Source: Paenibacillus algicola (GTDB taxonomy: Bacteria > Bacillota > Bacilli > Paenibacillales > Paenibacillaceae). Taken from it: a stretch of DNA of 64,000 nucleotides. A program made the position numbers and the translations under genes. Below are positions 1-64,000 of this stretch, piece after piece (positions within the stretch are counted from its first letter, which is position 1; each line of letters starts with the position of its first letter). A model generated the notes under the pieces. The model searched no databases and was not told the origin of the DNA. It saw only the letters and a list, made by a program, of their open reading frames with translations. Location: the NCBI RefSeq assembly GCF_005577435.1, contig NZ_CP040396.1, positions 3,228,501-3,292,500 on the forward strand. The letters run 5' to 3'.

Positions 1-19
1 CAGAGCCTTCTTGTATTGA

Positions 20-1363
20 TCATCGTTTTGAATGAGCTTCCCTTTCACGCTCTCTCACCTTCTCTGCGAGCTTTTCTTTTTGTTCTTTGGTCATATTGAT
101 AAAACGGCCGGTTTCGTTCTCGAACACCATTTCAAATGTTCCGGTACCGATGTCCCGCCCCTTGGCTACGATCAACTCGACGATCTTCTTCTTGATCGTG
201 TCGGCATTGTAGTACTCGTCCCGGTAAAGGAAGGTTACTACGTCTGCATCGCTCTCGATATCTCCAGACTCACGCAGGTCGGACATCAAAGGGCGCTTGT
301 CCGGCCTCTTTTCACAATCCCTGCCGACCGCAGAGATCGCGACCACAGACACAGCCATTTCCCGAGCAATACCTTTGAGGACTTTCGTGATGTGCCCAAT
401 CCTCTCGTTGTTTTTTGTGAACTTGCGCTCCGTGTTAAGGAACTGAAGGTAATCCACATATACAACCAGCTTGGAGTGTTTCTTCTTCAGCTGCTTCACC
501 TGCTGCCGCACATACTCCACGGTGGAGCCCGGAGTATCATCGATATATAGATTTCTGCTGGCGATGATCTCAACGGCCTTGCTGTATGAATCCCAGTCGT
601 TATCCGACATCAAGCCGGACTTAATCCTTTTGTTCTTCACACCTCCAATGATGGATACCAGTCTCTCCACCATCTTCAGGGCACTCATTTCCAGCGAGAA
701 GATCACTGCTGCCCATCCGTCTTTAGTAACGGCATTCATGTCGTTCAATACATACTGCGTCTTCCCCATGCTGGGCCGAGCGGCGATGATTTCAAGGTCT
801 CCCGGCTGATGGCCACCACTCATTTGACTGATGTCATCATTGGCCGTCTTCGCACCAGTAACGCCGCTGCATTGTGCCCGTTTCATGATGGTTAAGCCAT
901 GACCGTCCAGGAGTGAAGCCATGTGGACCGGCCCTGACCCTTCCTGACCTCGCTGCAGTTCTGCGAGCTGGTTCATTTTGAGTCGGAGCTCAGATAGGTC
1001 TCCTCCGCCTCCCGCGGCAATCTGCTGCCCCATCTCCTGCAGCTCTCGCTGAATCCTGCTGGCTCGTACACTTTCTTGGTAATGATTGAAGCTAGATGTG
1101 CTCGGAATTGATGATCTCAGGGACATGATCCTGTTCAGGCCACCCACTCGCTGCAGCCGCTCCCCCCACTTGGTAACCAAGAGTACAGGATCAAACGGTT
1201 CCTTCTCTCCTTCGAAGTGTTCCTTGGCATATTGGAGCACTTTGAACAACGTACGATTTTCTTCGAAGTCACTGAAATCCTCTGCGGTCAGGTAACATCC
1301 ATCCATGAGCTCATGATCTTTTAGCAGTGACCCAAGCACCGCGCGTTCTGCTTCAAGATTCAT
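20..1363 (-). CDS. Replicative DNA helicase, DnaB family
   Basis: A 447-residue protein with the two-part DnaB layout: an N-terminal helical domain (starting LEAERAVLGSLL) and a C-terminal RecA-like motor. Walker A is ARPSMGKT at about residues 195-202, and a Walker B-like VYVDYLQF lies near residue 305. The length is normal for the family. It would unwind phage DNA at the fork after being loaded by the protein encoded just upstream, whose stop overlaps this start by 11 bp. It is the last early gene visible before the window edge. The family assignment is firm; that it serves phage rather than host replication is inferred from operon position. Confidence 0.95.
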   Translation of the reverse strand: MNLEAERAVLGSLLKDHELMDGCYLTAEDFSDFEENRTLFKVLQYAKEHFEGEKEPFDPVLLVTKWGERLQRVGGLNRIMSLRSSIPSTSSFNHYQESVRASRIQRELQEMGQQIAAGGGGDLSELRLKMNQLAELQRGQEGSGPVHMASLLDGHGLTIMKRAQCSGVTGAKTANDDISQMSGGHQPGDLEIIAARPSMGKTQYVLNDMNAVTKDGWAAVIFSLEMSALKMVERLVSIIGGVKNKRIKSGLMSDNDWDSYSKAVEIIASRNLYIDDTPGSTVEYVRQQVKQLKKKHSKLVVYVDYLQFLNTERKFTKNNERIGHITKVLKGIAREMAVSVVAISAVGRDCEKRPDKRPLMSDLRESGDIESDADVVTFLYRDEYYNADTIKKKIVELIVAKGRDIGTGTFEMVFENETGRFINMTKEQKEKLAEKVREREREAHSKR

Positions 1364-1715
1364 CGTTATTCACCCGCATGCTAGCAAAGAGTTTCTCAAG
1401 CCGGTTCGCGATATGATCCGGCATGGGTTTGACTTCTTCCCTCTCGTGGTATTCCTTAAGCTCAAGCAGCTGCTGCTCTTGTTCCCTTCGCTGGAGCTCA
1501 TAGATGGAGTATGTCTCTGGTTCGGTGCAAGCCTGATATATTTCTGCTGGAGTAGGGGCGAATTTGGTGTTGATCCGGCAAAGTTCTCTGGTCTTTTGTA
1601 TCGCTATTTCGGTTGGGATGTCCTGGAGAATGTCATGCCAGACCGCTACCTCTTCTGCAACTTGTGTATCATCTGCCGTCCGGAAGCTCCGGTAAGCCCC
1701 GGCGATGTACTTCAT
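1353..1715 (-). CDS. Putative phage helicase loader (G39P-like)
   Basis: About 120 residues from an internal start. The upstream in-frame stretch overlaps the previous gene by 180 bp and is basic and unlike the family, so I start at the Met beginning MKYIAGAYRSF. A GTG four codons earlier, behind a GGAAAG, is an alternative start. The core (FAPTPAEIYQ after a VWHDIL segment) resembles the short phage loaders that deliver DnaB-type helicases to an initiator-origin complex. Its place between an O-like initiator gene and a DnaB gene supports this. The function is inferred from family resemblance and context, since no catalytic motif exists in this family. Confidence 0.7.
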   Translation of the reverse strand: MKYIAGAYRSFRTADDTQVAEEVAVWHDILQDIPTEIAIQKTRELCRINTKFAPTPAEIYQACTEPETYSIYELQRREQEQQLLELKEYHEREEVKPMPDHIANRLEKLFASMRVNNDES

Positions 1716-2583
1716 CAGTGATATCACGTCTTTCCGATCCACTGCCCTCCATCTCCTTTCGCAGTAATCGATCCAGCGCGCTGCCGCCCCCCTTTTTAAT
1801 TTCTGTTGCTTGTAGCAGTCCTTCCGGATCAACCACTTCATAATCCTCATACCGTTTTTGGTTTAAATAGGTGGACGGGTGGGGAATGTGCTGTTTGTCT
1901 GTTTTAAGCAGCTTCTGAGTCTCTGCAAAATTCGCTGTATTTTGAATGACGATAACAGGATTGAATGATTTATCCTTGCAGAGCTTTTCCCATACTTTTT
2001 TCGCATAGGCTTTTGCTATCTTGCGAGGATAGATATCATAGAATTGTTCAAACATCGCTATATTATCTTTAATAATTATCTTTAAAAGATATATATCTTT
2101 ATATGGGGTTCGGATCTGATACCCCAAAACTGCATCTTGAGGGTTCAAATCTGATACCCCCGAGGTATCAAATCTGATACCCCCCTCCTCTTTCTGGGGG
2201 CTCAAATCTGAACCCCCGGAAGTAGAAGGAAAATCCATATTTTCATTCATGTCCTCACCGCTTTTCTGGATATCCCATTGATCATAATTTTTGTTGAAAG
2301 ATAATTTCCGTGGTGTTGAACTGGTTTCCCTTTGAGTGACAAGCAGGACCTTTGCTCTGATTAGTGCTGATGTTTCACGCTTGATGGTACTCTCGGGAAG
2401 ATGTGTAGTCTGCTGGAGGAATTTCAGGGCAAAATCATGATCCTTTCTCCTGAATCCGTAGGTGAAACGCCATATGACCATGATGATTCGAAATTGTGTG
2501 GCATTAAATTTGCGCTTTGCGACTTCCTCCAGAATTTGATGTGCAATTCGAGTAAAACCATCCTCAAGTTGCGGATTTGCCAT
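1669..2583 (-). CDS. Phage replication initiator, O-like N-terminal domain
   Basis: A 304-residue protein. Residues 1-100 form a winged-helix domain (GFTRIAHQILEEVAKRKF, then RIIMVIWRFTYGF) typical of phage replication protein O and replisome organisers, which bind origin iterons. The middle is low in complexity (SDLSPQ / SDLNPQ repeats) because it is encoded by the iterons themselves. The C-terminal part (FYDIYPRKIAKAYAKKVWEKL) resembles the DNA-binding or partner-binding tail of other phage initiators. The gene directly precedes the loader and helicase, so it likely recruits them. The N-terminal domain is clear. The C-terminal boundary is my reading. Confidence 0.88.
   Translation of the reverse strand: MANPQLEDGFTRIAHQILEEVAKRKFNATQFRIIMVIWRFTYGFRRKDHDFALKFLQQTTHLPESTIKRETSALIRAKVLLVTQRETSSTPRKLSFNKNYDQWDIQKSGEDMNENMDFPSTSGGSDLSPQKEEGGIRFDTSGVSDLNPQDAVLGYQIRTPYKDIYLLKIIIKDNIAMFEQFYDIYPRKIAKAYAKKVWEKLCKDKSFNPVIVIQNTANFAETQKLLKTDKQHIPHPSTYLNQKRYEDYEVVDPEGLLQATEIKKGGGSALDRLLRKEMEGSGSERRDITDEVHRRGLPELPDGR
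2041..2216. other. Candidate phage replication origin (iterons plus AT-rich region) inside the O-like gene
   Basis: Four related sites share the core TCAAATCTGA (first copy TCGGATCTGA) flanked by runs of C or G, starting at about 2110, 2145, 2168 and 2202. Spacings are 35, 23 and 34 bp, close to whole helical turns. Site three is a perfect dyad: GGTATCA, 4 bp, TGATACC (2165-2182). Immediately downstream in gene direction (2041-2105) is a strongly AT-rich stretch that could be the unwinding element. This is the layout of the lambda origin, which also lies within gene O. Confidence 0.75.
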
Positions 2584-2603
2584 GTCACCTCACCCGTTCA
2601 TTT

Positions 2604-3224
2604 TTATCCGACATTCCGAGGTTCGTATCTGTTGCTTGTACCAAACAAATCTGCATGAGCCGGCGCCCAATTAGGCGGTCCGTATTTGCTGAGGTATCCG
2701 AGCCGGTTAATGTATCTGTCTACCGGATCCTCATTGTGCATCGCTTCAAGCAGCTTCCAGCAGCCTTCAACATCGTTCAGAGCTCTGTGAGCTCCCTGTA
2801 ACTCGACCCCATACTTACCGCACATGTCTGTCAGCTTGTGAGGGTATGTGTGACGCTCTCGGCTGATCGTGAGTGTGTCGATGAATGGATTAGTGAATGT
2901 TTTACCAGCCATTCTCTGAAGCGCATAGTGCAAGAACTGGAGATCAAACGCTGCATTGTGAGCGACCAGCAAGCTGTCGGCCATAATATTCCGTAGGATC
3001 CGGAATGCAAGCTCTTCTTCCATAGCCCCTTGAAGCATTGCCGGTTGAATACCCGTGATTTCCGTGATCTTCGGCGTAACCTCCACCTCTGATTTAATCA
3101 ATGCGTGAAAACCAGTCACGATCTCACCATTAACAACCCGTACAGCAGCCATTTCTATAACTCTATCGTTCACTGGATCAAGTCCAGTAGTTTCAAAGTC
3201 AAATACAGTCAATTTGTTAAGCAC
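2604..3224 (-). CDS. DnaQ-like 3'-5' exonuclease
   Basis: A 206-residue DEDDh exonuclease. Exo I is FDFETTGL near residue 9, Exo II includes VAHNAAFDLQFL near residue 90, and the Exo III histidine and aspartate occur in HRALNDVEG near residue 140. It resembles the proofreading subunit epsilon or phage-borne homologues, and would remove 3' nucleotides from DNA during replication or recombination. It overlaps the upstream metallo-hydrolase gene by one base, indicating coupled translation. The phage polymerase partner, if any, is not in the window. Confidence 0.92.
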   Translation of the reverse strand: MLNKLTVFDFETTGLDPVNDRVIEMAAVRVVNGEIVTGFHALIKSEVEVTPKITEITGIQPAMLQGAMEEELAFRILRNIMADSLLVAHNAAFDLQFLHYALQRMAGKTFTNPFIDTLTISRERHTYPHKLTDMCGKYGVELQGAHRALNDVEGCWKLLEAMHNEDPVDRYINRLGYLSKYGPPNWAPAHADLFGTSNRYEPRNVG

Positions 3225-3979
3225 TATACCACCTCCAAGTGATAATGTTTTCCTGCTTCGAATCCTCGCTGCCGAAGCGCCATCTTTACCGTCATCTCGG
3301 CCAGCTGCGGTGTGTTGTTTTCGCCAGACAGGTGCGTCAGGTAGATTCGCTCCCCGCGGCCCTGGATCAGTCTCTTGAGCACTGCTGCAGTCTGCTCGTT
3401 GCTCAGATGCCCAATGTCAGAGAGTATCCGGGCTTTGACGCTCTCGGGCCTGCTGCAGAGCTCCACCATGTCTGGCTCGTGATTCGCTTCGATCAGCACG
3501 TAATGGCTGCCCTCCATCATTTCGAGCATTTCCTCAGTCCATTTCCCGGTGTCAAAGACCACGCAGCAGCGATTGCCTACATCGTCTTCTATGGCATATC
3601 CGACCGGCTCCCTGGCGTCATGGTGAGTCTCGAAGGGATACACACGCACGCCACCCAGCTCGATCGTCTCGTACTTACTCCAACGGGTTTCCGCTACCTT
3701 TCGCAGCTCCTCGTCTACGCCGGAGATTCTCTGCCACTCGCCCTCCGTTGCCCATACCGGGATCCGAAATTTGTTGGCCAGCGGTAGCCCTTTTATGTGA
3801 TCGTTATGTGCATGGGTCACGAATATCGCTGCGATCCGGTCCGGCCGGATACCAGATTCAAGCAGCCGCTTTTCAATCTTGGTTCGAGCCACGCCGGCAT
3901 CGATCAGGATCGTTCTCTCTGCTGTTGTAATTGAGACGCAGTTCCCGGAGCTCCCGGAGGAGAGGATATCAACCTTCAT
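3224..3979 (-). CDS. Metallo-beta-lactamase-fold hydrolase (YycJ/WalJ-like)
   Basis: 251 residues. The N-terminus MKVDILSSGSSGNCVSI and the metal motif THAHNDH near residue 55 identify the metallo-beta-lactamase fold. Further ligands are plausible in FETHHD, FDTGKW and YLTHLSGENN. It resembles YycJ/WalJ-type proteins, which are proposed nucleic-acid-acting exonucleases, and homologues occur in phage recombination operons. Overlaps of 1 and 4 bp with its neighbours place it in the early operon between an unknown protein and the DnaQ-like exonuclease. A role in phage DNA processing is inferred. Confidence 0.85.
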   Translation of the reverse strand: MKVDILSSGSSGNCVSITTAERTILIDAGVARTKIEKRLLESGIRPDRIAAIFVTHAHNDHIKGLPLANKFRIPVWATEGEWQRISGVDEELRKVAETRWSKYETIELGGVRVYPFETHHDAREPVGYAIEDDVGNRCCVVFDTGKWTEEMLEMMEGSHYVLIEANHEPDMVELCSRPESVKARILSDIGHLSNEQTAAVLKRLIQGRGERIYLTHLSGENNTPQLAEMTVKMALRQRGFEAGKHYHLEVV

Positions 3980-4482
3980 GTTGACAACCCCGACCGCTCA
4001 TCCTCTTCACGCCGGTCATTGTCAGCCAGCATCATTGCGTAATTTGCAATGTTTGCACAGCGCCGGCGGTACTCCTCATGCGAGCGACAAAGCCGAAGAG
4101 CGCGAAAGTTCTTCTCAAGTTGATTTTTCAAAAATTGATCCGTTGCGGTTTCCCAACCACCCTTATCCTCGTTTGCCTGAAGTTGCTTCTCCATCTCACC
4201 AGAGAAATATGCCACCTGAGGACGAGCCGTTTGGTTTTCCAGACCATAACGTTTTCTCAAGGTCTCCAGGCGCTCATTCTTATCTGTTGCTGGAAGCATT
4301 TGAGCAAAGAAACCGACTTCCTCGCCGAGTTCGAAGATCTGTACACAATCTCTATCTGCACCATATCGAAGGGCAATCAAATCTCGATCTTTATTCCAGT
4401 GAGTCTCACGGAGTACATCACTTTCAAAAACGTTGATTGCTATTTGCAAAAACGTAAGATGCTTTGCAGTAATTTGCCTCAT
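3976..4482 (-). CDS. Early phage protein of unknown function
   Basis: 168 residues from the ATG beginning MRQITAKHL. This start is preferred because it overlaps the previous stop as ATGA (4479-4482) and has a GAGGGAG ribosome site. The longer frame would lie inside the previous gene. I do not recognise a domain. The protein is charged, largely helical, and ends in a cluster RREEDERSG. It overlaps the downstream hydrolase start by 4 bp, so translation of the row is coupled. No membrane segment or metal motif is seen. Confidence 0.75.
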   Translation of the reverse strand: MRQITAKHLTFLQIAINVFESDVLRETHWNKDRDLIALRYGADRDCVQIFELGEEVGFFAQMLPATDKNERLETLRKRYGLENQTARPQVAYFSGEMEKQLQANEDKGGWETATDQFLKNQLEKNFRALRLCRSHEEYRRRCANIANYAMMLADNDRREEDERSGLST

Positions 4483-4703
4483 ATTGCACGCTCCCTCTTT
4501 ATTCGTTCTCGCCACTCTTTCGGCAGCCCGCTTCCCCTGGCAGGCTCTTCGTAACACCGCCGCCCCAGGCAAAACGAGACAAACTTATCCGTGGACGCCT
4601 CGTAGTAAAATCCATTCAGGATCCGGACCGGGTCCGGAGGAGAGACGTCAAGGTCTCCGCCTCCGAATAGGTCCAGTTGAACCGGTTCGTCTTTTGCGCT
4701 CAT
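4479..4703 (-). CDS. Small early phage protein with sliding-clamp-binding-like motif QLDLF
   Basis: 74 residues from an ATG preceded by a strong GGAGGGGAGC site. The N-terminus reads MSAKDEPVQLDLFGGGDL. QLDLF fits the consensus pentapeptide (QL[SD]LF) by which bacterial proteins dock on the beta sliding clamp. The rest (VRILNGFYYEAS, FVSFCLGRRCYEEP) is unfamiliar but contains two Cys residues. It overlaps both neighbours, ending in ATGA with the next gene. The clamp-binding idea is inference from the motif alone; the motif sits in a flexible N-terminal stretch, as would be required. Confidence 0.7.
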   Translation of the reverse strand: MSAKDEPVQLDLFGGGDLDVSPPDPVRILNGFYYEASTDKFVSFCLGRRCYEEPARGSGLPKEWRERIKRERAI

Positions 4704-4842
4704 CCTTGCTCCCCTCCAACGCCTCTTTGCAGATCCCGCAAACTCGGGTGCCGTAATGATCTTCCTCTCGACCGGGATTGATCTCGCGGCCGCATATCTC
4801 GCAGTCCGGACAAAGTTCAAATATCTCGACCCGCGCCTCCAT
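4648..4842 (-). CDS. Small zinc-finger-like early protein
   Basis: 64 residues with CPDCEICGREI near residue 11 and CGICKEAL near residue 35. The paired CxxC motifs suggest a single zinc ribbon. The C-terminus is very basic (KDERKRR, IRRRRP). It starts 2 bp before the stop of the RecT-like gene and overlaps the following small gene by 56 bp, a rather long overlap. The zinc motif supports a real protein, probably a nucleic-acid or protein binder. No function is known to me. Confidence 0.6.
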   Translation of the reverse strand: MEARVEIFELCPDCEICGREINPGREEDHYGTRVCGICKEALEGSKDERKRRTGSTGPIRRRRP

Positions 4843-4844
4843 AA

Positions 4845-5786
4845 TTACTCCGGCAGAGAGTCTGTTGCCTGATCGGCTGCCTGTTTCTCTTGGATTTGCA
4901 TTTCCATGATCTTCAGGTAAGCTTTGATCTCGGCCTCGGTCGGGGAGTTTCCTCTAACCTTGAAGAACTCTCCGGCATGTTCGTCAATGGCCTCTGGACT
5001 CGAAATACCAAGTTTTTTGTAATTGGTTTTCACTTGAGCTTTGAGTGCTTTGATGCGGGCAGCTGATTCATCCTCTTGGCCAGTGTCAGGTGACTTCAAT
5101 TTCTCTGGTGCAGGAGTTACATCCTTACGCCCTGTTGACTCATATGCTGGAATAGATGACCCCACATTCATGGATTCCATACTTTCCTCCACCACTGCCG
5201 CGATGTCGTACTGAGCTTTTATAGCCCGGATGCCCACATGCTTCTTGAACATATCCGGATCTATTGAGCCATCGTCAAGCTTCCAGAAGTTCGGGTTCTT
5301 CTTAACCCACTTCTGTACTTCGCTGGCGTCCATCAGGATGATGACATTTTTCTTACCTTCACGTTTTGCAATGGAGTAGGCTCCGACCGCTTTACCGCGT
5401 GGGAATTTGATTTTGTGCTTCACACTTACGATAATTCCTTCGTCGTCAGTTTCCGCTTCGAAATCATCAGTCTCGTTCTCGCATATGACCTGGTTGTACA
5501 CCCCTTCATATCCTTCAGACTCCTGGGCTTTGGCGTGATACCCTTCATAAGCAATCCGGATATCAATCGTTTCGCCGTAGGGGATCGGAAAAGCATGCTT
5601 CAAGGATGGATCCAATCCCATACGTTTCATCTGGTACATGAAGAGGTTGAACTGCGGGATCGTCAATTTCTTGCCCAGGGTTTCCTTCATTGTCATGATC
5701 TCTGGAAGACCAAACTCACCAATTGCTTGAAGCTGATGAATATTGACTTCAGGTACTTCTTGGATTTGTGTAGATTTGTTTGCCAT
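4845..5786 (-). CDS. Single-strand annealing protein, RecT/Bet family
   Basis: 313 residues. The segment from MTMKETLGKKLTIPQFNLF through the GLDPSLKHAFPIPYG, IDIRIAYEGYHAKA and KHVGIRAIKAQYDIA motifs is characteristic of the RecT/Bet superfamily of phage annealing proteins. These coat single-stranded DNA and anneal complementary strands for phage recombination. The C-terminal ~90 residues are hydrophilic and variable, as is usual. It lies between an SbcC-like ATPase and exonuclease-like genes. No classical partner exonuclease of the RecE, YqaJ or lambda Exo type is visible in the window. Confidence 0.9.
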   Translation of the reverse strand: MANKSTQIQEVPEVNIHQLQAIGEFGLPEIMTMKETLGKKLTIPQFNLFMYQMKRMGLDPSLKHAFPIPYGETIDIRIAYEGYHAKAQESEGYEGVYNQVICENETDDFEAETDDEGIIVSVKHKIKFPRGKAVGAYSIAKREGKKNVIILMDASEVQKWVKKNPNFWKLDDGSIDPDMFKKHVGIRAIKAQYDIAAVVEESMESMNVGSSIPAYESTGRKDVTPAPEKLKSPDTGQEDESAARIKALKAQVKTNYKKLGISSPEAIDEHAGEFFKVRGNSPTEAEIKAYLKIMEMQIQEKQAADQATDSLPE

Positions 5787-5801
5787 ATGGATAAGCGCCT
5801 C

Positions 5802-5954
5802 CTAAATGTGAATGATTTTTGTGGTACCGGTATTGCGGTGGATGATGTGTAGCGTGCTGGCTTCGGATTTGAACACCAGCCAATTGTCAGGGTTAAACCC
5901 GGCTGCTTTGATGGCAGCCTTCTGTCGGCGGGTAGGGTTCTTACCGTTTTTCAT
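5802..5954 (-). CDS. DUF6906-like small phage protein
   Basis: 50 residues from the ATG beginning MKNGKNPTRRQKAAIK, with AGGGGTGA 7 bp upstream. A longer frame starts inside the preceding gene and is rejected. The pattern (KNPTRRQKAAIKAAGFNPDNWLVFK, then LHIIHRNTG) matches the short DUF6906 proteins that I know from Bacillales phages, whose function is unknown. It sits between two small early genes and RecT. A basic N-terminus and a likely beta-rich C-terminus can be seen. Confidence 0.75.
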   Translation of the reverse strand: MKNGKNPTRRQKAAIKAAGFNPDNWLVFKSEASTLHIIHRNTGTTKIIHI

Positions 5955-5958
5955 CCAA

Positions 5959-6174
5959 TCACCCCTGAGCGTAGAATTTTTGGCTTGATCTGCCCGGCAT
6001 TCGATCCAGAGCCTTCCGCTCACGTCGGTTCGGGATGTACCCTTTCCGGACAATGTCTTTGTAGGCGTCTTTGATCGCCGTTGCAATTACGGAAGGACCG
6101 ATACTACCAGGCTTGTACGCCACCTTCTTACAGCGCTCAGGCTTTAACTTCCAGCGGGTTTTATTGGTTTTCAT
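5959..6174 (-). CDS. Small basic early phage protein
   Basis: 71 residues and strongly basic (MKTNKTRWKLKPERCKKVAYKPG, then IPNRRERKALDRMPGRSSQKF). It overlaps the end of the ATPase gene by 14 bp and ends 4 bp before the DUF6906-like start, so it fits the tight operon. No family is recognised. The charge would suit nucleic-acid binding, but this is only a compositional impression. Confidence 0.55.
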   Translation of the reverse strand: MKTNKTRWKLKPERCKKVAYKPGSIGPSVIATAIKDAYKDIVRKGYIPNRRERKALDRMPGRSSQKFYAQG

Positions 6175-7732
6175 GGGTGAGTTCCTCCGATTCGATTTTT
6201 AGTTTTTGATCTGCCACCACTCTGCAGGTAATAAGCTGGCCGGCAGGTGACTTGAAGCGTGTAATGCTCTCGGCATTGTCCACGAAGCACGGTGCGATCA
6301 TCTCGCTTTGAGTGCTGATCACATCCCGGACCTCTAGCCCCGCCCTGATTCCCTCGGAAAGCGAGAGCTGTGCCGGCGTCTTGCCATCCATCTCGATTAC
6401 AAAATCCGCTTTAATCTCGCCGTTCTTTTGCTCCTTGAACAGGCGGATCGTCAGGGACTGGAACAGGCCCTGCACCTTGGCTGCCTGCACCTCAGCTTCC
6501 TTGGCTTCAAATGCCTTGATCGCATCCAGGATAAAGATGGAGTCGTTGCGGCTTTCAAGCGTGGCTGCTTCTTCATCACGGGCTTTGGCTAGGTCGGCCA
6601 CGAGGGCCTCCCGCCGCTTGTGCCAGCCGATGGTTTCAGCCGTAACGTCTCTCCGTTGCTCAAGTGTTCTCATCTGCTGCCAGAGCTCTGATACATCTAC
6701 CAGCTCCACAGCAGCCAGCTCGGCCTCGAGCTCTTTCCTGCGAGCGACTAGCTTGTCATGCTCCTCACGCAGCGGCTTCTTTCGACTTTCCTTGTTGGCT
6801 TCCGCAGCCTGCTTTGCCCCGTCGTCAAATGGGCGCTTACAGGTCGGGCACTCCTCAGCAATATCCTCGCCGTGGACTCTCATATATCGATCCCGAGCAG
6901 CTGCTACCTGCTGGCGAAGATTGTCGAGAGTCCCTTCGAGCACGGCTTGCTTTCGCTTGGGCTCATCAGCCAGTTCAATCTTTTCGTGTATTGCTTTGAT
7001 CTTCTTTACGAGCTCCGCGTCCTCAGCCTTAATGGCTTCAATATCAGCTGGAATATCCGGCAGCTTATGAATCTGGTCTTCCAGTGCTTCGGTGCGGCCT
7101 TGAGCCCGCTTATGAGCAGCATCCTTGTCGTTTTTATTCTTTTTATGGATCTCCACCAGCTGCGGCATGGTGTGTTTCTTGACCAGCTCCGCCAGTTTCT
7201 CGGCTTGTGGATTCAACTTGATGTCCTTATGTTTTTGGTCCGAGCTCGTCCGGCTCATTTCAGCAAACACTTCTTTCTGAGTCGGTGCAGCAGTGTATCT
7301 CAGCATCAGCTCACGCTGCTTCTCCCAGTGCAGTGAGAAGAAATATGACGGGTTATAAAGGGCGAGAAACAGATCCTTATCGAACAGTGACTTTACAATG
7401 TCATCGAAGTCTCCGGCCTTGCTGGGCACGTCGTTGACGTAGTAAGTGGTCTTGCCTTTCTCGATCCCCCGACCGAATTTGATCTCCTTGCCGTCCACTT
7501 TCAACAGCGTCTCAGCCATCACATGATCATATTTGTAATTGGTCGGAGTCGGGTCCATCTTGCTCCCAAACGTATCCGTGCCGTACAATGTCCATATAGG
7601 GATTTCCAGTGTGCTGGACTTTCCCTCCGCGTTGTCCCCCGTGATCTTGGTCAGGTCGCCAAACTTAACGCAAAGATCACGGTGGGATTTAAAGTTATGA
7701 GCAGTGCTCTCGATCAATTTAATTTGAGTCAT
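6161..7732 (-). CDS. SbcC/Rad50-like AAA ATPase with zinc-hook CxxC
   Basis: 523 residues. A Rad50/SbcC-type Walker A, GDNAEGKSS, lies near residue 33 after a beta-strand entry (LIESTAHNFKSHRDL). Two coiled-coil arms flank a zinc-hook-like CPTCKRPF near residue 295, and the C-terminal lobe has a signature-like LSLSEGIRAG and a Walker B-like PCFVDNAES. It is half the length of bacterial SbcC because its coils are short, as is typical of phage versions. It probably acts in DNA end processing. A nuclease partner (SbcD or gp47 type) is not seen next to it, although the metallo-beta-lactamase-fold protein is in the same operon. Confidence 0.85.
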   Translation of the reverse strand: MTQIKLIESTAHNFKSHRDLCVKFGDLTKITGDNAEGKSSTLEIPIWTLYGTDTFGSKMDPTPTNYKYDHVMAETLLKVDGKEIKFGRGIEKGKTTYYVNDVPSKAGDFDDIVKSLFDKDLFLALYNPSYFFSLHWEKQRELMLRYTAAPTQKEVFAEMSRTSSDQKHKDIKLNPQAEKLAELVKKHTMPQLVEIHKKNKNDKDAAHKRAQGRTEALEDQIHKLPDIPADIEAIKAEDAELVKKIKAIHEKIELADEPKRKQAVLEGTLDNLRQQVAAARDRYMRVHGEDIAEECPTCKRPFDDGAKQAAEANKESRKKPLREEHDKLVARRKELEAELAAVELVDVSELWQQMRTLEQRRDVTAETIGWHKRREALVADLAKARDEEAATLESRNDSIFILDAIKAFEAKEAEVQAAKVQGLFQSLTIRLFKEQKNGEIKADFVIEMDGKTPAQLSLSEGIRAGLEVRDVISTQSEMIAPCFVDNAESITRFKSPAGQLITCRVVADQKLKIESEELTHENQ

Positions 7733-7934
7733 GATCTACCTCCAGATTGTATTTTTTCTCCAACATTTTCATACTTTCACGGAGCACTTGCCTTGCCGCA
7801 GGGTCCTGTTCATCAAGATACATCTCATATGCAAATAGGTAGCGGTCAATATCCATCTGGACATCAGGAGACAGGCTGTTTCTAAACTGCTGGAATAACT
7901 CGCTTTCAGATCGCAATCCCGTCGAATTTCGCAT
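7719..7934 (-). CDS. Small early phage protein
   Basis: 71 residues starting MRNSTGLRSESELF. The longer TTG start is rejected because it would overlap the ribosome site: GAAGGAGG sits 6 bp before the ATG at 7934. The protein is acidic and helical (DVQMDIDRYLFAYEMYLDEQDP) and overlaps the ATPase start by 14 bp. I recognise no domain. Confidence 0.65.
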   Translation of the reverse strand: MRNSTGLRSESELFQQFRNSLSPDVQMDIDRYLFAYEMYLDEQDPAARQVLRESMKMLEKKYNLEVDHDSN

Positions 7935-7978
7935 TATAACCTCCTTCAAATCGGGTTTTTGGCAAAAAAATAATAAGC

Positions 7979-8191
7979 TTAGCCTTCAGCGACTTCTTGC
8001 CACTCCACAATCACCGGGCAGTTCTCGATGCTTACAATGACTTGAGCGTTCTCATCGACCACCCAAAACTCCGAGATATTGTCATCCCCAACCTGCTTGA
8101 TCTCAATGACTTCTCTGCGATTTACCTCTGTCCCGACTTCAAACACTCGCGTTGGATTACTGACCACCGTCAGCTTCTGAATCACTTGCAT
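7979..8191 (-). CDS. Small early phage protein
   Basis: 70 residues from the ATG beginning MQVIQKLTVV. A GTG four codons upstream is adjoined by the AGGGGG ribosome site and so has no spacing, while the ATG is well placed. The sequence is beta-rich (VFEVGTEVNRREVIEIKQ, EFWVVDENAQVIVSI) and suggests a compact SH3-like or small barrel fold. The function is unknown. Confidence 0.65.
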   Translation of the reverse strand: MQVIQKLTVVSNPTRVFEVGTEVNRREVIEIKQVGDDNISEFWVVDENAQVIVSIENCPVIVEWQEVAEG

Positions 8192-8211
8192 TGACTTGTT
8201 CACCCCCTAAT

Positions 8212-8325
8212 TTATTCGCAATCTTCACAGGTTCGTGGATAGCCGGGCTCTTCCATATCATCCATGTAGCAACCGCATACCTGGCACATCAGACCTTCCA
8301 AAATCATTTCGGTCATCTCGCTCAT
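8212..8325 (-). CDS. Tiny zinc-finger phage protein (37 aa)
   Basis: An ATG at 8325 with AAGAGG upstream opens a 37-residue frame: MSEMTEMILEGLMCQVCGCY, then DMEEPGYPRTCEDCE and a stop. Two CxxC pairs (CQVC and CEDC) make a plausible single zinc finger. Very similar tiny proteins occur in Bacillales phage early regions as I remember them. It ends 20 bp before the start of the next small gene. Confidence 0.75.
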   Translation of the reverse strand: MSEMTEMILEGLMCQVCGCYMDDMEEPGYPRTCEDCE

Positions 8326-8358
8326 CCTCTTTCTCACCTCCCTTCAGAGGAGTGCGGC

Positions 8359-8535
8359 TTATACGGCGTTTTGCGCTGGCTTGCGATCGCCCCAAAGCTT
8401 CAGCAGCTCCTGGCGGTATTTACGGTAATCGCCACGGGAATCGAGAGCCTTCAGGTAATTTCCCTCGGCCAGCATCCGAGGTTCGTTTTGCAGGGCCTGT
8501 ACCATTTTCATGCGCAGATAATTCTGTTCGTTCAA
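8359..8535 (-). CDS. Small early phage protein with TTG start (58 aa)
   Basis: The TTG at 8535 has AAAGGAGAAG 8 bp upstream. The frame reads (M)NEQNYLRMKMVQALQNEP, continues through YLKALDSRGDYRKYRQELL and ends in GDRKPAQNAV. It is helical and charged, with normal phage codon use. No family is recognised. The spacing and strong ribosome site support it over the overlapping frame. Confidence 0.65.
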   Translation of the reverse strand: MNEQNYLRMKMVQALQNEPRMLAEGNYLKALDSRGDYRKYRQELLKLWGDRKPAQNAV

Positions 8536-8650
8536 GTTCGCTTCTCCTTTCGTTCAGTTCGGCCACCAGCAAAACGCGACAGACCAACCATGCAATGGAT
8601 AAAAGCCATAAGGTGATGAGCAGCCCGATCATGCCAGATACGGGTCCCAT
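8420..8650 (-). CDS. Possible small membrane protein overlapping neighbours
   Basis: A 76-residue frame whose first third is a clear transmembrane helix (MIGLLITLWLLSIAWLVCRVLLV) lying mostly in the 93-bp gap between two better-supported genes. The remainder overlaps the 58-residue gene by 116 bp in another frame, and the ribosome site is weak (CGGGGC). The hydrophobic segment argues for a real membrane peptide. The long overlap argues against it, so I keep it as tentative. Confidence 0.33.
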   Translation of the reverse strand: MGPVSGMIGLLITLWLLSIAWLVCRVLLVAELNERRSELERTELSAHENGTGPAKRTSDAGRGKLPEGSRFPWRLP

Positions 8651-8919
8651 GTGCCCCGATCCACTCGGTCCACAAAATCTTGAAATGTGATCCCGTAGCG
8701 GCTCCCGACGTTGTGATGCTCAAAGTACACCCCGAGCTTTTCAACGCGGTCCAGCTCGCAGCCGTTTTCCTGCAGCACCCGGTCCGTCATCGACTTGATT
8801 GTTTCCTGGGCTTTAAAGTCTGCAATCATGCGGGCAGCCTCGTAGCCTTTCATAATCCCAGTAGCGTAAACCGGACCGCGGGTAAGTCCCTGCGCTTTAA
8901 GTGCTGATGCTAAACTCAT
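8629..8919 (-). CDS. Hypothetical early phage protein
   Basis: 96 residues from MSLASALKAQGLTRG. The start overlaps the previous stop as ATGA (8916-8919), and GGAGG lies 10 bp upstream. Features are a GPVYATGIMKGYEAARMI segment and a C-terminal FQDFVDRVDRGTWDPYLA. It appears soluble and alpha/beta. No domain is recognised. Confidence 0.68.
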   Translation of the reverse strand: MSLASALKAQGLTRGPVYATGIMKGYEAARMIADFKAQETIKSMTDRVLQENGCELDRVEKLGVYFEHHNVGSRYGITFQDFVDRVDRGTWDPYLA

Positions 8920-9170
8920 AAGTATTTCGCCTCCATTTCGTCGAGTTTCATTGTGATCTCTTGCACCCATTCCATATCTCCGGTGGTTTGAGCTTCTAGA
9001 GCTAAGTTCTTAAGCTCGTCCGATTCGCGTACCAATTCAAGGTTTAATCTTAGTAGCGGCAGGATCATACTCAGGTCCAGAAGACTCATCCGAATTACGC
9101 CGTTTGAATCGGTGTTCATTAGCGTTATGGCAGCCAGCTTACGGTGTGCCGGATGAATGAAAACGGCCAT
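8916..9170 (-). CDS. Hypothetical early phage protein
   Basis: 84 residues. The first part (MAVFIHPAHRKLAAITLMN) is followed by a leucine-rich helical stretch (LLDLSMILPLLRLNLELV) and an acidic helix ending in LDEMEAKYL. It starts 7 bp before the stop of the upstream XRE gene and is coupled by 4 bp to the next gene. The function is unknown. Confidence 0.65.
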   Translation of the reverse strand: MAVFIHPAHRKLAAITLMNTDSNGVIRMSLLDLSMILPLLRLNLELVRESDELKNLALEAQTTGDMEWVQEITMKLDEMEAKYL

Positions 9171-9177
9171 GGTCTGC

Positions 9178-9504
9178 TCACCACCCTTTCGTCAGCGCCT
9201 TGATCGCTGTCTTCAGATTACCGACCTCTTCACACAGTCGCTTGTTCTCAGCCAATACTTCTCGCAACCTTTCTGATGTGTGTTCAGGAAGATTAGGGGT
9301 TTGAGCACTAACCGAAGAAACAACATTCACTTCAAGTCCAATACTATGACACACCTTTTCCAATGACTCCTCGTTCCAGCGGCGCCGGCCATTAAGCAGA
9401 TCGTAAATGTACTGATAACTGTAGCCCGTAGACTCCGCCAGTTGTTGCTTGGTGATATCAGCCTTTTTCATTGCTAATTTGATGCATTCTGAAAAGGAAA
9501 ACAT
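9178..9504 (-). CDS. XRE-family DNA-binding protein (possible Cro/anti-repressor-type regulator)
   Basis: 108 residues. The N-terminal helix-turn-helix reads ITKQQLAESTGYSYQYIYDLLNGRRR at about residues 17-42. The C-terminal part (LREVLAENKRLCEEVGNL) looks like a short coiled coil for dimerisation. It is the second gene of the leftward early operon, just after a second XRE gene. A 14-bp sequence identical to part of the main operator cluster lies 37-50 bp upstream of its start, inside the end of the preceding gene, which suggests its expression may be tuned separately. Confidence 0.85.
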   Translation of the reverse strand: MFSFSECIKLAMKKADITKQQLAESTGYSYQYIYDLLNGRRRWNEESLEKVCHSIGLEVNVVSSVSAQTPNLPEHTSERLREVLAENKRLCEEVGNLKTAIKALTKGW

Positions 9505-9511
9505 AACTTGT

Positions 9512-9751
9512 TCACTCCCTGCATATGCTATTATCAGTGACGTGTATTTCCGTCATCTTGATCAAGTTTAAATCCAGATCGAGGAAGTTTGCCAACTTGG
9601 ACAAAGTTTCAACACTCGGCATATATCGACCGTTCTCGATATCCGAAATATAATTACGGGACAAGCCTGTTTTCTCGGACACCTCATACTGCCTGAGCTT
9701 TTTGCTTTTGCGTTGGCTTTGAATGATTTTACCAATCAACTTTTTATCCAT
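9512..9751 (-). CDS. XRE-family regulator at the lysogeny switch (Cro-like position)
   Basis: 79 residues from the ATG at 9751, which follows AGGAGGTGATG. The Met three codons upstream is too close to that site, and longer versions run into the operator region. The helix-turn-helix is LRQYEVSEKTGLSRNYISDIENGRYMPS, with GRYMPSVETLSKLANFLDLDL after it. It is divergently oriented to the XRE gene at 9989, and both share the pattern SRxYxxDxExGRYxPSVETL, so they probably recognise similar operators. The arrangement is that of a repressor and Cro pair. Confidence 0.88.
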   Translation of the reverse strand: MDKKLIGKIIQSQRKSKKLRQYEVSEKTGLSRNYISDIENGRYMPSVETLSKLANFLDLDLNLIKMTEIHVTDNSICRE

Positions 9752-9790
9752 AATTTTCATCACCTCCTGTGTTAATAATGTAGTGTATAA

Positions 9791-9906
9791 CCGTCTATTT
9801 TGTAAAACATGGAATTCTCTTAAAAAAGAGCAAATCAACGAGAAAAGCATATATTACCGTGTATTTCCGTCTATTTCCTGTTAATTACTTGTTTTTCCGT
9901 CTTTTT
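9791..9906. promoter_or_regulatory. Operator cluster between divergent XRE genes
   Basis: Four copies of a 10-mer related to CCGTCTATTT occur at 9791-9800 (CCGTCTATTT), 9857-9866 (CCGTGTATTT), 9867-9876 (CCGTCTATTT) and 9897-9906 (CCGTCTTTTT). The two middle copies are in direct tandem. The region lies between the divergent starts at 9751 and 9989, exactly where phage repressor operators are expected. A further copy with 14 identical bases (CGTGTATTTCCGTC) is at 9541-9554. Confidence 0.65.
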
Positions 9907-9988
9907 GTGAATTGTATTGCCGACATTTTAACTTTATAATCATCATGAAAATAAAATAAACTGATAGTAGAGGTAGGTTAGCGCAAAA

Positions 9989-10339
9989 ATGATTGGATCT
10001 AATATAAAAGCGTGGAGAAAACTAAGACAACTTACTCAATACCAGTTAGCTGAGAAGACTAACCTCTCAAGATCATATGTTGCTGACGTAGAAAGAGGGC
10101 GCTATAACCCAAGTGTGGAGACGCTGGAGGCTATTGCCAAAGCTCTGAACGTGAAAATCTCCGAGCTCATGGAAAATGAAAAAAACTCCGATCTTCATGA
10201 AGAGTCGGAGCTGGCGGATATTCCTATTGAAAAGCTGAACCAATACACACTCTCTTATAAAGGACACACACTGAGCCAAGAAGAGGCAGATGACGTCATT
10301 GAGCTTTTGGAGGCAGCGCTGAAACGGTGGAAGAAATAA
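9989..10339 (+). CDS. XRE-family phage repressor (CI/ImmR-like position)
   Basis: 116 residues. The helix-turn-helix at about residues 15-42 is LTQYQLAEKTNLSRSYVADVERGRYNPS. The C-terminal part (LHEESELADIPIEKLNQYTLSYKGHTL) ends in a short helix ALKRWKK. It is the only rightward gene next to the operator cluster, opposite the early operon, as expected for the lysogenic repressor. There is no LexA-type self-cleavage domain and no metallopeptidase is seen beside it, so the induction mechanism is not evident. Confidence 0.85.
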   Translation: MIGSNIKAWRKLRQLTQYQLAEKTNLSRSYVADVERGRYNPSVETLEAIAKALNVKISELMENEKNSDLHEESELADIPIEKLNQYTLSYKGHTLSQEEADDVIELLEAALKRWKK

Positions 10340-10510
10340 GCTTATTCAAATAGCTGGTAACATCCTTCACTTCCAACCCTTTCAACTTCATTGCGTTCAA
10401 GTAGGCCTCCAAATCAATAATTTTCGAGCCGATAGTGCATCACTCCTTAGATGTAATATATTCCCGTTTTTGAAATGTTAAATTGAGTATATCATCACTC
10501 GTTTAAAAAT

Positions 10511-10543
10511 GCGAACATTAAGCGAACATGAAGTGAACAAAAT
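10511..10543. repeat. Three tandem 11-bp repeats upstream of HTH gene
   Basis: The repeats are GCGAACATTAA, GCGAACATGAA and GTGAACAAAAT, directly adjoining with an 11-bp period (one helical turn). They end 24 bp before the proposed TTG start of the following gene, so they are likely an operator array. The same motif in reverse (ATGTTCGCTTG) occurs with the same 11-bp phasing at 15789-15810. Confidence 0.6.
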
Positions 10544-10567
10544 TTGAATAGAGATGAGGATTGCGTC

Positions 10568-10786
10568 TTGGCATACTCCCGTGGGAGGTGCCTGCTATTG
10601 TACTGGCTCAATAAACGCAACATCACACAAGCAGAGTTTGCCCGCCGGACAGGCTGGTCCACTCGTATGGTTTCATACTGGTGCAAGGGCGAGCGTTTAA
10701 TGAGCGTCGAGGCGATGTATGCTGCTGCTATGATTCTTGAAATCCACATGGAAGATTTATATCAGTGGAGATTATCGGCCGACTAA
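10568..10786 (+). CDS. Small HTH DNA-binding protein
   Basis: 72 residues from a TTG that follows GAGATGAGG by 8 bp. The longer frame begins inside that ribosome site. The helix-turn-helix ITQAEFARRTGWSTRMVSYWCKGERLMS fills the centre and an acidic helix follows (MILEIHMEDLYQW). This compact XRE type is common in Bacillales phages. Three 11-bp direct repeats sit just upstream, so it is probably auto- or cross-regulated. Confidence 0.8.
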   Translation: MAYSRGRCLLLYWLNKRNITQAEFARRTGWSTRMVSYWCKGERLMSVEAMYAAAMILEIHMEDLYQWRLSAD

Positions 10787-10821
10787 GCAGGCATGTTGCG
10801 GATTAATCCGCCCCCTGGAGT

Positions 10822-10847
10822 TTTTGTGAACGTATAGGTTCACAAAA
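10822..10847. terminator. Bidirectional hairpin between convergent genes
   Basis: A perfect 10-bp inverted repeat, TTTTGTGAAC and GTTCACAAAA, flanks the 6-nt loop GTATAG. It lies between the stop of the rightward HTH gene and the stop of the leftward replication-relaxation gene. The AT-rich ends of the stem provide U-runs in either direction. A protein-binding dyad is an alternative reading. Confidence 0.65.
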
Positions 10848-10862
10848 TGCAAACAATCATCT

Positions 10863-11471
10863 TTATTTTAATCCCAGTTTGAGTTTCATTTCCCCCACAT
10901 TAGCTTGAAAAACTTTGAACGACCTCCCCTCTATGCTGTACTTGCCGGCTCCCAGTCCGACCACCCATACGTAAGGGAATATCTTTTTTCCTGCCGGCTG
11001 CCACGCCTCTTTCTCCCATTCGCCGCTTAAATAATAGTTCTCATACCTGTTCATTTTTTCCTGCATGACCCTGTCCGAAAACTGACTCCGCTGGATCTCC
11101 ACAAACCACGGAGCTCCCTTCCAAATGCAAAACACATCCGGCTCAGGTAGTCCCTTCCCGCCTAATTTCGGCTCCACATTAAATACCCGCGGCAGCTCGA
11201 TCTGTCTGATCTCCTTATAAAAATCCACGATCGCCAGGAAGTGCCCGATCTTCGCACTGTCCTTTTTGATGCCGGGTACCGGAAAATAGATGTATTTCCG
11301 GCGCTCCGTAGAGCAACAGATGATCTCATCCCGCCGCAGCCGCTTAAGGACCATGTTGGCTTGCGTCACTGGATTCTTAACGTTGGAAAAGTGGAGCTCC
11401 GCCACATCATCCCGTGTGAGGCAGCGGAAGCGCTCCAGGTCGGCCACAATAGCCTTATCACGCGCATTCAC
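10863..11471 (-). CDS. Replication-relaxation family protein
   Basis: 202 residues. An N-terminal winged helix (IVADLERFRCLTRDDVAELHF, NMVLKRLRRDEII) is followed by an alpha/beta domain with PDVFCIWKGAPWFVEIQRS, where Asp, Glu and Gln resemble a degenerate PD-(D/E)xK core. This matches the replication-relaxation proteins found on Firmicutes plasmids, integrative elements and phages beside an FtsK-type ATPase. The gene begins 2 bp before the stop of the FtsK-like gene. Its biochemical role is not established; winged-helix DNA binding is the safest statement. Confidence 0.8.
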   Translation of the reverse strand: MNARDKAIVADLERFRCLTRDDVAELHFSNVKNPVTQANMVLKRLRRDEIICCSTERRKYIYFPVPGIKKDSAKIGHFLAIVDFYKEIRQIELPRVFNVEPKLGGKGLPEPDVFCIWKGAPWFVEIQRSQFSDRVMQEKMNRYENYYLSGEWEKEAWQPAGKKIFPYVWVVGLGAGKYSIEGRSFKVFQANVGEMKLKLGLK

Positions 11472-11473
11472 AC

Positions 11474-12688
11474 CTACAACACCCCTATCTCTATCACATC
11501 GTCCTCTACTGGCTCTGGCTGCGGCTCCTGTGCCCCTGTCGGCTCCTCTACGGCCTTGTAAGGCTCTAGTAGTGTCTTTGCCTTTGGCAGGTCCAGATAA
11601 GGCCCCTGCACCGTCTTTGTGCCGTCCAGCTTGAGCATCATGCGGCCCTTTTGGCTCTGCTGGATGTCAGCTGCCTCCCCGCTGCCAAGAGTGATGCGGC
11701 TGTTGATCTCATCGCTGTGCCTAAAGGCCATTCGGACTGTGAGGTTGTTTTTCAGCTTGCCGTCCAGGACATCGCTATCAGGCCGCTGCATGGAGAGGAT
11801 TAAGAACACGCCCAAGGCTCTGCCGATCGCGCTGATCTCCTCGATGCCGTCCATCAGATCCCTTTCTTTTTTTAGCAGCGCCACCTCGTCAATGGCCAGA
11901 ACGATATACGGCGGCCGCTCTTTTCTTGGCAGCTCATCCACATGGGCCATCCCGGCCCGGTCCAAGACATCCCCCCTCTTACGCATATCCTTCCGGATCC
12001 GCAGCACGATTTGGTGCAGCCGGGGAGCTTCAACCACCACTTGCCGGGCTATGCCTTTAAAGAGGTGGAACTCTGACCGCTTGAGATCAGCGCAGTACAA
12101 TTCCATACGATCCCCGGCCGTGCGTATCAGGGTGGTAAGTATGGACCGCAGTGCGACGGACTTGCCGCTACCAGTTTCTCCAGCCACCAGCAGATGTGGA
12201 TGCTCCGTCATATCGTATACCTCGTCACCTGTCCGGCTGCGTCCGACATAGATCGGCAGCCTGAGCCCGCTCACAGCCCGCTCGACAGCAACAGAATCGT
12301 AATCAAACCTCTGGACATCCTGCTGGTACACGTTGAGCGTGAAAGTCTTAGCTGTGCCGCTTAAATCAATGTTATCGCCAAAGGTCTGCTCAAAGAGCCA
12401 CGCTCGCTTGTGGATCTCTTTTGGGTCCAGCCCATCCGGCAGCACAAACACCACCTGCACACAGTCATGGTATACAGTCACCCGGCTCACCTGCGGGTAC
12501 CTGCAGACCTCCTCTCCTTTACGTTTCTTCCGTTTATAACAAATCTCCCCAGTGATAAACAACCGCCGCATCTTGGCACGATATACCGATTCAGGGCCAC
12601 TGCGCCAAACTCCCCAAGCTCCACCAATGCAGCCGGCAGCCGTCGCCAACTTTAAAACCATAAGCCCCCCTGCTCCGCTCATTATCAT
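11474..12688 (-). CDS. FtsK/SpoIIIE-type DNA-translocating ATPase
   Basis: 404 residues. One transmembrane helix near the N-terminus (VLKLATAAGCIGGAWGVW) is followed by a P-loop motor domain. Walker A is AGETGSGKS at about residue 170 and Walker B is YIVLAIDEVALL at about residue 270. The R-finger region MQRPDSDVLDG suits the FtsK/HerA family. It lacks the four-helix N-terminus and gamma domain of chromosomal FtsK and resembles the phage, plasmid and ICE versions that move DNA at the membrane. The start at 12688 has AAGGGG 8 bp upstream; an ATG at 12661 is possible. Confidence 0.88.
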   Translation of the reverse strand: MIMSGAGGLMVLKLATAAGCIGGAWGVWRSGPESVYRAKMRRLFITGEICYKRKKRKGEEVCRYPQVSRVTVYHDCVQVVFVLPDGLDPKEIHKRAWLFEQTFGDNIDLSGTAKTFTLNVYQQDVQRFDYDSVAVERAVSGLRLPIYVGRSRTGDEVYDMTEHPHLLVAGETGSGKSVALRSILTTLIRTAGDRMELYCADLKRSEFHLFKGIARQVVVEAPRLHQIVLRIRKDMRKRGDVLDRAGMAHVDELPRKERPPYIVLAIDEVALLKKERDLMDGIEEISAIGRALGVFLILSMQRPDSDVLDGKLKNNLTVRMAFRHSDEINSRITLGSGEAADIQQSQKGRMMLKLDGTKTVQGPYLDLPKAKTLLEPYKAVEEPTGAQEPQPEPVEDDVIEIGVL

Positions 12689-12747
12689 TCGCTTCGCCCC
12701 TTTTCGCTCAAAACAAATTCACAATTCACCATCATTTCAACGTTTTT

Positions 12748-12850
12748 GCTTGTATTACAAAAGTCACGATACTGTTGCACTTACAAAGCTATCTGCAAAT
12801 GTATTGAGATGTATCTACAAAGACATTTACAAATGTACTCCAAACGTATG
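12748..12850. repeat. TTTGTA/TACAAA repeat array upstream of ftsK-like gene
   Basis: At least five degenerate copies of TACAAA or TGCAAAT (TTTGTA on the minus strand) occur in about 100 bp. They begin with the palindrome TTGTATTACAA (12750-12760) and continue as CTTACAAAGC, TGCAAATGTA, CTACAAAGAC and TTACAAATGTA, with gaps of about 12, 22 and 26 bp. The block lies between the small membrane gene and the ftsK-like gene, in a module with a ParM-like actin. It may be an operator array or a ParR-binding centromere-like site. Confidence 0.5.
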
Positions 12851-13030
12851 GGCAACCTCTCTGAGACAATCCCACCAGGCGCTAAACGCCACATAAGCGC
12901 AGGCCACATACGAGCCGATCCGGACGTACATCACTTTTCCGCCGTGCCCGATGTGTTCAAGCACATTGCCGCTAAAATGAGCCACCACGCCAATGCCCAG
13001 CACTTCAAAAACTGGAGTCAGGTCCACCAT
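12827..13030 (-). CDS. Small membrane protein of the segregation/transfer module
   Basis: 67 residues from the ATG beginning MVDLTPVFEVLGIG, preceded by GAGGGGAGCG. It has two hydrophobic segments (PVFEVLGIGVVAHF and VRIGSYVACAYVAFSAWW). Two-helix proteins of this size often sit beside FtsK-type or conjugation ATPases as membrane partners. No family is recognised. Overlap with upstream frames was avoided by choosing the internal start. Confidence 0.65.
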   Translation of the reverse strand: MVDLTPVFEVLGIGVVAHFSGNVLEHIGHGGKVMYVRIGSYVACAYVAFSAWWDCLREVAHTFGVHL

Positions 13031-13044
13031 CTTAATCGCTCCCC

Positions 13045-13254
13045 TCAAATAAAACCCTCTACCGCAAAATCATCTGTCTCCCGGATCGCTGCCGCCGGCT
13101 GCTGTTGTGGCAGGGCGCTATCCACATCTCGCTGAATCAGCCTCTTAAGGTACCCGGATTTATTGGGCCGTTCCTGGACGTGATCGTAGAGCTGCAGCTG
13201 ATCCGGATCCAAAATATTAAAGGCGACCTGTATGATCTTGATTTCTTTAGCCAT
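13045..13254 (-). CDS. Putative ParR-like DNA-binding protein
   Basis: 69 residues overlapping the end of the ParM-like gene by 8 bp. An N-terminal beta-strand (EIKIIQVAFNI) and a helical stretch (PDQLQLYDHVQER, KSGYLKRLIQRDVDSA) give a ribbon-helix-helix-like outline, as in the ParR adaptors that link actin-like ParM to a centromere. The size and the position directly after a ParM-like gene are those of parR. The sequence signal is weak, so the role rests mainly on context. Confidence 0.5.
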   Translation of the reverse strand: MAKEIKIIQVAFNILDPDQLQLYDHVQERPNKSGYLKRLIQRDVDSALPQQQPAAAIRETDDFAVEGFI

Positions 13255-14050
13255 AAACCTTCCTCGCGATCAGATAAAATGCTTTTACATTGGCAAAGCT
13301 GGCGTCCCCCTCAATCATCAGGACACCTGGGAAGTACGCCCGCAGGCTCTCCAGGATGACCTCTGCCCCTCCTCCGCATATAAACACCTTATCTGTGCCC
13401 AACCAGCCTCCAGCAAGCGCCCTGAGGGCGATCTGCCGAGCAAAGTCTGATGGCTGGACGGACCGCAGTGTCTCCATGCCGGTACCGAGTGTAAAACTGC
13501 CCCGATCGTTAAACCGGCGATCGATCAGGGTGCCGAAATTAACCGTGCCGCTGCCGACATCGATGATACGGATGATTCCCCCACCGGGTACCAAGAGGCC
13601 TGCAGCGACCCCTTCAGCAGCCACCTCACACCGCCGAATCACAATGAGCTTTCGCTGACCGTTGACCGTGAGCTCATGCCGGCCGCAGAGCATTTCCTTT
13701 ATGGCCGCTTTCTCCGTCTCCTGGTGCGTGCTGATCGGCTGCCCCACAATGATCTGATGCTCGGTGCCTTCCGCAAACCTGTGCAGGGCCAGCAGCACCC
13801 TGAGGCGTGCATCAGGATGTGCCTTGGTCTCGCCCTTACGGCTGTCTGCGCACTCGCTCTCATACATGGCCAGTGTGCCAGCGAAACCTCTCTGACCGCC
13901 GTACTGCCAATCAAAATCATAATCACCGTGCTGCTGCCGAAGATTGCGATCCCTATACTCGCCGATTAATGAGGGAAACGACCTCATCTGTTTGCCATCA
14001 TAAAACTTGGTTTGATAGTTGCCCGCATCGATGGCCGATATCATAAGCAT
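13247..14050 (-). CDS. ParM/StbA-like actin-family ATPase
   Basis: 267 residues. The actin-fold phosphate-1 motif is AIDAGNYQTK at residues 6-15 and phosphate-2 is IIDVGSGTVNFG near residue 165; the adenosine region VFICGGGAE is near residue 240. It is somewhat shorter than plasmid ParM (about 320). Such proteins polymerise to push plasmid copies apart. The start is ambiguous: the ATG at 14044 fits AAGGCGGG better than that at 14050. It heads a leftward run with a small putative adaptor, a membrane protein, an FtsK-like ATPase and a replication-relaxation protein, so the module could keep extrachromosomal phage DNA stable. Confidence 0.85.
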   Translation of the reverse strand: MLMISAIDAGNYQTKFYDGKQMRSFPSLIGEYRDRNLRQQHGDYDFDWQYGGQRGFAGTLAMYESECADSRKGETKAHPDARLRVLLALHRFAEGTEHQIIVGQPISTHQETEKAAIKEMLCGRHELTVNGQRKLIVIRRCEVAAEGVAAGLLVPGGGIIRIIDVGSGTVNFGTLIDRRFNDRGSFTLGTGMETLRSVQPSDFARQIALRALAGGWLGTDKVFICGGGAEVILESLRAYFPGVLMIEGDASFANVKAFYLIARKVYG

Positions 14051-14242
14051 CCCGCCTTGTTGTATAGCTGGTTACGGTACTGGGCTCGCGCCGGAGCCCG
14101 TTGTGCCGTATCTAGTTACATATCTATGGGCAGAGCCTGGTCATGTTTCCGATTTATATCCGTTTTCTTTTATACTGCTTGTATCTTTTTCGCTAGATTT
14201 GTCCATCCTGACAGTAAAAACATTATTTATGAGGTGAACGGT

Positions 14243-14467
14243 ATGTTTGGGCTGGGCAAGAAGAGAAGCAAATTCGGGGCGTTTTTAGATAGGCACGGTA
14301 TTGAACAGGAAGAAATCCGAAAATTGACCAAACTTAATAAAGACACAATCTCAAAAGCGTGTAATGAAATTGACCCTAAGATGCGTAGTATTACAAAAGA
14401 TGCTCTTGTAAAGGCTGCTGCTAAATTATCCGGGAAGGAGATAGACAAGAAGAGTTTTTGGGGATAG
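14243..14467 (+). CDS. Small helix-turn-helix regulator
   Basis: 74 residues from an ATG 6 bp after GAGGTG. The sequence MFGLGKKRSKFGAFLDRHG, then QEEIRKLTKLNKDTISKACN forms a compact XRE-type helix-turn-helix. I recall very similar small regulators beside ftsK-like genes in Bacillus Wbeta-type phages. It is divergent from the ParM-like gene, which makes it a good candidate for the regulator of this module. Longer frames starting at 14012 have no ribosome site. Confidence 0.78.
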   Translation: MFGLGKKRSKFGAFLDRHGIEQEEIRKLTKLNKDTISKACNEIDPKMRSITKDALVKAAAKLSGKEIDKKSFWG

Positions 14468-14530
14468 AAATAATTTCCTAAATTTGTTATACTCGTGCTT
14501 GTGAAATTTTATTATAGGGGGATAAAGACA

Positions 14531-15193
14531 TTGAAGCCTTTTATGAAACTGAGTGTTGCTTTATTTTTGGCGGTAATTGTAACAACGGCCTGCTCTGATA
14601 CGCCCGAGACAAAAGAACCTACTAGCACAAACATCGTATCTAACGTTAACAATGAATCGAAAAACGAAGCGGAAAGTGAACCGGACGAGAAGAAAACAGA
14701 TGAGGAATCAGAATCGAATCAAAAACCTGACGTCGAGGAAGAAAAACCTAAAGAGCCAGTGAAACAACCCGCTAAGGAACCTGTGAAGGAACCTGTTAAG
14801 GAGAAATCAAACGATAATGCATGGGAAGTGGATTTGAAGAAGATAGCTTCAGAGGATTCTTCGAAAACTGAAAAAGCGGATGCTGCAGAAATGTTAGCAA
14901 GAGCTTACAAGCCGAGTGATGCTGAACTAGATGACTTCCAAAAATACATTGTTTATGAATTTAAAAATAATAGATACTTGGCGGACAGTGACAACGATGG
15001 CTATATGTTAGGTAACATTTTTAGGTCTGTTGTGTTAAATCGTTCACTTCAAGAATCTCATCCAGCCAGTCAATTCGCATATGATTTTTACCAAAACAGC
15101 AAATACGTTTATCGCGGCGCTGAAACTCCGGAAAGTGAATCTGTGAAATCAAATGAAGAGCAAATGAATGATAATATGCGCAAAATAAAATAG
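14531..15193 (+). CDS. Phage-encoded putative lipoprotein (moron)
   Basis: 220 residues from a TTG preceded by AGGGGGATAAAG. The N-terminal signal MKPFMKLSVALFLAVIVTTAC ends in a lipobox-like VTTAC with Cys 21 as the likely lipidation site, although Thr at -3 is unusual. Residues 25-105 are a low-complexity Glu/Lys/Pro linker with repeated KEPVKEPVKE-type units, and residues 110-215 form a small helical domain (ADAAEMLARAYKPSDAELDDFQKY). It is likely expressed from the lysogen onto the cell surface, as superinfection exclusion lipoproteins are, but its function is unknown. Confidence 0.8.
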   Translation: MKPFMKLSVALFLAVIVTTACSDTPETKEPTSTNIVSNVNNESKNEAESEPDEKKTDEESESNQKPDVEEEKPKEPVKQPAKEPVKEPVKEKSNDNAWEVDLKKIASEDSSKTEKADAAEMLARAYKPSDAELDDFQKYIVYEFKNNRYLADSDNDGYMLGNIFRSVVLNRSLQESHPASQFAYDFYQNSKYVYRGAETPESESVKSNEEQMNDNMRKIK

Positions 15194-15201
15194 AAATGTA
15201 A

Positions 15202-15240
15202 AAACAAACCTGCCGGCTCACATAGCTGACAGGTTTGTTT
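15202..15240. terminator. Strong bidirectional rho-independent terminator
   Basis: The 11-bp stem AAACAAACCTG and CAGGTTTGTTT encloses a partly paired loop (CCGGCTCACATAGCTGA), followed by a T-run on the plus strand and flanked by A-rich sequence on the other side. It lies between the convergent lipoprotein gene and the leftward winged-helix gene. Confidence 0.88.
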
Positions 15241-15242
15241 TT

Positions 15243-15518
15243 TTAATAATAAGTCCAGTAATCCAGATTGTTGCTATCCTGCGCCGGCAGCTGAGGCTCT
15301 TCGTCCTCCTCTTCGCGCAGAATCTTAATCCCCTGTGTGGTCCCCTTATCTGCCCAAGTAATGAACTCTCTGTTCTCCAAGCTCTCCAGCCCTTGGGTGA
15401 TCTCAGCCTTAGCCCGGCCAGTCAAATACTCAATCAATTTAACTGGAGGCATGGTCCGCCGGTGCATCGAATAATTAACGAGGATCCGCAACAGCTTACG
15501 CTCCAGATCGGGCAGCAT
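15243..15518 (-). CDS. Small winged-helix protein (LexA-type DNA-binding-like)
   Basis: 91 residues from the ATG at 15518 with GGAGGTG 7 bp upstream; the GTG three codons earlier abuts that site. The core LERKLLRILVNYSMHRRTM, then IEYLTGRAKAEITQGLESLENREFI has the layout of a LexA-type winged helix. An acidic tail (REEEDEEPQ) follows. It overlaps its upstream partner by 23 bp, so the two are co-translated. It is probably a transcription factor of the phage cassette. Confidence 0.65.
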   Translation of the reverse strand: MLPDLERKLLRILVNYSMHRRTMPPVKLIEYLTGRAKAEITQGLESLENREFITWADKGTTQGIKILREEEDEEPQLPAQDSNNLDYWTYY

Positions 15519-15711
15519 GCCGGCCACCTCCCACTCGTTTTGTGGCCAGAATGTTATCAGTAAGAAACACCCGCGGAGCTCCGGTCTTCAAGCACAGGGC
15601 TCTTACTCGGCCATCTTTAACCCCGAGCACCTCAATCTGCCTCTGTGTGATGTTGTTTTTGCGGTCTATGTAGATGATCTCAACGACGCCTCCGATGTAC
15701 TTCTCCATCAT
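15496..15711 (-). CDS. Small WYL-domain-like protein
   Basis: 71 residues from an ATG 5 bp after GGAGG. The pattern KYIGGVVEIIYIDRKNNITQRQIEV followed by VRALCLKTGAPRVFLTDNILA resembles a stand-alone WYL domain, a ligand-sensing fold found in transcription regulators and phage proteins. It precedes a small winged-helix gene, and the two could act as sensor and DNA-binding partner. A good promoter lies just upstream. Confidence 0.65.
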   Translation of the reverse strand: MMEKYIGGVVEIIYIDRKNNITQRQIEVLGVKDGRVRALCLKTGAPRVFLTDNILATKRVGGGRHAARSGA

Positions 15712-15742
15712 GTTCGCCTCCAAAATAAGAACGTTTGTTTGT

Positions 15743-15772
15743 ATTATAACCAAACACTAACATTTCAAGCAA
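15743..15772 (-). promoter_or_regulatory. Sigma-A-like promoter for the WYL/winged-helix pair
   Basis: On the minus strand, TTGCTT and TATAAT are separated by 18 bp and lie about 35 bp before the WYL-like start. The -10 element overlaps a TTGTATTATAA near-palindrome related to sites at 12750 and 15808, so repression at this point is plausible. Confidence 0.6.
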
Positions 15773-15788
15773 TCGAAATTTTAATTTT

Positions 15789-15836
15789 ATGTTCTTGTTA
15801 TGTTCGCTTGTATTACACAGGTTATTGGGATATATT
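15789..15836 (+). promoter_or_regulatory. Promoter and tandem 11-bp operator upstream of the 15879 gene
   Basis: Two adjoining 11-mers, ATGTTCTTGTT and ATGTTCGCTTG (15789-15810), are followed by TTGTAT (15808-15813) and TATATT (15831-15836) with 17-bp spacing, a good sigma-A-type promoter. The 11-mers are the reverse complement of the repeat type at 10511-10543. Confidence 0.5.
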
Positions 15837-15878
15837 TATATCAGAGCAAAGGACATTAAAGAAAAGGAGCGAATGAAA

Positions 15879-16262
15879 ATGAAAAACGTTATGGTGAGAG
15901 CTTGGGAGATCGCAAAGGCAGCTGTTGTGAAATTCGGAGGTAAGGTAAAAGAATACTTTGCCCAGGCTCTTGCCATGGCGTGGGCCGAAGCAAAAGCCCC
16001 TAAGTACACAGAAGTGGAATTGAAGGCCGATACTCGCAAGCACAGAACGTGGATGGCTCAAATCGTCGGCACACACCCAACCTTCAAACTGGATCGCAAA
16101 TTCTTAAACCAAGATGGCACAGATGAGTTTGGTGACAAAATTTTTCGCTTGAAAGACGGTGCGTATGAGTTTAACAACGGTAACCGCCGAGGGTTCTTCT
16201 TGATTCAAAACGGCGTGAAGGTCAGCGCAACGCAAAACGAGATCAACTCTTACATCGCATAA
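15879..16262 (+). CDS. Phage protein of unknown function
   Basis: 127 residues; the second of two ATGs is chosen because it lies 9 bp after AGGAG. The N-terminal block VRAWEIAKAAVVKFGGKVKEYFAQALAMAW is a short helical motif I recognise from many Firmicutes phage proteins without a known role. The C-terminal part (FGDKIFRLKDGAYEFNNGNRRG) is beta-rich. It begins a short rightward set ending in an AP2-domain protein. Confidence 0.72.
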   Translation: MKNVMVRAWEIAKAAVVKFGGKVKEYFAQALAMAWAEAKAPKYTEVELKADTRKHRTWMAQIVGTHPTFKLDRKFLNQDGTDEFGDKIFRLKDGAYEFNNGNRRGFFLIQNGVKVSATQNEINSYIA

Positions 16263-16289
16263 TAAACCAAATAAAAGGAGCGATTTTAA

Positions 16290-16508
16290 ATGAAAATCCA
16301 ATTTGAAAACAAAGAAATCACCCTGAAGCAAGAGCCTTATATCGACGGACCGGCCGGAGAAACTCCGATTTACAAAGCACAAGCATCTGACGCTGAGGGC
16401 AACGAGTATATTGTGACATGGGCAGCGGTTGAAGGCTGGGAAAACATCGAAGACGAATCTGAAATGTGTGATTGGGATCACCCTACTGGCCTGATGCTGG
16501 TAAAGTAG
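16290..16508 (+). CDS. Small acidic phage protein
   Basis: 72 residues with an AAAGGAGCG ribosome site. It is beta-rich with KIQFENKEITLKQEPYIDG and a tryptophan-containing centre (YIVTWAAVEGWENIED). Proteins of this outline accompany the preceding family in phages. No function is known. Confidence 0.65.
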   Translation: MKIQFENKEITLKQEPYIDGPAGETPIYKAQASDAEGNEYIVTWAAVEGWENIEDESEMCDWDHPTGLMLVK

Positions 16509-16699
16509 TACCGCCCCTTGAATACGTTGGAGCTGCGTGGGTCGCCCGGCACAAGGGCACCTCGCAGCAAAACGTTACTGAGTCCGGCATGAGAGCGCTG
16601 AATCCAAAATACCGGGGCTCTATGATCAAACCGGATGCATTGTTTGAGGGGCGGCCGCTGTGGCTGAGAAGCCGTTTTGAGGTAGATGGAGATGCCTAA
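16472..16699 (+). CDS. Small HTH/excisionase-like DNA-binding protein (start uncertain)
   Basis: The convincing part is LEYVGAAWVARHKGTSQQNVTE, then SMIKPDALFEGRPLWLRS, which has the outline of a MerR/excisionase winged helix with a final target-reading loop. The only in-frame start is a TTG at 16472 without a ribosome site, overlapping the previous gene by 37 bp. Translation may therefore be coupled, or the 5' end may be altered. It could serve as the recombination directionality factor, though that is speculative. Confidence 0.6.
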   Translation: MGSPYWPDAGKVVPPLEYVGAAWVARHKGTSQQNVTESGMRALNPKYRGSMIKPDALFEGRPLWLRSRFEVDGDA

Positions 16700-17351
16700 A
16701 AAGATTGACCTGATCGGGCAGCGTTTTGGAAGATTGACAGTAATCTATAAACTGCCCCCGAATGGGGGACCCTCACTATGGCAATGCTTGTGTGATTGTG
16801 GAAACTCAAAAGTAGCGGCCGCTAATGTTTTACAACGTGGAGACTGTAAAAGCTGCGGATGTTTGCATCAAGAGTACCTCGCGAGTAGACACGCTAAAAC
16901 CGATATTGATTTATCTGGCAAACGGTTTGGGAAGCTCATTGCTCTGCACAAAATTAAAATTGAGGGCAAAAAGTCTATTATGTGGTTATGCCAGTGTGAC
17001 TGTGGCAAACAGGTACCCGTAGCAGCCAGCGAACTGAAACATAACCATGTCCGCAGCTGTGGCTGCCTGGTATCTGATCACGTTAATTCTTTTTTTGATG
17101 AAGGTACGAATGTCGCTGCTCTATTAGCGAATACAGTCAGCTCCCGCAACAAAAGCGGAACAAAGGGCGTATTTTATGATGCAAGTCGGAATAAGTGGTC
17201 TGCGGAAATCATGTTCCAAGGGAAACGTTACCGACTTGGCAGGCGCTCAGACAAAAAGGATGCGATCCGTCTCAGGGAAGAAGCCGAGGAAAAACTGCAT
17301 GGCGATTTTTTAGCATGGTACAAAGCAAAAAAAGACCCTGCCAGCGATTAA
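16692..17351 (+). CDS. AP2-domain phage protein with zinc-ribbon-like repeats
   Basis: 219 residues from the second ATG, 8 bp after GAGGT. Two similar N-terminal repeats (IGQRFGRLTVIYK and SGKRFGKLIALHK) each end in CxC and CGC clusters (CLCDCG, SCGCLH; CQCDCG, SCGCLV) that look metal-binding. The C-terminal AP2-like domain is GTKGVFYDASRNKWSAEI, then KRYRLGRRSDKKDA. Related AP2 proteins often carry an HNH nuclease, but none is present here, so DNA binding without cutting is the likely activity. It may be a homing-endonuclease derivative. Confidence 0.8.
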   Translation: MPKKIDLIGQRFGRLTVIYKLPPNGGPSLWQCLCDCGNSKVAAANVLQRGDCKSCGCLHQEYLASRHAKTDIDLSGKRFGKLIALHKIKIEGKKSIMWLCQCDCGKQVPVAASELKHNHVRSCGCLVSDHVNSFFDEGTNVAALLANTVSSRNKSGTKGVFYDASRNKWSAEIMFQGKRYRLGRRSDKKDAIRLREEAEEKLHGDFLAWYKAKKDPASD

Positions 17352-17364
17352 GCCGGCAGGGTCT
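17333..17364 (-). terminator. Terminator of the late operon (and of the AP2 gene)
   Basis: The stem AGACCCTGCC and GGCAGGGTCT (10 bp, perfect) encloses the AP2 stop codon in its loop. On the minus strand it is followed by seven T residues, making a classic rho-independent terminator directly after the amidase gene. The plus-strand side has a poorer T-run. Confidence 0.88.
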
Positions 17365-17368
17365 ATAC

Positions 17369-18103
17369 TTATTTCTGTTGATTATTAATAAATCGACTCA
17401 GCATAACCGCCATTTCCTCCCGAGTAATCGGCGCACCCGGCCGGCTGCCATCCACGTAACCTTGTTCGGTCATCGCCTTCCATGCTGATGCAGCCCACGG
17501 GCTTACAGCATTAATATCACGTTCATTCTTAGACACTCCTGCTCCCTCCCTTTTCTTCAGGCCTAGATGCTTAGCAACCCCAGTCACATGCCCTTGAATA
17601 ATAGCATCCAACACTTCCTGACGTTTCAGCAGGCCAGCATCCTTGGCAACATCCACAAAAAGGTTTTCGGTCAGCACAGCCGGCATCTTACTTTCCCGCA
17701 CCATGTGCAGGTTTTTGGACTTCTGTCCTCGATCCGTAACGCCGTAGGGTTTTAGCGCCGACATGATCTCGCGGTGCAGCGCATTTTGAAGAGCTACGGA
17801 GGCAGGTAACGCATTTGTAAATCGAAATGTCTCAAACCCGCCTGATCCGCCTGCAGCATTACAATGGATGGACACAAGGATATCAGACCCTGCTTTGTTT
17901 GCCTTGCTGGTCCGATCGGACAGTTCGAGAAACACGTCCGTACTTCGGGATGTCAACACCTCGACACCCTCATACTCTGCTTCTAACTGCTGCTTGATCC
18001 CTTGGGACAACTTCAGTACAATATCCTTCTCCTGCAGCCCATTCGCTGTAGCACCCGGATCTTTACCGCCATGGCCTGCGTCGATCCATACCTTCTTACT
18101 CAT
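17369..18103 (-). CDS. N-acetylmuramoyl-L-alanine amidase (endolysin) with SLH-like C-terminus
   Basis: 244 residues from the ATG 8 bp after GGAGC. It is an Amidase_3-type zinc enzyme: IDAGHGGKDPGA holds the first zinc His, followed by Glu in NGLQEKD, SIHCNAAGG with the next His, and TENLFVD with a catalytic Glu. It would cut the bond between muramic acid and the stem peptide for lysis. The tail (INAVSPWAASAW, ITREEMAVMLSRFI) resembles a single S-layer-homology repeat that could hold the enzyme to cell-wall polymers. There is no signal peptide, so release depends on the adjacent holin. Confidence 0.93.
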   Translation of the reverse strand: MSKKVWIDAGHGGKDPGATANGLQEKDIVLKLSQGIKQQLEAEYEGVEVLTSRSTDVFLELSDRTSKANKAGSDILVSIHCNAAGGSGGFETFRFTNALPASVALQNALHREIMSALKPYGVTDRGQKSKNLHMVRESKMPAVLTENLFVDVAKDAGLLKRQEVLDAIIQGHVTGVAKHLGLKKREGAGVSKNERDINAVSPWAASAWKAMTEQGYVDGSRPGAPITREEMAVMLSRFINNQQK

Positions 18104-18368
18104 ATTGATCAGCTCCAATCTTGGTTTGTTTAACGACCTGATGACCAAACACGGCAAAGGCACCGGCCAGGATGCCCTGGATTATGGATTCCATGCTCCA
18201 GCCGATGACGCCAACGGTGAAGAGAATAGCCACCGCCAGCACAACATAAATGATGGACCAGTCCGGCACCTTGGGTGTCTGTTTCAAGATGAAGCCAATC
18301 ACCCAGCATGCGGCCACAACGATCAACAGCCGCGGATCAACCAATTCAAAAATCATGTTCCATTCCAT
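18096..18368 (-). CDS. Phage holin
   Basis: 90 residues with three hydrophobic segments (LLIVVAACWVIGFIL, IIYVVLAVAILFTVGVI, IIQGILAGAFAVFGHQVV) and a short charged tail. The outline matches the Firmicutes holin family related to Hol44 (holin superfamily V). It overlaps the amidase start by 8 bp. It would form membrane lesions that let the endolysin reach the wall. Confidence 0.88.
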   Translation of the reverse strand: MEWNMIFELVDPRLLIVVAACWVIGFILKQTPKVPDWSIIYVVLAVAILFTVGVIGWSMESIIQGILAGAFAVFGHQVVKQTKIGADQYE

Positions 18369-18369
18369 T

Positions 18370-18663
18370 TCAAATTCCGCCTCCCATTTCTTCTTTTCGG
18401 TCCAAGCGCTTGTGAGCTTGCTTGGCCGATTCTTCGACTCGTGTCACGCGCTCAGACAAAGCATCAATCCGCTGACCTTGCACCCTTTGCTCGAGCCTAA
18501 TATCATCTACTCCCCGTTTGATGTAATCCACATCAGCGCGTTGGAGCGCGTCGGCTCCAGCCTCTTGGATCAGATCTTGACGATATGATCTGGTGCGGCC
18601 GATCCAACCCAACACAATACCGCTTATAGCAGCGATTAATGCAATCATGGCAGTGATGTCCAC
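18370..18663 (-). CDS. Membrane-anchored coiled-coil protein of the lysis cassette
   Basis: 97 residues. An N-terminal transmembrane helix (MIALIAAISGIVLGWI) is followed by a long coiled coil (LEQRVQGQRIDALSERVTRVEES). This is XhlA-like in general character but with the membrane helix at the opposite end. It stops 1 bp before the holin start. It could help tune lysis timing or be a holin partner. Confidence 0.72.
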   Translation of the reverse strand: MDITAMIALIAAISGIVLGWIGRTRSYRQDLIQEAGADALQRADVDYIKRGVDDIRLEQRVQGQRIDALSERVTRVEESAKQAHKRLDRKEEMGGGI

Positions 18664-18701
18664 CTTTCTTCCCCCCTGTCTCCCTCTCTATAAATAAAAG
18701 A

Positions 18702-18722
18702 GCCCCCGGACCACCCAGGGGC
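18702..18722 (-). terminator. Possible hairpin terminator between tail and lysis genes
   Basis: GCCCC and GGGGC arms with partial inner pairing are followed on the minus strand by TCTTTTATTT. The T-run is imperfect, so this may only attenuate read-through from the tail operon into the lysis cassette. Confidence 0.45.
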
Positions 18723-18756
18723 ATAAAAAATACGCCTTGCGGCGCTGCTGGTGAAA

Positions 18757-18888
18757 CTATTCTTCAATCAGAAACTCCAGACCGCTGTCAACCAGAATAT
18801 CACGCACGCCCGGCTGCAGCGTAGATGGTACAGCGCTAAATGCTGTCTTACCCAAAATCACACGTTGAGCAAAAAACATCGCCATCAT
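18757..18888 (-). CDS. Small phage protein, CD1375/XkdX-neighbour type (43 aa)
   Basis: A start at 18888 (or 18885) after GGGAGGTG gives M(M)AMFFAQRVILGKTAF, then VPSTLQPGVRDILVDSGLEFLIEE. Very similar proteins of about 42 residues lie after tail-fibre genes in many Firmicutes phages. The function is unknown. The longer frame is rejected because the ribosome site falls inside it. Confidence 0.78.
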   Translation of the reverse strand: MMAMFFAQRVILGKTAFSAVPSTLQPGVRDILVDSGLEFLIEE

Positions 18889-18938
18889 GACCTCACCTCC
18901 CTTCAAGCGGCATACAAGCCAATAAAGCAAGTTGAGCA

Positions 18939-19373
18939 TCACTGGTACACCTGATTGGCCATCTCTGCGATGACGTCCTCGATAAAGTCGGCTCGTTCGG
19001 ATAAGGCCGCGTTCTGAGCTTTAAGAAGCGCGTTTTCCTGTTTGAGCTCATTCACCTGATCCGACAACGGAGGCTGATAAACGGGCGGCGTTTCGGGTTC
19101 GTCAGGGTCCGGATATGCAAATTCTAACGTGCCCGTTTCAGGATTGACGCGACCCAACACACCCTCCCGGAAATCCTGCTCATAGTCTTCTGGTTCAAGT
19201 TTTATAATCTCCACCGTTGATGCATCTCGTTCTTGCAGTTTCGATACAGCCTCAAACGGTTTTCGCTTGAGTTCATATTCCGGGTCAGTTGAATGACTTA
19301 TCCCTGTATTATGCAAGATTTCGCCTGTGATCTTGTCGTAATAGATCCAGCGCCCAAATGTATACAATGTCAT
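18939..19373 (-). CDS. Tail-fibre-associated protein (XkdW-like position)
   Basis: 144 residues. An N-terminal beta-rich part (LYTFGRWIYYDKITGEIL) leads to a proline-rich spacer (PDPDEPETPPVYQPPLSDQ) and a C-terminal coiled coil (ELKQENALLKAQNAALSERADFIEDV). This mix fits small proteins encoded just after tail fibres, possibly assembly factors or fibre tips. No known enzyme motif. Confidence 0.68.
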   Translation of the reverse strand: MTLYTFGRWIYYDKITGEILHNTGISHSTDPEYELKRKPFEAVSKLQERDASTVEIIKLEPEDYEQDFREGVLGRVNPETGTLEFAYPDPDEPETPPVYQPPLSDQVNELKQENALLKAQNAALSERADFIEDVIAEMANQVYQ

Positions 19374-19390
19374 TTTCTCACCTCAGTTTA

Positions 19391-20854
19391 TTATTCCCAC
19401 GCGCAGACCTTTACGTCTCTATAAGATCCGCTTTGCGTGTTCGAAACGGTTAACACACGCTGTAGGTTTGGCGAAATTTTCAAATAACTACCGCCAACCT
19501 TGAAAGTTATTATAGTCACATAGTTACTTTGCCCCGATGACGGCATCGGCGGCGTTTTCACCAAGCCCTCACCCTCCAACGATCCATAAGGATAACTGGA
19601 GGCATTACTCACGCCATACACAACGGCCACTTTAGGTTCAAAACCAAGATCGATCTGCTGAGATTGGTTTCCGGCAAGAGCACCCACTTGGATCTCGATG
19701 TATTTTTTTCCTTCTTGAAGCGTCCCGTTTTTCCCAAAAATATTCACGCCTGCTCGTATGTTTGATTCGATTAAATCAGGATCACCCAAGATCGTTATTG
19801 GCGAAGAATAATACCCGGCATCCTTGGTTTGGTTTATTGTGCCCGGTGTGACGGTTCCGCCTGCGCCGCGGTTTGGCATTGTGCCGGGTGTCCCGGCGAT
19901 CGTCGTGCCTGCAAGCACATTACCTGCTGGGACCACCACCGCCGGTACAACACCAGAACCATTGTGATATCCTGCAGGGATAGAAAGTGCTGATGGGCCA
20001 GGCGTCAACGTGAGTGCGCCCCGGTTTGGCATACTGCCCGTTATCGGACCGCTTGCGTTACTCGCCGTCTTCCCAGCCAAGAGATCAGCTGCCGTTGCAT
20101 TGCCGCTCGCGCGGATTACAGCCGCGATCTTAGGAATGAGTTGAGCCCATGTTTCGCTTGTGGATGCCGTTACACCAATGAAGTTAAGCGCGGCAACCAC
20201 TTCCGCTTTACGCTCAACTCCAAGCTGCTTTCCCGCGAGGGCTTCGTCGTATGCAGCCTTGACCGCTTTTTCTGTGGCTGCGACGCTCTCTCTTGTACCA
20301 TTCGTTGCATTCGAAAGCTGCACGAGTCCTTTTTGGGTTAGAGAGGCATCCGGGATATCAGGGTCCAGACCCTCCAATGCTTCATCGAGTTCTTTGTGTG
20401 TAACATAAGCAAGATTTGTATCGACCGAAAGCGTCACGCTCTGGGCTTGGCCCACATAAACCAGCACGTCGAAATTTTTGTTGATTAGATCCCCGGTCCC
20501 GGTAGGCGGAATATAGTCTGCTGTATCTCCCGCATTGAGATAATAATATAGAATTTCACCCTCGTCCGGGTCCATGGCAAAAACGCCGATTTCTCGAAAG
20601 TAAAAGCCCGTTGTAACGTCCTGATTAGACAGTACAAATCCCACCGTAGCCTGATTCGGCGGCGTCATTTTTAAACGCGTGACGTCTATTGTCTTTTTAG
20701 AGCTGATCACGTTTGTAAGTGCTGTAATGGACTGCCCCCCGAGTTGACCGTCTCCGATTACGACCTTGGTATATTTTAGTTGCGCTCCTGCCTGGGCCTT
20801 GGCCTGTAATGATCGGCCCTTGTTTGTTAATCCCTTTGCACTAAATGAAGACAT
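19391..20854 (-). CDS. Phage tail fibre protein
   Basis: 487 residues. The N-terminal ~160 residues (SSFSAKGLTNKGRSLQAKAQAG, FYFREIGVFA) are the baseplate-attachment domain common to contractile-tail fibres. A tail-fibre repeat (ASLTQKGLVQLSNATNG, AATEKAVKAAYD) follows, then a Gly/Thr-rich region with repeated GTMPNRG and SMPNRG units and a C-terminal receptor-facing domain. It lies directly after tail protein I, as in P2. The C-terminus probably sets host range. Confidence 0.88.
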   Translation of the reverse strand: MSSFSAKGLTNKGRSLQAKAQAGAQLKYTKVVIGDGQLGGQSITALTNVISSKKTIDVTRLKMTPPNQATVGFVLSNQDVTTGFYFREIGVFAMDPDEGEILYYYLNAGDTADYIPPTGTGDLINKNFDVLVYVGQAQSVTLSVDTNLAYVTHKELDEALEGLDPDIPDASLTQKGLVQLSNATNGTRESVAATEKAVKAAYDEALAGKQLGVERKAEVVAALNFIGVTASTSETWAQLIPKIAAVIRASGNATAADLLAGKTASNASGPITGSMPNRGALTLTPGPSALSIPAGYHNGSGVVPAVVVPAGNVLAGTTIAGTPGTMPNRGAGGTVTPGTINQTKDAGYYSSPITILGDPDLIESNIRAGVNIFGKNGTLQEGKKYIEIQVGALAGNQSQQIDLGFEPKVAVVYGVSNASSYPYGSLEGEGLVKTPPMPSSGQSNYVTIITFKVGGSYLKISPNLQRVLTVSNTQSGSYRDVKVCAWE

Positions 20855-20862
20855 TTGATCAC

Positions 20863-21423
20863 CTACCTGATTAAGATGTACTCGCTAACGTGGACGCCCG
20901 CGCCGTGGTATAGGTTAAAGCTCTCGGTTTGTGACAAGATCACCTCTTCCAGGTGAGCGGTGAGACGTTTTACCGATTCGACCGCACGGTAGAACTCCTG
21001 TGCACGGTCCAGGGTTACCTCCGGATTATTGGTGGTGACTCTAAAATATCCAGGCTCCCCACCATACTGAAACCACTCTTCGACCTTACCCTCACCAAAG
21101 AGGATTGTGATGAGGTCCTCGATCGCGCCGGGCGTCCCTTTGATCCGGTGGAACTCTTTCGCATTTTTGAGCAGCTGCACCTTTTGTTCCAGAGGCAGCG
21201 TGGTGTCCCAAAAGTCCACGTGATCCTGCCAAGCCCGCTCGTCTGCCTCTGCATCCGTGATCCGGCCCTGCATCAGCCTGCGATAAAAGGACAAGTCCTC
21301 TACCTCTTTGTTGAGCAGCTGTACATGACTGTCCAGCGCCCTGGCCGCAGCCGAGACGGTAGGATCTGCCTGTGCATTCGGCGGCAGCAGGTCATACACG
21401 CTGATCTGGTCTATGTTAATCAT
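20863..21423 (-). CDS. Tail protein I (P2 gpI family)
   Basis: 186 residues from the ATG 7 bp after GGAGG, overlapping the gpJ stop by 8 bp. The region VYDLLPPNAQADPTVSAAARALD, then EKVQLLKNA, HRIKGTPGAIEDLI is the P2 gpI signature. It is a baseplate wedge component connecting gpJ to the fibre. Confidence 0.9.
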   Translation of the reverse strand: MINIDQISVYDLLPPNAQADPTVSAAARALDSHVQLLNKEVEDLSFYRRLMQGRITDAEADERAWQDHVDFWDTTLPLEQKVQLLKNAKEFHRIKGTPGAIEDLITILFGEGKVEEWFQYGGEPGYFRVTTNNPEVTLDRAQEFYRAVESVKRLTAHLEEVILSQTESFNLYHGAGVHVSEYILIR

Positions 21424-22543
21424 CTGCAAGCCCTCCAAATACCACATTAACGTTTGTTTCCTGCGCGACCTGCAGCTCTGTGATCGGCGTATACATTGGA
21501 CTGATCAGCTCGACGCGCTGAGCCCCGGCATTCATCACCCTGCTGATCAATTCAGATTGGTTAATCGGACGCCCCAGCTTCGATTTTTGCCACAACCTGA
21601 ACGCCATTACCGCATTGTCTACGGCAGCCTGAATAACAGCCGACTCTGCGGCACGATCGCGGTGGATGTAATAGGTCAAATCAATGTCGTAAGACACAAC
21701 CTCCGGAGCCTGGACGGTCACTCGATCCGTTAGAGGTCGTATCCGTCTGCCGTTGATTTTGGCAGCTACAGCATCAAGTACAGCCTGTATAGGTATCTGT
21801 CCACCCTCCAGCAAAGGTACCACCGTAACCTCTCCCGGCGACTCGGAGACAGCCGCTATGTCCACGATGGCGGCGCTCGCTGACTTAGCCCAGTATTCGT
21901 ATCCTTCTTCCGGTCCGGCCGTAGAAAAGGATTCAGGGGCCATTCTGATGCGCTCACGGTACGAATCATCATCCTCGGTATCTGCGCCGCCTGCTGTAGT
22001 CGTAAGGTTTGTCACAGACGCCACAAACGGCAAGGGGTCGATGAGCGTGGTCAGCTGACCCGGCAAGAAGCCGTTGCCGATGACGCCAGGCGTCAGACAC
22101 TCGATCAGCACGTCTGCTGTAGTCACCCCTGCAGGGATGGTCGCCGCTGCTTTGGTTGCAAACAAAATAGAACCTTCTGCCCCCTCGGGAGCAATGCGGG
22201 TTCCAGCTGGGATAATTTGCGGAGTGACCAAAGGAATTGAGAGTGTAAAGCGTTCTGTGGTGATTGCCGGCTCCGCCTGCAGCCGGGGTGTTTCCGGATC
22301 ACCCAAGTAGTCCAGGACAATCCCTTTTGCATACCTCAGCAACTCTCCTTTTGCCACCTTGTTGATCAGCACCCTTTGCTGGATGATCAGCTGAGCAAAG
22401 GCCCGCAAAGCTAGCATTTCCGGATCCGCACGGTTTAAGGTCCGCCCGGTAAATCCTTGGAACACGGTGACCACGTCTAAAAAGACCTTGTCAGCGTCAT
22501 CCTCGACAAATTTGATATCGGGTAATTCGACTAGCTGCGCCAT
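21416..22543 (-). CDS. Baseplate assembly protein J (gp47 family)
   Basis: 375 residues. The N-terminal LPDIKFVEDDADKVFLDV, the middle GGADTEDDDSYRERIRMAPESFSTAGPEEGYEYWAKSA-type motif and the C-terminal segment PINQSELISRVMNAG identify the gpJ/gp47 family of contractile-tail baseplate wedges. The length is normal. It starts at the last base of the gp25-like gene. Confidence 0.93.
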   Translation of the reverse strand: MAQLVELPDIKFVEDDADKVFLDVVTVFQGFTGRTLNRADPEMLALRAFAQLIIQQRVLINKVAKGELLRYAKGIVLDYLGDPETPRLQAEPAITTERFTLSIPLVTPQIIPAGTRIAPEGAEGSILFATKAAATIPAGVTTADVLIECLTPGVIGNGFLPGQLTTLIDPLPFVASVTNLTTTAGGADTEDDDSYRERIRMAPESFSTAGPEEGYEYWAKSASAAIVDIAAVSESPGEVTVVPLLEGGQIPIQAVLDAVAAKINGRRIRPLTDRVTVQAPEVVSYDIDLTYYIHRDRAAESAVIQAAVDNAVMAFRLWQKSKLGRPINQSELISRVMNAGAQRVELISPMYTPITELQVAQETNVNVVFGGLADD

Positions 22544-22872
22544 TACAGCACCTCTCTTTCAACAAACCTGATGACAGCATGATATTTACCCTGCGCCGCC
22601 TCTTCCGGGGTCTGCTCATAGTCTATGTCAGTGATTTGAGCCCGCGGCTCACCCTCCTCGATGGCTGCCATGAGCTCATTCACAAAGAGAGCCTGCGCTA
22701 TAACCTCGGGCTGGTCAACGACTCCCGGAGATATACCTAAGGCACGATCCAGAGGGACCGTGCCTGCGTATGTCGTTGCTATGACCTGTATGTTTTGCTT
22801 GATGGATTCAATGCCTGTCAGCCCAAATCTCATGGCTGCCGGCTGCGTTACGTTTACTGTATGTTCGATCAT
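22543..22872 (-). CDS. Baseplate wedge protein, GPW/gp25 family
   Basis: 109 residues with the gp25 core: GIESIKQNIQVIATT, then VPLDRALGISP near residue 45 and VNELMAAIEEGEPRA. gp25-like proteins join sheath to baseplate and resemble lysozyme-like wedge proteins of T4 and type VI secretion. It overlaps the upstream gene by 4 bp. Confidence 0.9.
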   Translation of the reverse strand: MIEHTVNVTQPAAMRFGLTGIESIKQNIQVIATTYAGTVPLDRALGISPGVVDQPEVIAQALFVNELMAAIEEGEPRAQITDIDYEQTPEEAAQGKYHAVIRFVEREVL

Positions 22873-23276
22873 ACGTATTCCTCCAATGTGATCGATAAAT
22901 CTGCCTTGATCAGGTTGCCCTCCCGGTCAATGTCAGCCCAGGATTGGGACAGGCTCAGGATCTTCCATTTTCCTTGCCCTAGCGGCTTCCCGCCTACCTG
23001 CAGCAGGAGCACTTTTCCATCGCGCTGATAGACCAGAAGCTTCTCCATTTCTTTCCGGGGGTTCATACCAAGCCGTGCATCCAGTGTCATGGAGAACGAT
23101 ATCGTATCAAGCCCCGGGCCGAGAAACTGGCTGCGGGGCTTATGCAGGTGTATATCATTGCTCCCCCATCTGGCCGAGGAATCGCGCTGGAAATCCCGGA
23201 ATGTGCGCACTTTAATCGGGGTCTTGAACGACGATATGAAGACCACATCCCCCAGTGCTCCAAGCCCTAACTTCAT
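22869..23276 (-). CDS. Phage tail protein, P2 gpU family
   Basis: 135 residues. The beginning (MKLGLGALGDVVFISS) and middle (SFSMTLDARLGMNPRKEMEKL) match the P2 gpU family of tail completion proteins, with a C-terminal beta-rich region (LSLSQSWADIDREG). It overlaps both neighbours by 4 bp. Its position between spike V and gp25 differs from P2, where U follows the tape measure. Confidence 0.82.
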   Translation of the reverse strand: MKLGLGALGDVVFISSFKTPIKVRTFRDFQRDSSARWGSNDIHLHKPRSQFLGPGLDTISFSMTLDARLGMNPRKEMEKLLVYQRDGKVLLLQVGGKPLGQGKWKILSLSQSWADIDREGNLIKADLSITLEEYV

Positions 23277-23686
23277 ATGGTCTCACCGCCTCGCGTTATG
23301 CTGCCTTCAACTGTTAAACTGCCGGTTATGGTCACATCGCCCTCAAGGGATACGCCGCCGGAAGCCTTAACCATGAGCTGTTTGGAGGACCGGTTGTAAT
23401 AGACGTATGAACCGTCCTCAAACCAAACCCCTCTCTGATCCGGAGCGCCCGGAGGGTCATTATCATCGATCACACCAAGACATATCCCATCTGAGATCCC
23501 ATTCGTAAAAAACAAACAGGCCACCTCTTGACCAGGTTCCGGCAGGTCGTTGCTACGTGCCCAACCACCGCGAGAGATGACTGGAAGATCGCCGGAGACT
23601 GCATCTTCAAGGTCTTCAAATACAGCTGTGATCGTGCCGGCAGCCGGACTGGATGTGGAGCATACTCCTGTTCGAAAAACCTTCAT
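23273..23686 (-). CDS. Baseplate spike protein V
   Basis: 137 residues. An OB-fold-like N-terminal part is followed by a repetitive beta-helix tail (GGVSLEGDVTITGSLTVEGSITRGGETI in pieces), as in P2 gpV, the trimeric spike that pierces the envelope. It lacks the long C-terminal needle seen in Gram-negative phages, as is usual for Gram-positive hosts. Confidence 0.85.
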   Translation of the reverse strand: MKVFRTGVCSTSSPAAGTITAVFEDLEDAVSGDLPVISRGGWARSNDLPEPGQEVACLFFTNGISDGICLGVIDDNDPPGAPDQRGVWFEDGSYVYYNRSSKQLMVKASGGVSLEGDVTITGSLTVEGSITRGGETI

Positions 23687-23689
23687 GAT

Positions 23690-24721
23690 TTACCACCCCA
23701 GCACCTTTCTAATTTCAATGTCAGTTTGATAAGGATTCATACCAATACTGTGATGCGCACTCTCAATGATGTACTTACCGTCAAACCTTCCGTATCCCTT
23801 TACATTGACCGTTACACCGGAGGCAATCCGTATATCCCCATCCAGGGTAAATCGTGCCTTGCCGGCCTGTTTATTCTTCTCACGCAGTCTGTTCCGGGCC
23901 AGACGGTTGGCTTCTGCCACAGTCTCAACCCGCTCATTGATTTTAAGGACTGGCAGGCCGGCTGCATTCGACAGGCTGTACTTACCCGTAATAAGCTTCC
24001 CTTTTGTAGGTTTGTACGTGACTATACATGAGCCGTACGCCCGGTTCGTGCTGCTCTCGCTAAAGCCATAAGTGATAATGTTGCTCTCACCTCGGACGAG
24101 ATCGGCGACAGCCGGCTTCTTCTCATATTCAGCCTCGTCAAAAAGCACGAGCTTACCTCCTGATATCTTGGCTGCTATGCCCTCGTCTTTTGCAATATCG
24201 ACCAGAAACGTGAGGTCGGCCTGGTTGGTTTGATCCAGGCGGTCATATGTCGGATTTACAGAGGCCGAGTATACCAAAGAGAGCTTCGCACGGGCCGCGA
24301 TATCTAGGGCGATGGTCTTGAGCTTCACCTTTTCCCAAGCCTTTGTGCGGGGCTCCTGCTGCGCCTGAGCTCCCCCGAGGGGCAGAGCTACAGCCTGCAA
24401 CATTACCTTGTCCGGAGGGCCGTCTATGTCGATGGCATCCACCTCGAAAGTGCCACAGGGCAGCTTCGCCTTCTGACCAGGAATATCCCAATTGACAACC
24501 GTGATCTCAGCGATCAGCTTGTCTCCGAATTCCGGCTTCCAGGCATTTAACCAGTTTGCTTCCCGATCATCCAAGGAGATTGATATGCTGTCCTGATCCC
24601 CGGGCGCTCCGTCCGAGTACGTAAAATCCATCAAATACTTGCTCAAATACTCGGTACCGATTTCCTTGCCGTTATACTTGAGCATGAGATAGGCGTAACG
24701 GCCGTCTACCACGGTTTTCAT
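23690..24721 (-). CDS. Tail hub protein D (phage late control gene D family)
   Basis: 343 residues. Segments such as YSDGAPGDQDSISISLDDRE, ARAKLSLVYS and LTFLVDIAKDEGIAAKI are typical of the gpD/gp27 hub family. This is the baseplate hub component that, in P2, also gave the name late control protein. It overlaps the tail X stop by 4 bp. Confidence 0.9.
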   Translation of the reverse strand: MKTVVDGRYAYLMLKYNGKEIGTEYLSKYLMDFTYSDGAPGDQDSISISLDDREANWLNAWKPEFGDKLIAEITVVNWDIPGQKAKLPCGTFEVDAIDIDGPPDKVMLQAVALPLGGAQAQQEPRTKAWEKVKLKTIALDIAARAKLSLVYSASVNPTYDRLDQTNQADLTFLVDIAKDEGIAAKISGGKLVLFDEAEYEKKPAVADLVRGESNIITYGFSESSTNRAYGSCIVTYKPTKGKLITGKYSLSNAAGLPVLKINERVETVAEANRLARNRLREKNKQAGKARFTLDGDIRIASGVTVNVKGYGRFDGKYIIESAHHSIGMNPYQTDIEIRKVLGW

Positions 24722-24930
24722 GATCCGTCCTCCTGCCGCCAGGGTGGTAAAGTGGAGGCGGATTCGACAGGGATAACCGGCACCTGCAGCAGGACTCCTG
24801 CCGGAAAGATAACCACCTCGGCATAGTCTGGATTAGCATTCATCAACTGGACCATAAATGACTCTTTTCCGGCAACAGAAAAGGCGATACTGTCCCACGT
24901 ATCGCCCTGAATTGTTCTGTAAGTTTTCAT
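24718..24930 (-). CDS. Tail protein X (LysM-like)
   Basis: 70 residues with the gpX/LysM-like start YRTIQGDTWDSIAFSVAG and PDYAEVVIFPAGVLLQVP. In P2-like phages this small protein follows the tape measure and helps assemble the hub. It overlaps both adjoining genes by 4 bp. Confidence 0.9.
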   Translation of the reverse strand: MKTYRTIQGDTWDSIAFSVAGKESFMVQLMNANPDYAEVVIFPAGVLLQVPVIPVESASTLPPWRQEDGS

Positions 24931-27785
24931 TGTGTCATGCTCACCCTCTGTCTATTGCGCTGATATGCGCCTAAATGCGACTCCCACTCTTTCTGCGCAT
25001 CACCGATTACCCTGCGGACCGTTTGCTCATCAGCATTACCCTTAATGACTATTGATGGGCTGTAGATAAATTGACCTCCGCCTGAATCAGACTGATCCAC
25101 TCCAATCATCTTGCCTGTCAAAGCATGGAGATCACGGGAGCGCTGATCTTTACGGATTGGAATAGCCATCTCAGGCCCAGCCTCGCCGAAAATGGAAGGT
25201 TTGTTTGCCAGGCCGCCTTCAGCATACATCTGCATGGACTGCACACCCAGCCGCGGTCCGGCCATATCGCCATACTGTTTCCAATGAACGCCGATGTTGA
25301 TTGTCTTCTCTAATGGCATGTCGGCCATCATCTGATTAAGCTCCATGATCTGCTCTTTGGCTGCATCAACACGTTGTTTCTCTGTTGCACTCAGTTCACC
25401 ATACTTGCCCATCAGCTCATCAATAGGTGCACCAAGATTCAAATTGATCAATGCGACCTGCTTATCATACAGCTCTTGAAAGCTATCTTTGGCATTCGCG
25501 ATGTCTTTCTCTGTGTTCTCAAAACTAATCAGGTTTGATTCGAAAGCCTTTTTAAGGTCCTGTGTTTCGAAAGCCAGATTGGCCCAGTTATTGCCGTAGT
25601 ATCTACCAGTTGCAGCTTCAATTCTATCGGCTAATTCAGAAAGCTTTCTAGCCTGTTCTTCTCCGGTAGTTGTATCAATAATTTTCTGTTGAGCTGTCAA
25701 AAATTCTTGATACTGAACATACGACCTGCGGGCATCCTCATAAGCCTGTTCAAAGCCAGATAAATTCGACGTCAATTCATCGTAATTTTCCTTGAGTTCA
25801 GGCAGCTGAGACTTCTTATCGAGAATCTCTGCGTCAATCTTTCTCTTTTCTCGTTCAAGCTCGGTTGTGTTCAAGCGATTGGCTAGATCAAGTTGGTCCC
25901 GGAAGCTTTCCTTTTTTGCATCCTCGGCTTTGAGAATTTCAGGATTAAGCGCAATGAGCTCTTCCTCAACAATTTTCTGTTTCCTACGCGCCTCAGCGAG
26001 TATAGCAGCCGGCGTAGCTGTGTCGTTGATTTTCTCCTCCAAGCGATCGTACTCACGAATCAGGTTCCTAGTCCTCTTTGTCTGGTGTTCTATGTCTTCA
26101 TAATTATCAAAGACATGTTCCAGATCATCGCCCATGTTGAGCAATTCCTGCCGCGCCTCTTCCTGGTGATTTTTATATGCAATCACCCCTGCCGTCAGAG
26201 CGCCAACCGCACCAACAGCTATCCCAATCGGATTCGAAAGCAGCCCCAGCACTCCGCCGAATTTACCGACTCCCTTTGTGGTATCGAACACTGCTTTACC
26301 GACCTGACCCAAATCCTTTGCGATCCCAACGGTATTTTTCGCAAGCATGGCAGCCGGAACAGCGAGCCCGATAGCTTTAATGACGTCTTTATTATCTTTT
26401 GCCCAAGCTGTCATGTCTTTCAATACCGGCATAAGGTCCTCACCGATCGGGATGATCACCTCATCCATAAGTTCACGACCGAGCACCTTGAGCTCCTGCG
26501 TCAGATTGTCGTATTTGACAGCAGCCATCTCTTCCATAGTTTGTTTCGTCATATCAAACTGCTTGTTGGTTGATCCCAAAGCACCGACGACATCCTTCTC
26601 CAGATCCTCCCACTGGGAGCCAAAGAGCTCAACGCCGAGCTGATTACGGTAAACCGTGTCCTCAATGGTGTTGAGCTCAGTGATGACCCGCTGCATAGCA
26701 TCCTTGCCTTTGATGGCTCCAGATCTCAACTGGTCTAGGATGCCGAATCCTTCACCCAATCTACCGGATAACGTGGTTAGGGTATCTTCGGCGCTCTTTC
26801 CGCCCTTCTGCAGATCCTTGACCATTTCCTTGGCCGTATCGGCGGAGACATGCTTCAGCAGCTCCAAGTATTGCGCAGATTTAGTACCACCTTTGGTTAA
26901 AGCAGCCGTGAAATCCTCGATACCTTCGGGAGCAAACAGCGCAGCCATAGCATCGCTTGTTTTTTCGCTGCCGTCCTGGAGACGGATGTTAAACTCTTTA
27001 ACCGCATCTCCTACTTTATCGAGATTGAAGGCACCTGCTTCCAAGCCGGCAGAAAAGACATCAAACATCTCATTTGCGGAGTATCCAAGTGCTGCAAACT
27101 GAGGTGCATACTCATTTGCGGAGTCTAAGAGCTCCCCGGACTTATCCAGGCCCTGCTGCGCCCCCTGGGCGAGAAGGTTCATGGACTGTTCAGAAGTGAT
27201 GCCAAACTGCCTCATCAAGGTGTCAGAGGTCTTTACAGATTCAGGGATATCAAACCTGAACACGTCCTGCAAAACAATAGCGTTCCTCGTCGTCTGAGCG
27301 AGTTCATCGCCCTGCTGTTTGGTGACATTGCGGGCAGTGATCAAGGCATCCGTGAGGTCATTGACGCCTTCACCGAGGCCTTCGCGGTACATTGACTGTG
27401 AAATTTCTTGCAGCTCTGCCAATTCCTCTGCTGTTGCACCGGTGGCAGCACCTAATTGACCAGACTGTGCATCCAGATCCCCAATTGTAGTGATCATACC
27501 ACCGATAGAATCGGTTAATTTGTCAATAATGGCGTAGGCTCCGGTAAATTGTAGCGTACGTTCGAACACTTGACCAAACTCACGAACATCCTCTTTCAGC
27601 TCACCGAAGGCACCAGATGCCCGGCCTGCATCGCGTGTAATCTCATCAAAGCTCCCGCCTTTACGGAGGGAGTTAAGGTCTTTTTTGAGATCGAGCACAT
27701 CGCTTCCAAGATCGCTAAAGGCTCTCTTTAGTCGGGGGTCGATCTCGCCGTTAAGCTCGAATGACATTTGATATTTCTTCGGCAT
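24927..27785 (-). CDS. Tail tape measure protein
   Basis: 952 residues, the longest gene of the tail. The N-terminal TP901-type core shows GQLGAATGATAEELAELQ and GLEAGAFNLDKVGDAVKEF. A hydrophobic membrane-active stretch follows (LLSNPIGIAVGAVGALTAGVIAY), then long coiled coils. The C-terminal SIFGEAGPEMAIPIRKDQRS is a common tape-measure ending. The length should set tail length. It begins directly after the E+E' stop. Confidence 0.93.
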   Translation of the reverse strand: MPKKYQMSFELNGEIDPRLKRAFSDLGSDVLDLKKDLNSLRKGGSFDEITRDAGRASGAFGELKEDVREFGQVFERTLQFTGAYAIIDKLTDSIGGMITTIGDLDAQSGQLGAATGATAEELAELQEISQSMYREGLGEGVNDLTDALITARNVTKQQGDELAQTTRNAIVLQDVFRFDIPESVKTSDTLMRQFGITSEQSMNLLAQGAQQGLDKSGELLDSANEYAPQFAALGYSANEMFDVFSAGLEAGAFNLDKVGDAVKEFNIRLQDGSEKTSDAMAALFAPEGIEDFTAALTKGGTKSAQYLELLKHVSADTAKEMVKDLQKGGKSAEDTLTTLSGRLGEGFGILDQLRSGAIKGKDAMQRVITELNTIEDTVYRNQLGVELFGSQWEDLEKDVVGALGSTNKQFDMTKQTMEEMAAVKYDNLTQELKVLGRELMDEVIIPIGEDLMPVLKDMTAWAKDNKDVIKAIGLAVPAAMLAKNTVGIAKDLGQVGKAVFDTTKGVGKFGGVLGLLSNPIGIAVGAVGALTAGVIAYKNHQEEARQELLNMGDDLEHVFDNYEDIEHQTKRTRNLIREYDRLEEKINDTATPAAILAEARRKQKIVEEELIALNPEILKAEDAKKESFRDQLDLANRLNTTELEREKRKIDAEILDKKSQLPELKENYDELTSNLSGFEQAYEDARRSYVQYQEFLTAQQKIIDTTTGEEQARKLSELADRIEAATGRYYGNNWANLAFETQDLKKAFESNLISFENTEKDIANAKDSFQELYDKQVALINLNLGAPIDELMGKYGELSATEKQRVDAAKEQIMELNQMMADMPLEKTINIGVHWKQYGDMAGPRLGVQSMQMYAEGGLANKPSIFGEAGPEMAIPIRKDQRSRDLHALTGKMIGVDQSDSGGGQFIYSPSIVIKGNADEQTVRRVIGDAQKEWESHLGAYQRNRQRVSMTQ

Positions 27786-27787
27786 AT

Positions 27788-27970
27788 CTATCCCCCTCCC
27801 TTTCGAGCTTTTTCTTCATCGTAAAATTCTTTAGCAGCCGCATGCCATTCGAAAAGCAACCAGATCGGTGTGCTCATCCAATATGAGACATCGCCTTTCA
27901 TGGCTCGTGATAGCCCTATCGAGATTTTCATAAGACTGCGAATAGGGTTATCCGCTAAACCAAACCGTTC
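27788..27970 (-). CDS. E' extension of the tail assembly chaperone, reached by -1 frameshift
   Basis: After the slippery site the -1 frame is open to 27788 and reads ERFGLADNPIRSLMKISIG, then MKGDVSYWMSTPIWLLFEWHAAAKEF and ends KARKGGG. It is not preceded by a ribosome site, though an ATG lies at 27931. Fused to E it gives a 172-residue E+E' protein. In P2 the fusion product acts with gpE as chaperone for the tape measure, which starts 3 bp downstream here. Confidence 0.85.
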   Translation of the reverse strand, partial: ERFGLADNPIRSLMKISIGLSRAMKGDVSYWMSTPIWLLFEWHAAAKEFYDEEKARKGGG

Positions 27971-28305
27971 AAAAAATCTTTTGCAGCACCTGTCACTTTC
28001 AGGAAGTCGCGTGCAGTGAGTTTTTTGAGCATTAACGGATTCACACCTGATGCTTTGGCAGCCACGACAGCGTGATAGCCCGGATGCTCTGTTTTATATT
28101 TCACAAAAACATTCTTCTGACCCGCGATGAAATCCATAAAATCCGATTCAATGGCCATAATGTCATCACCGGACAAACCGTCAAAATCAAGCGTCAGTTC
28201 TTTGTATTCCGTATCTTCCCAAGTAATAGCCCGGGACAGCTTAATCGCTGTTCCGGCCGTTTGGATTTCTTCCAGATTTTCTGTCCTTGCGACTACATCA
28301 CTCAT
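27955..28305 (-). CDS. Tail assembly chaperone E (P2 gpE / Mu gp41 family)
   Basis: 116 residues from the ATG 8 bp after GGGAG. The sequence IKLSRAITWEDTEYKELTLDFDGLSGDDIMAIE and VNPLMLKKLTARDFLKVTG is typical of the E/41/14 tail chaperone family. Its last codons (AAA GAT TTT TTG AAC) contain the shift site. It sits between tube and tape measure, as expected. Confidence 0.9.
   Translation of the reverse strand: MSDVVARTENLEEIQTAGTAIKLSRAITWEDTEYKELTLDFDGLSGDDIMAIESDFMDFIAGQKNVFVKYKTEHPGYHAVVAAKASGVNPLMLKKLTARDFLKVTGAAKDFLNGLV
27970..27976 (-). other. Programmed -1 frameshift slippery site T6G
   Basis: On the minus strand TTTTTTG is read in the E frame as (GA)T TTT TTG, a proper X XXY YYZ heptamer. 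It is the same T6G type described for phage P2 gene E. The E' frame is exactly the -1 frame and is open from here to 27788. Confidence 0.85.
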
Positions 28306-28325
28306 AATTAATTCTCCCTTCTTAT

Positions 28326-28850
28326 TTAGGCCAAGCCCAGCGCTTTTCTTACGTCCAGCAGAGCATCTTTTCCATTGATCCGGCAAATGTAATTGAATTT
28401 GTCGAGCTCAAAAACCGCTTGGCCATCGATGAAGATTTTGAGGTATGTCGCCTCGATTGTATTTGTTGTGCCGGTAGTTGCATTTTGCGCAAGGGTTCCA
28501 AGGTCGAGGCTTTTGCTGAAGCCGCGAACCACCACTTTAATCGCTCTGGTTACCACGCTGCTTCTTGAGTTATCGAATTCGCTGAAAGCACCACGGATCT
28601 CTAACCCTTTAAAATCGGGACTCACCATGTCAAATGCCTCTTTATTAATTGTCCGCCAGGCGATCCCTACCTCTAACGATCCATAATGACCTTGAGAAGG
28701 AAGATCGACTTCTCCTAAAATAGACGCCCCGGACACTGTTGATGTCAGAGGCGTTAAATTCGGGAGGGTGATATCACCTGTTGCGAAGTTATTATTGCTC
28801 CCTTCCGGGAAAACAGATAAACCTTCGACCTTGATCGGAATAGTTTTCAT
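28326..28850 (-). CDS. Major tail tube protein (P2 FII family)
   Basis: 174 residues. Motifs such as EVDLPSQGHYGSLEVGIAWRT and KFNYICRINGKDALLDVRKALG at the C-terminus identify the contractile-phage tube protein. It forms the inner tube within the sheath. The spacing to the sheath gene (15 bp) suggests joint expression at high level. Confidence 0.93.
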   Translation of the reverse strand: MKTIPIKVEGLSVFPEGSNNNFATGDITLPNLTPLTSTVSGASILGEVDLPSQGHYGSLEVGIAWRTINKEAFDMVSPDFKGLEIRGAFSEFDNSRSSVVTRAIKVVVRGFSKSLDLGTLAQNATTGTTNTIEATYLKIFIDGQAVFELDKFNYICRINGKDALLDVRKALGLA

Positions 28851-28864
28851 GAAGTTAAGCCTCC

Positions 28865-30304
28865 TTAAGCCGCTGTCAAAGCAGCCAGATATGATACGTC
28901 GTAAGCGACGACAAATTCGATTTCTTGAGCCATGGAAGGCGGAGTAATAAAGATGCGATAGACCATTTTTCCGGCACCAAGCTGATCGTCCGGGTTATCA
29001 GCGGCGAGGAATTCCACACGGCCGCCGAGCAGATACCCTGCACCAACCAGACCATTAAGCCAGACATTCGCTCCATCCGCGATCGATTCGAGCAGGCGGC
29101 GATTAAGCGGATTGTCCACCTGCTGCCAGTGCCGCAACACGAGCTGGTTTTTGATAAAAGAGAACATCCGCCGCACAGGGATGAATGTACGCTGTGCATC
29201 CGTGTACTCCGGATATGCTCCCGTGTAGTTGCCCCACGCCCTGAATCCATCCGTCCAGCGGATGCCGGTGACAATGCCATTGGCGTTCAGCGCATTAGCC
29301 TGGTCGTACGGGATCCGGACGGCTGTTCCATCTTTGTACAGCAGGCCGTCAGCAGTGATAGGCTGATTCGATGGAGTCTGATAAGGCACGCCTTCGTTCA
29401 GGGCATCCGTTGCCACCATAGCTGCTGTGACCAGCGTGGACATGTGGTAAACGCGGCCCTTATATGAGGCCATCGGGTAGGCATTGGTTTGGAGGTGGCT
29501 GATATATCCGTTATCCTCTTTCCACGACGCAGCGTCCACGTATTTCAGGCTTGCGTCCATATCCGTGACCACATGAGCCTCAAACAGGCCGTTAATCCCC
29601 TGAGCTTTGGCCACCATGACCGCAGCTACTACAGGATCATCCGACCAGCCAGGTGCAACGATCAAGTTTGGCACGAATGATGTCTCAAGGAACACGTCCT
29701 CGATCAGCTCCAGCCCTGTTCTGTCACCAGTCAGTGCGTCCGTGCCGCCGATGATCCGGCTGGCCGTCACATTGGATGGCTTCAGAGCGCTGTATCCGAC
29801 CTGCAGGGATGTGGTCCCCGCCGGAATCGCGCCGCCGCTTACGATGGCAATCACCAGCTTACCAGCAGCGTTGAAGGTCAGCGTATAGTCAGTGCCTTGT
29901 ACAAACGTCGTGGAGCCGTCTGCCACCGTCACAGAGTCCTTCAGCACGCCCTCTGTGTCGATTGTGTGCATGCCATCCTTAAACGTTGCTGCAGCCGCTG
30001 GCACTGCCTCTACGTCCGTCACATCCAGGACATTCACAAAGGCAACTGGTCCCTGCTCCGAGTCAACAAAATGAGCGTGGGCAGCCTCGCAGAGCGTGAA
30101 GGACTCCCAATCATCGGAATAGCCCAGCTTGGTGCGGAAATCGTCCAGATTCTTAGCAAGAATGACCTTATTCACCGCTCCGGCAGGGTTCGCGACCTGG
30201 TTGATCGGGGCCGTGCCGAAATAAATAGGCAGCGTGTTCGTCTGAACGACCGCTGCCTTCGGTTGAAACACCTCTTTGGCTTTTACACCGTGAAATTCAG
30301 CCAT
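28865..30304 (-). CDS. Tail sheath protein (P2 FI family)
   Basis: 479 residues. The N-terminus has the usual FHGVKAKEVFQ, and the C-terminal third (GFRAWGNYTG, FIPVRRMFSFIKNQLVLRHW) is the conserved sheath core that contracts around the tube. A variable central insertion (approximately residues 110-230) is rich in beta strands. The length and neighbours are normal. Confidence 0.95.
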   Translation of the reverse strand: MAEFHGVKAKEVFQPKAAVVQTNTLPIYFGTAPINQVANPAGAVNKVILAKNLDDFRTKLGYSDDWESFTLCEAAHAHFVDSEQGPVAFVNVLDVTDVEAVPAAAATFKDGMHTIDTEGVLKDSVTVADGSTTFVQGTDYTLTFNAAGKLVIAIVSGGAIPAGTTSLQVGYSALKPSNVTASRIIGGTDALTGDRTGLELIEDVFLETSFVPNLIVAPGWSDDPVVAAVMVAKAQGINGLFEAHVVTDMDASLKYVDAASWKEDNGYISHLQTNAYPMASYKGRVYHMSTLVTAAMVATDALNEGVPYQTPSNQPITADGLLYKDGTAVRIPYDQANALNANGIVTGIRWTDGFRAWGNYTGAYPEYTDAQRTFIPVRRMFSFIKNQLVLRHWQQVDNPLNRRLLESIADGANVWLNGLVGAGYLLGGRVEFLAADNPDDQLGAGKMVYRIFITPPSMAQEIEFVVAYDVSYLAALTAA

Positions 30305-30306
30305 GG

Positions 30307-30636
30307 TTAAACTCCTTTCATCGACAGGGCAGCATGATTCAATGCCGTGCCCGTCTTTCTGATTTGTTTTAAGGACTCCTGCAGGGTAACCACCGGCACA
30401 AACAGCGCTCTGATATGTGGATAATCTGTGTACAACGGTTTGAGATACGCCGGATGCCCGCCAAGGAACACCTGATTTGTCCTAAGACTAATCCCGTTCT
30501 TGCGGATGGATGGCCCGATGTACATCAACTGCACCGGCTTATCAGCAGCTGCTGGAGCCTCTGGAGCAGATGCCGCCGTAATGTCTTGCTGTTCCTGCTC
30601 TTGTTGCTCCTTGTCTCGTTCTCTTTTAGTAGCCAT
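30307..30636 (-). CDS. Structural protein of unknown role with YIGPS-type domain
   Basis: 109 residues. After a Glu/Gln/Ala-rich N-terminal tail comes a compact domain, QLMYIGPSIRKNGISLRTNQVFLGGHPAYLKPL, then IRALFVPVVTL. The same domain pattern opens the protein at 41952-42683, which implies duplication or a shared binding partner. It lies between the tail terminator-like gene and the sheath gene. No function is known. Confidence 0.7.
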   Translation of the reverse strand: MATKRERDKEQQEQEQQDITAASAPEAPAAADKPVQLMYIGPSIRKNGISLRTNQVFLGGHPAYLKPLYTDYPHIRALFVPVVTLQESLKQIRKTGTALNHAALSMKGV

Positions 30637-31141
30637 TCTTCCATACCTCCTGTTCGATTGATGGCATTTCCCATGTAGTGGTCATATAGCCCGTCCAGTA
30701 GGGATCCGCTTGTTCTTCATGAAACCCCATGGAGAGTGGAAGCGATAATCGTGCCGGCCACCCTTCATATGTCTCGCGTAAAAAAGAGGCTCGAACAAAT
30801 TCCATGAGATGCAGAACATCCATGTATCCATCCGGCCCCAATCCCTCGCAACCAAATATAAAGTCCATGTTTAACGTGCGATACCCTTCATCGTTATCCT
30901 CAGCTGGCCCGAGAAAAACGACGGATATATACGGCCATCGCTCGTCTCGTTCCTCCGGTAATGTGGTTTCCGCTGGTTGAATATCTGTGCCGTAGTCATT
31001 TTCCTCGTATTCCGGAGTTGCCCGCGCAGGAAGATCAACTAGATATATGTTTAAAGGCAACCGTAGTGGACCAAGGAACATATCCTTTGTAATCTCCTGC
31101 AAGTACCGCTGCAGATGTTTCATCAGCAAACTCGGTGTCAC
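30626..31141 (-). CDS. Putative tail terminator/completion protein
   Basis: 171 residues. The layout (MTPSLLMKHLQRYLQEIT; then RWPYISVVFLGPAEDN and RTLNMDFIFGCEGLG) suits tail terminators: alpha/beta proteins that cap the tube and join it to the head. The position between minor tail Z and the sheath gene agrees. The name is an inference from position. Confidence 0.6.
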   Translation of the reverse strand: MTPSLLMKHLQRYLQEITKDMFLGPLRLPLNIYLVDLPARATPEYEENDYGTDIQPAETTLPEERDERWPYISVVFLGPAEDNDEGYRTLNMDFIFGCEGLGPDGYMDVLHLMEFVRASFLRETYEGWPARLSLPLSMGFHEEQADPYWTGYMTTTWEMPSIEQEVWKNGY

Positions 31142-31704
31142 GTATTCAGCCTCCCTAAAGTACGGTAAAGTTCATGTGGCAGGCGCTTTTCCATTTCCTC
31201 ACCAAACACCTGCTGAACGTGTTCCCGGACCTCTTCACTGCCCACCATTGAAGGTACCGCTGGTCCTCGCAGTTCCTTGATTGGTAGCCGTTTCTTCCCT
31301 ACCCGCTCAAATACTCCTGTATGACTTCCAGCTGTCGTAATAAAGGCACCCGGGATCGGCTTCTTGGCTCCTCCCCGGTAGACCGCAGCCTTTAAGAACT
31401 TCGGTGCTCGCTTAAGCTTGCGCTTGGGAGTTACACCGAATTTGATCAGGGGGATATTATGGCCTCGCGAAGTCAAAGTGGCTTGAAGGTTGTTTCCGAA
31501 TGCCTTTTTGATTCGAATAGTCTCGACAACTTCCTTCTGCTTGACCAAATACCGTTCCCGGGTCTTTCTCCCGGCTTCTGTCTTTGAACGCTGCGTGGCC
31601 CGGTTAAGGCTGGACAAGACCGCCTTGCGAACAGCCTTGTCCATTTGCTTCAGTGACCGATTGACCTGCTGAAAGTTGTCCTTAACATCGATAAAATTAC
31701 TCAT
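31138..31704 (-). CDS. Minor tail protein Z-like
   Basis: 188 residues and strongly basic. The N-terminal helix (VRKAVLSSLNRATQRSKTEAGRKTRERY) and the later GVTPKRKLKRAPKFLKAAVYRGG match the prophage minor tail protein Z family, which completes the tail end near the head. It overlaps both neighbours by 4 bp. Confidence 0.8.
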   Translation of the reverse strand: MSNFIDVKDNFQQVNRSLKQMDKAVRKAVLSSLNRATQRSKTEAGRKTRERYLVKQKEVVETIRIKKAFGNNLQATLTSRGHNIPLIKFGVTPKRKLKRAPKFLKAAVYRGGAKKPIPGAFITTAGSHTGVFERVGKKRLPIKELRGPAVPSMVGSEEVREHVQQVFGEEMEKRLPHELYRTLGRLNT

Positions 31705-32057
31705 GGCCGCTTACCGTTTGCCTCGAGGACGATCTTCAGGATGCCCGTGTCGTTGGAGACGCCCTTGACCGTATACCGCATAAAGTCCAAATAAAAATAC
31801 TGGTCAACCCTTGGGGTATACACCAGTACATCGGGATCGATATGGATAATGACATTGTGGGCGGAAACCCCATCAGCGCTCTGAATCGGCTTGCCGTCCA
31901 GAGTAAACTTCTCGACGATCATCTCCAGCTGCCGGTCTTTTTGGCCGGTTTGTTTAGCATCGTTTGTATAGGTCGTTACCGTGTGGATCTCGGCGAATTC
32001 ATTCGAGTTCATGAAGGTCAGTTGGACATCCTTCGCCATCTGCTCTCGAAGGTTCAT
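31701..32057 (-). CDS. Putative head-tail connector protein
   Basis: 118 residues and beta-rich (EMIVEKFTLDGKPIQ, NVIIHIDPDVLVYTPRVDQYFYLD, LKIVLEANGKRP). It occupies the place of the head-tail joining proteins between capsid genes and minor tail Z. I cannot assign a named family. Confidence 0.6.
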   Translation of the reverse strand: MNLREQMAKDVQLTFMNSNEFAEIHTVTTYTNDAKQTGQKDRQLEMIVEKFTLDGKPIQSADGVSAHNVIIHIDPDVLVYTPRVDQYFYLDFMRYTVKGVSNDTGILKIVLEANGKRP

Positions 32058-32071
32058 AGCCTCTCACCGCC

Positions 32072-32404
32072 TTAGTTTTGGTCGTCAGCTGTCACTTGTT
32101 CGGTGTACCATTCTTCAAATTGGGCGACACGATCCTCCGCTTTCCCAGCTGGATCGATCGATAGTGATTCAAGGAACTCCTTCTGCTCCTCCGCCTTCAA
32201 TTTTGTGAATTGTTCAGGTGTAGTCAGATCATTCAAAAGCGGATTATCCTTATCAGGTTCAGGCTCGTAGAATGTATCCCCTTCTTCCTCTGCAGCCCCC
32301 AGTTCAAGTAATCGCTGAGCTTCTTTTTCGGTCAAACCGAGGATTTCCTTCCCGTGCTGATAAAGTTTTCCGTTATGAATAACCTTGTTAATTGCTCGAA
32401 TCAT
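32072..32404 (-). CDS. Small head-region protein
   Basis: 110 residues. The first ~35 residues (RAINKVIHNGKLYQHGKEI, TEKEAQRLLELGAA) resemble a small domain repeated in Mu-like and other phages. The rest is acidic (EPEPDKDNPLL, AEEQKEFLESL). It lies directly after the major capsid gene, where head-completion proteins are common. The role is unknown. Confidence 0.62.
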   Translation of the reverse strand: MIRAINKVIHNGKLYQHGKEILGLTEKEAQRLLELGAAEEEGDTFYEPEPDKDNPLLNDLTTPEQFTKLKAEEQKEFLESLSIDPAGKAEDRVAQFEEWYTEQVTADDQN

Positions 32405-32424
32405 CGTATTTTCCCTCCTCTAAG

Positions 32425-33459
32425 TTAAAGTACTTTCGCGACAACCCAGCCAGCAACGTTTGCTGGTACAGGCAACGGGCGGGAGAGCATCTGCAGCCAG
32501 CGCTGAGCCGGTTCTACAGTTACCCAGGATTGCGGCGTGATTTTACCCATAACTCGAACGAATTGCTCTGAGCGCGGATCCATGATCACATTCGCTCCAT
32601 AGTGGAACGTGAACTTGTCTCTTGTGGACATGATCGCGATTGTGCCGGCTGGAATGAACGGAACTTCTTGACCAGCATCGTTGGTGTAAGTGCCAGTGTA
32701 GCTGTATACATCCAGTCCAACGTCACGCAGGCGGCCGTGGTAGGTAACACCGTCAGGAAGCAGTGTGGTATCGATCGTACCGACATCCACGCCTCTGTTT
32801 TCGGCCAGCTTAAGGATCTTCGGATGACGCATCAGCGCTACGGCAGCGTCATAATCAGCCAGGACGATATTCGGAGTCGGAGCGTTCCCATCCATGACCA
32901 CTTTACGCTGAGATGCGAGGAATCCAATTGGATCAGAATTCGGATCGCTCCAGAGGTCCGTTCCAGACAGGGTTACGATATTCGTGAAATCGTAATCGAT
33001 AACCTGGCTCACACCTTCACCGACCTGGGTTACTTTGCCGGTGAACATCAGTTCAGCTGCTTGCTGAACAAGACGCCGGGTGATGGTATCCCGGAGATCG
33101 ATGATATCCTTTGCAAGCAGTTTACGGGCCCGCACCTCTGGCTGATCCGGATTGATCAGGTTCTCCCCGGCTGCTCTCACCTTAAGGTCAATAGCAGTGA
33201 TCGGGCGAGCTGGTTTGATCAGGGCCGGCTTGTATTGTTTCGCCGTGAAGCCTGTCCGCTGGATGACCTTGCCCGGCTGCAGTTCGGACACATAAGGTGC
33301 GATCGGCTTATTGCCTTTCATCGTTTGAATTTCTACAGTCTCGGTTTCAAATGACTCGCCGTCTTGGAAGAATGTATCCAGGATATAAGTGCTTGGCGGC
33401 GGCAGCTGACCGATTACTTTCAACAGAGTCGGAAATGAATACAGATCTTTAATGGCCAT
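32425..33459 (-). CDS. Major capsid protein (lambda gpE-like)
   Basis: 344 residues. Motifs throughout (FPTLLKVIGQLPPPSTYILDTFF; IKPARPITAIDLKVRAAGE; TIAIMSTRDKFTFHYG; C-terminal PQSWVTVEPAQRWLQMLSRP) match the lambda gpE HK97-fold family. The length is normal. The neighbouring decoration protein supports a lambda-type shell. Confidence 0.93.
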   Translation of the reverse strand: MAIKDLYSFPTLLKVIGQLPPPSTYILDTFFQDGESFETETVEIQTMKGNKPIAPYVSELQPGKVIQRTGFTAKQYKPALIKPARPITAIDLKVRAAGENLINPDQPEVRARKLLAKDIIDLRDTITRRLVQQAAELMFTGKVTQVGEGVSQVIDYDFTNIVTLSGTDLWSDPNSDPIGFLASQRKVVMDGNAPTPNIVLADYDAAVALMRHPKILKLAENRGVDVGTIDTTLLPDGVTYHGRLRDVGLDVYSYTGTYTNDAGQEVPFIPAGTIAIMSTRDKFTFHYGANVIMDPRSEQFVRVMGKITPQSWVTVEPAQRWLQMLSRPLPVPANVAGWVVAKVL

Positions 33460-33474
33460 CGTTGTGAGCCCTCC

Positions 33475-33858
33475 TTAGTTTACAACCCGTTTGGTATAAA
33501 TTTTTGCGTTGTTGAGCGCAGCTTCGTGGTTTGCGATTGTATCGGTTCCGCCGAAAATCAGAGCTTCGCGATTAAACTCGCCTTGTGTGTAAACCGTAGC
33601 ACGCTGCTGAACAGTCGATGCATCCACGATTTCATCTGCAAGAACAGCCACAGGAACCTTTTGAGCAGCACCGGCAGCTGCTGAATCAACAATCGTGCAG
33701 ATCCACGTTCCGTCAGTCGCGAATCCTGTTCTGGCCATTACGGTACCGCGGGTAAATACAGCACCAGTCGCTGGCTCGATGATGATGGATTGGGTGACGA
33801 TCGGCTGGACCATTCCGGCGATCAGGTTATCATAGGGTACGCTTTCGTATGCTGGCAT
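33475..33858 (-). CDS. Head decoration protein (lambda gpD-like)
   Basis: 127 residues and beta-rich, with VTQSIIIEPATGAVFTRGTVMA near the N-terminus and NNAKIYTKRVVN at the end. It belongs to the gpD family of trimeric capsid stabilisers. It starts at the last base of the protease gene. Confidence 0.88.
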   Translation of the reverse strand: MPAYESVPYDNLIAGMVQPIVTQSIIIEPATGAVFTRGTVMARTGFATDGTWICTIVDSAAAGAAQKVPVAVLADEIVDASTVQQRATVYTQGEFNREALIFGGTDTIANHEAALNNAKIYTKRVVN

Positions 33859-35036
33859 TATTTTCGACCTCCAATCATGTTATTGATTTCTGCAGTAAGG
33901 GCATCGGCTTCGGCTTTAGATACAGCTTCTGGATCTGGCTTCCCAGGCGCTTCGTCCGAATCGACATTGCCTACACCGCTGTTCTGGGCGTCGTTATTAC
34001 GACGAGTACCTTCATTGGCTACACGTTCAGCAGAGGCCTTAACAATCTCCATCGCAGTTTCGCCTGCTGTTTTTCCTTCAGAAATGGCTTTGGCGACGAT
34101 CTCAGCGGCTCCTGGCGCTGTGGCAAGAGCATTCAGTTCAGTGATGCGGCCCCTTTCTTGTGTTACACCAAGATTCACAACCTCGTTGTATAGGTCAGGG
34201 TGCTGTGCTTTCAATTCTTCCAATTTCATGGGCTGTTCTTCCTCCTTTGGTTGCTCTTTAATATTTTTTGGCACTGAAGCAGTCTCAGCGCTATTTTCAA
34301 CCTGTTTGACATCATCCGAAGCTTCCGGTGCAAAAGCCTTTAAATCCAAACCCGCTAGCGGACCCCCACTTCCGAGTAGCTTCTCTGGATCGGTGCCGTC
34401 CTTCAACATGTTATTGATCATGATGTCCCGTATTTGGTTCATCGCTTCCGAAGATATTTCACCATTGAAGCTATTTGTCGCTGTCGATAGCAGCTCTTCT
34501 TCTTCGAAAAGAATCCCGTCTGCAAACCCAAGCTCGACAGCTTTCTGCGCGTTCATCCACGTCTCACTGTCCATCAGGTCGGCTAGTTCCTCGCGTGTTT
34601 TCCCGCTTTTTTTCATGTAAACGTTGATAAGAGACTCATCGACTCCTGCCAACAGGTTTGTACGGCCTGTATGAGCCCTCTTGTCACCGTCGGTAACAAT
34701 GGCAGCATTATGAATCATGAACTGGGCAAGTGGAGCCATACGGATATCATCTGCAGCTAATGCGATATAGGAGGCAGCGCTGGCTGCAACACCCGTGATT
34801 TTAGCCGAAACTTTGCCGGGGTACTCTTTCAAGAGAGTGTACACTTCTGATCCTGCGAAGACAGAACCTCCACCAGAATTGATGTAAAGCTCTACATCTC
34901 CGCCGCCCGCTGCATCCAGTTCCTTTGAAAGCTTGGAGGCACCAATGTAAGGTATACCTAACCAGTCATACAGCCATGCGCTCCCATCACCGATAACCGG
35001 CCCGTTAAGTTTGATCTTCTTCGGCATCTTCTTCAT
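33858..35036 (-). CDS. Head maturation protease, ClpP-like S14 family, fused to scaffold-like region
   Basis: About 392 residues. The ClpP-like half contains INSGGGSVFAG (oxyanion turn), the nucleophile Ser in GVAASAASYIALAAD near residue 90, and the His in FMIHNAA near residue 110. The C-terminal half is helical and charged (ELKAQHPDLYNEVVNLGVTQERG), as expected for a lambda gpC/Nu3-style internal scaffold. It is likely to cleave portal and capsid precursors. The start is uncertain among clustered GTG/ATG codons, and I use the ATG at 35036. It overlaps the portal gene by about 32 bp. Confidence 0.9.
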   Translation of the reverse strand: MKKMPKKIKLNGPVIGDGSAWLYDWLGIPYIGASKLSKELDAAGGGDVELYINSGGGSVFAGSEVYTLLKEYPGKVSAKITGVAASAASYIALAADDIRMAPLAQFMIHNAAIVTDGDKRAHTGRTNLLAGVDESLINVYMKKSGKTREELADLMDSETWMNAQKAVELGFADGILFEEEELLSTATNSFNGEISSEAMNQIRDIMINNMLKDGTDPEKLLGSGGPLAGLDLKAFAPEASDDVKQVENSAETASVPKNIKEQPKEEEQPMKLEELKAQHPDLYNEVVNLGVTQERGRITELNALATAPGAAEIVAKAISEGKTAGETAMEIVKASAERVANEGTRRNNDAQNSGVGNVDSDEAPGKPDPEAVSKAEADALTAEINNMIGGRK

Positions 35037-36615
35037 CACCCCCCTTCAGGCCTTGTTCGCTCTTTCCTGAAACTAAGCCGTTTTGTTCCCGAATCTGCTG
35101 CTCATATGCCAGCTGCCGGACGTTGCTCTCATATTCCGTACCTGTCAGCTCTGCAGCTTCTCGAGCACGGGTACTGAATCCATTCTCGACCCGAATAACA
35201 GCCGCATTTGCTTCCTTCACCGGATCGAGCTGACCCTGCGAAGGTCCGTGCCACTCCGCTTTGGTGTAGGCCTTAAACAGCAGAGGATCATCGAATATAC
35301 CTGGAGCATCGATCCGCCCTTTGATCACTGCCTCAGCGAACCATTCCTCATAGATCGGCTGACAGAAATCTGCTGACATCCACGCCCGCCGCATCCGGAA
35401 CATCTTCCAAGCTTCCAACAAGGCTGCTCTTGACGCAGAGTAGGACGCTGTGAAGTGTTTTAGCAGCAGTTCATACGGAAGCTCAAGCGAAGCGCCTACC
35501 TGCCGGAGGATTGATGTGACGAACGGATCGAAGCCGCTGTTCGGACGCCCCGGATTCGCGATCGTCGCCTTCTCCCCAGGATTCAAGAACTGGACCGCCC
35601 CGACCCCTAGCTGTAAATCTTCATCGCCGCTAGGCAATGGTTCTCCTGTTGGGTTCTCTATCGGACCCTCAGGAGATAGACCGAAGGCATCAGTATCCTC
35701 GCTCTCCGTCTCAATAAAGACGGTGAACATCCCACTAATTACTGCCGCCATTAATTCGGCCTCAGTGTATCTCTCCAGCTGTTTCAGTGATTCGATAACA
35801 GGCGCCAAGATTGGAACGCCTCGGCGCTGCTCCGGCCGCTCTGTCTCCATGAGATGAAGAACATTCCGCCGTCCACTCTCTTCCCCGATGGCCGCAACCC
35901 GCTGCCACTTCATACCCGGGTCAAAGTGACCGGGATGTTTACTGGAGAACCAATAGGCAGCCACCATTCCATCAGCATCAACTTCCACACCGCTCTGCAC
36001 CCGCTTGATAGACTCAAGTGGTTCATTCTTCGGTGTACTGCATCGATCGGCTTCCAGGATGCGGACCCTGAGGTCATAAACGGTATGTTTTCGCTCAAGC
36101 AATGGCAGTAGGACAAAGGCGTCACCGCTCATGACCCACGACAGGAAGGCCAGCTGCTGCAGCTCATAAAAATTTTGAAGCCCGCCGGCATCACAGTCTT
36201 TGGAGTCGGCCCACAAGGAAAACTCCCTTTCAATCTGCCGGCGAAGCAGTGCCGACTTCTCCTCAGACAGGCGCAAAAAATCGGCATCGAAGGAAGGCTT
36301 TAGCTTTAACCCCGTGCCGATTATATTGGTTCTGAGCGTCTTGAGCGCTCCATTCGCGAGTGATCCGCCCATGAAAAGGTCTCTCGCCCGAGGACGGAGA
36401 GCTTCGAGATTCGCGTGGATGTCCTCATCGGCGTTTCCAGCTGCCGGGGTCCATGTTGTGAGCGACTTCTTTCTGCGGCTGGCTCCGTGATCACCGTAAC
36501 CCTGGTTGAACACGTCCTGTACGGCCCGCTGCCGTGCAATCTCCGTTCGGGCCCTTTCACGCTTAGCAGCGAACCCTGGAGCAACAGCGGCCACTGTTTT
36601 ATCCAGCCAGCTCAT
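35005..36615 (-). CDS. Phage portal protein (lambda gpB family)
   Basis: 536 residues. Typical segments are LFMGGSLANGALKTLRTNIIGTGL, the WVMSGDAFVLLPLLE strand, RGVPILAPVIESLKQLERYTEAELMAAVISGMFTVFIE, and FTASYSASRAALLEAWKMF. It forms the dodecameric DNA gate at the head vertex. It overlaps gpW upstream by 4 bp. The acidic C-terminus (GGDEEDAEEDQT) is a usual ending. Confidence 0.94.
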   Translation of the reverse strand: MSWLDKTVAAVAPGFAAKRERARTEIARQRAVQDVFNQGYGDHGASRRKKSLTTWTPAAGNADEDIHANLEALRPRARDLFMGGSLANGALKTLRTNIIGTGLKLKPSFDADFLRLSEEKSALLRRQIEREFSLWADSKDCDAGGLQNFYELQQLAFLSWVMSGDAFVLLPLLERKHTVYDLRVRILEADRCSTPKNEPLESIKRVQSGVEVDADGMVAAYWFSSKHPGHFDPGMKWQRVAAIGEESGRRNVLHLMETERPEQRRGVPILAPVIESLKQLERYTEAELMAAVISGMFTVFIETESEDTDAFGLSPEGPIENPTGEPLPSGDEDLQLGVGAVQFLNPGEKATIANPGRPNSGFDPFVTSILRQVGASLELPYELLLKHFTASYSASRAALLEAWKMFRMRRAWMSADFCQPIYEEWFAEAVIKGRIDAPGIFDDPLLFKAYTKAEWHGPSQGQLDPVKEANAAVIRVENGFSTRAREAAELTGTEYESNVRQLAYEQQIREQNGLVSGKSEQGLKGGDEEDAEEDQT

Positions 36616-36851
36616 AGATCAATCGGAACATACCTGCGCACTTTTCGACGCGGGCCCAGTCCCTGCTCAAAACGAATGGCATCATTCAACTGCTTTTGCC
36701 AATACTGAATCTGCCGCATGACCTCGGTTAGGTTCACTCTGGTGAGCGATCGGCCGGCGATGCTGTACGATTGCCCCGTAGAGAGCGCCAGCTCCGCTGC
36801 CATCCAGGCATCCAAGTGTTGCTGAGCTACTTCTTTTGTGTACAATGGCAT
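36612..36851 (-). CDS. Head-tail joining protein gpW-like
   Basis: 79 residues from the ATG at 36851; the GTG four codons upstream abuts the AGGAGG site. The content (KEVAQQHLDAWMAAELALSTGQSYSIAGRSLTR, EVMRQIQYWQKQL) is the lambda gpW signature. It plugs the portal after packaging. Its location between terminase and portal is the same as in lambda. Confidence 0.9.
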   Translation of the reverse strand: MPLYTKEVAQQHLDAWMAAELALSTGQSYSIAGRSLTRVNLTEVMRQIQYWQKQLNDAIRFEQGLGPRRKVRRYVPIDL

Positions 36852-36876
36852 TTTCCTATTCACCTCCTCTCAAGCG

Positions 36877-38748
36877 TTAAACGCTGCTTGCCACGCCTCT
36901 TTTCTTGCTCTTCCTAGCGCGCTGCTGACTACCTGTATCCGGATCCACCTTCGGGCCATTGGGCTGCTGTTCAATCGGTAAGGAAAGATTCGGCCGGAGC
37001 AGCTCCACCACGGCCCGATTATAGACCGCCAAGTCAAAGGGCTCGTTTCGATCACGGGTCTTCACCCAGACCTTATACTTGACGCCGTCTTTCTTGATCG
37101 TCCTGTGAGTCTCAGCAGTCAGGCCGAGGAAATATTCTTGCGTATATCCCTTGCCTTCATCATCAGGGAAGTGACAATACAGTGGTCCTGGCTCCCCGAC
37201 CTTCAGGCTGTCGTATACCTTCACCTTGCCGTCATCCACACCTAAGTGGATAAGGATCGCATTGTACATCTGGGTCCGGGAATGCCGGGCGATAAACGGT
37301 ACATGCTCCGCTGTTTTGGGGTTAATCCCCTGGCCTTTGATCGCGTAAATCCGGCGATGCTCCCGAGCACGGGTGAATTCGTACACTTCTTTGGTGTAGT
37401 GACCACCAGAGTCCATGCAAGCTCCAATGATGCGGAATTCCCGGCCCTCTGGACCTATCCAAGAACGACAAAGAAACCTGTCCAGGTCCTGCCACACTTC
37501 GGGCCTGTTCAAGTCTCCATAAATCCGTTGGTATTCGATACGCCATGATTCTTTTCCAGCCCCCCAGCCAATAATCTCGACTTCAAAGCGATCGTCCTGG
37601 GTATCAATGGCTGCCGTGAGCACCTTCACGCCTTCAGGCACCTCATACTCATATCTCTCGCGACGCTGCATAAGCGTTTTGTCGTCCATGCCTTTGACCT
37701 TCGTCTCCCACGGCTCTCCAAGAACCGTATTGACGAATACTTTCAGCTTGTCGACGCCCTCTCTCTTGGCCACCAAAAAAGCCTTTGCAACCTCGCGCCA
37801 ATCTGACCATGGGCTGGAAAGCTGATTGATATGAAATCCCCGGCGGGTGGAGTGCTCTTTCCTGGAAACCCAGGCACCCTCGCCCCGCTTCCATTCCTTT
37901 TCTGAGCCAAGATTGCCGCAGTATGCGCAGCGATGCTCGGCTTTGGTCACAACGATCTCACCGGACTCCGAGACATAATGCTCGAATACGATGCCGTTGT
38001 CTTCGCCCCGCTTGAATTGCAGGGGCTGTAACTCCCCACAGTGAGGGCAGGGCAGGCACCATTGCTCCATCGTGCTGTCTTCGTACAGCTGATGGATGCG
38101 AGATGTTTCCTTGTCCACTGGCGTTGAGACGAATAGATGCCGGCGCTTATGCCGGAATGTCTTGGTCCGGGCCGTAGCTAGGGCAATCGGATCACCCTCC
38201 TTGCCGGAAGATACCGGGAACCGGTCCACCTCATCGCACAGAACAATCTGCACTGGCCGGGAAGACAGTCCCGAAGGCGCGTTGGCTCCGACGATCGTCA
38301 CATAACCGCCAGGGAAGGATTTCTCTTCGATGGTGTTGCTGCTGTCCCTCGACTTGGCGACGCCGATCTTATTCCGCAGCACTTCGCTGTTATTAATCAT
38401 AGGAGTGAGCCGCTTTTTGGAGTAGGCCTGGATCAGATCCTCGTTTGGAAGCACGTGCATAATCGGGCAAGGCTCCTGATCGATGTATGAACCGGTCACA
38501 TTCAGCAGAAATTCGGTTTTTCCCACCTGAGCTGAGGCCATGATAACGACCTCTTCCCAGTGCTCTATGGAATCCATGATCTCCCGCTGATATTCCGCCC
38601 GAGACGTTCGCCAAGGCCCCGCTTCCGCGCTGCTCTCTGTGGTTAGTACCCGGTTCATATCCGCCCATTCTGAGACGCTCAGGCGACGTCTAGGCTCCCA
38701 CTGCTTGTTGGCCTGTGAAAATAAATCAACCGTCTTCCGGGCTGCCAT
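36877..38748 (-). CDS. Terminase large subunit (lambda gpA family)
   Basis: About 623 residues from MAARKTVDLF, which overlaps the small-subunit gene by 23 bp. Walker A variant ASAQVGKT lies at residues 71-78 and a Walker B-like VQIVLCDEVD at about 160. A zinc-like pair (CPHCGELQPL and HRCAYCGNLG) and a C-terminal nuclease region with DTQDDRFEVEIIGWGAGKESW follow. It belongs to the GpA group that makes staggered cuts at cos sites and pumps DNA into the prohead. Confidence 0.94.
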   Translation of the reverse strand: MAARKTVDLFSQANKQWEPRRRLSVSEWADMNRVLTTESSAEAGPWRTSRAEYQREIMDSIEHWEEVVIMASAQVGKTEFLLNVTGSYIDQEPCPIMHVLPNEDLIQAYSKKRLTPMINNSEVLRNKIGVAKSRDSSNTIEEKSFPGGYVTIVGANAPSGLSSRPVQIVLCDEVDRFPVSSGKEGDPIALATARTKTFRHKRRHLFVSTPVDKETSRIHQLYEDSTMEQWCLPCPHCGELQPLQFKRGEDNGIVFEHYVSESGEIVVTKAEHRCAYCGNLGSEKEWKRGEGAWVSRKEHSTRRGFHINQLSSPWSDWREVAKAFLVAKREGVDKLKVFVNTVLGEPWETKVKGMDDKTLMQRRERYEYEVPEGVKVLTAAIDTQDDRFEVEIIGWGAGKESWRIEYQRIYGDLNRPEVWQDLDRFLCRSWIGPEGREFRIIGACMDSGGHYTKEVYEFTRAREHRRIYAIKGQGINPKTAEHVPFIARHSRTQMYNAILIHLGVDDGKVKVYDSLKVGEPGPLYCHFPDDEGKGYTQEYFLGLTAETHRTIKKDGVKYKVWVKTRDRNEPFDLAVYNRAVVELLRPNLSLPIEQQPNGPKVDPDTGSQQRARKSKKRGVASSV

Positions 38749-39253
38749 GTTCCAATTCGCCCCCAATCTTATCTGGGGTGTATTTTGCCAGGGATGACAG
38801 CGCGGTTTCGATCTCCCGGCGGACAATTGACTCTACTACATCCGCAGGCTCATTCTCGCATTCGGTAGCAATCCTGCTGGGCACCCCGAGCAGCCGTGAT
38901 TTAGTGGTAAGGATCAGGTCGGACAAGAGGCGTTCCACATCTGCCGCTGCATGCAGGTTGCCTTTCATTTGCTCCAGCTCAAGCAGGGCCTTTTCTGCCT
39001 TTGTTTTCTCGTGCTCCGTCTTATAATCAATCAACCTCGGCTTCGCATCTTCCTCTTTACCACCTGAAACATGCTCACAGTATGCCTGCACCGATTCGCC
39101 GAGTTTGTATTTGCCCCGGCCGACCTGCCGCAGGATTCCATCACGGGTTAATTGACGCAACCATTGGGGCGTTTTCCCTACGATCGCAGCCAATTCGGAT
39201 GTCAATATTTCTTTGTCCTGCAGCTTATCTGCTTTCGCCTTTGATTTTGTCAA
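38726..39253 (-). CDS. Terminase small subunit (lambda Nu1-like)
   Basis: 175 residues. The N-terminal winged helix (EILTSELAAIVGKTPQWLRQLTRDGIL) resembles Nu1, and the C-terminal helical part carries LTTKSRLLGVPSRIATECENEPADV, typical of Nu1-type subunits. It should recognise cos DNA and hand it to the large subunit. Confidence 0.9.
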   Translation of the reverse strand: MTKSKAKADKLQDKEILTSELAAIVGKTPQWLRQLTRDGILRQVGRGKYKLGESVQAYCEHVSGGKEEDAKPRLIDYKTEHEKTKAEKALLELEQMKGNLHAAADVERLLSDLILTTKSRLLGVPSRIATECENEPADVVESIVRREIETALSSLAKYTPDKIGGELEHGSPEDG

Positions 39254-39279
39254 TCAACCCGCCTCACTTTCGTCTTTAG

Positions 39280-39480
39280 ATGGAATTGTACTGTTTTGAA
39301 TATTTCAGGCATTATTCGAAGCGAAAAATAAAAACGCCCTCGATCGGCTGCCTGCCAAGCGAAAGCGAAAGCAAAATTTTGAAAATAAAACTGCACCAGA
39401 ATCGGGGTCATTCGCACCCGCACTCATTTTGAACCTCCAGAAGGACCCGTGAACTCCTGAGCGCCCGCCTCAGCTCTTTA
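39280..39480. other. Candidate cos region upstream of terminase
   Basis: A non-coding stretch of about 230 bp precedes the small terminase gene. It contains a direct repeat AAGCGAAAGCGAAAGC (39359-39372 area), AT-rich segments and an inverted repeat GGGT, 7 nt, ACCC around 39406-39419. With a lambda-type terminase, cohesive-end sites would be expected here. A 40-codon minus-strand frame with a good ribosome site begins near 39425, but its content looks non-coding. Confidence 0.35.
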
Positions 39481-39514
39481 AACGTATCTCATGAATGTCT
39501 GGTGGTTCGGAAAC

Positions 39515-39676
39515 TCAAACGTCTGTATGCCCCTTTATATTCGTTCTGATGACGTTAACCTTTACCTTCAATCCACCTCGAAGTTTAAGCTCGGCCGCCG
39601 CCTTCTCAAACTCCTTTGCATACCGACCCGACTCACCCTTACTGTCTTTAGTCAGGAATAATCCTCTCCGGTCCAT
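39515..39676 (-). CDS. Small basic phage protein, possibly frameshifted at the 3' end
   Basis: About 53 residues (MDRRGLFLTKDSKGESGRY, then KAAAELKLRGGLKVKVNVIR). The ribosome site is poor, and a longer start at 39700 (MKWLYLATM) is possible. It overlaps the upstream gene by 29 bp. A +1 frame past its end continues as IQTFEFPNHQTFMRYV, which reads like natural protein, so the gene may have lost its C-terminus by a 1-base change. No function is known. Confidence 0.5.
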   Translation of the reverse strand: MDRRGLFLTKDSKGESGRYAKEFEKAAAELKLRGGLKVKVNVIRTNIKGHTDV

Positions 39677-39884
39677 TGTCGCCAAATACAACCATTTCAT
39701 TAGGATCAACAATTCCACCATCATACAGGCGGATAGGGGTAGTCTTGACCACATCTTCAGTAATCGTTGGCATCGAGGCGATCAGCAGCTGCTGCGCTGT
39801 CTCCTTATCAAACTCTTTCAGCAGCTCAGTGTGAATGGCCTTGGCAGCCTGGGCGACTGCTTTAGCTTTTCTCGGGTTACTCAT
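39648..39884 (-). CDS. Hypothetical phage protein
   Basis: 78 residues from MSNPRKAKAVAQAAK, preceded by GGGAGGT. It is a helical protein with AIHTELLKEFDKETAQQLL and a C-terminal part rich in Pro and Asp (IVDPNEMVVFGDNGPERIIPD). It overlaps the tiny zinc-finger gene upstream by 8 bp. The function is unknown. Confidence 0.65.
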   Translation of the reverse strand: MSNPRKAKAVAQAAKAIHTELLKEFDKETAQQLLIASMPTITEDVVKTTPIRLYDGGIVDPNEMVVFGDNGPERIIPD

Positions 39885-40035
39885 TCCATGTACCTCCCTT
39901 AAGCCATGACGTATCAATCGGCTGATGACCACCTTTGAATGTCTGGATCACTCTGCGCTTGCCGCACTTGCTGCATTCTTGGTACCTGTGGATGCTGAAT
40001 CTCTTCACCGTTTTCCATCTGTGGAAGATGTGCAT
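39877..40035 (-). CDS. Tiny zinc-ribbon phage protein (52 aa)
   Basis: An ATG at 40035 lies about 9 bp after AGAGGA and opens MHIFHRWKTVKRFSIHRYQ, then ECSKCGKRRVIQTFKGGHQP and DTSWLKGGTWNE. The CSKCGKRR knuckle and the Trp-rich end resemble short zinc-finger proteins found near terminase genes in Bacillales phages. Only one CxxC is present, with His residues as possible further ligands. Confidence 0.7.
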   Translation of the reverse strand: MHIFHRWKTVKRFSIHRYQECSKCGKRRVIQTFKGGHQPIDTSWLKGGTWNE

Positions 40036-40072
40036 TCTTCTCATTCCTCTCATGGAATTAAAAAAGCCACTC

Positions 40073-40741
40073 TCATGAGTGACCTATGTCCAGATTAACG
40101 TCAAACCTCCTCGGAGCTGCATGCAGGAATGCTATGATATTCCCATTGTTGCTCTTCGGTAGAGTCTCAAAATGATCTCTCACCTCAGCTTCCCATTCTT
40201 CATGGGTGATGCCTGCGGATTGGATCTCCTCAATCTGACCATAGATCATCTGATGCTGCTCTTCCGTTATCCTCATATGCTGTTTGTTTTTCTTCTGACT
40301 GAAGTATTTCAGATACGTTTTGATATAGGAATGATCATCGTTTTTAAAAGCGATGTATTTATTTAATCTTTTATCATTCGTTAGTACTTTATCATTCGTT
40401 ACTAGTGTTGGATTTTCCACAACTGGAAAACCCGATCCTGGATGCTCGTATATATCGATCTCCCAGGACATGATTTTACCTCGGCTGTCCTTGATGACGT
40501 AACGCTTGATATAGCCGAATGACTCAAGCTCTTTGAGCGCAGCCCGGATGCTGTCCTTACCCTCGGTCGTATGCTTGGTCAGCTCGTCCAGATAGAAGCG
40601 GAAATGGTCTGGCTTGGTCAGCATGTAGGCGAGCAAGCCGCGGGCTTTGAAAGAGAGCCTGGCATCCTGCAGCGAGCTGTTAACGATCCGGGTGAAGGGC
40701 GGGGCTCTTTTGCCTGATTTATTGACTCGGTGTGTTGCCAC
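40073..40741 (-). CDS. HTH replication-initiator-like phage protein
   Basis: 222 residues. The N-terminal winged helix (RIVNSSLQDARLSFKARGLLAYMLTKPD, DSIRAALKELESFGYIKRY) is the type found in phage replisome organisers. The C-terminal helical tail (EEQHQMIYGQIEEIQSAGITHEEWEAEV) could bind a partner. It contains a 14-bp direct repeat in its own coding sequence (40370-40401). It sits just upstream of the packaging genes, far from the early replication operon, and is the second initiator-like gene of the prophage. Confidence 0.75.
   Translation of the reverse strand: MATHRVNKSGKRAPPFTRIVNSSLQDARLSFKARGLLAYMLTKPDHFRFYLDELTKHTTEGKDSIRAALKELESFGYIKRYVIKDSRGKIMSWEIDIYEHPGSGFPVVENPTLVTNDKVLTNDKRLNKYIAFKNDDHSYIKTYLKYFSQKKNKQHMRITEEQHQMIYGQIEEIQSAGITHEEWEAEVRDHFETLPKSNNGNIIAFLHAAPRRFDVNLDIGHS
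40370..40401. repeat. Direct repeat TTTATCATTCGTTA inside the initiator-like gene
   Basis: Two exact 14-bp copies at 40370-40383 and 40388-40401, 18 bp apart, encode the repeated TNDK(V/R)L in the protein. They adjoin an AT-rich stretch. They may be iterons of a second or former origin. Confidence 0.5.
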
Positions 40742-40751
40742 GTTTGTTCAG

Positions 40752-41951
40752 TTAAAACGCCAGCAGATAATCCTGGACTGCATCTGCCGCAACGAAGCCA
40801 TGTCCGTTGTTGTTAGGATGTATTCCGTCACTTGTACGAGTCGGATCTACCGCCCACAATCCGCTGTCTGGTGATGACTCCCATCCTTTGTTACAGTCAA
40901 TACCTACAATACCGTCATTATTATTCATAACCCATGCGTTAAACTTACCTCTTGCACTATTCGCCCCTGGTGCAAAATTAGCATTGATTGGTGTTTGGTT
41001 TTGTAGTGTTGTCCATCCATCTGTTGATGTTGTCCTAGGATTAACAGTAACTTGAGCTGTCGGAATGCCCATATTCCAGTACACTTGGTGTATCTTCAAG
41101 ATATTTTCTTTTAAGACTTCGAACGTGGTTGAACTATCGGCAAGGTCATTGCTCGAATACTGCACTATTACCAAATCACAATTCTTTAACATTTGTAATT
41201 GGTTAGTTCGTTTGATAAGCTGAACGAAATCTGATGCCTTCTGACCATTCTGCCCTGCTGTGACATATCCCCACCCAGCTCTTAAAGCTCCGATTTGCAT
41301 GAAACCAACTTCGCCAACCGGAAAATTATCGACTCTTGTATTGGTGTGGCCCGCCCCGGTGGACGAACTACTACCACAAAAACCGACCGTTTTGAAGTTT
41401 ACCCTGTGCGCTGGTTCGCCTAAAATGACTAAAGGTGCGTATGCATACTTTGGGTTATTGTTCTGACTTGTGAAGGTCCCTGCTGTAGCATCCCCCTCCA
41501 TAAGGCCCTCTCCGGGATTCTGCGCTCCAATGACAGTAAGTCCGGTAGGATGTTTTTCTCCTGTATTCAGAAGCACATGAGTGCGTACAAAAAACCTCGT
41601 ACCTTTTTTAATACTGATTCTAATTTCATCCGTTATGGTCCTTGCTCCTAACGGCAGAGTTTTGTGACTATTGCCGTTGTCAAAAAATAGTGGGTATGTT
41701 ACCCCATCTACATCGATAGATACATTAATTTTAGGAACACCTAAATTTGTTGACCTGCCGTCATTATAAAAATTACCATACATAAGAACCAGTGATTCTA
41801 AGTCACACAAGGCTTCGTGCATCGATCTGTATGTCACATCTATGGCTGTTCCGTCAGACGTTCCGCTATACCATTTACCGCGAGAGGCAACGGACGCAAG
41901 CCCCTTTGGTTTATCCATAGCCAATGCCAGCGCTATTCTTCCTAAATTCAC
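40752..41951 (-). CDS. SGNH/GDSL-family hydrolase (probable tail-associated esterase)
   Basis: 399 residues. The last ~200 residues are an SGNH hydrolase: block I VGFCGSSSSTG with the nucleophile Ser, block III IVQYSSNDLA with the Asn, and block V DGIHPNNNGHG with catalytic Asp and His. The first ~190 residues are beta-rich and may be a carbohydrate-binding or attachment part. Phages use such esterases to deacetylate surface polysaccharide during adsorption. It starts as the preceding structural gene ends. Confidence 0.82.
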   Translation of the reverse strand: MNLGRIALALAMDKPKGLASVASRGKWYSGTSDGTAIDVTYRSMHEALCDLESLVLMYGNFYNDGRSTNLGVPKINVSIDVDGVTYPLFFDNGNSHKTLPLGARTITDEIRISIKKGTRFFVRTHVLLNTGEKHPTGLTVIGAQNPGEGLMEGDATAGTFTSQNNNPKYAYAPLVILGEPAHRVNFKTVGFCGSSSSTGAGHTNTRVDNFPVGEVGFMQIGALRAGWGYVTAGQNGQKASDFVQLIKRTNQLQMLKNCDLVIVQYSSNDLADSSTTFEVLKENILKIHQVYWNMGIPTAQVTVNPRTTSTDGWTTLQNQTPINANFAPGANSARGKFNAWVMNNNDGIVGIDCNKGWESSPDSGLWAVDPTRTSDGIHPNNNGHGFVAADAVQDYLLAF

Positions 41952-42683
41952 CTACCCCACCGCCTTTCCCTTGACCGCCACATTCCCACCAACTACTGCG
42001 CCAATCCTCGCCCGGAATGAATACCCTGCCGGAACCTCAACCTGCCAGCTCTCTGGAGCTGTATTGCTACCGCCTGTGGTCTGAGTGCCAAACTTGGTCG
42101 GATCAGTCACGTTAAAAGCGGTGTGCGGCGTGTAAACCCCGCTCGGTCCCGCAATCTCGAATACGACTGTGCGGCTGGTGCTGGTGCCTGTGATCTCAAA
42201 CGTCAGTGTATGATTGCTGTTCTCCGGAGCGAATGGGGTGCCGTTGCCGGCAGCCGTAGCGTTGTTCTGCAGCGTCACTGTTTGAGCTGCTGCCGTTCCC
42301 AACACCCTCACCCTTTGAGCTCCGTCCGGATCAACACCGTCAGCCGGGTTTACGATTTGTCCTGCACTATTGTACTGCCGGCCTGGTACCGGCGTTTCGT
42401 AATATGAGCTGCTCATGATATGCGTCACTCCTTCATCATTTTGATTGGTGGTCCTGCTGCTGGCCAGCAGGCTGTATGCTCTTTGCTCTGGCGATCCTTG
42501 GACCCGAGTGCGCTGATTGGTGATGGACAGAAGGTGAATGGGTACGATCAGCCGCTGGAGCGCTGCTGATGTTTGCATCAGCTCGAACACCCTGCGCGGG
42601 ATGCCGTTAAAAAACACTTGGCCGAAGGATAATCCGTGCTCAGGTATCGTCGGCCCGATATAAATGGACTGGTTTCGTATCAC
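41952..42683 (-). CDS. Putative phage structural protein with YIGPT-type N-terminal domain
   Basis: 243 residues from a GTG 9 bp after GGAGG. Residues 7-50 (IYIGPTIPEHGLSFGQVFFNGIPRRV) repeat the small domain found at 30307-30636. The remainder is Thr/Asn-rich and beta-rich (VTLQNNATAAGNGTPF, VVFEIAGPSGVYTP), as in fibre or decoration proteins. Its pairing with the SGNH hydrolase suggests a receptor-binding or capsid-surface unit. The function is inferred. Confidence 0.65.
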   Translation of the reverse strand: MIRNQSIYIGPTIPEHGLSFGQVFFNGIPRRVFELMQTSAALQRLIVPIHLLSITNQRTRVQGSPEQRAYSLLASSRTTNQNDEGVTHIMSSSYYETPVPGRQYNSAGQIVNPADGVDPDGAQRVRVLGTAAAQTVTLQNNATAAGNGTPFAPENSNHTLTFEITGTSTSRTVVFEIAGPSGVYTPHTAFNVTDPTKFGTQTTGGSNTAPESWQVEVPAGYSFRARIGAVVGGNVAVKGKAVG

Positions 42684-42720
42684 TTTGTATCACCTCCCTC
42701 CTCCCTTTTGAGCAAAAGAA

Positions 42721-42742
42721 AAAGCACCGTTTAGGGTGCTTT
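42721..42742 (-). terminator. Rho-independent terminator
   Basis: On the minus strand AAAGCACC, loop CTAAAC, GGTGCTTT is followed by a T-run. It falls over the stop codon of the 42731-42967 gene and separates it from the structural block. Confidence 0.8.
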
Positions 42743-42967
42743 AATTAATAAGTCTTCTCTTTGTAACCTTTTAACTCTCAATTCCATTGGATCGAATGAA
42801 AGCCTCATTTCATTCTTATGTCGTTCCTCTTTTTGATGATTAAAAAATAATAACAGTGCTTCTTCAGTCGTTTCTGCTAATACAAGTTCTTCTTTATCGA
42901 ACCATTCGACCAGGTAGTAATGTTTATATCTAATTTCATTCACCTCCTCAGTACCCTTGTCAGGCAT
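42731..42967 (-). CDS. Small phage protein, start uncertain
   Basis: Up to 78 residues. The core reads YKHYYLVEWFDKEELVLAETTEEALLLFF and ends with a basic RVKRLQREDLLIKAP. The ATG at 42967 has AAGGG only 3-4 bp away. A perfect AGGAGGTG lies further in, and the only in-frame codon at correct spacing from it is ATT at 42934, giving a possible AUU start. No family is recognised. Confidence 0.55.
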   Translation of the reverse strand: MPDKGTEEVNEIRYKHYYLVEWFDKEELVLAETTEEALLLFFNHQKEERHKNEMRLSFDPMELRVKRLQREDLLIKAP

Positions 42968-42986
42968 CGACCCTTAGATGTTTATC

Positions 42987-43274
42987 TCAAAGCTTAATCC
43001 ATTCTCTTACTTCTTTTAAGCCTCTATATGTTTTAGAAAGCATGCTGTTTTCTTTCAGGTAATTCTCACCTCGTTCGGTGACTTCAGGCCCAATTTTGTT
43101 GACATGTGGTCTGTCATCTGCCCAAAACAATCCTGTTAGGTACTTTTCTCTTGATAGAAAATTCACTGCGTCATCAAACTCACCTTCACTTACATCGAAA
43201 TCCTCTTCTGTAAGCGGAGTGTTTCCTTCGTTAACTTCTTTCAAGATGGCATAGCGTAATTTATCCTTATTCAA
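42987..43274 (-). CDS. YjcQ-family protein
   Basis: 95 residues from a TTG 9 bp after GAGGAGG, reading (M)NKDKLRYAILKEVNEGN, then LSREKYLTGLFWADDRPHV and TERGENYLKENS. This matches the YjcQ family of small winged-helix proteins found in phages and mobile elements. It is probably DNA-binding and of unknown target. Confidence 0.78.
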   Translation of the reverse strand: MNKDKLRYAILKEVNEGNTPLTEEDFDVSEGEFDDAVNFLSREKYLTGLFWADDRPHVNKIGPEVTERGENYLKENSMLSKTYRGLKEVREWIKL

Positions 43275-43376
43275 ATCGACCCACCTCCTCAACATCATCA
43301 TTCGACGCCATAGGAGGAAATACCTTCCACTATGTCGAAAATACCAGATTAGAAAGGTTAGAAAGGAGAGTGTTAA

Positions 43377-43520
43377 ATGGACTTTATATCCAAAAGAATA
43401 ATAGCGGTTGTTGCGGGAATTATCTTTGTCGCGTTAGTGATGCCTGCTATCGAATACGTGTTCAATGACATGATGTTCAACCTGAAAAATTGGAATGGAC
43501 CAACAATAGCCCCTCGTTAA
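43377..43520 (+). CDS. Small single-pass membrane protein (47 aa)
   Basis: An ATG 8 bp after AAAGGAG opens MDFISKRIIAVVAGIIFVALVMP, then IEYVFNDMMFNLKNWNG and ends at IAPR. There is one transmembrane helix and a short outer or inner tail. Similar peptides occur in Bacillus phages near regulators. A terminator begins within its last codons. Confidence 0.7.
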   Translation: MDFISKRIIAVVAGIIFVALVMPAIEYVFNDMMFNLKNWNGPTIAPR

Positions 43521-43533
43521 GGGGGCTATTGTT
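43502..43533 (+). terminator. Terminator of the 47-residue membrane protein gene
   Basis: The 12-bp perfect stem AACAATAGCCCC and GGGGCTATTGTT encloses the stop codon region, with TTATTTAA after it. Confidence 0.85.
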
Positions 43534-43559
43534 TATTTAAGACACATTTACATACCAAA

Positions 43560-43631
43560 AGCGGACAGCGGGACTCGAACCCGTCTTCTCCAGCTTGGAA
43601 GGCTGGGGTACTGCCTTTATACCATGTCCGC
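43560..43631 (-). tRNA. tRNA-Gly, anticodon UCC (phage-borne)
   Basis: On the minus strand the sequence folds as a cloverleaf: acceptor GCGGACA with TGTCCGC, D-loop containing AAAGGCAG, anticodon stem CCAGC/GCTGG with loop CTTCCAA (anticodon TCC), and T-arm ACGGG-TTCGAGT-CCCGC (loop TTCGAGT). The discriminator base is U and the CCA end is not encoded. It lies inside the prophage between structural genes and the integrase, so it probably supplements translation of phage late genes. Confidence 0.93.
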
Positions 43632-43635
43632 AGAT

Positions 43636-43697
43636 AAACGCCCCTCGCGAACCTCAGACACGTAAAAGGTGCTCTCCAGCAGCCGAGAGGGGCGTTT
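43636..43697. other. Long-range stem-loop next to the tRNA
   Basis: An 11-bp perfect stem, AAACGCCCCTC (43636-43646) with GAGGGGCGTTT (43687-43697), encloses 40 nt. It starts 5 bp from the tRNA 5' end on the minus strand, so it could be a leader hairpin or processing element. The plus-strand version has no T-run. Confidence 0.45.
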
Positions 43698-43872
43698 CAA
43701 CTTGTTTAGAACATTTGACCCGCTTGTTCTACCCTTGCGGCTCTACTGCAGGTCTTATTGCGAGGAGCTAACTGGTGCCGCTCGTCTTATCGCCTACCAC
43801 CGTCAAACAGGTATGGTTGTTGTGTCGGGTGATGTTCTGAAAACCGATAAAGGATTTTTACACCACTCCAAT

Positions 43873-43945
43873 AAAAAAGGCCGGCAGCTGCCGACCCGAT
43901 CTGCAGAGCATTCATGCCCCTGTGGTGTCCTCTTCTCGATTTCCT
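43873..43945 (-). ncRNA. Candidate small RNA with own terminator
   Basis: A minus-strand unit has an extended -10-like TGATATATT (complement of 43954-43962) and a conserved-looking core AAGAGGACACCACAGGGGC. A strong terminator follows (stem GGTCGGC, loop AGCT, GCCGGCC, then six T residues, 43873-43896). No coding frame longer than a few codons fits. I recall near-identical AGAGGACACCACAGGGGC segments in other Bacillales phage regions, but have no function for it. The rest of the 43.7-44.05 kb stretch shows no supported gene. Confidence 0.4.
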
Positions 43946-44048
43946 ATGCTACAAATATATCACGTCTAAAACCTAATGAGGTATTTATAGTTACTTAATT
44001 TATTCTTTTTGATTACTTTTCTTTTTCTTTGAGTTTTCGTCGATATCA

Positions 44049-44078
44049 TTGCGGCTCTCCTTTTGGATTGGTTATAAT
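44049..44078 (+). promoter_or_regulatory. Integrase promoter
   Basis: TTGCGG and TATAAT with 18-bp spacing lie 45 bp before the integrase start. Inverted copies of CCTTTTGG (44059-44066) and CCAAAAGG (44098-44105) bracket the -10 and leader and could form an operator or a leader hairpin. Confidence 0.65.
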
Positions 44079-44122
44079 AGACGCGATCATGATAAAACCA
44101 AAAGGAATGAGGTTTGCTCATT

Positions 44123-45766
44123 ATGGCATTAAGAGCTCAGGATTTATTGGATTTGGGAATTGAAAGCATCCTCAATTATCTGCGACGTTCACGAGCTGAT
44201 GAAGAGCAAGAGCGGCGCACCGGTGAGGATGTGTTGCAGGCTCAGAAAGAGCTCATGGACCGCGTGCTAGAGCCTCTAGGCATCCCATACGACCAGAGAT
44301 CAGAGGTTGGGTCCGGAGATAAAATATCCACCCGCCCCGTCTTCCAGACCGTCATCAAGGACCTCCAGTCCGGAAAATTCCAAGCCATTGCAGTCAAAGA
44401 GATATCTCGTATGGGCCGCGGTTCTTATACGGACATGGGAGTTATTTATGATCTTATTACAGATAAGCGGATATTCATCATCACGCCATACAAGACCTTT
44501 GACCCGAACAACCCATCCGATTTGAGACAAATCAGATTTGAGTTATTTATGTCCAGAGAGGAATTTGAGACGACCAGGGAAAGGCTGTTTGGCGGCCGGG
44601 TTAACCGCGCCATGGAAGGTAAGTGGGTATCCGGGGAGGCTCCCTTCGGTTTCGACTACAACCCTGCCACTAAAAAGCTTGATATCAACGAGCAGCAGGC
44701 AGAGCAGATTAGAGCAATTTTTGATTTGTATGTGAATGGCGTCCCTGATGGTGCAGATGGTAAGCGCAGGGATGTTAGCTTTAGAGCGCTGGCTACGTAT
44801 TTATCGCGACACACCGTCATCTGCACGCCTAAAGGCAAAAAGAACTGGCATCCCACGTATCTAAAGGGCGTTCTACAAAATGAGCGGTTTATCGGGATCC
44901 TGAAGTTCAGAACCACCAAGCGCGTTAATGGGAAGATTGAGACTCGGCCTGAGGAAGAGCATATTATCGTCCATGATGCGATGCCCCGGATCATAGACCA
45001 GGAAACATGGGACAAAGCTCAGGCAAAGATCAATGACACCGCGCATAAGCCAAGAACAAAAATGGACTTCTCTCCCTGTGAATTGGCCGGTCTATGTGTG
45101 TGCTACAAATGCGGCGGGAGAATGGTTCGACAATACAGCGTACAAAAATACGAAAAGCAAACCGGTGATGTGGTAGAGTATCATAAGGAATTCCTATGGT
45201 GTACTCGACCTGGCTGCACATTTGTGAAATATCGATCTGTAGAGGAAGACCTGTTAGACGTTCTCCGGTATTTCAAAGATTTATCAGCAGATAGACTGCG
45301 AGAAGAATTGGTGGCCAATCTGGCGCAGGATGGACAGCAAAACAATTTTATTCCAGATGTAAACGAGTATATTGAGCAGCGAGCCAAGGAACTCAAAAAC
45401 CGAATGAATTTCATCTTTGAAAAATATGAGTCCGGTCGATATACTGATGAAATGTTTGATGAGCGTAAAGCTGAGATCGATAAAGGGCTTGCGGAATTGT
45501 CGGAACTTGAAAAGAAGTATAACAGCGAAAAGCCCGAGTCCAAAGAATACAAAATTGATGTGGATGTCGTAAGAACAAACCTTAATTCGCTTCTCGATGC
45601 CTATGCAGAGGCCGAGGATAAGTCAGATAGGAATCGCATAATGCGGAGTGTATTCGAGCACGTAACGATCGAATTGATCGAGCGTGGACGCGGCAGAATA
45701 CCATCAAAGTATAATATTTATCCCGTATTTAAAAAGGGATTGACTGATTCTGTAATTTTGGTATGA
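44123..45766 (+). CDS. Large serine recombinase (phage integrase)
   Basis: 547 residues from the ATG at 44123 (a TTG at 44114 is an alternative). The catalytic serine is Ser23 in NYLRRSRADEE, followed by resolvase motifs (SGKFQAIAVKEISRMGRG, REEFETTRERLFGG). The recombinase domain (GEAPFGFDYNP), a zinc ribbon (CYKCGGRM, then WCTRPGC) and a coiled coil (FEKYESGRYTDEM, ELEKKYNSEK) complete the usual layout. It would catalyse attP x attB integration, and excision when joined by a directionality factor. Its stop lies 12 bp from the prkA fragment. Confidence 0.95.
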   Translation: MALRAQDLLDLGIESILNYLRRSRADEEQERRTGEDVLQAQKELMDRVLEPLGIPYDQRSEVGSGDKISTRPVFQTVIKDLQSGKFQAIAVKEISRMGRGSYTDMGVIYDLITDKRIFIITPYKTFDPNNPSDLRQIRFELFMSREEFETTRERLFGGRVNRAMEGKWVSGEAPFGFDYNPATKKLDINEQQAEQIRAIFDLYVNGVPDGADGKRRDVSFRALATYLSRHTVICTPKGKKNWHPTYLKGVLQNERFIGILKFRTTKRVNGKIETRPEEEHIIVHDAMPRIIDQETWDKAQAKINDTAHKPRTKMDFSPCELAGLCVCYKCGGRMVRQYSVQKYEKQTGDVVEYHKEFLWCTRPGCTFVKYRSVEEDLLDVLRYFKDLSADRLREELVANLAQDGQQNNFIPDVNEYIEQRAKELKNRMNFIFEKYESGRYTDEMFDERKAEIDKGLAELSELEKKYNSEKPESKEYKIDVDVVRTNLNSLLDAYAEAEDKSDRNRIMRSVFEHVTIELIERGRGRIPSKYNIYPVFKKGLTDSVILV

Positions 45767-45790
45767 TGATGACACCTACTATTCATCCGC
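45767..45790. other. Prophage-chromosome junction (right att site)
   Basis: The integrase frame ends at 45766, and the disrupted prkA frame begins (reading leftward) to diverge in the codons for ISADE at 45779-45795. The crossover must lie in or near this 24-bp stretch. The exact core cannot be defined without the left junction. Confidence 0.75.
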
Positions 45791-46645
45791 GCTGATCAGT
45801 GCAAAGCGGCCGGCTTTGAAATTGCCCTCCTGTGTCAGGGACAGCAGGTTCCACAGAAACTTCTCGTCACACTTCAGCATCTCCTGAAATTCCATCAGGC
45901 CGCGGTTCGCCTTGTTCAGCTCTCCATCAAAGCGGTACGCCCTTGGATCTGATTCCGAGCCGAATTCAGTAATCGTTGAGAAATCAATGCTGCCCGTCAG
46001 ATCGGCAATGTCCTGTGATTTGGGATCGGAAGGACTGAATGTGCCGATGCCGGTGCGGCCTTCCTCCGAGATCAGCACGCGCTCTACCATCACAGACTGG
46101 ATGTCACCGCCGTATTCGGTTCTTAGCCTCATCTGGCAGGAGGGACAGAGATTGCCTTCAATTCTGACGCCGAGCTCCTGCTCCACCTCGGGCCTTAGCT
46201 CTAGCGGGATCAGATGCAGCGGCTCCTCGTGCATGGGACAGCCCGCAATCGCATATACTGCACCGCCGGGCGTTCGTGAATACTTCTCCAGTCCCCGCTT
46301 TAGCAGCGTAACGAGTGTCGATTTGCCGCCGCTGACAGGTCCCATCAGCAAAAGAATCCGTTTTCTAACGTCCAGACGCCGGGCCGCAGAATGAAAATAT
46401 TCCTCCACAAGCTTTTCCACCGCACGATCGAGCCCGAAGATTTCCTGCTCAAAAAACTTGTATTTTTTGCGTCCGCCGCTCTCCTCCACGCCGTAGGATT
46501 CAATCATGTCATAGACCCGCGCATGAGCAGTCTTCGCCGGCGCCGGGTTTGTTTTCAACAATTCTATATAATCTTTGAATGTACCTTTCCATGCCAAGCG
46601 GTCGCTTTCTGCCTGATACGATGCGATGCGTTCAAAAATATCCAT
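45779..46645 (-). pseudogene. prkA: Serine protein kinase PrkA, 5' part only, interrupted by prophage
   Basis: 288 residues from the ATG after AGGAGGTCATGGG. The N-terminus MDIFERIASYQAESDRLAWKGTF, the AAA-type Walker A GPVSGGKST near residue 110, the CPSCQMRL pair and the segment SLTQEGNFKAGRFALISADE are PrkA. The family protein is about 630 residues, and this frame stops right after ISADE, exactly at the phage junction. The lost half would carry the remaining AAA lid and the kinase-like C-terminal domain. PrkA has been connected with sporulation in Bacillus. Excision would restore the gene if the left half is present. Confidence 0.92.
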
Positions 46646-46927
46646 CCCATGACCTCCTATGACTTCATACTTTGAGGATTGGTTCTTTTCGCTTCCCAAG
46701 ACTCCTTCACGCCTTCAGCCACCGAAAAAAGTGTATTACATACCTATGCGGCAGGCGCGGAATAGTTGACCTCATTTCATAGGAAAGCCGCTCTTTTTTC
46801 GCCTAGAGCCTCCGAATTTGCGGCAAGGAGACGCGCACCTGTTCCCTGCATGTTATACTGATGGAACAAATAATTCGCGGCGCAAGCGGCCTAAACAGAC
46901 TATGTATGGACATAAAGGAGAGAAGCC

Positions 46928-47671
46928 ATGGCGATTCAGCACGAAGCCGAGCTGTATGCTCCATTAAAGGCTTTTTTTGAGGAAGAAGGGTATGCTGTCA
47001 AGGGTGAGGTACGCCACTGTGATCTGGTGGGCATAAAGGAAGGCAGCGAGGAGCTGCTCATTGTAGAAATGAAAAAAACGTTCAACCTCGCTCTGCTGCT
47101 GCAGGGCATCGAACGTCTGAAGATGAGTCCGTTTGTGTATTTGGCGGTGGAGAAGTCCCGCGCCAAGAAGGGGGCCGTCAACCAGCGCTGGGGCGAGCTT
47201 ACGGCTCTGTGCCGGCGGCTGGGACTGGGGCTCGTGACGGTCACCTTCTACAAAACAAAGCCGCCCTTCGTCGAGAAGCTGTGCCGTCCTGCCGAGGAGC
47301 CTCCGTCCACGCGGGGCTCTGTCCGCAAGCGGGACCGGCTGCTGCTGGAGTTTCACGAGCGGAGCGGAGATTATAACACCGGCGGCGTCACGCGCGCCAA
47401 GCTGATTACCGCCTACCGCGAGAAGGCGCTGCGCGTCGCGCAGGCCGTTGCCGCCTTGAATGCCCATGCAGAGGGCGCGGCAGACAGCCTGAAGGGGACA
47501 TCTCCGGCGGCGGCCAAAGAGGCGAGCGGCATCGGGAATGCCGCCGCTATATTGCAGCGCAATTATTACGGGTGGTTTGAGCGGACTGGCCGGGGCCGGT
47601 ACGTCCTGAGCTCCGAAGGCTTTGCGGCGCTGGACAAGTATGCTGCGGTGCTCCCTGCCCCGAAGACCTGA
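46928..47671 (+). CDS. DUF2161 family PD-(D/E)xK phosphodiesterase-like protein
   Basis: 247 residues. The N-terminal half (AIQHEAELYAPLKAFFEEEGYAV; CDLVG; LLIVEMKK) carries the Asp-(x)-ExK core of the PD-(D/E)xK nuclease superfamily. The C-terminal half has a winged-helix-like region (LLLEFHERSGDYNTGGVTRAKL, LITAYREKAL). It is a DUF2161 protein common in Paenibacillaceae and proteobacteria; the substrate is unknown. It is divergent from prkA. Confidence 0.85.
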   Translation: MAIQHEAELYAPLKAFFEEEGYAVKGEVRHCDLVGIKEGSEELLIVEMKKTFNLALLLQGIERLKMSPFVYLAVEKSRAKKGAVNQRWGELTALCRRLGLGLVTVTFYKTKPPFVEKLCRPAEEPPSTRGSVRKRDRLLLEFHERSGDYNTGGVTRAKLITAYREKALRVAQAVAALNAHAEGAADSLKGTSPAAAKEASGIGNAAAILQRNYYGWFERTGRGRYVLSSEGFAALDKYAAVLPAPKT

Positions 47672-47683
47672 TTTCTCTGATGT

Positions 47684-48895
47684 CTAGCTGCGGGCCGTAA
47701 ACTCTCTCAGCGCTTCGCTGATCAGATTCATGCCGAGCATGAGCTCATCCCGGCCGGGATGGGTGAAATTCAGGCGGATATAATCATGATTCTCTCCGTC
47801 CGGCGAGCACATGGAGCCCGGCAGGAAGCTGACCCCCTTCAAGGCCGCAGCCTTGAGGAGGACATCGCCGCTCAGTCCGCCCGGCAGCCTGACCCACAGG
47901 AACATGCCGCCCTTCGGCAGCTCATAGGAAGCACCGCTCCAGGCACTGCGCCGCAGGAGCTGATCCATCAGCTTCAGGCGGGTGACATACTCCCGGTTCA
48001 GAGCGCTGAGATGCTCCTCCAGATGGAAGTGCCGGGATAACAGCAAATGATGCAGCATCCGGTGGATGAGCATGCTGGACTGCCAGTCTGCCATAAGCTT
48101 GACAGCCGTCATCATGGAGATGACCTCGCTTGGCCCCGCTGCCCAGCCCGTACGCAGCGCCGGCGCCACCGTCTTGCTAAAGGAGCCGACATACAGCACC
48201 TGCTCGCCCTGCCTTTCCTCCAGCGCCGCCAGCGGCGGAAGAGGCTGGGCCGCAGGACTGCCGGGAAAGCAAAGCTCGCCGAGGGAATCATCCTCTACGA
48301 CCAGCAGAGAAGTTCCGGCGATAACCTTGAGCACCTCAAGGCGCCGTTCCAGCGACCAGAGGGCACCTGTCGGATTATTGAAGTTCGGGGCCGCAAAGAA
48401 CAGCTTCGGCTGATGCTTAAGCAGCAGCTCGGCCAGCTGCTCCGGCAGCACGCCGTCATGGTCGCTTCGAACGGGGATCATGCGGACACCATGAAGGCGC
48501 AGCACCTGCAGGAGGCCCGGCGATGTCGGATTCTCGACCAGTACGGTGTCTTCGGGGTTCGTGCAGGAGCGGACCAGCAGATCCATCGCCTGCTGGGTTC
48601 CCGTCGTCAGCAGAATGCGGTCCGGCTCCATATGTAGTCCCTTGCGCCGGCTCCAGCTCTCGCTGAGCCACTGCCGCAGCGGTCCGTAGCCCTCCGCCTC
48701 CCCGTATTGCAGGGAGCGGGGATCGGCGGAAAGCACAGAGCCGGCGGCCTCCGCCAAGGCGGATACCGGAAACAGCTCCTCCGCTGGCAGCTCTTCCGCC
48801 AGAGAAATCAAAGAATCCCGCTTCGCAAGCTTCTGGACACTGCGCAGCGGGGAGGTTAGTAGAGAATGTGTACGGGAAGCAAAGGAATACTGCAT
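47684..48895 (-). CDS. PLP-dependent aminotransferase (class I/II, 2-aminoadipate type)
   Basis: 403 residues. Fold-type I features are LTTGTQQAMDLLVR, the NNPTG motif (FNNPTGALWS), the Asp in VEDDSLGELCF, and the PLP-binding Lys in GSFSKTVAPALRTGW near residue 240. The N-terminus SLAEELPAEELFP suits the LysN/MocR-core subgroup, but without the GntR DNA-binding domain. It would transfer amino groups between amino acids and 2-oxoacids; the substrate cannot be told. It is convergent with the DUF2161 gene. Confidence 0.9.
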   Translation of the reverse strand: MQYSFASRTHSLLTSPLRSVQKLAKRDSLISLAEELPAEELFPVSALAEAAGSVLSADPRSLQYGEAEGYGPLRQWLSESWSRRKGLHMEPDRILLTTGTQQAMDLLVRSCTNPEDTVLVENPTSPGLLQVLRLHGVRMIPVRSDHDGVLPEQLAELLLKHQPKLFFAAPNFNNPTGALWSLERRLEVLKVIAGTSLLVVEDDSLGELCFPGSPAAQPLPPLAALEERQGEQVLYVGSFSKTVAPALRTGWAAGPSEVISMMTAVKLMADWQSSMLIHRMLHHLLLSRHFHLEEHLSALNREYVTRLKLMDQLLRRSAWSGASYELPKGGMFLWVRLPGGLSGDVLLKAAALKGVSFLPGSMCSPDGENHDYIRLNFTHPGRDELMLGMNLISEALREFTARS

Positions 48896-48984
48896 CTAGG
48901 CCTCCTCCTTCATCCGTGAATACGTGAATATCACACCCACTAAGACTATTCTCGGACCTTCCAGATTATAACTCAGTGAAGCAC

Positions 48985-49641
48985 CTAGGCATACTGCTGT
49001 CGCCCCTTGCGGGTGTAAAGAGCGTATTTCTCGATCGCTTGAGCTCTCGTATTCACACCCAGCTTGACGTAAATTTTACGCAGATAGTTGTCGATAGAAC
49101 GGCGGCTGACCTCGATTTCAACTGCGATTTTATCATACGTAATGCCCTGCACGATTCGTTCCATAATGAAGGTCTCTGTTTCAGTTAACGGCAGATTGCC
49201 CTCGGCGATTGGCGAGGCAGGGAGCGGCCAGATTGCCTGCTTGACCCACTCCAAAGGCAGTGCAGTGACATCTTCGCGCAGGCCGGCAATCAAATGAATG
49301 AGCTGAAAGGGCGATGCCTGCTTGGACAGCATCCCGCTTGCCCCCCGGCTGATCAGGCCCTGGAGAAGCGATAAGCCATCATGATCGGTCATCATCACGA
49401 CATGACTTTGTGGAGACACCTGCTTCATTTGCTCCAGCACCTGCTCTGCGGATTGCTCGCCCAGACGATAATCCAGCAGCACGAGATTCGGCCTGTGGTC
49501 TTCGACAAATTTCACACCCTCCTGGCCATTCTGTATCATTCCGATCACCTGCAAGTCCTTTTGTTCCTCCAGAATCAACTTGGTGCCCAGCATACTCGTA
49601 GGATGACTTCCAATGATGGCGATCTTCCAAACCTGACTCAT
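48985..49641 (-). CDS. LuxR/NarL-family response regulator
   Basis: 218 residues. The receiver domain has the phospho-acceptor Asp in LVLLDYRLG near residue 55 and Lys in MLSKQASPF. The C-terminal helix-turn-helix is LTETETFIMERIVQGITYDKIAVEIEVSRRSIDNYLRKIYVKLGV. No histidine kinase is adjacent. The receiver's acidic pocket appears slightly unusual (IIGSHPTSMLG at the N-terminus rather than DD), so phosphorylation is not certain. Confidence 0.88.
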   Translation of the reverse strand: MSQVWKIAIIGSHPTSMLGTKLILEEQKDLQVIGMIQNGQEGVKFVEDHRPNLVLLDYRLGEQSAEQVLEQMKQVSPQSHVVMMTDHDGLSLLQGLISRGASGMLSKQASPFQLIHLIAGLREDVTALPLEWVKQAIWPLPASPIAEGNLPLTETETFIMERIVQGITYDKIAVEIEVSRRSIDNYLRKIYVKLGVNTRAQAIEKYALYTRKGRQQYA

Positions 49642-50017
49642 GTTAACCCCCCTGTTTCCTGTTTCAACACGTGGTAATTTTCGTTAAACAATGTAGTGTG
49701 CCCTAAAACCAGCAGAACTCCGAGCTAACTTCGCACGAATTCCGGTTGTTTCCCGCTTTGGCGTATCAGACACAAAGAGATCCTATCCAGCGCAGGCAGA
49801 GTAAGGCATTAGGCTCAGTTCATGCATCTATAACATGGCAAATGGCTTATATGTATCTCTCTTTGCTAGCAAATCTATACAGATTGTATCCTATTCTTGT
49901 TATTATAGGCAATCTCTTTTTCGTCAAATGTCATTTTTTGTTCGTCTTTGCGAAATATATGCACGCGTGATAGAATGATGATTGGAAAAATTGATAGGAA
50001 TTACAAGGGGTGAAGAG

Positions 50018-50428
50018 ATGCCAATACTGCAAACAGAGAATGAATCTCCCTATCCATCCCGCGAAGCTTCCAGAAAGAGCCCGAAAGCGCGTTACTTTTG
50101 GTTGTTTTGGCTATTCATGATCGGAGCGGGAGTGGCTGCCGCCTACTATTACAGTAATCATCTGCAGCAGGAGATGATGCTGGGGCTTCAACAGGATACA
50201 CAGCGAGAAATGGCAGCATTGAAAGCTCAGTACGACAGCCGTTTTGCAGAGCTTTCAGCACAGATGAGTGAGATTGACAGCAAGGTGCAGTCGTTTAATG
50301 AGCTGCTTACCTTTACGAAGGATCAGGCCACCGGGGAGACGGACAATAGCAACAAGCTGTATACACAGCTGAATGATGTCAGGCAGCAGCTCTCCAAGCT
50401 GGAGAAGAAGCTGGAGCTGTTGAAATGA
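50018..50428 (+). CDS. Membrane-anchored coiled-coil protein
   Basis: 136 residues from the ATG after GGGGTGAAGAG. The cytoplasmic N-terminus is about 28 residues, followed by one transmembrane helix (YFWLFWLFMIGAGVAAAYYYS) and a long extracytoplasmic coiled coil (REMAALKAQYDSRFAELSAQ, LNDVRQQLSKLEKKLELL). It overlaps the next gene by 4 bp, so the two likely work together at the envelope. Upstream (49642-50017) I see only probable promoter sequence. Confidence 0.8.
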   Translation: MPILQTENESPYPSREASRKSPKARYFWLFWLFMIGAGVAAAYYYSNHLQQEMMLGLQQDTQREMAALKAQYDSRFAELSAQMSEIDSKVQSFNELLTFTKDQATGETDNSNKLYTQLNDVRQQLSKLEKKLELLK

Positions 50429-51504
50429 GATCTATGATTCAGATGACACCCAAGCAAGTCAACCGGTTGTTCCTGCTGGTGCTGGCCCCTTTTATCGGGA
50501 TCGGGCTGAGCATCTGGCTCTTGAGCGAGCCTCCGCGGCTGCAGCTGGATATTTCGAGCTATACTCCGCAGCAGAGCCTGGAGACGCAGACCGGAAACGT
50601 CAGCCGAGGGCTGGAGCTTGCCAGTGCTACAGTCGATCAGACGATTGCTTCTATTGAAAGAACAGGTCAGCTATATCGTCAGACCACCTCTGCCATGAAC
50701 AGCATCCGGGCCCAGGCGGAGTCTCAGGCTGGATTACCGGAATACATTTATAACCGCCGGATTACGAGCAAGCTGGGGCGTCCCATCGAAACGGTGAATA
50801 CCGAACGGATCACGCTGGAGCTGTATAAAGTGAATCCGGGCTATTATCAGGGACATGCACTGAAGATCAAGCTGAAGGATCCGAACGCCATGACCATGGT
50901 TCTCGGCAACGGCCAGCCGGGCAAAGCCATCACCACCCTGCAGGCGGTACGAAATCATGGAGCGGTGGCCGGCATTAATGCTGGCGGGTATGCGGACGGT
51001 AATGGCGGACGCCACCCTTTAAGCACCACCTTCATCAACGGAAGCTATGTTACCGGATTTCAGCCCAGCTTCAAGGATCTTGCCTTTGTCGGCTTGAATG
51101 AAGACGGCAAGCTCATCGGCGGGAAGTTCAAGAGCCGGGATGAGCTGGATCGACTGAAGCCGAAATATGGCGCAACCTTTGTGCCTGTCCTTATGAAAAA
51201 CGGGGTGAAAACGCCAATTCCGGCGAAGTGGAAGACCGATCCTACGCGCGCGCCGCGCACTGTGATTGGCAACTACAAGGATGATCAGCTACTGATTCTC
51301 GTCACGGAAGGATATAATGAAACCGGAAATTCAGGTGCAACCCTGCAGGAGCTTCAACGAAAGCTGGAGCAGCTCGGCGTGAAGGACGCTTACAATCTGG
51401 ATGGAGGAGGCTCCTCCTCCCTCATTCTGAACGGCCGGGTAGTTAACCGACCTTCGGATGGACAGCTTCGCCCGGTACCGACACACTTTCTCTTTTTTAA
51501 ATAG
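50425..51504 (+). CDS. Phosphodiester glycosidase (NAGPA) domain protein, membrane-anchored
   Basis: 359 residues. One N-terminal transmembrane helix (LFLLVLAPFIGIGLSIWLL) and a stalk precede a C-terminal NAGPA-type domain. Characteristic parts are AVAGINAGGYADGNGG, YVTGFQ, RAPRTVIGNYKDDQLLILVTEG and NLDGGGSSSLILNG near the end. Relatives remove N-acetylglucosamine 1-phosphodiester caps or act on exopolysaccharide. It is translationally coupled to the coiled-coil protein, which could tether it. Confidence 0.88.
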   Translation: MRSMIQMTPKQVNRLFLLVLAPFIGIGLSIWLLSEPPRLQLDISSYTPQQSLETQTGNVSRGLELASATVDQTIASIERTGQLYRQTTSAMNSIRAQAESQAGLPEYIYNRRITSKLGRPIETVNTERITLELYKVNPGYYQGHALKIKLKDPNAMTMVLGNGQPGKAITTLQAVRNHGAVAGINAGGYADGNGGRHPLSTTFINGSYVTGFQPSFKDLAFVGLNEDGKLIGGKFKSRDELDRLKPKYGATFVPVLMKNGVKTPIPAKWKTDPTRAPRTVIGNYKDDQLLILVTEGYNETGNSGATLQELQRKLEQLGVKDAYNLDGGGSSSLILNGRVVNRPSDGQLRPVPTHFLFFK

Positions 51505-51598
51505 AACACATGTGGCATGAACTTGCATGCATATTGCCATTTCTTTTTTGGGGCATGCTGGGTATAATAGAGAGTAGCTTAGCAGGAGGTGGCCTTAA

Positions 51599-51703
51599 AT
51601 GTCCTTTTCATTAACGTTCTGGATTATCATGCTGGTGTTTGCACTGTATACCGTCGGTATTCTGACCGCCGCATACAATGAAGACAAAACCAATGGCCTG
51701 TAA
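51599..51703 (+). CDS. Small membrane peptide (34 aa)
   Basis: An ATG after AGGAGGTGGCCTTAA opens MSFSLTFWIIMLVFALYTV, then GILTAAYNEDKTNGL and a stop. There is one hydrophobic helix and a short charged tail. The strong ribosome site, a TATAAT 30 bp upstream and a terminator right after the stop make this a convincing stand-alone gene. The function is unknown. Confidence 0.75.
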   Translation: MSFSLTFWIIMLVFALYTVGILTAAYNEDKTNGL

Positions 51704-51709
51704 GGCGCG

Positions 51710-51735
51710 GCTTCCTCATTCGGGGAAGCTTTTTT
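51710..51735 (+). terminator. Terminator of the 34-residue peptide gene
   Basis: The stem GCTTCC, loop TCATTCGG, GGAAGC is followed by six T residues. Confidence 0.85.
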
Positions 51736-51777
51736 CATGTCATGGAGCGGTTATTTCAGGCCCTTATATATAAAAAA

Positions 51778-51795
51778 GCACCGCTTCTGCGGTGC
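51778..51795 (-). terminator. Terminator of the AbrB-type gene
   Basis: On the minus strand GCACCGC, loop AGAA, GCGGTGC is followed by TTTTTTATA. It lies 14 bp after the AbrB-like stop. Confidence 0.92.
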
Positions 51796-51808
51796 CGTGG
51801 CTGCTCTA

Positions 51809-52063
51809 TTAACCGTGCTTCGGAAGCTGGGTCATCTCATTCATGCAGGAAGAGCAGATATAACGATCCTTGAACTCGCTGACTCCATCCATCGAGCCGC
51901 AGAATACACATTTCGGGCGGTAGCGCTCCAGAATAATATGGTCACCCTGAACCAGAATTTCGACAGGGTCTCCTTCATTCATCTGATATCTCTTACGCAG
52001 AGACTTTGGCAGCACAATTCTCCCCAACTGATCCACTTTACGTACAACACCGGCCGGCTTCAT
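51809..52063 (-). CDS. AbrB-family transition-state regulator with Cys-rich tail
   Basis: 84 residues. The N-terminal swapped-hairpin domain reads AGVVRKVDQLGRIVLPKSLRKRYQMNEGDPVEIL, almost the AbrB consensus. Instead of the AbrB C-terminal dimer domain, it has CVFCGSMDGVSEF and YICSSCMNEM, two CxxC pairs likely binding zinc. This form is common in Paenibacillaceae. It would repress stationary-phase genes. The upstream 52064-52190 stretch is AT-rich (many TATA/ATAT steps) and may hold auto-regulatory sites. Confidence 0.9.
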   Translation of the reverse strand: MKPAGVVRKVDQLGRIVLPKSLRKRYQMNEGDPVEILVQGDHIILERYRPKCVFCGSMDGVSEFKDRYICSSCMNEMTQLPKHG

Positions 52064-52260
52064 ACGATTGAAACACCTCTTTCATTCAACAAATTCTAAG
52101 TATACCGACAATATGATCTTATAGACCTAGTATAATAGTTCGATAACATATTGTCGAATCCTGCTAGTTTTTTAATAAAACATAAATTTTTTAGGATTTT
52201 CCCTCTGTTGAATGCAAGAAACTGTTTCGGGGCAAGCTCGGCCGAGGCTGCCAGAAGATC

Positions 52261-53007
52261 TTAGTCTCCTCCCCCGCCGCCAAGCAGCTTGAGAAGGTTG
52301 CTCGGAAGCGCAAACTGCTGATTCTGGATGACGATTCGCTGAAGCTCCTGCTCTGCCGCATCATCCGCATCCTTAATCTCCTGGATTTCACGGTGCAGCC
52401 GCTCCATCTGAAGATCCAGTGCATTCGCGGCGTCTGCGGCACATTTCAGCTCCTGGGTCAGCCGCTCCGGCACCTCTTTGTTGTATTTATAAAATATTTT
52501 GTGCTCCAAGGAAGCCCAAAAATCCATCGCAATCGTACGAATCTGAATTTCTACACAGGCCCGCTGCTCACCATCGGACATATAGACCGGAACATCAACC
52601 AGAACATGCAGGCTCTGATAGCCATTAGGCTTCGGGTTCTTGATATAATCCTTGACCTCCAGCACCCGCAGATCACTTTGCCCGCACAGCAGCTCCTGGA
52701 CACGATAGATGTCGGAAATGAAGGAGCAGGTGATCCGGAGCCCGGCGATATCCTTGATGTGATGCTTGATGCTGTCGAAGGAGAGCTCGTGGTTTTTGCG
52801 GAACATTTTGTTCATGATGCTCTCCGGGGTCTTGAGCCTGGACTTGGTATGCTCGATCGGATTGTAGTCATGGAGGGACTGAAATTCCTCCTTCAGCACA
52901 TCAATTTTCGTCTCCATGTGATCGAGTGCAAATTTATACGTCATTAGAAATCGCGTAATGTCATATTTAAATTTCTTGAATTGGTCGATGGGATACGGTG
53001 CATTCAT
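52261..53007 (-). CDS. Small (p)ppGpp synthetase (GTP pyrophosphokinase, SAS type)
   Basis: 248 residues. The RelA/SpoT synthetase domain is visible in EHTKSRLKTPESIMNKMFRKN, IKDIAGLRITCSFISDIYRV, KNPKPNGYQSLHVLVDVP, VEIQIRTIAMDFWASLEHKIFYKY. There is no hydrolase, TGS or ACT domain, so it is a small alarmone synthetase. The C-terminal helix (LQMERLHREIQEI) is typical of the oligomeric SAS proteins. It makes ppGpp or pppGpp from ATP and GDP/GTP under stress. Confidence 0.92.
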   Translation of the reverse strand: MNAPYPIDQFKKFKYDITRFLMTYKFALDHMETKIDVLKEEFQSLHDYNPIEHTKSRLKTPESIMNKMFRKNHELSFDSIKHHIKDIAGLRITCSFISDIYRVQELLCGQSDLRVLEVKDYIKNPKPNGYQSLHVLVDVPVYMSDGEQRACVEIQIRTIAMDFWASLEHKIFYKYNKEVPERLTQELKCAADAANALDLQMERLHREIQEIKDADDAAEQELQRIVIQNQQFALPSNLLKLLGGGGGD

Positions 53008-53043
53008 GATACAGCTCTTCCTTCCTTGATCCGTTTGATACTA

Positions 53044-53436
53044 TTATATAAGAAACCGCACCAATACTGAAATGAGACAGGTGCGGTTCTTACTAGAGGC
53101 CCTCCCCTCCTCAAATGCTTCAGGCATCATCGTGGAGCAGATCATGGCAATGATACCTCCTCCCGCTAAAGCTCCCAGGACGGCCTCCATTTCATCTGTG
53201 AGCTGTTCAAGAAACAAAAATCCTCCCATGGAGGATAAAGAGGCACACAGGAACACAGCGCCCCACATCAACAGGATTTTGCGGCGGGAAAATCCACTTT
53301 TGACTAAGCCGTCTGTACTGGATATTCCTTCTGAAATATTGCTTAGGAAAATGGAAACAGCAAGAACGATACTGACTCCATTCCCTGTCAAAAGACTGGC
53401 ACCGAGCATAATTGATTCCGGAATGGCATCCATCAC
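53044..53436 (-). pseudogene. ZIP-family metal transporter remnant, truncated and frameshifted
   Basis: The frame starts at DAIPESIMLGASL, which corresponds to the middle of a ZIP transporter; the first helices are missing. It continues through VSIFLSNISEGISSTDGL and GIIAMICSTMMPEAFEEG. An extra G in the GGGG run near 53098 (minus strand) shifts EEGGPLV to EEGRASS, after which the frame is random. Both ends are therefore lost. A hairpin terminator follows. The region 53437-53605 shows no gene. Confidence 0.85.
53054..53088 (-). terminator. Hairpin terminator at the end of the ZIP remnant
   Basis: The stem AACCGCACC and GGTGCGGTT has a 17-nt loop, followed on the minus strand by TCTTATATA. 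Confidence 0.6.
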
Positions 53437-53605
53437 ACTACCTGTGTTTATAGCAAAAGGAAGACCTACTCATGAAAGATGGAGTCGCTACAACACCAAT
53501 TCGATGAGAGATCTCGCCTTGAGCCTTTTGAATCAGATTTTGTTTTTGTTTATGCTCTGCGCCTGGCTCCATACCGTAAAAGGACCTCTTCCGTGGCCGC
53601 AGCCG

Positions 53606-55084
53606 TTAATCCATCGTGATTGCAAAGCCTACCGGATATGGGGTGGGTGGGATATTGGAGGTGTCGATCACAAGACCATCCTCAGAAAGCTGCCATGCCA
53701 CACCTCCTTGTCCCAGCACGGCTACGTTTTTAATCACGCTCCGAAAATGCCGTGAATCCAGAGATAAGGATGATATGACCACTTCTCCATGGCTTGGCAG
53801 CTTCAAGACATAGGCGTATAACGTCCCTCCCTTGAAGGTAAAGCGGATATCTTTTTCCGTGTAGGGACTGCGATTCCCTTCCGTGTGCATCTCTTCGCCC
53901 GACTGTGTGGGGCCCTCCCCATAGATTTTCCAATGAGTAGTATCAAAAATGCCTTCTCCGTTCACCGCCAGCCATTCACCTATAGCGAGCAGAATCGACT
54001 CATCCTCCTCCGGGATGGTTCCATCTGCCTTGGGTCCCACATTTAATAACAAGCAGCCGTTCTTGCTTACAATATCGATCAGATCACATACGATGTCTGC
54101 GGGGTCCTTATATTGATTGTTCACGCTGTACGACCAGGAGTTACGCGCGACCGAGGTGTCTGTCTGCCAAAGCTGAGGCCGAATATCATTCAGTTGCCCC
54201 CGCTCAATGTCAAAGACTGCCGTCCCGTGCATAAAGGCGTCCAGCTTGTAATTGATTGCAACCTCACTTCCCCATTGGGCAGCGCGGTTGTAGTAATACG
54301 CAGCAAACTTTTTGAGATACGGCTTGAAGCGGACGTTCATGATCCACCAATCGAACCATACAATTGAGGGCTGATAGAGATCCACAAGCTCACAGGTGCG
54401 AAGCAGCCAATCGGTAAGGAAGGCCTCGTCAGGCCCTTCCCCGTGAATGGTCCATTCCGGGTCTCGCGGCTGTGCCGGTCCGTATAAGCCCCGGTAGTTG
54501 TCATCCTGTACGTCAGATTGAAACGCCATGCCCCCGTCAAAGAACCACCAGTTCTCGGCCCGATGTGAAGAGACCGCAAAATTCATATCCTTAGCTTCTA
54601 CAGCGTTCTTCAGTTCCCCGATCACGTCCCGCTGCGGTCCCATCTGCACGGCATTCCATGGCGACAGTTTGCTGTTATACATTTGGAAGCCATCATGATG
54701 CTCAGCAACAGGCATTACATATCGTGCTCCCGCTTTGCTGAATAGTGCTGCCCATGCCATGGGGTCAAACTTCTCTGCTTTAAACAGGGGAATGAAATCC
54801 TTATATCCGAATTCATGCTGCGGCCCGTAAGTCTGAAGGTGATGATCAAAAATGCTCACCACCTGTTTATTCTCCCGATTCGCACTGTCTTTCAAGTACA
54901 TTTCCCGAGCATACCATTCATTCCCGTAAGCGGGAACGGAGTATACTCCCCAGTGAATAAAAACACCGAATTTGGCATCCTTGTACCATTGCGGTATGGA
55001 ATTGCTGCTCAAGGATTCCCAATTGTCCTGAAACGGCCCCTGGTTTATGACCTTATCGATCTGCTGTATGTTTATCATGATCAT
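53606..55084 (-). CDS. Alpha-L-fucosidase, GH29
   Basis: 492 residues without a signal peptide, so intracellular. GH29 features are QWYKDAKFGVFIHWGVYSVPA, KAGARYVMPVAEHHDGFQMY and the nucleophile Asp in IVWFDWW near residue 245, with an HRAENWW segment preceding it. The C-terminal beta-sandwich includes GTLYAYVLKLPSHGEV. It would release L-fucose from imported oligosaccharides. It lies downstream of the CoA-transferase cluster but is separated from it by a terminator. Confidence 0.93.
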   Translation of the reverse strand: MIMINIQQIDKVINQGPFQDNWESLSSNSIPQWYKDAKFGVFIHWGVYSVPAYGNEWYAREMYLKDSANRENKQVVSIFDHHLQTYGPQHEFGYKDFIPLFKAEKFDPMAWAALFSKAGARYVMPVAEHHDGFQMYNSKLSPWNAVQMGPQRDVIGELKNAVEAKDMNFAVSSHRAENWWFFDGGMAFQSDVQDDNYRGLYGPAQPRDPEWTIHGEGPDEAFLTDWLLRTCELVDLYQPSIVWFDWWIMNVRFKPYLKKFAAYYYNRAAQWGSEVAINYKLDAFMHGTAVFDIERGQLNDIRPQLWQTDTSVARNSWSYSVNNQYKDPADIVCDLIDIVSKNGCLLLNVGPKADGTIPEEDESILLAIGEWLAVNGEGIFDTTHWKIYGEGPTQSGEEMHTEGNRSPYTEKDIRFTFKGGTLYAYVLKLPSHGEVVISSLSLDSRHFRSVIKNVAVLGQGGVAWQLSEDGLVIDTSNIPPTPYPVGFAITMD

Positions 55085-55207
55085 TCATTCACTCCTTTTG
55101 CACATCATAACGTGATAGAGCTTCATAGATAAGGATCAATATCGACCTCCAGTATGCAAATCACGACTTTTTGCGTCATAGCCTGACTGCAACTTTCTAG
55201 ACTCATT

Positions 55208-55240
55208 AAAAAACCTGCAGTCCCATAGGACCACAGGCTT
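55208..55240 (-). terminator. Terminator after the enoyl-CoA hydratase gene
   Basis: On the minus strand AAGCCTGTGGTCC, TAT, GGGACTGCAGG forms an imperfect hairpin followed by six T residues. It separates the fucosidase as its own unit. Confidence 0.7.
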
Positions 55241-55278
55241 CATTTCATGAATATATCCAGCATTTCATTTCTCAGCAC

Positions 55279-56052
55279 TCAACACCCTTTAAACTTTGGA
55301 GCCCTCTTCTCTTGAAAAGCCGCCTTGCCCTCCTGTGCATCCTCTGTGGTAAAGCAGAAGGAGAAGAGGCTGTTCTCATATTGCAATCCGGCATCCAGCG
55401 GCATGTTCATCGCTGCGCGCAGCGCGAGCTTGGCATGCTGGACCGCAATAGGACTGTGGGCGGCAATGGCTTCAGCCGTTTCATAGACCAGCTTCTGCAA
55501 CTCCCCTTGCTCTGCAACCTGCTCCACTAAGCCGTAGCTCAAGGCCTCTGCGGCACTTAGCAGCCTGCCTGTCAGCACCATTTCAGCTGCTTTTCCCGGA
55601 CCCACAATACGAGGAAGCAGCTGTGTGCTCCCGCTGCCTCCAATCCAGCCCAGCTTGATTTCCCCCGCGCCGAACCTGGCACTTAAGGAGGCGTACCGGA
55701 TGTCTGCATGCAAGGCAAGCTCCAGCCCTCCGCCAATAGCATATCCACGGATCATCGCTATCACTGGCTTGCGAATGCTGCGAACGGCCATGCAATAATC
55801 CTCGCGATTGCTCAGCTCCCAGGGACTTCCGTAATCGTCCAGCACCTCAATATCGCTGCCCGCTGAGAAGCTCTTTTCCCCTTCCCCTGTCAGCACGACG
55901 ACCCTGACGTTCTGGTCCTGATTGATCTCTTGGCAAAGCTCGTTAAGGCGTATCCCCATCGCCCGGGTGACCGTATTCAGCTTCCCGGGTCTGTCTAGAG
56001 TAATCGTTCCGATGTGATTGGACAGCTCATATCTGATCCCCGAATGCTCCAT
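55279..56052 (-). CDS. Enoyl-CoA hydratase/isomerase family protein
   Basis: 257 residues from the ATG 7 bp after GGGAGC. The crotonase fold is clear: ITLDRPGKLNTVTRAMGIRL, AFSAGSDIEVL (oxyanion Gly), then MIRGYAIGGGLELALHADIRYAS and FGAGEIKLGWIGGSGSTQLLPRIVG. A Glu in AGEIKLGW is in the place of a catalytic acid. It ends a cluster with three CoA-transferases, so it probably hydrates or rearranges the acyl-CoA they produce. Confidence 0.9.
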   Translation of the reverse strand: MEHSGIRYELSNHIGTITLDRPGKLNTVTRAMGIRLNELCQEINQDQNVRVVVLTGEGEKSFSAGSDIEVLDDYGSPWELSNREDYCMAVRSIRKPVIAMIRGYAIGGGLELALHADIRYASLSARFGAGEIKLGWIGGSGSTQLLPRIVGPGKAAEMVLTGRLLSAAEALSYGLVEQVAEQGELQKLVYETAEAIAAHSPIAVQHAKLALRAAMNMPLDAGLQYENSLFSFCFTTEDAQEGKAAFQEKRAPKFKGC

Positions 56053-56056
56053 CGAC

Positions 56057-57232
56057 CTAGCTCCCGCCAGCGTTTTCTGCTGCGCGTTCAAGACCAAAAT
56101 CTCTATTAATAGCAGACGTGTCTTCGCCGATTGGAGGCGCGCCCTTGCCATGCTTGAGCAGATGGCCGTTCACTCTTGCGGGGTATCGGGTCGTCTTAAA
56201 CACAGCACCGCTCGGCCTTACGACCTCCTGAAACATGTCCAGGGCTTGAATACCCTCATGCTGGAGAGCCCGCTCCCAATCCAGCACTTCCGCACACCAA
56301 TAATCAGCCGGCTCCAGAATATCCAGCCAGTGCTGTGTCGTTCTCGTCTTTAGATGCTCATTCAATCGCTGCTTGATTTCATCCCGTTCATGAAACCAGG
56401 AGGTCTGGTCGGTGTATTGCAGCAGATCTGCACGCCCCAACAGCTCACCTAAAGCGATTATCGAGCCCATAGCCAGAGCAAGGTGACCATCCTGTGTTTC
56501 GTAAATACCGTACGGTGCGCCTAAATAAGCATGGGCATTGCGGAACTGACTGCGTCCTTGAAGCTCTCTGGGCTCCTTGTTTATATAAGCGCTCAACACT
56601 TCAAACTGGAAATCCAGGGCAGCCTCCATCAGGCTGATTTCCACCTGCCCCCCGACACCGGTCTTTTCGCGCTGGTACAACAGTCCGAGCACGGCTTGAA
56701 CAAACATGGAGCTTGTATGAAGATCAATGGTCGCGAGGCCAAAAGGAACGGGCGGCTGATCTCCGTCTCCATTCAGCCAGGTCAGACCGGACATCGACTG
56801 TACGAGCAGATCCTGCCCCGGCTTGTTCTTCCAGGGACCTTCTGTGCCATAGCCGGTAATGCTTCCGTAAATAATACCGGGATTTAATGCCTTCACCGAC
56901 TCATAATCGAGACCAAGCTTGTGCATCGAGCCGGGACGAAAGTTCTCAATCATGATATCCGCCTGCTGAATCAGTTTCTTTATTTTGGCCAGATCGTCTG
57001 GATCCTTGAGGTTAGCGGCATAGCTTTCCTTGTTCCGATTCATGGATTGAAACACCGTGCTCTCACCGTCGACCCGCAGATTCGACAGGGTTAACTGACG
57101 GCTGCCATCCCCTGCATTCGGTCTCTCGATCTTAATAACGCGTGCTCCCAAATCTGCTAGGCGCAGCGCAGATACAGGACCTGCAAGATATTGACTGAAA
57201 TCCAATACAACAATGCCTTCCAGCAGCTTCAT
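56057..57232 (-). CDS. Class III CoA-transferase (CaiB/BaiF), copy 1
   Basis: 391 residues. The N-terminus GIVVLDFSQYLAGPVSALRLADLGARVIKIERP is the family signature. The catalytic Asp corresponds to GLATIDLHTSS near residue 170, and a C-terminal DILEPADYWCAEV region follows. It transfers CoA between carboxylic acids. It overlaps the solute-binding-like gene by 4 bp and is 4 bp from the hydratase start, so the three form one unit. Confidence 0.9.
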   Translation of the reverse strand: MKLLEGIVVLDFSQYLAGPVSALRLADLGARVIKIERPNAGDGSRQLTLSNLRVDGESTVFQSMNRNKESYAANLKDPDDLAKIKKLIQQADIMIENFRPGSMHKLGLDYESVKALNPGIIYGSITGYGTEGPWKNKPGQDLLVQSMSGLTWLNGDGDQPPVPFGLATIDLHTSSMFVQAVLGLLYQREKTGVGGQVEISLMEAALDFQFEVLSAYINKEPRELQGRSQFRNAHAYLGAPYGIYETQDGHLALAMGSIIALGELLGRADLLQYTDQTSWFHERDEIKQRLNEHLKTRTTQHWLDILEPADYWCAEVLDWERALQHEGIQALDMFQEVVRPSGAVFKTTRYPARVNGHLLKHGKGAPPIGEDTSAINRDFGLERAAENAGGS

Positions 57233-58407
57233 CTCATTTCCCCCCTGACTCTTGCATCATTCCCCCTGCTTTGCCGCTGCATTTCATTCAAGGCTTGAAT
57301 CACGGTGCTTCGGTCTGGCATTGCACTAATCAGTCGATTACGAATCAAATGTCCGGCCTGCTCCTGAAAGTCGATATATCCGGGATATCGAGGCCTCATG
57401 GAGCCATGGGTTAAGGTATCCAGCGTATTTTTGAAAAAATCGCCGGACAGCCGGTTCACCTCCGGGTCCAGCCATGCCATCCGGTGGCCCGGCTGACCTC
57501 CATGTTGAAAAAATGAAGTCCGCTGAAAATCCGCAGACGCAACCATGTCAGCAAATTTTGCCGCAAGCTCGGCATACTGACATTGTGAAGAGATGGCAAG
57601 CCCTACGCCGCCGATCATACTGCCGCAAGGGTTGCTGCGATCCGATGGAATATTTCCGAAGCTCGTCACAAATGGCCTGAAGCCTGCCCTTGCATAGTTG
57701 GAGTAGCCGTAAATGAGCGGAATGTAGGCGATCTCTTCACTGCTCCCCATTCGGTCCAGCATCTGGATGGGATCCTGATAGAGAGACTCTTGGTGTACAT
57801 AAGGCATCCAGCTTTCCATGAGCTCCAGTGCCTGTATGCCAACCTCTAATGGAAGATCCAGCCCCTCACTCCAGTACGCCCGGTTTGACAGCTGGGCACA
57901 CAATGTGAAAAAGGTGGAGTAGGCATGTACCGGCACAAGCGGCAGACCGATCTGCTGCCCCTTCGGCAGCGTCCTGGCCAGGGTGAGAACATCCTCCCAG
58001 CTACGAGCCGGCTCCAGTCCTGCCTTATCCAGCAGGTCCTGGCGGTAAGCGCTCACTTGAGCTGCTGCATCTACAGGCAGCGCCCATTGCTTTCCTTCAT
58101 ACGTATAGCTGGCATAGCTTTGACCCGTGGAGTGAAGCTCCTGATCCTGCAGAAACGAGGCTTCCATGAGATCATTCAAGGGCAGCAGGAGCTCTTTGTC
58201 CACAGCCGTCCCGATATGGGGATGATCAATCATGATGAGATCATAGGTTTCTGCCAGCAGCTCCAGCGGATAAAGCTCAAAGTCCGCCAGAGAACGGGCG
58301 TCCCATTGTATTTCAACGTCAGGCTCCAGCTTGCGGAATGCTTCGGAGGCGGCCAGCAGCGGGTTTAGGCCTCGCTCGTGAGACCAGGTCATTCCTTTTA
58401 ATTGCAT
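57229..58407 (-). CDS. Solute-binding-protein-like protein without signal peptide
   Basis: 392 residues with the fold of family 1 (sugar-type) solute-binding proteins: RKLEPDVEIQWDARSLADFELYP, YEGKQWALPVDAAAQVSAYRQDLLDKAGLEPARSWEDVL, and SMIGGVGLAISSQCQYAELAAKFADMVAS. The N-terminus MQLKGMTWSHERGLNPLLAA has no signal peptide or lipobox. No permease or ABC ATPase gene is adjacent. It may be a cytoplasmic ligand-binding protein acting with the CoA-transferases, or its signal sequence may be missing. I recall similar starts in proteins beside CaiB-type genes in other bacteria. Confidence 0.8.
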   Translation of the reverse strand: MQLKGMTWSHERGLNPLLAASEAFRKLEPDVEIQWDARSLADFELYPLELLAETYDLIMIDHPHIGTAVDKELLLPLNDLMEASFLQDQELHSTGQSYASYTYEGKQWALPVDAAAQVSAYRQDLLDKAGLEPARSWEDVLTLARTLPKGQQIGLPLVPVHAYSTFFTLCAQLSNRAYWSEGLDLPLEVGIQALELMESWMPYVHQESLYQDPIQMLDRMGSSEEIAYIPLIYGYSNYARAGFRPFVTSFGNIPSDRSNPCGSMIGGVGLAISSQCQYAELAAKFADMVASADFQRTSFFQHGGQPGHRMAWLDPEVNRLSGDFFKNTLDTLTHGSMRPRYPGYIDFQEQAGHLIRNRLISAMPDRSTVIQALNEMQRQSRGNDARVRGEMR

Positions 58408-58426
58408 ATCAGCACCTTCTCTTTAC

Positions 58427-59575
58427 TCAAATATTACGATGATGGTCAGCTGTATTCAGAGAACACGCTTGAGATTCGATCCAAGTATTATGCTCTCCAA
58501 TCCGTGGAGCCCCTTTGGCGTATTGGAGGCGATACCCATTGAATCGAATAGGACACGCTAATGCGATCATGTCGATGTCAGGATCTCTCTTTATGTTTTG
58601 CGTCATCTGAAGCTTGTGAAATACGTCTTGGCTCCGCAGCTGCTCCCAGTTCAGCAGCTTCTCACAGGCAATGCCATGCTTTATGAAGATATCCACCCAG
58701 TAGTCTGCAGGCTGTGTCAACAGCCGCTCTTGCATGAAGATGACCGCTTCATCTCCGCTCATCGAGGATGCCAGCTCCACATCAAGTGCAGCCGCGAGCA
58801 CCTCTAAAGGCATATCTTTTAGAGCGATATATTCCGTTGCTGTTGGATACAGCCCTTTGACAGTCCGCCTGAATTGAATCCGCCCCGAGGATGCATGAGC
58901 ATGGGCGGCTGGCATCCACAGCTCATCCCATACCTCCTGCATCACATCCAGCGTAGACTCCAGCATATTGACCTCCACCAGCGCACCCTTACCTTGAGCA
59001 GATCGTCTTACTAGAGCCGCCAGAATGCCCTGAACCAGATGTGCACCGCTTATCATATCTGCTATTGCCAAGCCAAACGGGATTGGCCGCCGCCGGTGAT
59101 TGCCGCCATGCAGCCACGGAAGTCCGGTCAGCGCCTGCAGCAGCAAATCCTGTCCGGGTCTGCTCCGCAGAGGTGTTTCTTTTCCGTATCCACTAATGGA
59201 GCCGTAAATGAGCCGCGGGTTGATCTGCTTGGCCTCTTCATACCCGAACCCCAGCTTTTCAATGACACCTGGTCGAAAGTTCTGGATCATGATGTCCGCA
59301 TGCTGCAATAGCTTGCGCACCTTGATCTTGCCTGCTTCCGACTTCAAGTCCACCGCGTAGCTCTCCTTATTTCGATTAATGGAATGAAACAGCGTGCTGT
59401 CACCGTCCAGCTCTAGGTTGGATATGTACAGCCTTCTGCATAGATCTCCGCCGTCCGTGCGTTCAATCTTAATGACTCTCGCGCCTAAATCAGCTAATCG
59501 CAGCCCGGCGTATGGACCCGAAAGAAATTGACTGAAATCCAGCACAAGCAAGCCTTCTAACGGTCTTGGCATCAT
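58427..59575 (-). CDS. Class III CoA-transferase (CaiB/BaiF), copy 2
   Basis: 382 residues. The signature LLVLDFSQFLSGPYAGLRLADLGARVIKIERTDGG and RNKESYAVDLKSEAG motif are present, with the catalytic Asp in FGLAIADMISGAHL. It is about as similar to copy 1 as expected for ancient paralogues. It lies between the solute-binding-like gene and copy 3. Confidence 0.9.
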   Translation of the reverse strand: MMPRPLEGLLVLDFSQFLSGPYAGLRLADLGARVIKIERTDGGDLCRRLYISNLELDGDSTLFHSINRNKESYAVDLKSEAGKIKVRKLLQHADIMIQNFRPGVIEKLGFGYEEAKQINPRLIYGSISGYGKETPLRSRPGQDLLLQALTGLPWLHGGNHRRRPIPFGLAIADMISGAHLVQGILAALVRRSAQGKGALVEVNMLESTLDVMQEVWDELWMPAAHAHASSGRIQFRRTVKGLYPTATEYIALKDMPLEVLAAALDVELASSMSGDEAVIFMQERLLTQPADYWVDIFIKHGIACEKLLNWEQLRSQDVFHKLQMTQNIKRDPDIDMIALACPIRFNGYRLQYAKGAPRIGEHNTWIESQACSLNTADHHRNI

Positions 59576-59616
59576 GACACTTCACTCTCGCTTCATGGTA
59601 TTCTGCGGTGACGCAG

Positions 59617-60714
59617 CTAAATCAGCTTGAATTCCTCTTCAATGGCTGCATTATCCTCACCGGCCCGGAGAATGCCGCGGCGACTGTTCAGGTGAGTGCT
59701 GTCGATCTTTATCGGGCAGTGTGGAGTTACAAATAAGCCCTGATCCTCCACCTCAATCTGCTGCAGATGCTGCAGAGCCCGAAACCCTTCATGTTGAAGA
59801 AGATCCTGAGTAGTCTGCACCTCAGCACACCAGTACCCGCCAGCTTCCAAATCCTTCTCCCAGGCCGAAGCAGGCCTGCTCTTGAGATGCTCCGTCAGAT
59901 TAAGCTTGATTTCGTCCCGATGAACAAACCAGCTCGCAGGATCTTTATATTTCGCTAATGCATCGCAGTGCAGCAGCTTTCCCAGCTCTAATACAGAGCC
60001 CATGGCCAGCGCCAAATATCCGTCACTCGTCTCATACACTCCGTAAGGCGCTGCAAGGTAAGCATGCGCATTGCTGACAGCACTTCTTTGCGGCTGCAGT
60101 CCGCCATCATTCAAGTGCGTAGTCAGCACCTCGAACTGAACATCAATCGCAGATTCCAGCAGGCTAACCTCAACGAGCATCCCAGAGCGGGTATGGGCAC
60201 GATGTACAAGCGCAGCCAGAATCCCCTGCACGAGATTAGCGCTTGCAAACATTTCTACCGTGGACAGCGGAAAGGGAATTGGTGGATCATCTGCATTCCC
60301 GTTGAGCCAAGGCATACCGGTCAAGGCCTGAATAAAAAGGTCATCATAGGCCTTGGTGTCTTCCACGTCCCGGCCACCGCAGCTCGTAATCATAGCGTGA
60401 ATGAGCTGGGGATGATTAAAGCGCCACTTCTCCCTGGAAGCCCCTCCGAAAGGTAACGCCTGAAGAGAAGGACCGTCTAAATAAATATCAGCTGCAGCAA
60501 TTAGCTGGTTCAGCTTGCGGGTATCCTGGTCACAGGCAGCATTGTACAGAAAGCGTTCCTTGTTACGATACAAGCTGATCAGAGGCAGTGAGCCTTCCTC
60601 TGCCTGCTCAATCCGGATGACACGGGCTCCAAGATCCGCGAGTCTTACGCCGGCAAAGGGTCCAGCGAGCCCCATACTATGCTCCACAACGAGTATCCCT
60701 TCTAAAGGAAGCAA
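59617..60714 (-). CDS. Class III CoA-transferase-like protein, copy 3, with altered catalytic position
   Basis: 365 residues. The N-terminus ILVVEHSMGLAGPFAGVRLADLGARVIRIEQA is clearly CaiB/BaiF, as is VQGILAALVHRAHTRSGMLVEVSLLES. In the place of the catalytic Asp it has Glu (PLSTVEMFASAN), and the segment before RNKERF is shortened. It may be a non-catalytic partner of copies 1 or 2, since these enzymes form interlocked dimers, or may have altered activity. Confidence 0.85.
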   Translation of the reverse strand: MLPLEGILVVEHSMGLAGPFAGVRLADLGARVIRIEQAEEGSLPLISLYRNKERFLYNAACDQDTRKLNQLIAAADIYLDGPSLQALPFGGASREKWRFNHPQLIHAMITSCGGRDVEDTKAYDDLFIQALTGMPWLNGNADDPPIPFPLSTVEMFASANLVQGILAALVHRAHTRSGMLVEVSLLESAIDVQFEVLTTHLNDGGLQPQRSAVSNAHAYLAAPYGVYETSDGYLALAMGSVLELGKLLHCDALAKYKDPASWFVHRDEIKLNLTEHLKSRPASAWEKDLEAGGYWCAEVQTTQDLLQHEGFRALQHLQQIEVEDQGLFVTPHCPIKIDSTHLNSRRGILRAGEDNAAIEEEFKLI

Positions 60715-60774
60715 TGGATCCCTCCTTAGCGATAATGCGGTCGTATTTTGTTGATCATGCTATGTTACCCGCAG

Positions 60775-63135
60775 CTATTCTAGTTCCCAGAGCTCCGGGT
60801 TATATCGATAATAGCTATGTCCGTATTCTTCACGCAGCGTATTGCTCTCCTGGAGATGCTTGAGACATTGACGCTTTGCTTCTGCCTGATCACCGATCAG
60901 CAGCAGATATTCATTGCTGGCTAATTCCACGCCGCCTTGCTTCAGCGTAAGTGTAATCGTGAACTGGCCTGCAGCATTTGCATGGACCTTCCAGTCAATC
61001 TCGCCGAATCGGGCGGAGCTGTTGGAAGCCACGGAAGCGTGTAGAATCCCACTTTTGACAACCTCGCCTCCAGCATCTGCTAACGTCCATTCCAGCACCG
61101 CATCATGATAAGCCTCATGATAATCATTAACGATCCACAGCTCGCCTTGGAAGGCTTCGCCCGGATTCCATCTTCTCTTAGTGAAGGCCAAGCTTGGAAG
61201 AAGCGGCTGGTAGCTTCTCTTTACATAATCAAAGCTAATCTTCTTCTGACCGTAATAGTCAATCAGGCCCCACTTGATGTCTGGCCAGTGTGTAATGAAG
61301 TGACAAAGAGATACCCCGCTCATCCGCGGCTTCCGTCGACGGTACAGCTCAAGCGCAAATTGCAAAATCGTTCCGTGCGCAACCTGAGTCGATTCTACAA
61401 ACTGCTCCAGAGAATCCATTCTTTTGTCTCCGAACACCTCGATATTCAGTCCTTGAAGGATATGAATATCTGCCCAATGATAGCCCCAGCTGGGTCCCAT
61501 CGGCCATAGCTCATTTTCCGGAATGAATTTTTTGAGACTCTCGATCGATGGGGCCGATGCAGCCGTTAATTCAGGAATGATGGAGCAATCCAGAGCCGGA
61601 TAATATTCCTCCATAAAACTGTGGCCGCCGCCGTAGTAATGGTCATTCGCATGCTGTGACTCTTTAGGCTTGAAGCCCATGCTCTGGCCGAACTCATTGC
61701 TGAGCGGGGATGCCAGTCCGTAAGGCGTCGATGTGTAATCTCCAATGGCTGCCCCAATTGCCTCCATCAGCTCTTTGTTACCACTTTCGATGTGAGCGTC
61801 TGTGAAGAACACCTCTTCTCCGCCCATCCAAAAAATATTTGAAGGATGATTGCGCCGCAGCTTCACAATCTCAATACATTCCTTCTCTACAGATTCTACA
61901 AATGCGGGATCATTGGAAAACGCTTGTGTAGAGAACGTAAAGTTCGTCCATACGGTAATACCGAGCTCGTCGCACAGCTTATAGAAGGTCGGAATCTCTG
62001 GCGGGTGCCAGCCGAAAATTCGCAGATTGTTTATGTTAGCTTCCTTCACCTGAGTCAGAAGATGCTCATATTTGCTCGTGCTGTTTCGGCCGTAGAAAAA
62101 GGACGGCTGTCCACCCCAGCATGCAGAGCGCAGAAACTGACGTTTTCCATTAATTACAAAGGTCCATGGGTATTCACATTCCTCATCCGTGAAGCCCGGG
62201 TTCTTCTCCATTTCAAGGGTCCGAATCCCGATTACATCCTCTACCCGATCCAGCACCGTGCCGTTACTCAGCACCTTCATTTCCAGATGATACAGATTCG
62301 GCGTTCCCATGTCCCAAGGCCACCACAGCTTCGCGTCTGAAACGTCCACAACGGCATTGGCCATCTGAGTGCCGGCGGGAACCTCTACCTCCACCGTCTG
62401 AGTGATGGTGTCTGAATCAAAGTTGTGGCCTTTCATTGCAACCTCGATCTGAACCGTTTGAGACTCTGCCGTCATATTGTCCAGTTCAATCTGCAAATGA
62501 ACAGCAGCGCCTCCTTCTTTCAGCTCCGACTCACTGCGATAGTTCACGATGCGTACATGGTCTGTTGCAATCAGGCGTACCGGACGCCAGATCCCGAAGG
62601 GCACCAGGCCCGTAAAATAATCACCGGAGAAATTCACTTTCTTGCCGCCCACGTTGCGGAAATTCTTAGGAGGCGGGTCCAGCTTGACAGCGAGCTGATT
62701 CGAGCCGCCCGACCAATGATCAAAATTCAGAAACTCACTGACCTCGAAAGAAAATGGGGAGAACATACCCTCATGACTTCCCAGCAGCTGACCATTCAGC
62801 CACACGGTGCAGCTATAATCAACGCCTTCGAACTCCAGGTGAATCTTCTTCCCCTTCATTTCCGGAGAAACGTTGAAGCTGCGAATATACCACCATTCAT
62901 ATTCCTGTACCCATTTCGCTTTATGCATATTGCGCCCATAATAGGGATCTTCCAATTCACCTGCACGCTGAAGATCGGTATACACATCCCCAGGAACGCT
63001 CGCATAATTCCAGCTGAAGATGACGCCTTGACGTTCCGCAGGCAGGATATGAAATCCTTCCCGCTCTCCTTCACCAACTCTCATTTTTTCCATTTGCCAC
63101 AGCTTGCCGCTTAAATCCTTTACGATTCGAGACAT
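60775..63135 (-). CDS. Glycoside hydrolase family 2, beta-mannosidase-like
   Basis: 786 residues from the ATG 7 bp after GGAGG. An N-terminal sugar-binding domain (WWYIRSFNVSPEMKGKKIHLEFEGVDYSCTVWLNGQLLG) and an immunoglobulin-like domain precede the TIM barrel. The acid/base Glu is likely in FWMGGEEVFF near residue 435, and the nucleophile Glu in IPELTAASAPS. The segment WPDIKWGLIDYYG is typical of beta-mannosidases. There is no signal peptide. As first gene of the cluster it may cut an imported glycoside whose acid part is then passed to CoA. Confidence 0.88.
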   Translation of the reverse strand: MSRIVKDLSGKLWQMEKMRVGEGEREGFHILPAERQGVIFSWNYASVPGDVYTDLQRAGELEDPYYGRNMHKAKWVQEYEWWYIRSFNVSPEMKGKKIHLEFEGVDYSCTVWLNGQLLGSHEGMFSPFSFEVSEFLNFDHWSGGSNQLAVKLDPPPKNFRNVGGKKVNFSGDYFTGLVPFGIWRPVRLIATDHVRIVNYRSESELKEGGAAVHLQIELDNMTAESQTVQIEVAMKGHNFDSDTITQTVEVEVPAGTQMANAVVDVSDAKLWWPWDMGTPNLYHLEMKVLSNGTVLDRVEDVIGIRTLEMEKNPGFTDEECEYPWTFVINGKRQFLRSACWGGQPSFFYGRNSTSKYEHLLTQVKEANINNLRIFGWHPPEIPTFYKLCDELGITVWTNFTFSTQAFSNDPAFVESVEKECIEIVKLRRNHPSNIFWMGGEEVFFTDAHIESGNKELMEAIGAAIGDYTSTPYGLASPLSNEFGQSMGFKPKESQHANDHYYGGGHSFMEEYYPALDCSIIPELTAASAPSIESLKKFIPENELWPMGPSWGYHWADIHILQGLNIEVFGDKRMDSLEQFVESTQVAHGTILQFALELYRRRKPRMSGVSLCHFITHWPDIKWGLIDYYGQKKISFDYVKRSYQPLLPSLAFTKRRWNPGEAFQGELWIVNDYHEAYHDAVLEWTLADAGGEVVKSGILHASVASNSSARFGEIDWKVHANAAGQFTITLTLKQGGVELASNEYLLLIGDQAEAKRQCLKHLQESNTLREEYGHSYYRYNPELWELE

Positions 63136-63399
63136 CTTCCGACCTCCACTATGATATAATTTAAAAATCAAAACTAATAACCATAAAAAAACAAAATAAT
63201 ATTCTTTTCGGAATACTGTTCCATTTTTAAATGATTATACTGCTGAACCTAGTGGTCGTCAATGCTGTTTTTGTGCATTGACGTTGGTCCCAAAATAATA
63301 AATCGTTCAAGGGAGAAATTCGGGGTCAAAGGCGACCGCTACCGCTGGTCCGGAATCTTTTCGTCCTCTCCGCTGCTTAATGCATATCCATCCCCCAAA

Positions 63400-63540
63400 A
63401 CATAGGTAACACAAAGAAACCGCCCTTTGATAGAATGGAAGTGTCTAGCAACCATCTAAAAAAGAGCGGTTTCATTTGTACATTCAATACTCCATGGATC
63501 AATTTTATCTGCCCATGATGCTGGGATCACCTCCCTGACT
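63400..63540 (+). mobile_element. Remnant of an IS1182-type insertion sequence
   Basis: A short frame from the TTG at 63476 reads (M)YIQYSMDQFYLPMMLG before a stop at 63538. This resembles the conserved N-terminus of IS1182-family transposases. The preceding ~70 bp could be the left end. The remainder of the element is missing. Confidence 0.6.
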
Positions 63541-63591
63541 CCACCATGTCTTTATTTTTTGCTTCCTACCTCACTCAAGTGAGCTGCCTCG

Positions 63592-63782
63592 TTAAACAAC
63601 TGCCGAAACTGTACTGATCGGCACTAAAACTCTACCATTTACATTCTTGGGAGCAACATCAGTTGCAACGTTCTGCCCGATTACCAAGATATCTTTCCTG
63701 AACCATAAGCATAGACTCCACCGAAGATTAGAGAAATTCCTAAAACAGCAGATGACACAGACAATAGCATCTTTTTCTTCAC
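63592..63782 (-). pseudogene. Frameshifted stalk-domain (copper amine oxidase N-terminal-like) protein
   Basis: A GTG at 63782 after AAAGGAGG opens a signal peptide (MKKKMLLSVSSAVLGISLIF) that stops after GSGKISW. The next frame continues as DILVIGQNVATDVAPKNVNGRVLVPISTV, the usual stalk-domain pattern, then ends early. One base appears lost at GGAAAGATATC near 63693, and the C-terminus is truncated. It is a broken cell-surface protein gene. Confidence 0.78.
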
Positions 63783-63965
63783 TACAAAATCCTCCTTTAG
63801 AAATCGACTTACTGTTTATTGATTTCAAGAAAATAACCGTCCCCACTATAAGCATAGCGACTTCTTTCCTTCACCGCTTACTTTGGTCAGTTGATTCATA
63901 CGTGTATTGTCCGGCTTCGCCATTGTTCTTTTACTAAAAACGTCATCCCGTTCTAAGCAGCTACT

Positions 63966-64000
63966 AAAAAAAGCACCCCCAACCACCGTTGGAGATGCTT
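63966..64000 (-). terminator. Terminator for a leftward gene beyond the right edge
   Basis: On the minus strand AAGCATCTCCAAC, GGTG, GTTGGGGGTGCTT forms a hairpin followed by seven T residues. The gene it serves lies beyond 64000. The stretch 63783-63965 holds no supported gene. Confidence 0.75.

Follow-up and report, generated by a model that had tools for sequence, protein, structure and literature searches.

Insertion of a prophage with an SprA-like integrase into the Glu288 codon of prkA in Paenibacillus algicola: a possible gene-reconstitution element

The stretch of Paenibacillus algicola DNA analysed here (hereafter the window; 64,000 nucleotides, G000:C1:3228501-3292500) comes from a single-contig genome of 4,475,055 bp that is 99.97% complete and contains SpoIVA, one marker of a spore former. 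Codons 1-288 of prkA lie on the minus strand at 45782-46645 and match AAA_PrkA at E=4.5e-94 (profile positions 2-275 of 358). This 5' half ends in ISADE and is followed by a TAG at 45781-45779 that is supplied by the phage arm, and the stop of the integrase ORF is located 12 bp from the TAG and 15 bp from the last prkA codon. A sequence-only reading of the window had placed the insertion inside prkA from this break, and the rest of the gene was found where that reading expected it, left of position 1 in minus orientation. Codons 289-631, recognised from a PF06798 match and the sequence, occupy positions 4021-5052 (minus strand) of locus L002, 8 kb left of the window. The match (G000:C1:3220545-3221294, minus strand, in an open frame of 351 aa) is the only one to the PrkA C-terminus in the genome, so there is no second intact prkA; such a second copy is what the same reading had named as evidence against itself. 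When the two halves are joined at codon 288/289, they form a 631-aa PrkA frame with zero stops. A spoVR-like gene was recognised by eye at L002 1242-2687.

Compared by eye across nine genomes, the two junctions have only the dinucleotide GA in common in every genome; it makes up positions 1 and 2 of the Glu288 codon. The GA is located at 45783-45784 at the right junction and, with coordinates taken from the junction sequence, at L002 5054-5055 at the other. A 2-bp crossover is expected of a serine integrase, and this GA is probably the crossover site. The integrase (44114..45766, plus strand) has Resolvase and Recombinase domains, and its best matches among the 198 phage records matched are SPbeta YokA/SprA and relatives, with 42-43% identity over 96-97% of its length, which places it in the SprA family of large serine integrases.

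The prophage body fills 1..45783 of the window and continues left to L002 5055; the distance between the two GA cores gives a whole prophage of about 52,729 bp. Nineteen of the 20 larger prophage proteins submitted matched a PHROGs family. Encoded on the minus strand are the terminase large subunit (36877..38826; phrog_15, E=5e-216), portal protein (35005..36615; phrog_21, E=2.4e-124), major head protein (32425..33459; phrog_29, E=5.1e-68), the sheath of a contractile tail (28865..30304; phrog_23, E=1.1e-71), tape measure protein (24927..27785; phrog_1272, E=1.6e-59), and endolysin (17369..18163; phrog_2742, E=1.9e-52), and the matches also include a DnaB-like helicase, a DnaD-like loader, RecT-like and FtsK-like proteins, a tail fibre, a baseplate, and a head protease. 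By its gene content, the prophage looks like a complete contractile-tailed temperate phage. It also contains a tRNA-Gly (TCC) gene, close to the integrase (43560-43631, minus strand).

Beside the other junction lies a 70-aa ORF (L002 5322-5534; genome 3221822-3222034, minus strand), a candidate excision factor. Its place is equivalent to that of sprB in SPbeta, where no other gene lies between sprB and the attachment site. A phmmer search of 5463 ORFs with this ORF recovered homologues in seven other prkA genomes and a free relative (E 1.7e-33 to 1.7e-3), and the next hit was SPbeta SprB, a weak match at E=0.014; with SprB as the query, the 70-aa ORF was returned, again weakly, at E=0.025. Single-pair BLASTP gave 30% identity with E=4e-6, an HMM of the Paenibacillaceae excision factors reached SprB at E=0.33 only, and a profile comparison between the 70-aa-ORF family and SprB gave E=0.0014 but a probability of 17.5%. 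The ORF is a probable recombination directionality factor, SprB-like by position and weakly so by sequence.

The free relative is a 50,586-bp contig titled Pseudoxanthomonas sp. J31 (L006; NZ_KI783311.1). Its integrase is 80% identical to that of the window and runs straight into the left-end genes, and its junction, ACTATTCATAGTCAGTG, corresponds by eye to the right arm and left arm of the window joined around TCAT, as expected for attP. No PrkA match was found in the J31 genome. The contig is probably a contaminating phage, and it looks like the circular form of a Paenibacillaceae relative of the prkA phage. Given these features, we have hardly any doubt that the phage is inserted in prkA with an architecture that allows excision.

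The same site is used elsewhere in the Bacilli. Related integrases were found at 7 loci on GTDB genome contigs, in at least 12 of 394 family genomes (E<=1e-90) and at least 17 of 398 class genomes (E<=1e-70), with at most three candidates per genome scored in both sets, and at 33 IMG/VR loci. Among the 12 family genomes, prkA is split in eight (G000, G203, G210, G244, G247, G263, G264, and G286) and whole in four (G271, G293, G301, and G373; L063, L064, L065, and L066). The integrase lies next to a prkA half in 10 of the 17 class genomes, and no prkA half was seen in the roughly 1.5-kb flanks of the other seven. In IMG/VR, where many contigs end at the integrase, prkA adjoins it at 7 of the 33 loci, three of which duplicate genomes of this survey wholly or almost so: L072 and L087 match G102 and G264, respectively, without a difference where they overlap, and L079 shares 98.7% identity with G533. 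When P. ginsengihumi (G102) and Tuberibacillus calidus (G103) are added, and G101 (P. terrae PIC167) and G247, with PrkA matches at the same places, are counted once, prkA is cut at codon 288 by related integrases in 19 whole genomes. Both halves are in hand in 17 of these, and all 17 joined genes are free of stops (631 or 632 aa); the remaining two are G498, with only the 5' half seen and the 3' half outside the 20 kb fetched, and G264, with prkA in three pieces. The element of G263 is in the opposite orientation. In G271 (L063), the SprA-like integrase abuts, by eye, a frame resembling a sugar-nucleotide epimerase; together with the whole prkA of the four integrase-bearing family genomes, this indicates that the integrase family uses other targets too.

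Two further searches give no frequency for the split gene. The exact junction pattern ISADE-TAG occurs only in G000 among the 398 class genomes, but the pattern allows no mismatch and misses TAG-less elements; a PF06798 survey found a match in 380 of the 394 family genomes and gives roughly the 160 best matches, which does not allow split genes to be counted. In genus g17, 14 of 16 genomes have no PF06798 match, and the other genomes among the 394 surveyed have one. G062 (L121), taken for a split prkA by open-frame length, was rejected: its site is uninterrupted and the gene frameshifted. An extra PrkA copy with an apparent frameshift is located at C1:3849168-3849947 of G028.

A second attachment site lies upstream in the same gene. 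In G264 (L061, L062, L132, and L133), prkA has another break near codon 138 (CPMHE), where a different serine recombinase is found, and L079 shows this attachment arm at the corresponding position, so in both G264 and L079 the gene is cut at both sites. The identity of L079 with G533 holds up to the codon-138 break, where the 5' half of G533 is uninterrupted, indicating that the second insertion differs between near-identical strains. A relative of the codon-138 recombinase adjoins prkA codons 1-143/144 in 3 of 70 IMG/VR loci found (L134, L136, and L137). In G203, two integrases with identical nucleotide sequences lie 38 kb apart inside prkA (C11 678053-754006; L051-L053), and excision-factor and integrase ORFs adjoin between the two prophage copies; from this arrangement, we read the insertion as a tandem double prophage.

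The eight prkA elements that were measured cover a wide range of sizes: 31,386 (G629), 18,381 (G533), 6,172 (G680), 4,627 (G664), 3,948 (G565), 3,188 (G760), 3,076 (G546), and 2,215 bp (G499). In the 2-6 kb elements, no phage structural genes were recognised, the integrases are open, and the prkA halves are intact. The 2.2-kb element of G499 contains the integrase, a 55-aa ORF that resembles an excision factor by eye, and otherwise short ORFs only. An excision-factor HMM with this 55-aa ORF in its seed found homologues in G533 (E=8.9e-19) and G629 (E=4.9e-6) but no convincing match in G546, G760, G565, G664, or G680 (best E=0.25, in G664). A Pfam scan of six cargo proteins, as 260-aa fragments, assigned a disulphide oxidoreductase, read as TrxB-like, to G760 (the G546 ORF is 89% identical), a peptidase M29 to G565, TauE/SafE to G664, and GerA, GerAC, and spore-permease genes, a germinant-receptor-type operon, to the 6.2-kb element of G680 (L240 and L251). 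The integrases of G546, G760, G565, G664, and G680 form one clade in a tree in which 4 of 35 integrases were left out by the motif filter (G286, G103, G629, and G498).

G546 and G760 are distant genomes whose elements of about 3 kb carry the TrxB-like cargo at the same position. A comparison of their prkA genes gives pN 0.051 and pS 0.597 (omega about 0.04), with both halves alike and synonymous divergence near saturation, and the cargo gene has a pS of 0.70. If the element is ancestral to both, prkA would have been split there and yet strictly conserved throughout. Since a permanently broken gene would decay, regular reconstitution of prkA is the simplest reading for this pair, and we consider reconstitution in the small relatives quite likely. 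This evidence of selection concerns those relatives and may extend to the phage of the window by analogy.

Without PrkA, both B. subtilis and B. anthracis are impaired in sporulation (PMC4415436 and PMC13001217, in excerpt), and the prophage thus splits a gene used in sporulation, its sole copy, into two parts that are both intact, with its own site-specific recombinase at the junction, as in elements of the skin and SPbeta kind. By these features it belongs with these elements, and its target is apparently unreported: no report of prkA as the target of an inserted element was found among the open-licence PMC papers listed by the searches, and the term prkA is absent from PMC13141910 and PMC10083194. 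The closest parallel is SPbeta in spsM of B. subtilis, whose SprA/SprB-family excision rebuilds spsM during sporulation (excerpts of PMC4191935 and PMC6957869). Both have an SprA-family integrase at one junction and, at the opposite one, a small ORF at the sprB location, and both interrupt a sporulation-linked gene that is exactly restorable. They differ in the target and in the phage, a 134-kb SPbeta-type genome as against a contractile-tailed phage of 52.7 kb, and excision of the prkA phage is predicted from its sequence. Phi3T and its relatives, inserted in the Bacillus gene kamA (PMC6957869, in excerpt), are likewise serine-integrase prophages in a mother-cell gene, with varying bodies and recurring recombination units, but the integrase of phi3T shares only about 28% identity with that of the prkA phage and the target is kamA. 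Skin in sigK and the elements in spoVFB, spoVR, and gerE (excerpt of PMC6957869) and in yabG (excerpt of PMC10747680) also bear recombinases within sporulation genes, and some are reduced. The prkA elements of 2-6 kb are comparable to the reduced ones, differing from the skin type in their target and in the host-like cargo that small ones carry.

We infer the following course for the phage of the window. A temperate contractile-tailed phage would integrate through its SprA-like large serine integrase in the Glu288 codon of the only prkA of its host, leaving a 288-aa PrkA fragment that ends at a TAG from the phage arm. Excision at the GA dinucleotide by the integrase and the SprB-like 70-aa factor would restore the exact 631-aa gene, both upon induction of the phage and, most probably, in the mother cell during sporulation. 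The mother cell dies anyway; the spore would keep the prophage, and the restored prkA would be used. As a whole, this explanation seems to us rather more probable than its rivals taken together. For its developmental component, the reconstitution of prkA in the mother cell by this particular phage, we see an even balance. The proposal of the sequence-only reading that the prophage is a regulated gene-reconstitution element accordingly stands as far as the insertion in the sole prkA, exact restorability, the SprA/SprB-family unit, and recurrence across Bacilli are concerned; the regulated part lacks a sigma-E/K promoter above chance before the excision-factor gene.

This promoter result also suits ordinary lysogeny, in which codon 288 would merely be a conserved attachment site, the lysogen would be prkA-null, and excision would occur on induction only and have no developmental role. 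In SPbeta, a mother-cell promoter drives sprB, the gene on which the timing of excision depends (PMC4191935 and PMC6957869, in excerpt). A consensus scan before the G000 excision-factor gene gave p=0.441 for sigE and p=0.492 for sigK, no better than chance, though such a scan can miss a real promoter; the three SPbeta-type controls gave sigK p=0.016 (SPbeta itself), 0.007, and 0.007. Among the nine Paenibacillaceae-type loci scanned (eight prkA genomes and the free J31 phage), G102 alone was significant (sigE p=0.024), and none of four further elements was, the G664 ORF being a weak candidate. A mother-cell sigma-E/K promoter before the excision factor is a trait of the SPbeta example and not one of the recombination unit itself.

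The complete appearance of the phage and the sporadic occurrence of the insertion likewise fit lysogeny: prkA is split in 2 of 60 sampled genomes of genus g5, and all four known split g5 species have a close intact relative (synonymous difference 0.05-0.24). Between G203 and G244, the recombination ends are common and the interior is not, in the stretches compared, while G244 and G247 share 96% nucleotide identity in prkA and only 68% in their integrases. Phages thus come and go at the site, and intact halves there prove little. The pN/pS of split g5 prkA against the nearest intact relative is 0.014-0.028, like that of intact genes (median 0.022 for 36 intact pairs), and is uninformative if the insertions are recent. 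On the other hand, phage-poor 2-6 kb elements persist at codon 288 with open integrases and intact prkA halves, and the integrase belongs to the SprA family, of which a known member acts in sporulation (PMC4191935, in excerpt). Some small elements look old, while the large prophages have close intact sister species. We regard ordinary lysogeny as a serious but lesser possibility for the phage of the window.

A dead or frozen insertion, with prkA permanently lost and a prophage unable to excise, is very improbable, given an open, full-length integrase, two stop-free prkA halves, and two junctions that agree around TCAT with the attP arms of the free J31 relative. That the prophage was misplaced into prkA during assembly is scarcely credible for a single contig of such completeness, with the same architecture in separate assemblies and an identical integrase on a 52,665-bp prophage contig in IMG/VR, which may derive from the same genome.

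If mother-cell reconstitution holds, prkA joins the cut-and-rebuilt sporulation genes sigK, spsM, kamA, spoVFB, spoVR, gerE, and yabG. At this one site, complete phages, tandem prophages, and elements of only a few kilobases appear to form a series, and since the large prophages have close intact sister species and some small elements look old, the path from parasite to developmental switch can be asked about directly. By recurring in different genomes, the insertions also provide natural replicates for testing when the cell needs PrkA. We lean slightly towards the view that codon 288 has long served Bacilli as a developmental excision site and has been colonised repeatedly: SprA-type units would arrive there in the form of phages, and in some lineages they would persist as elements of 2-6 kb, some with host cargo, because the dying mother cell rebuilds prkA and the spore retains the element; the phage of the window would represent the entry stage.

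The sequences before the integrase genes provide a lead in this direction. Of 20 loci, 16 were scored (the motif missed G286, G263, G629, and G498), and sigE p<0.05 was obtained only in G664 (0.013) and G244 (0.034). TATAAT occurs upstream of the integrase in 6 of 9 large, free, or unsized elements and 0 of 6 small ones (p=0.028, post hoc), and CATA shortly before the integrase start in 2 of 9 and 5 of 6, respectively (p=0.041, post hoc), as in the CATACAAT of G664; five of the six small elements belong to one integrase clade. These are hints, and a lead only, that domesticated integrases may have moved under a mother-cell promoter.

The sigma-E-like promoter that had been suggested upstream of prkA corresponds to a promoter-like block at 46727..46771 (minus strand), GGTCAACTATTCC...CATAGGTATGTAATAC. 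Its fit to the sigma-E consensus is weak, but the block is genuinely conserved: CATAG(G/T)TATG precedes prkA in 31 of 52 aligned upstream regions (four genomes included twice), usually with GGTCAACT-like bases upstream.
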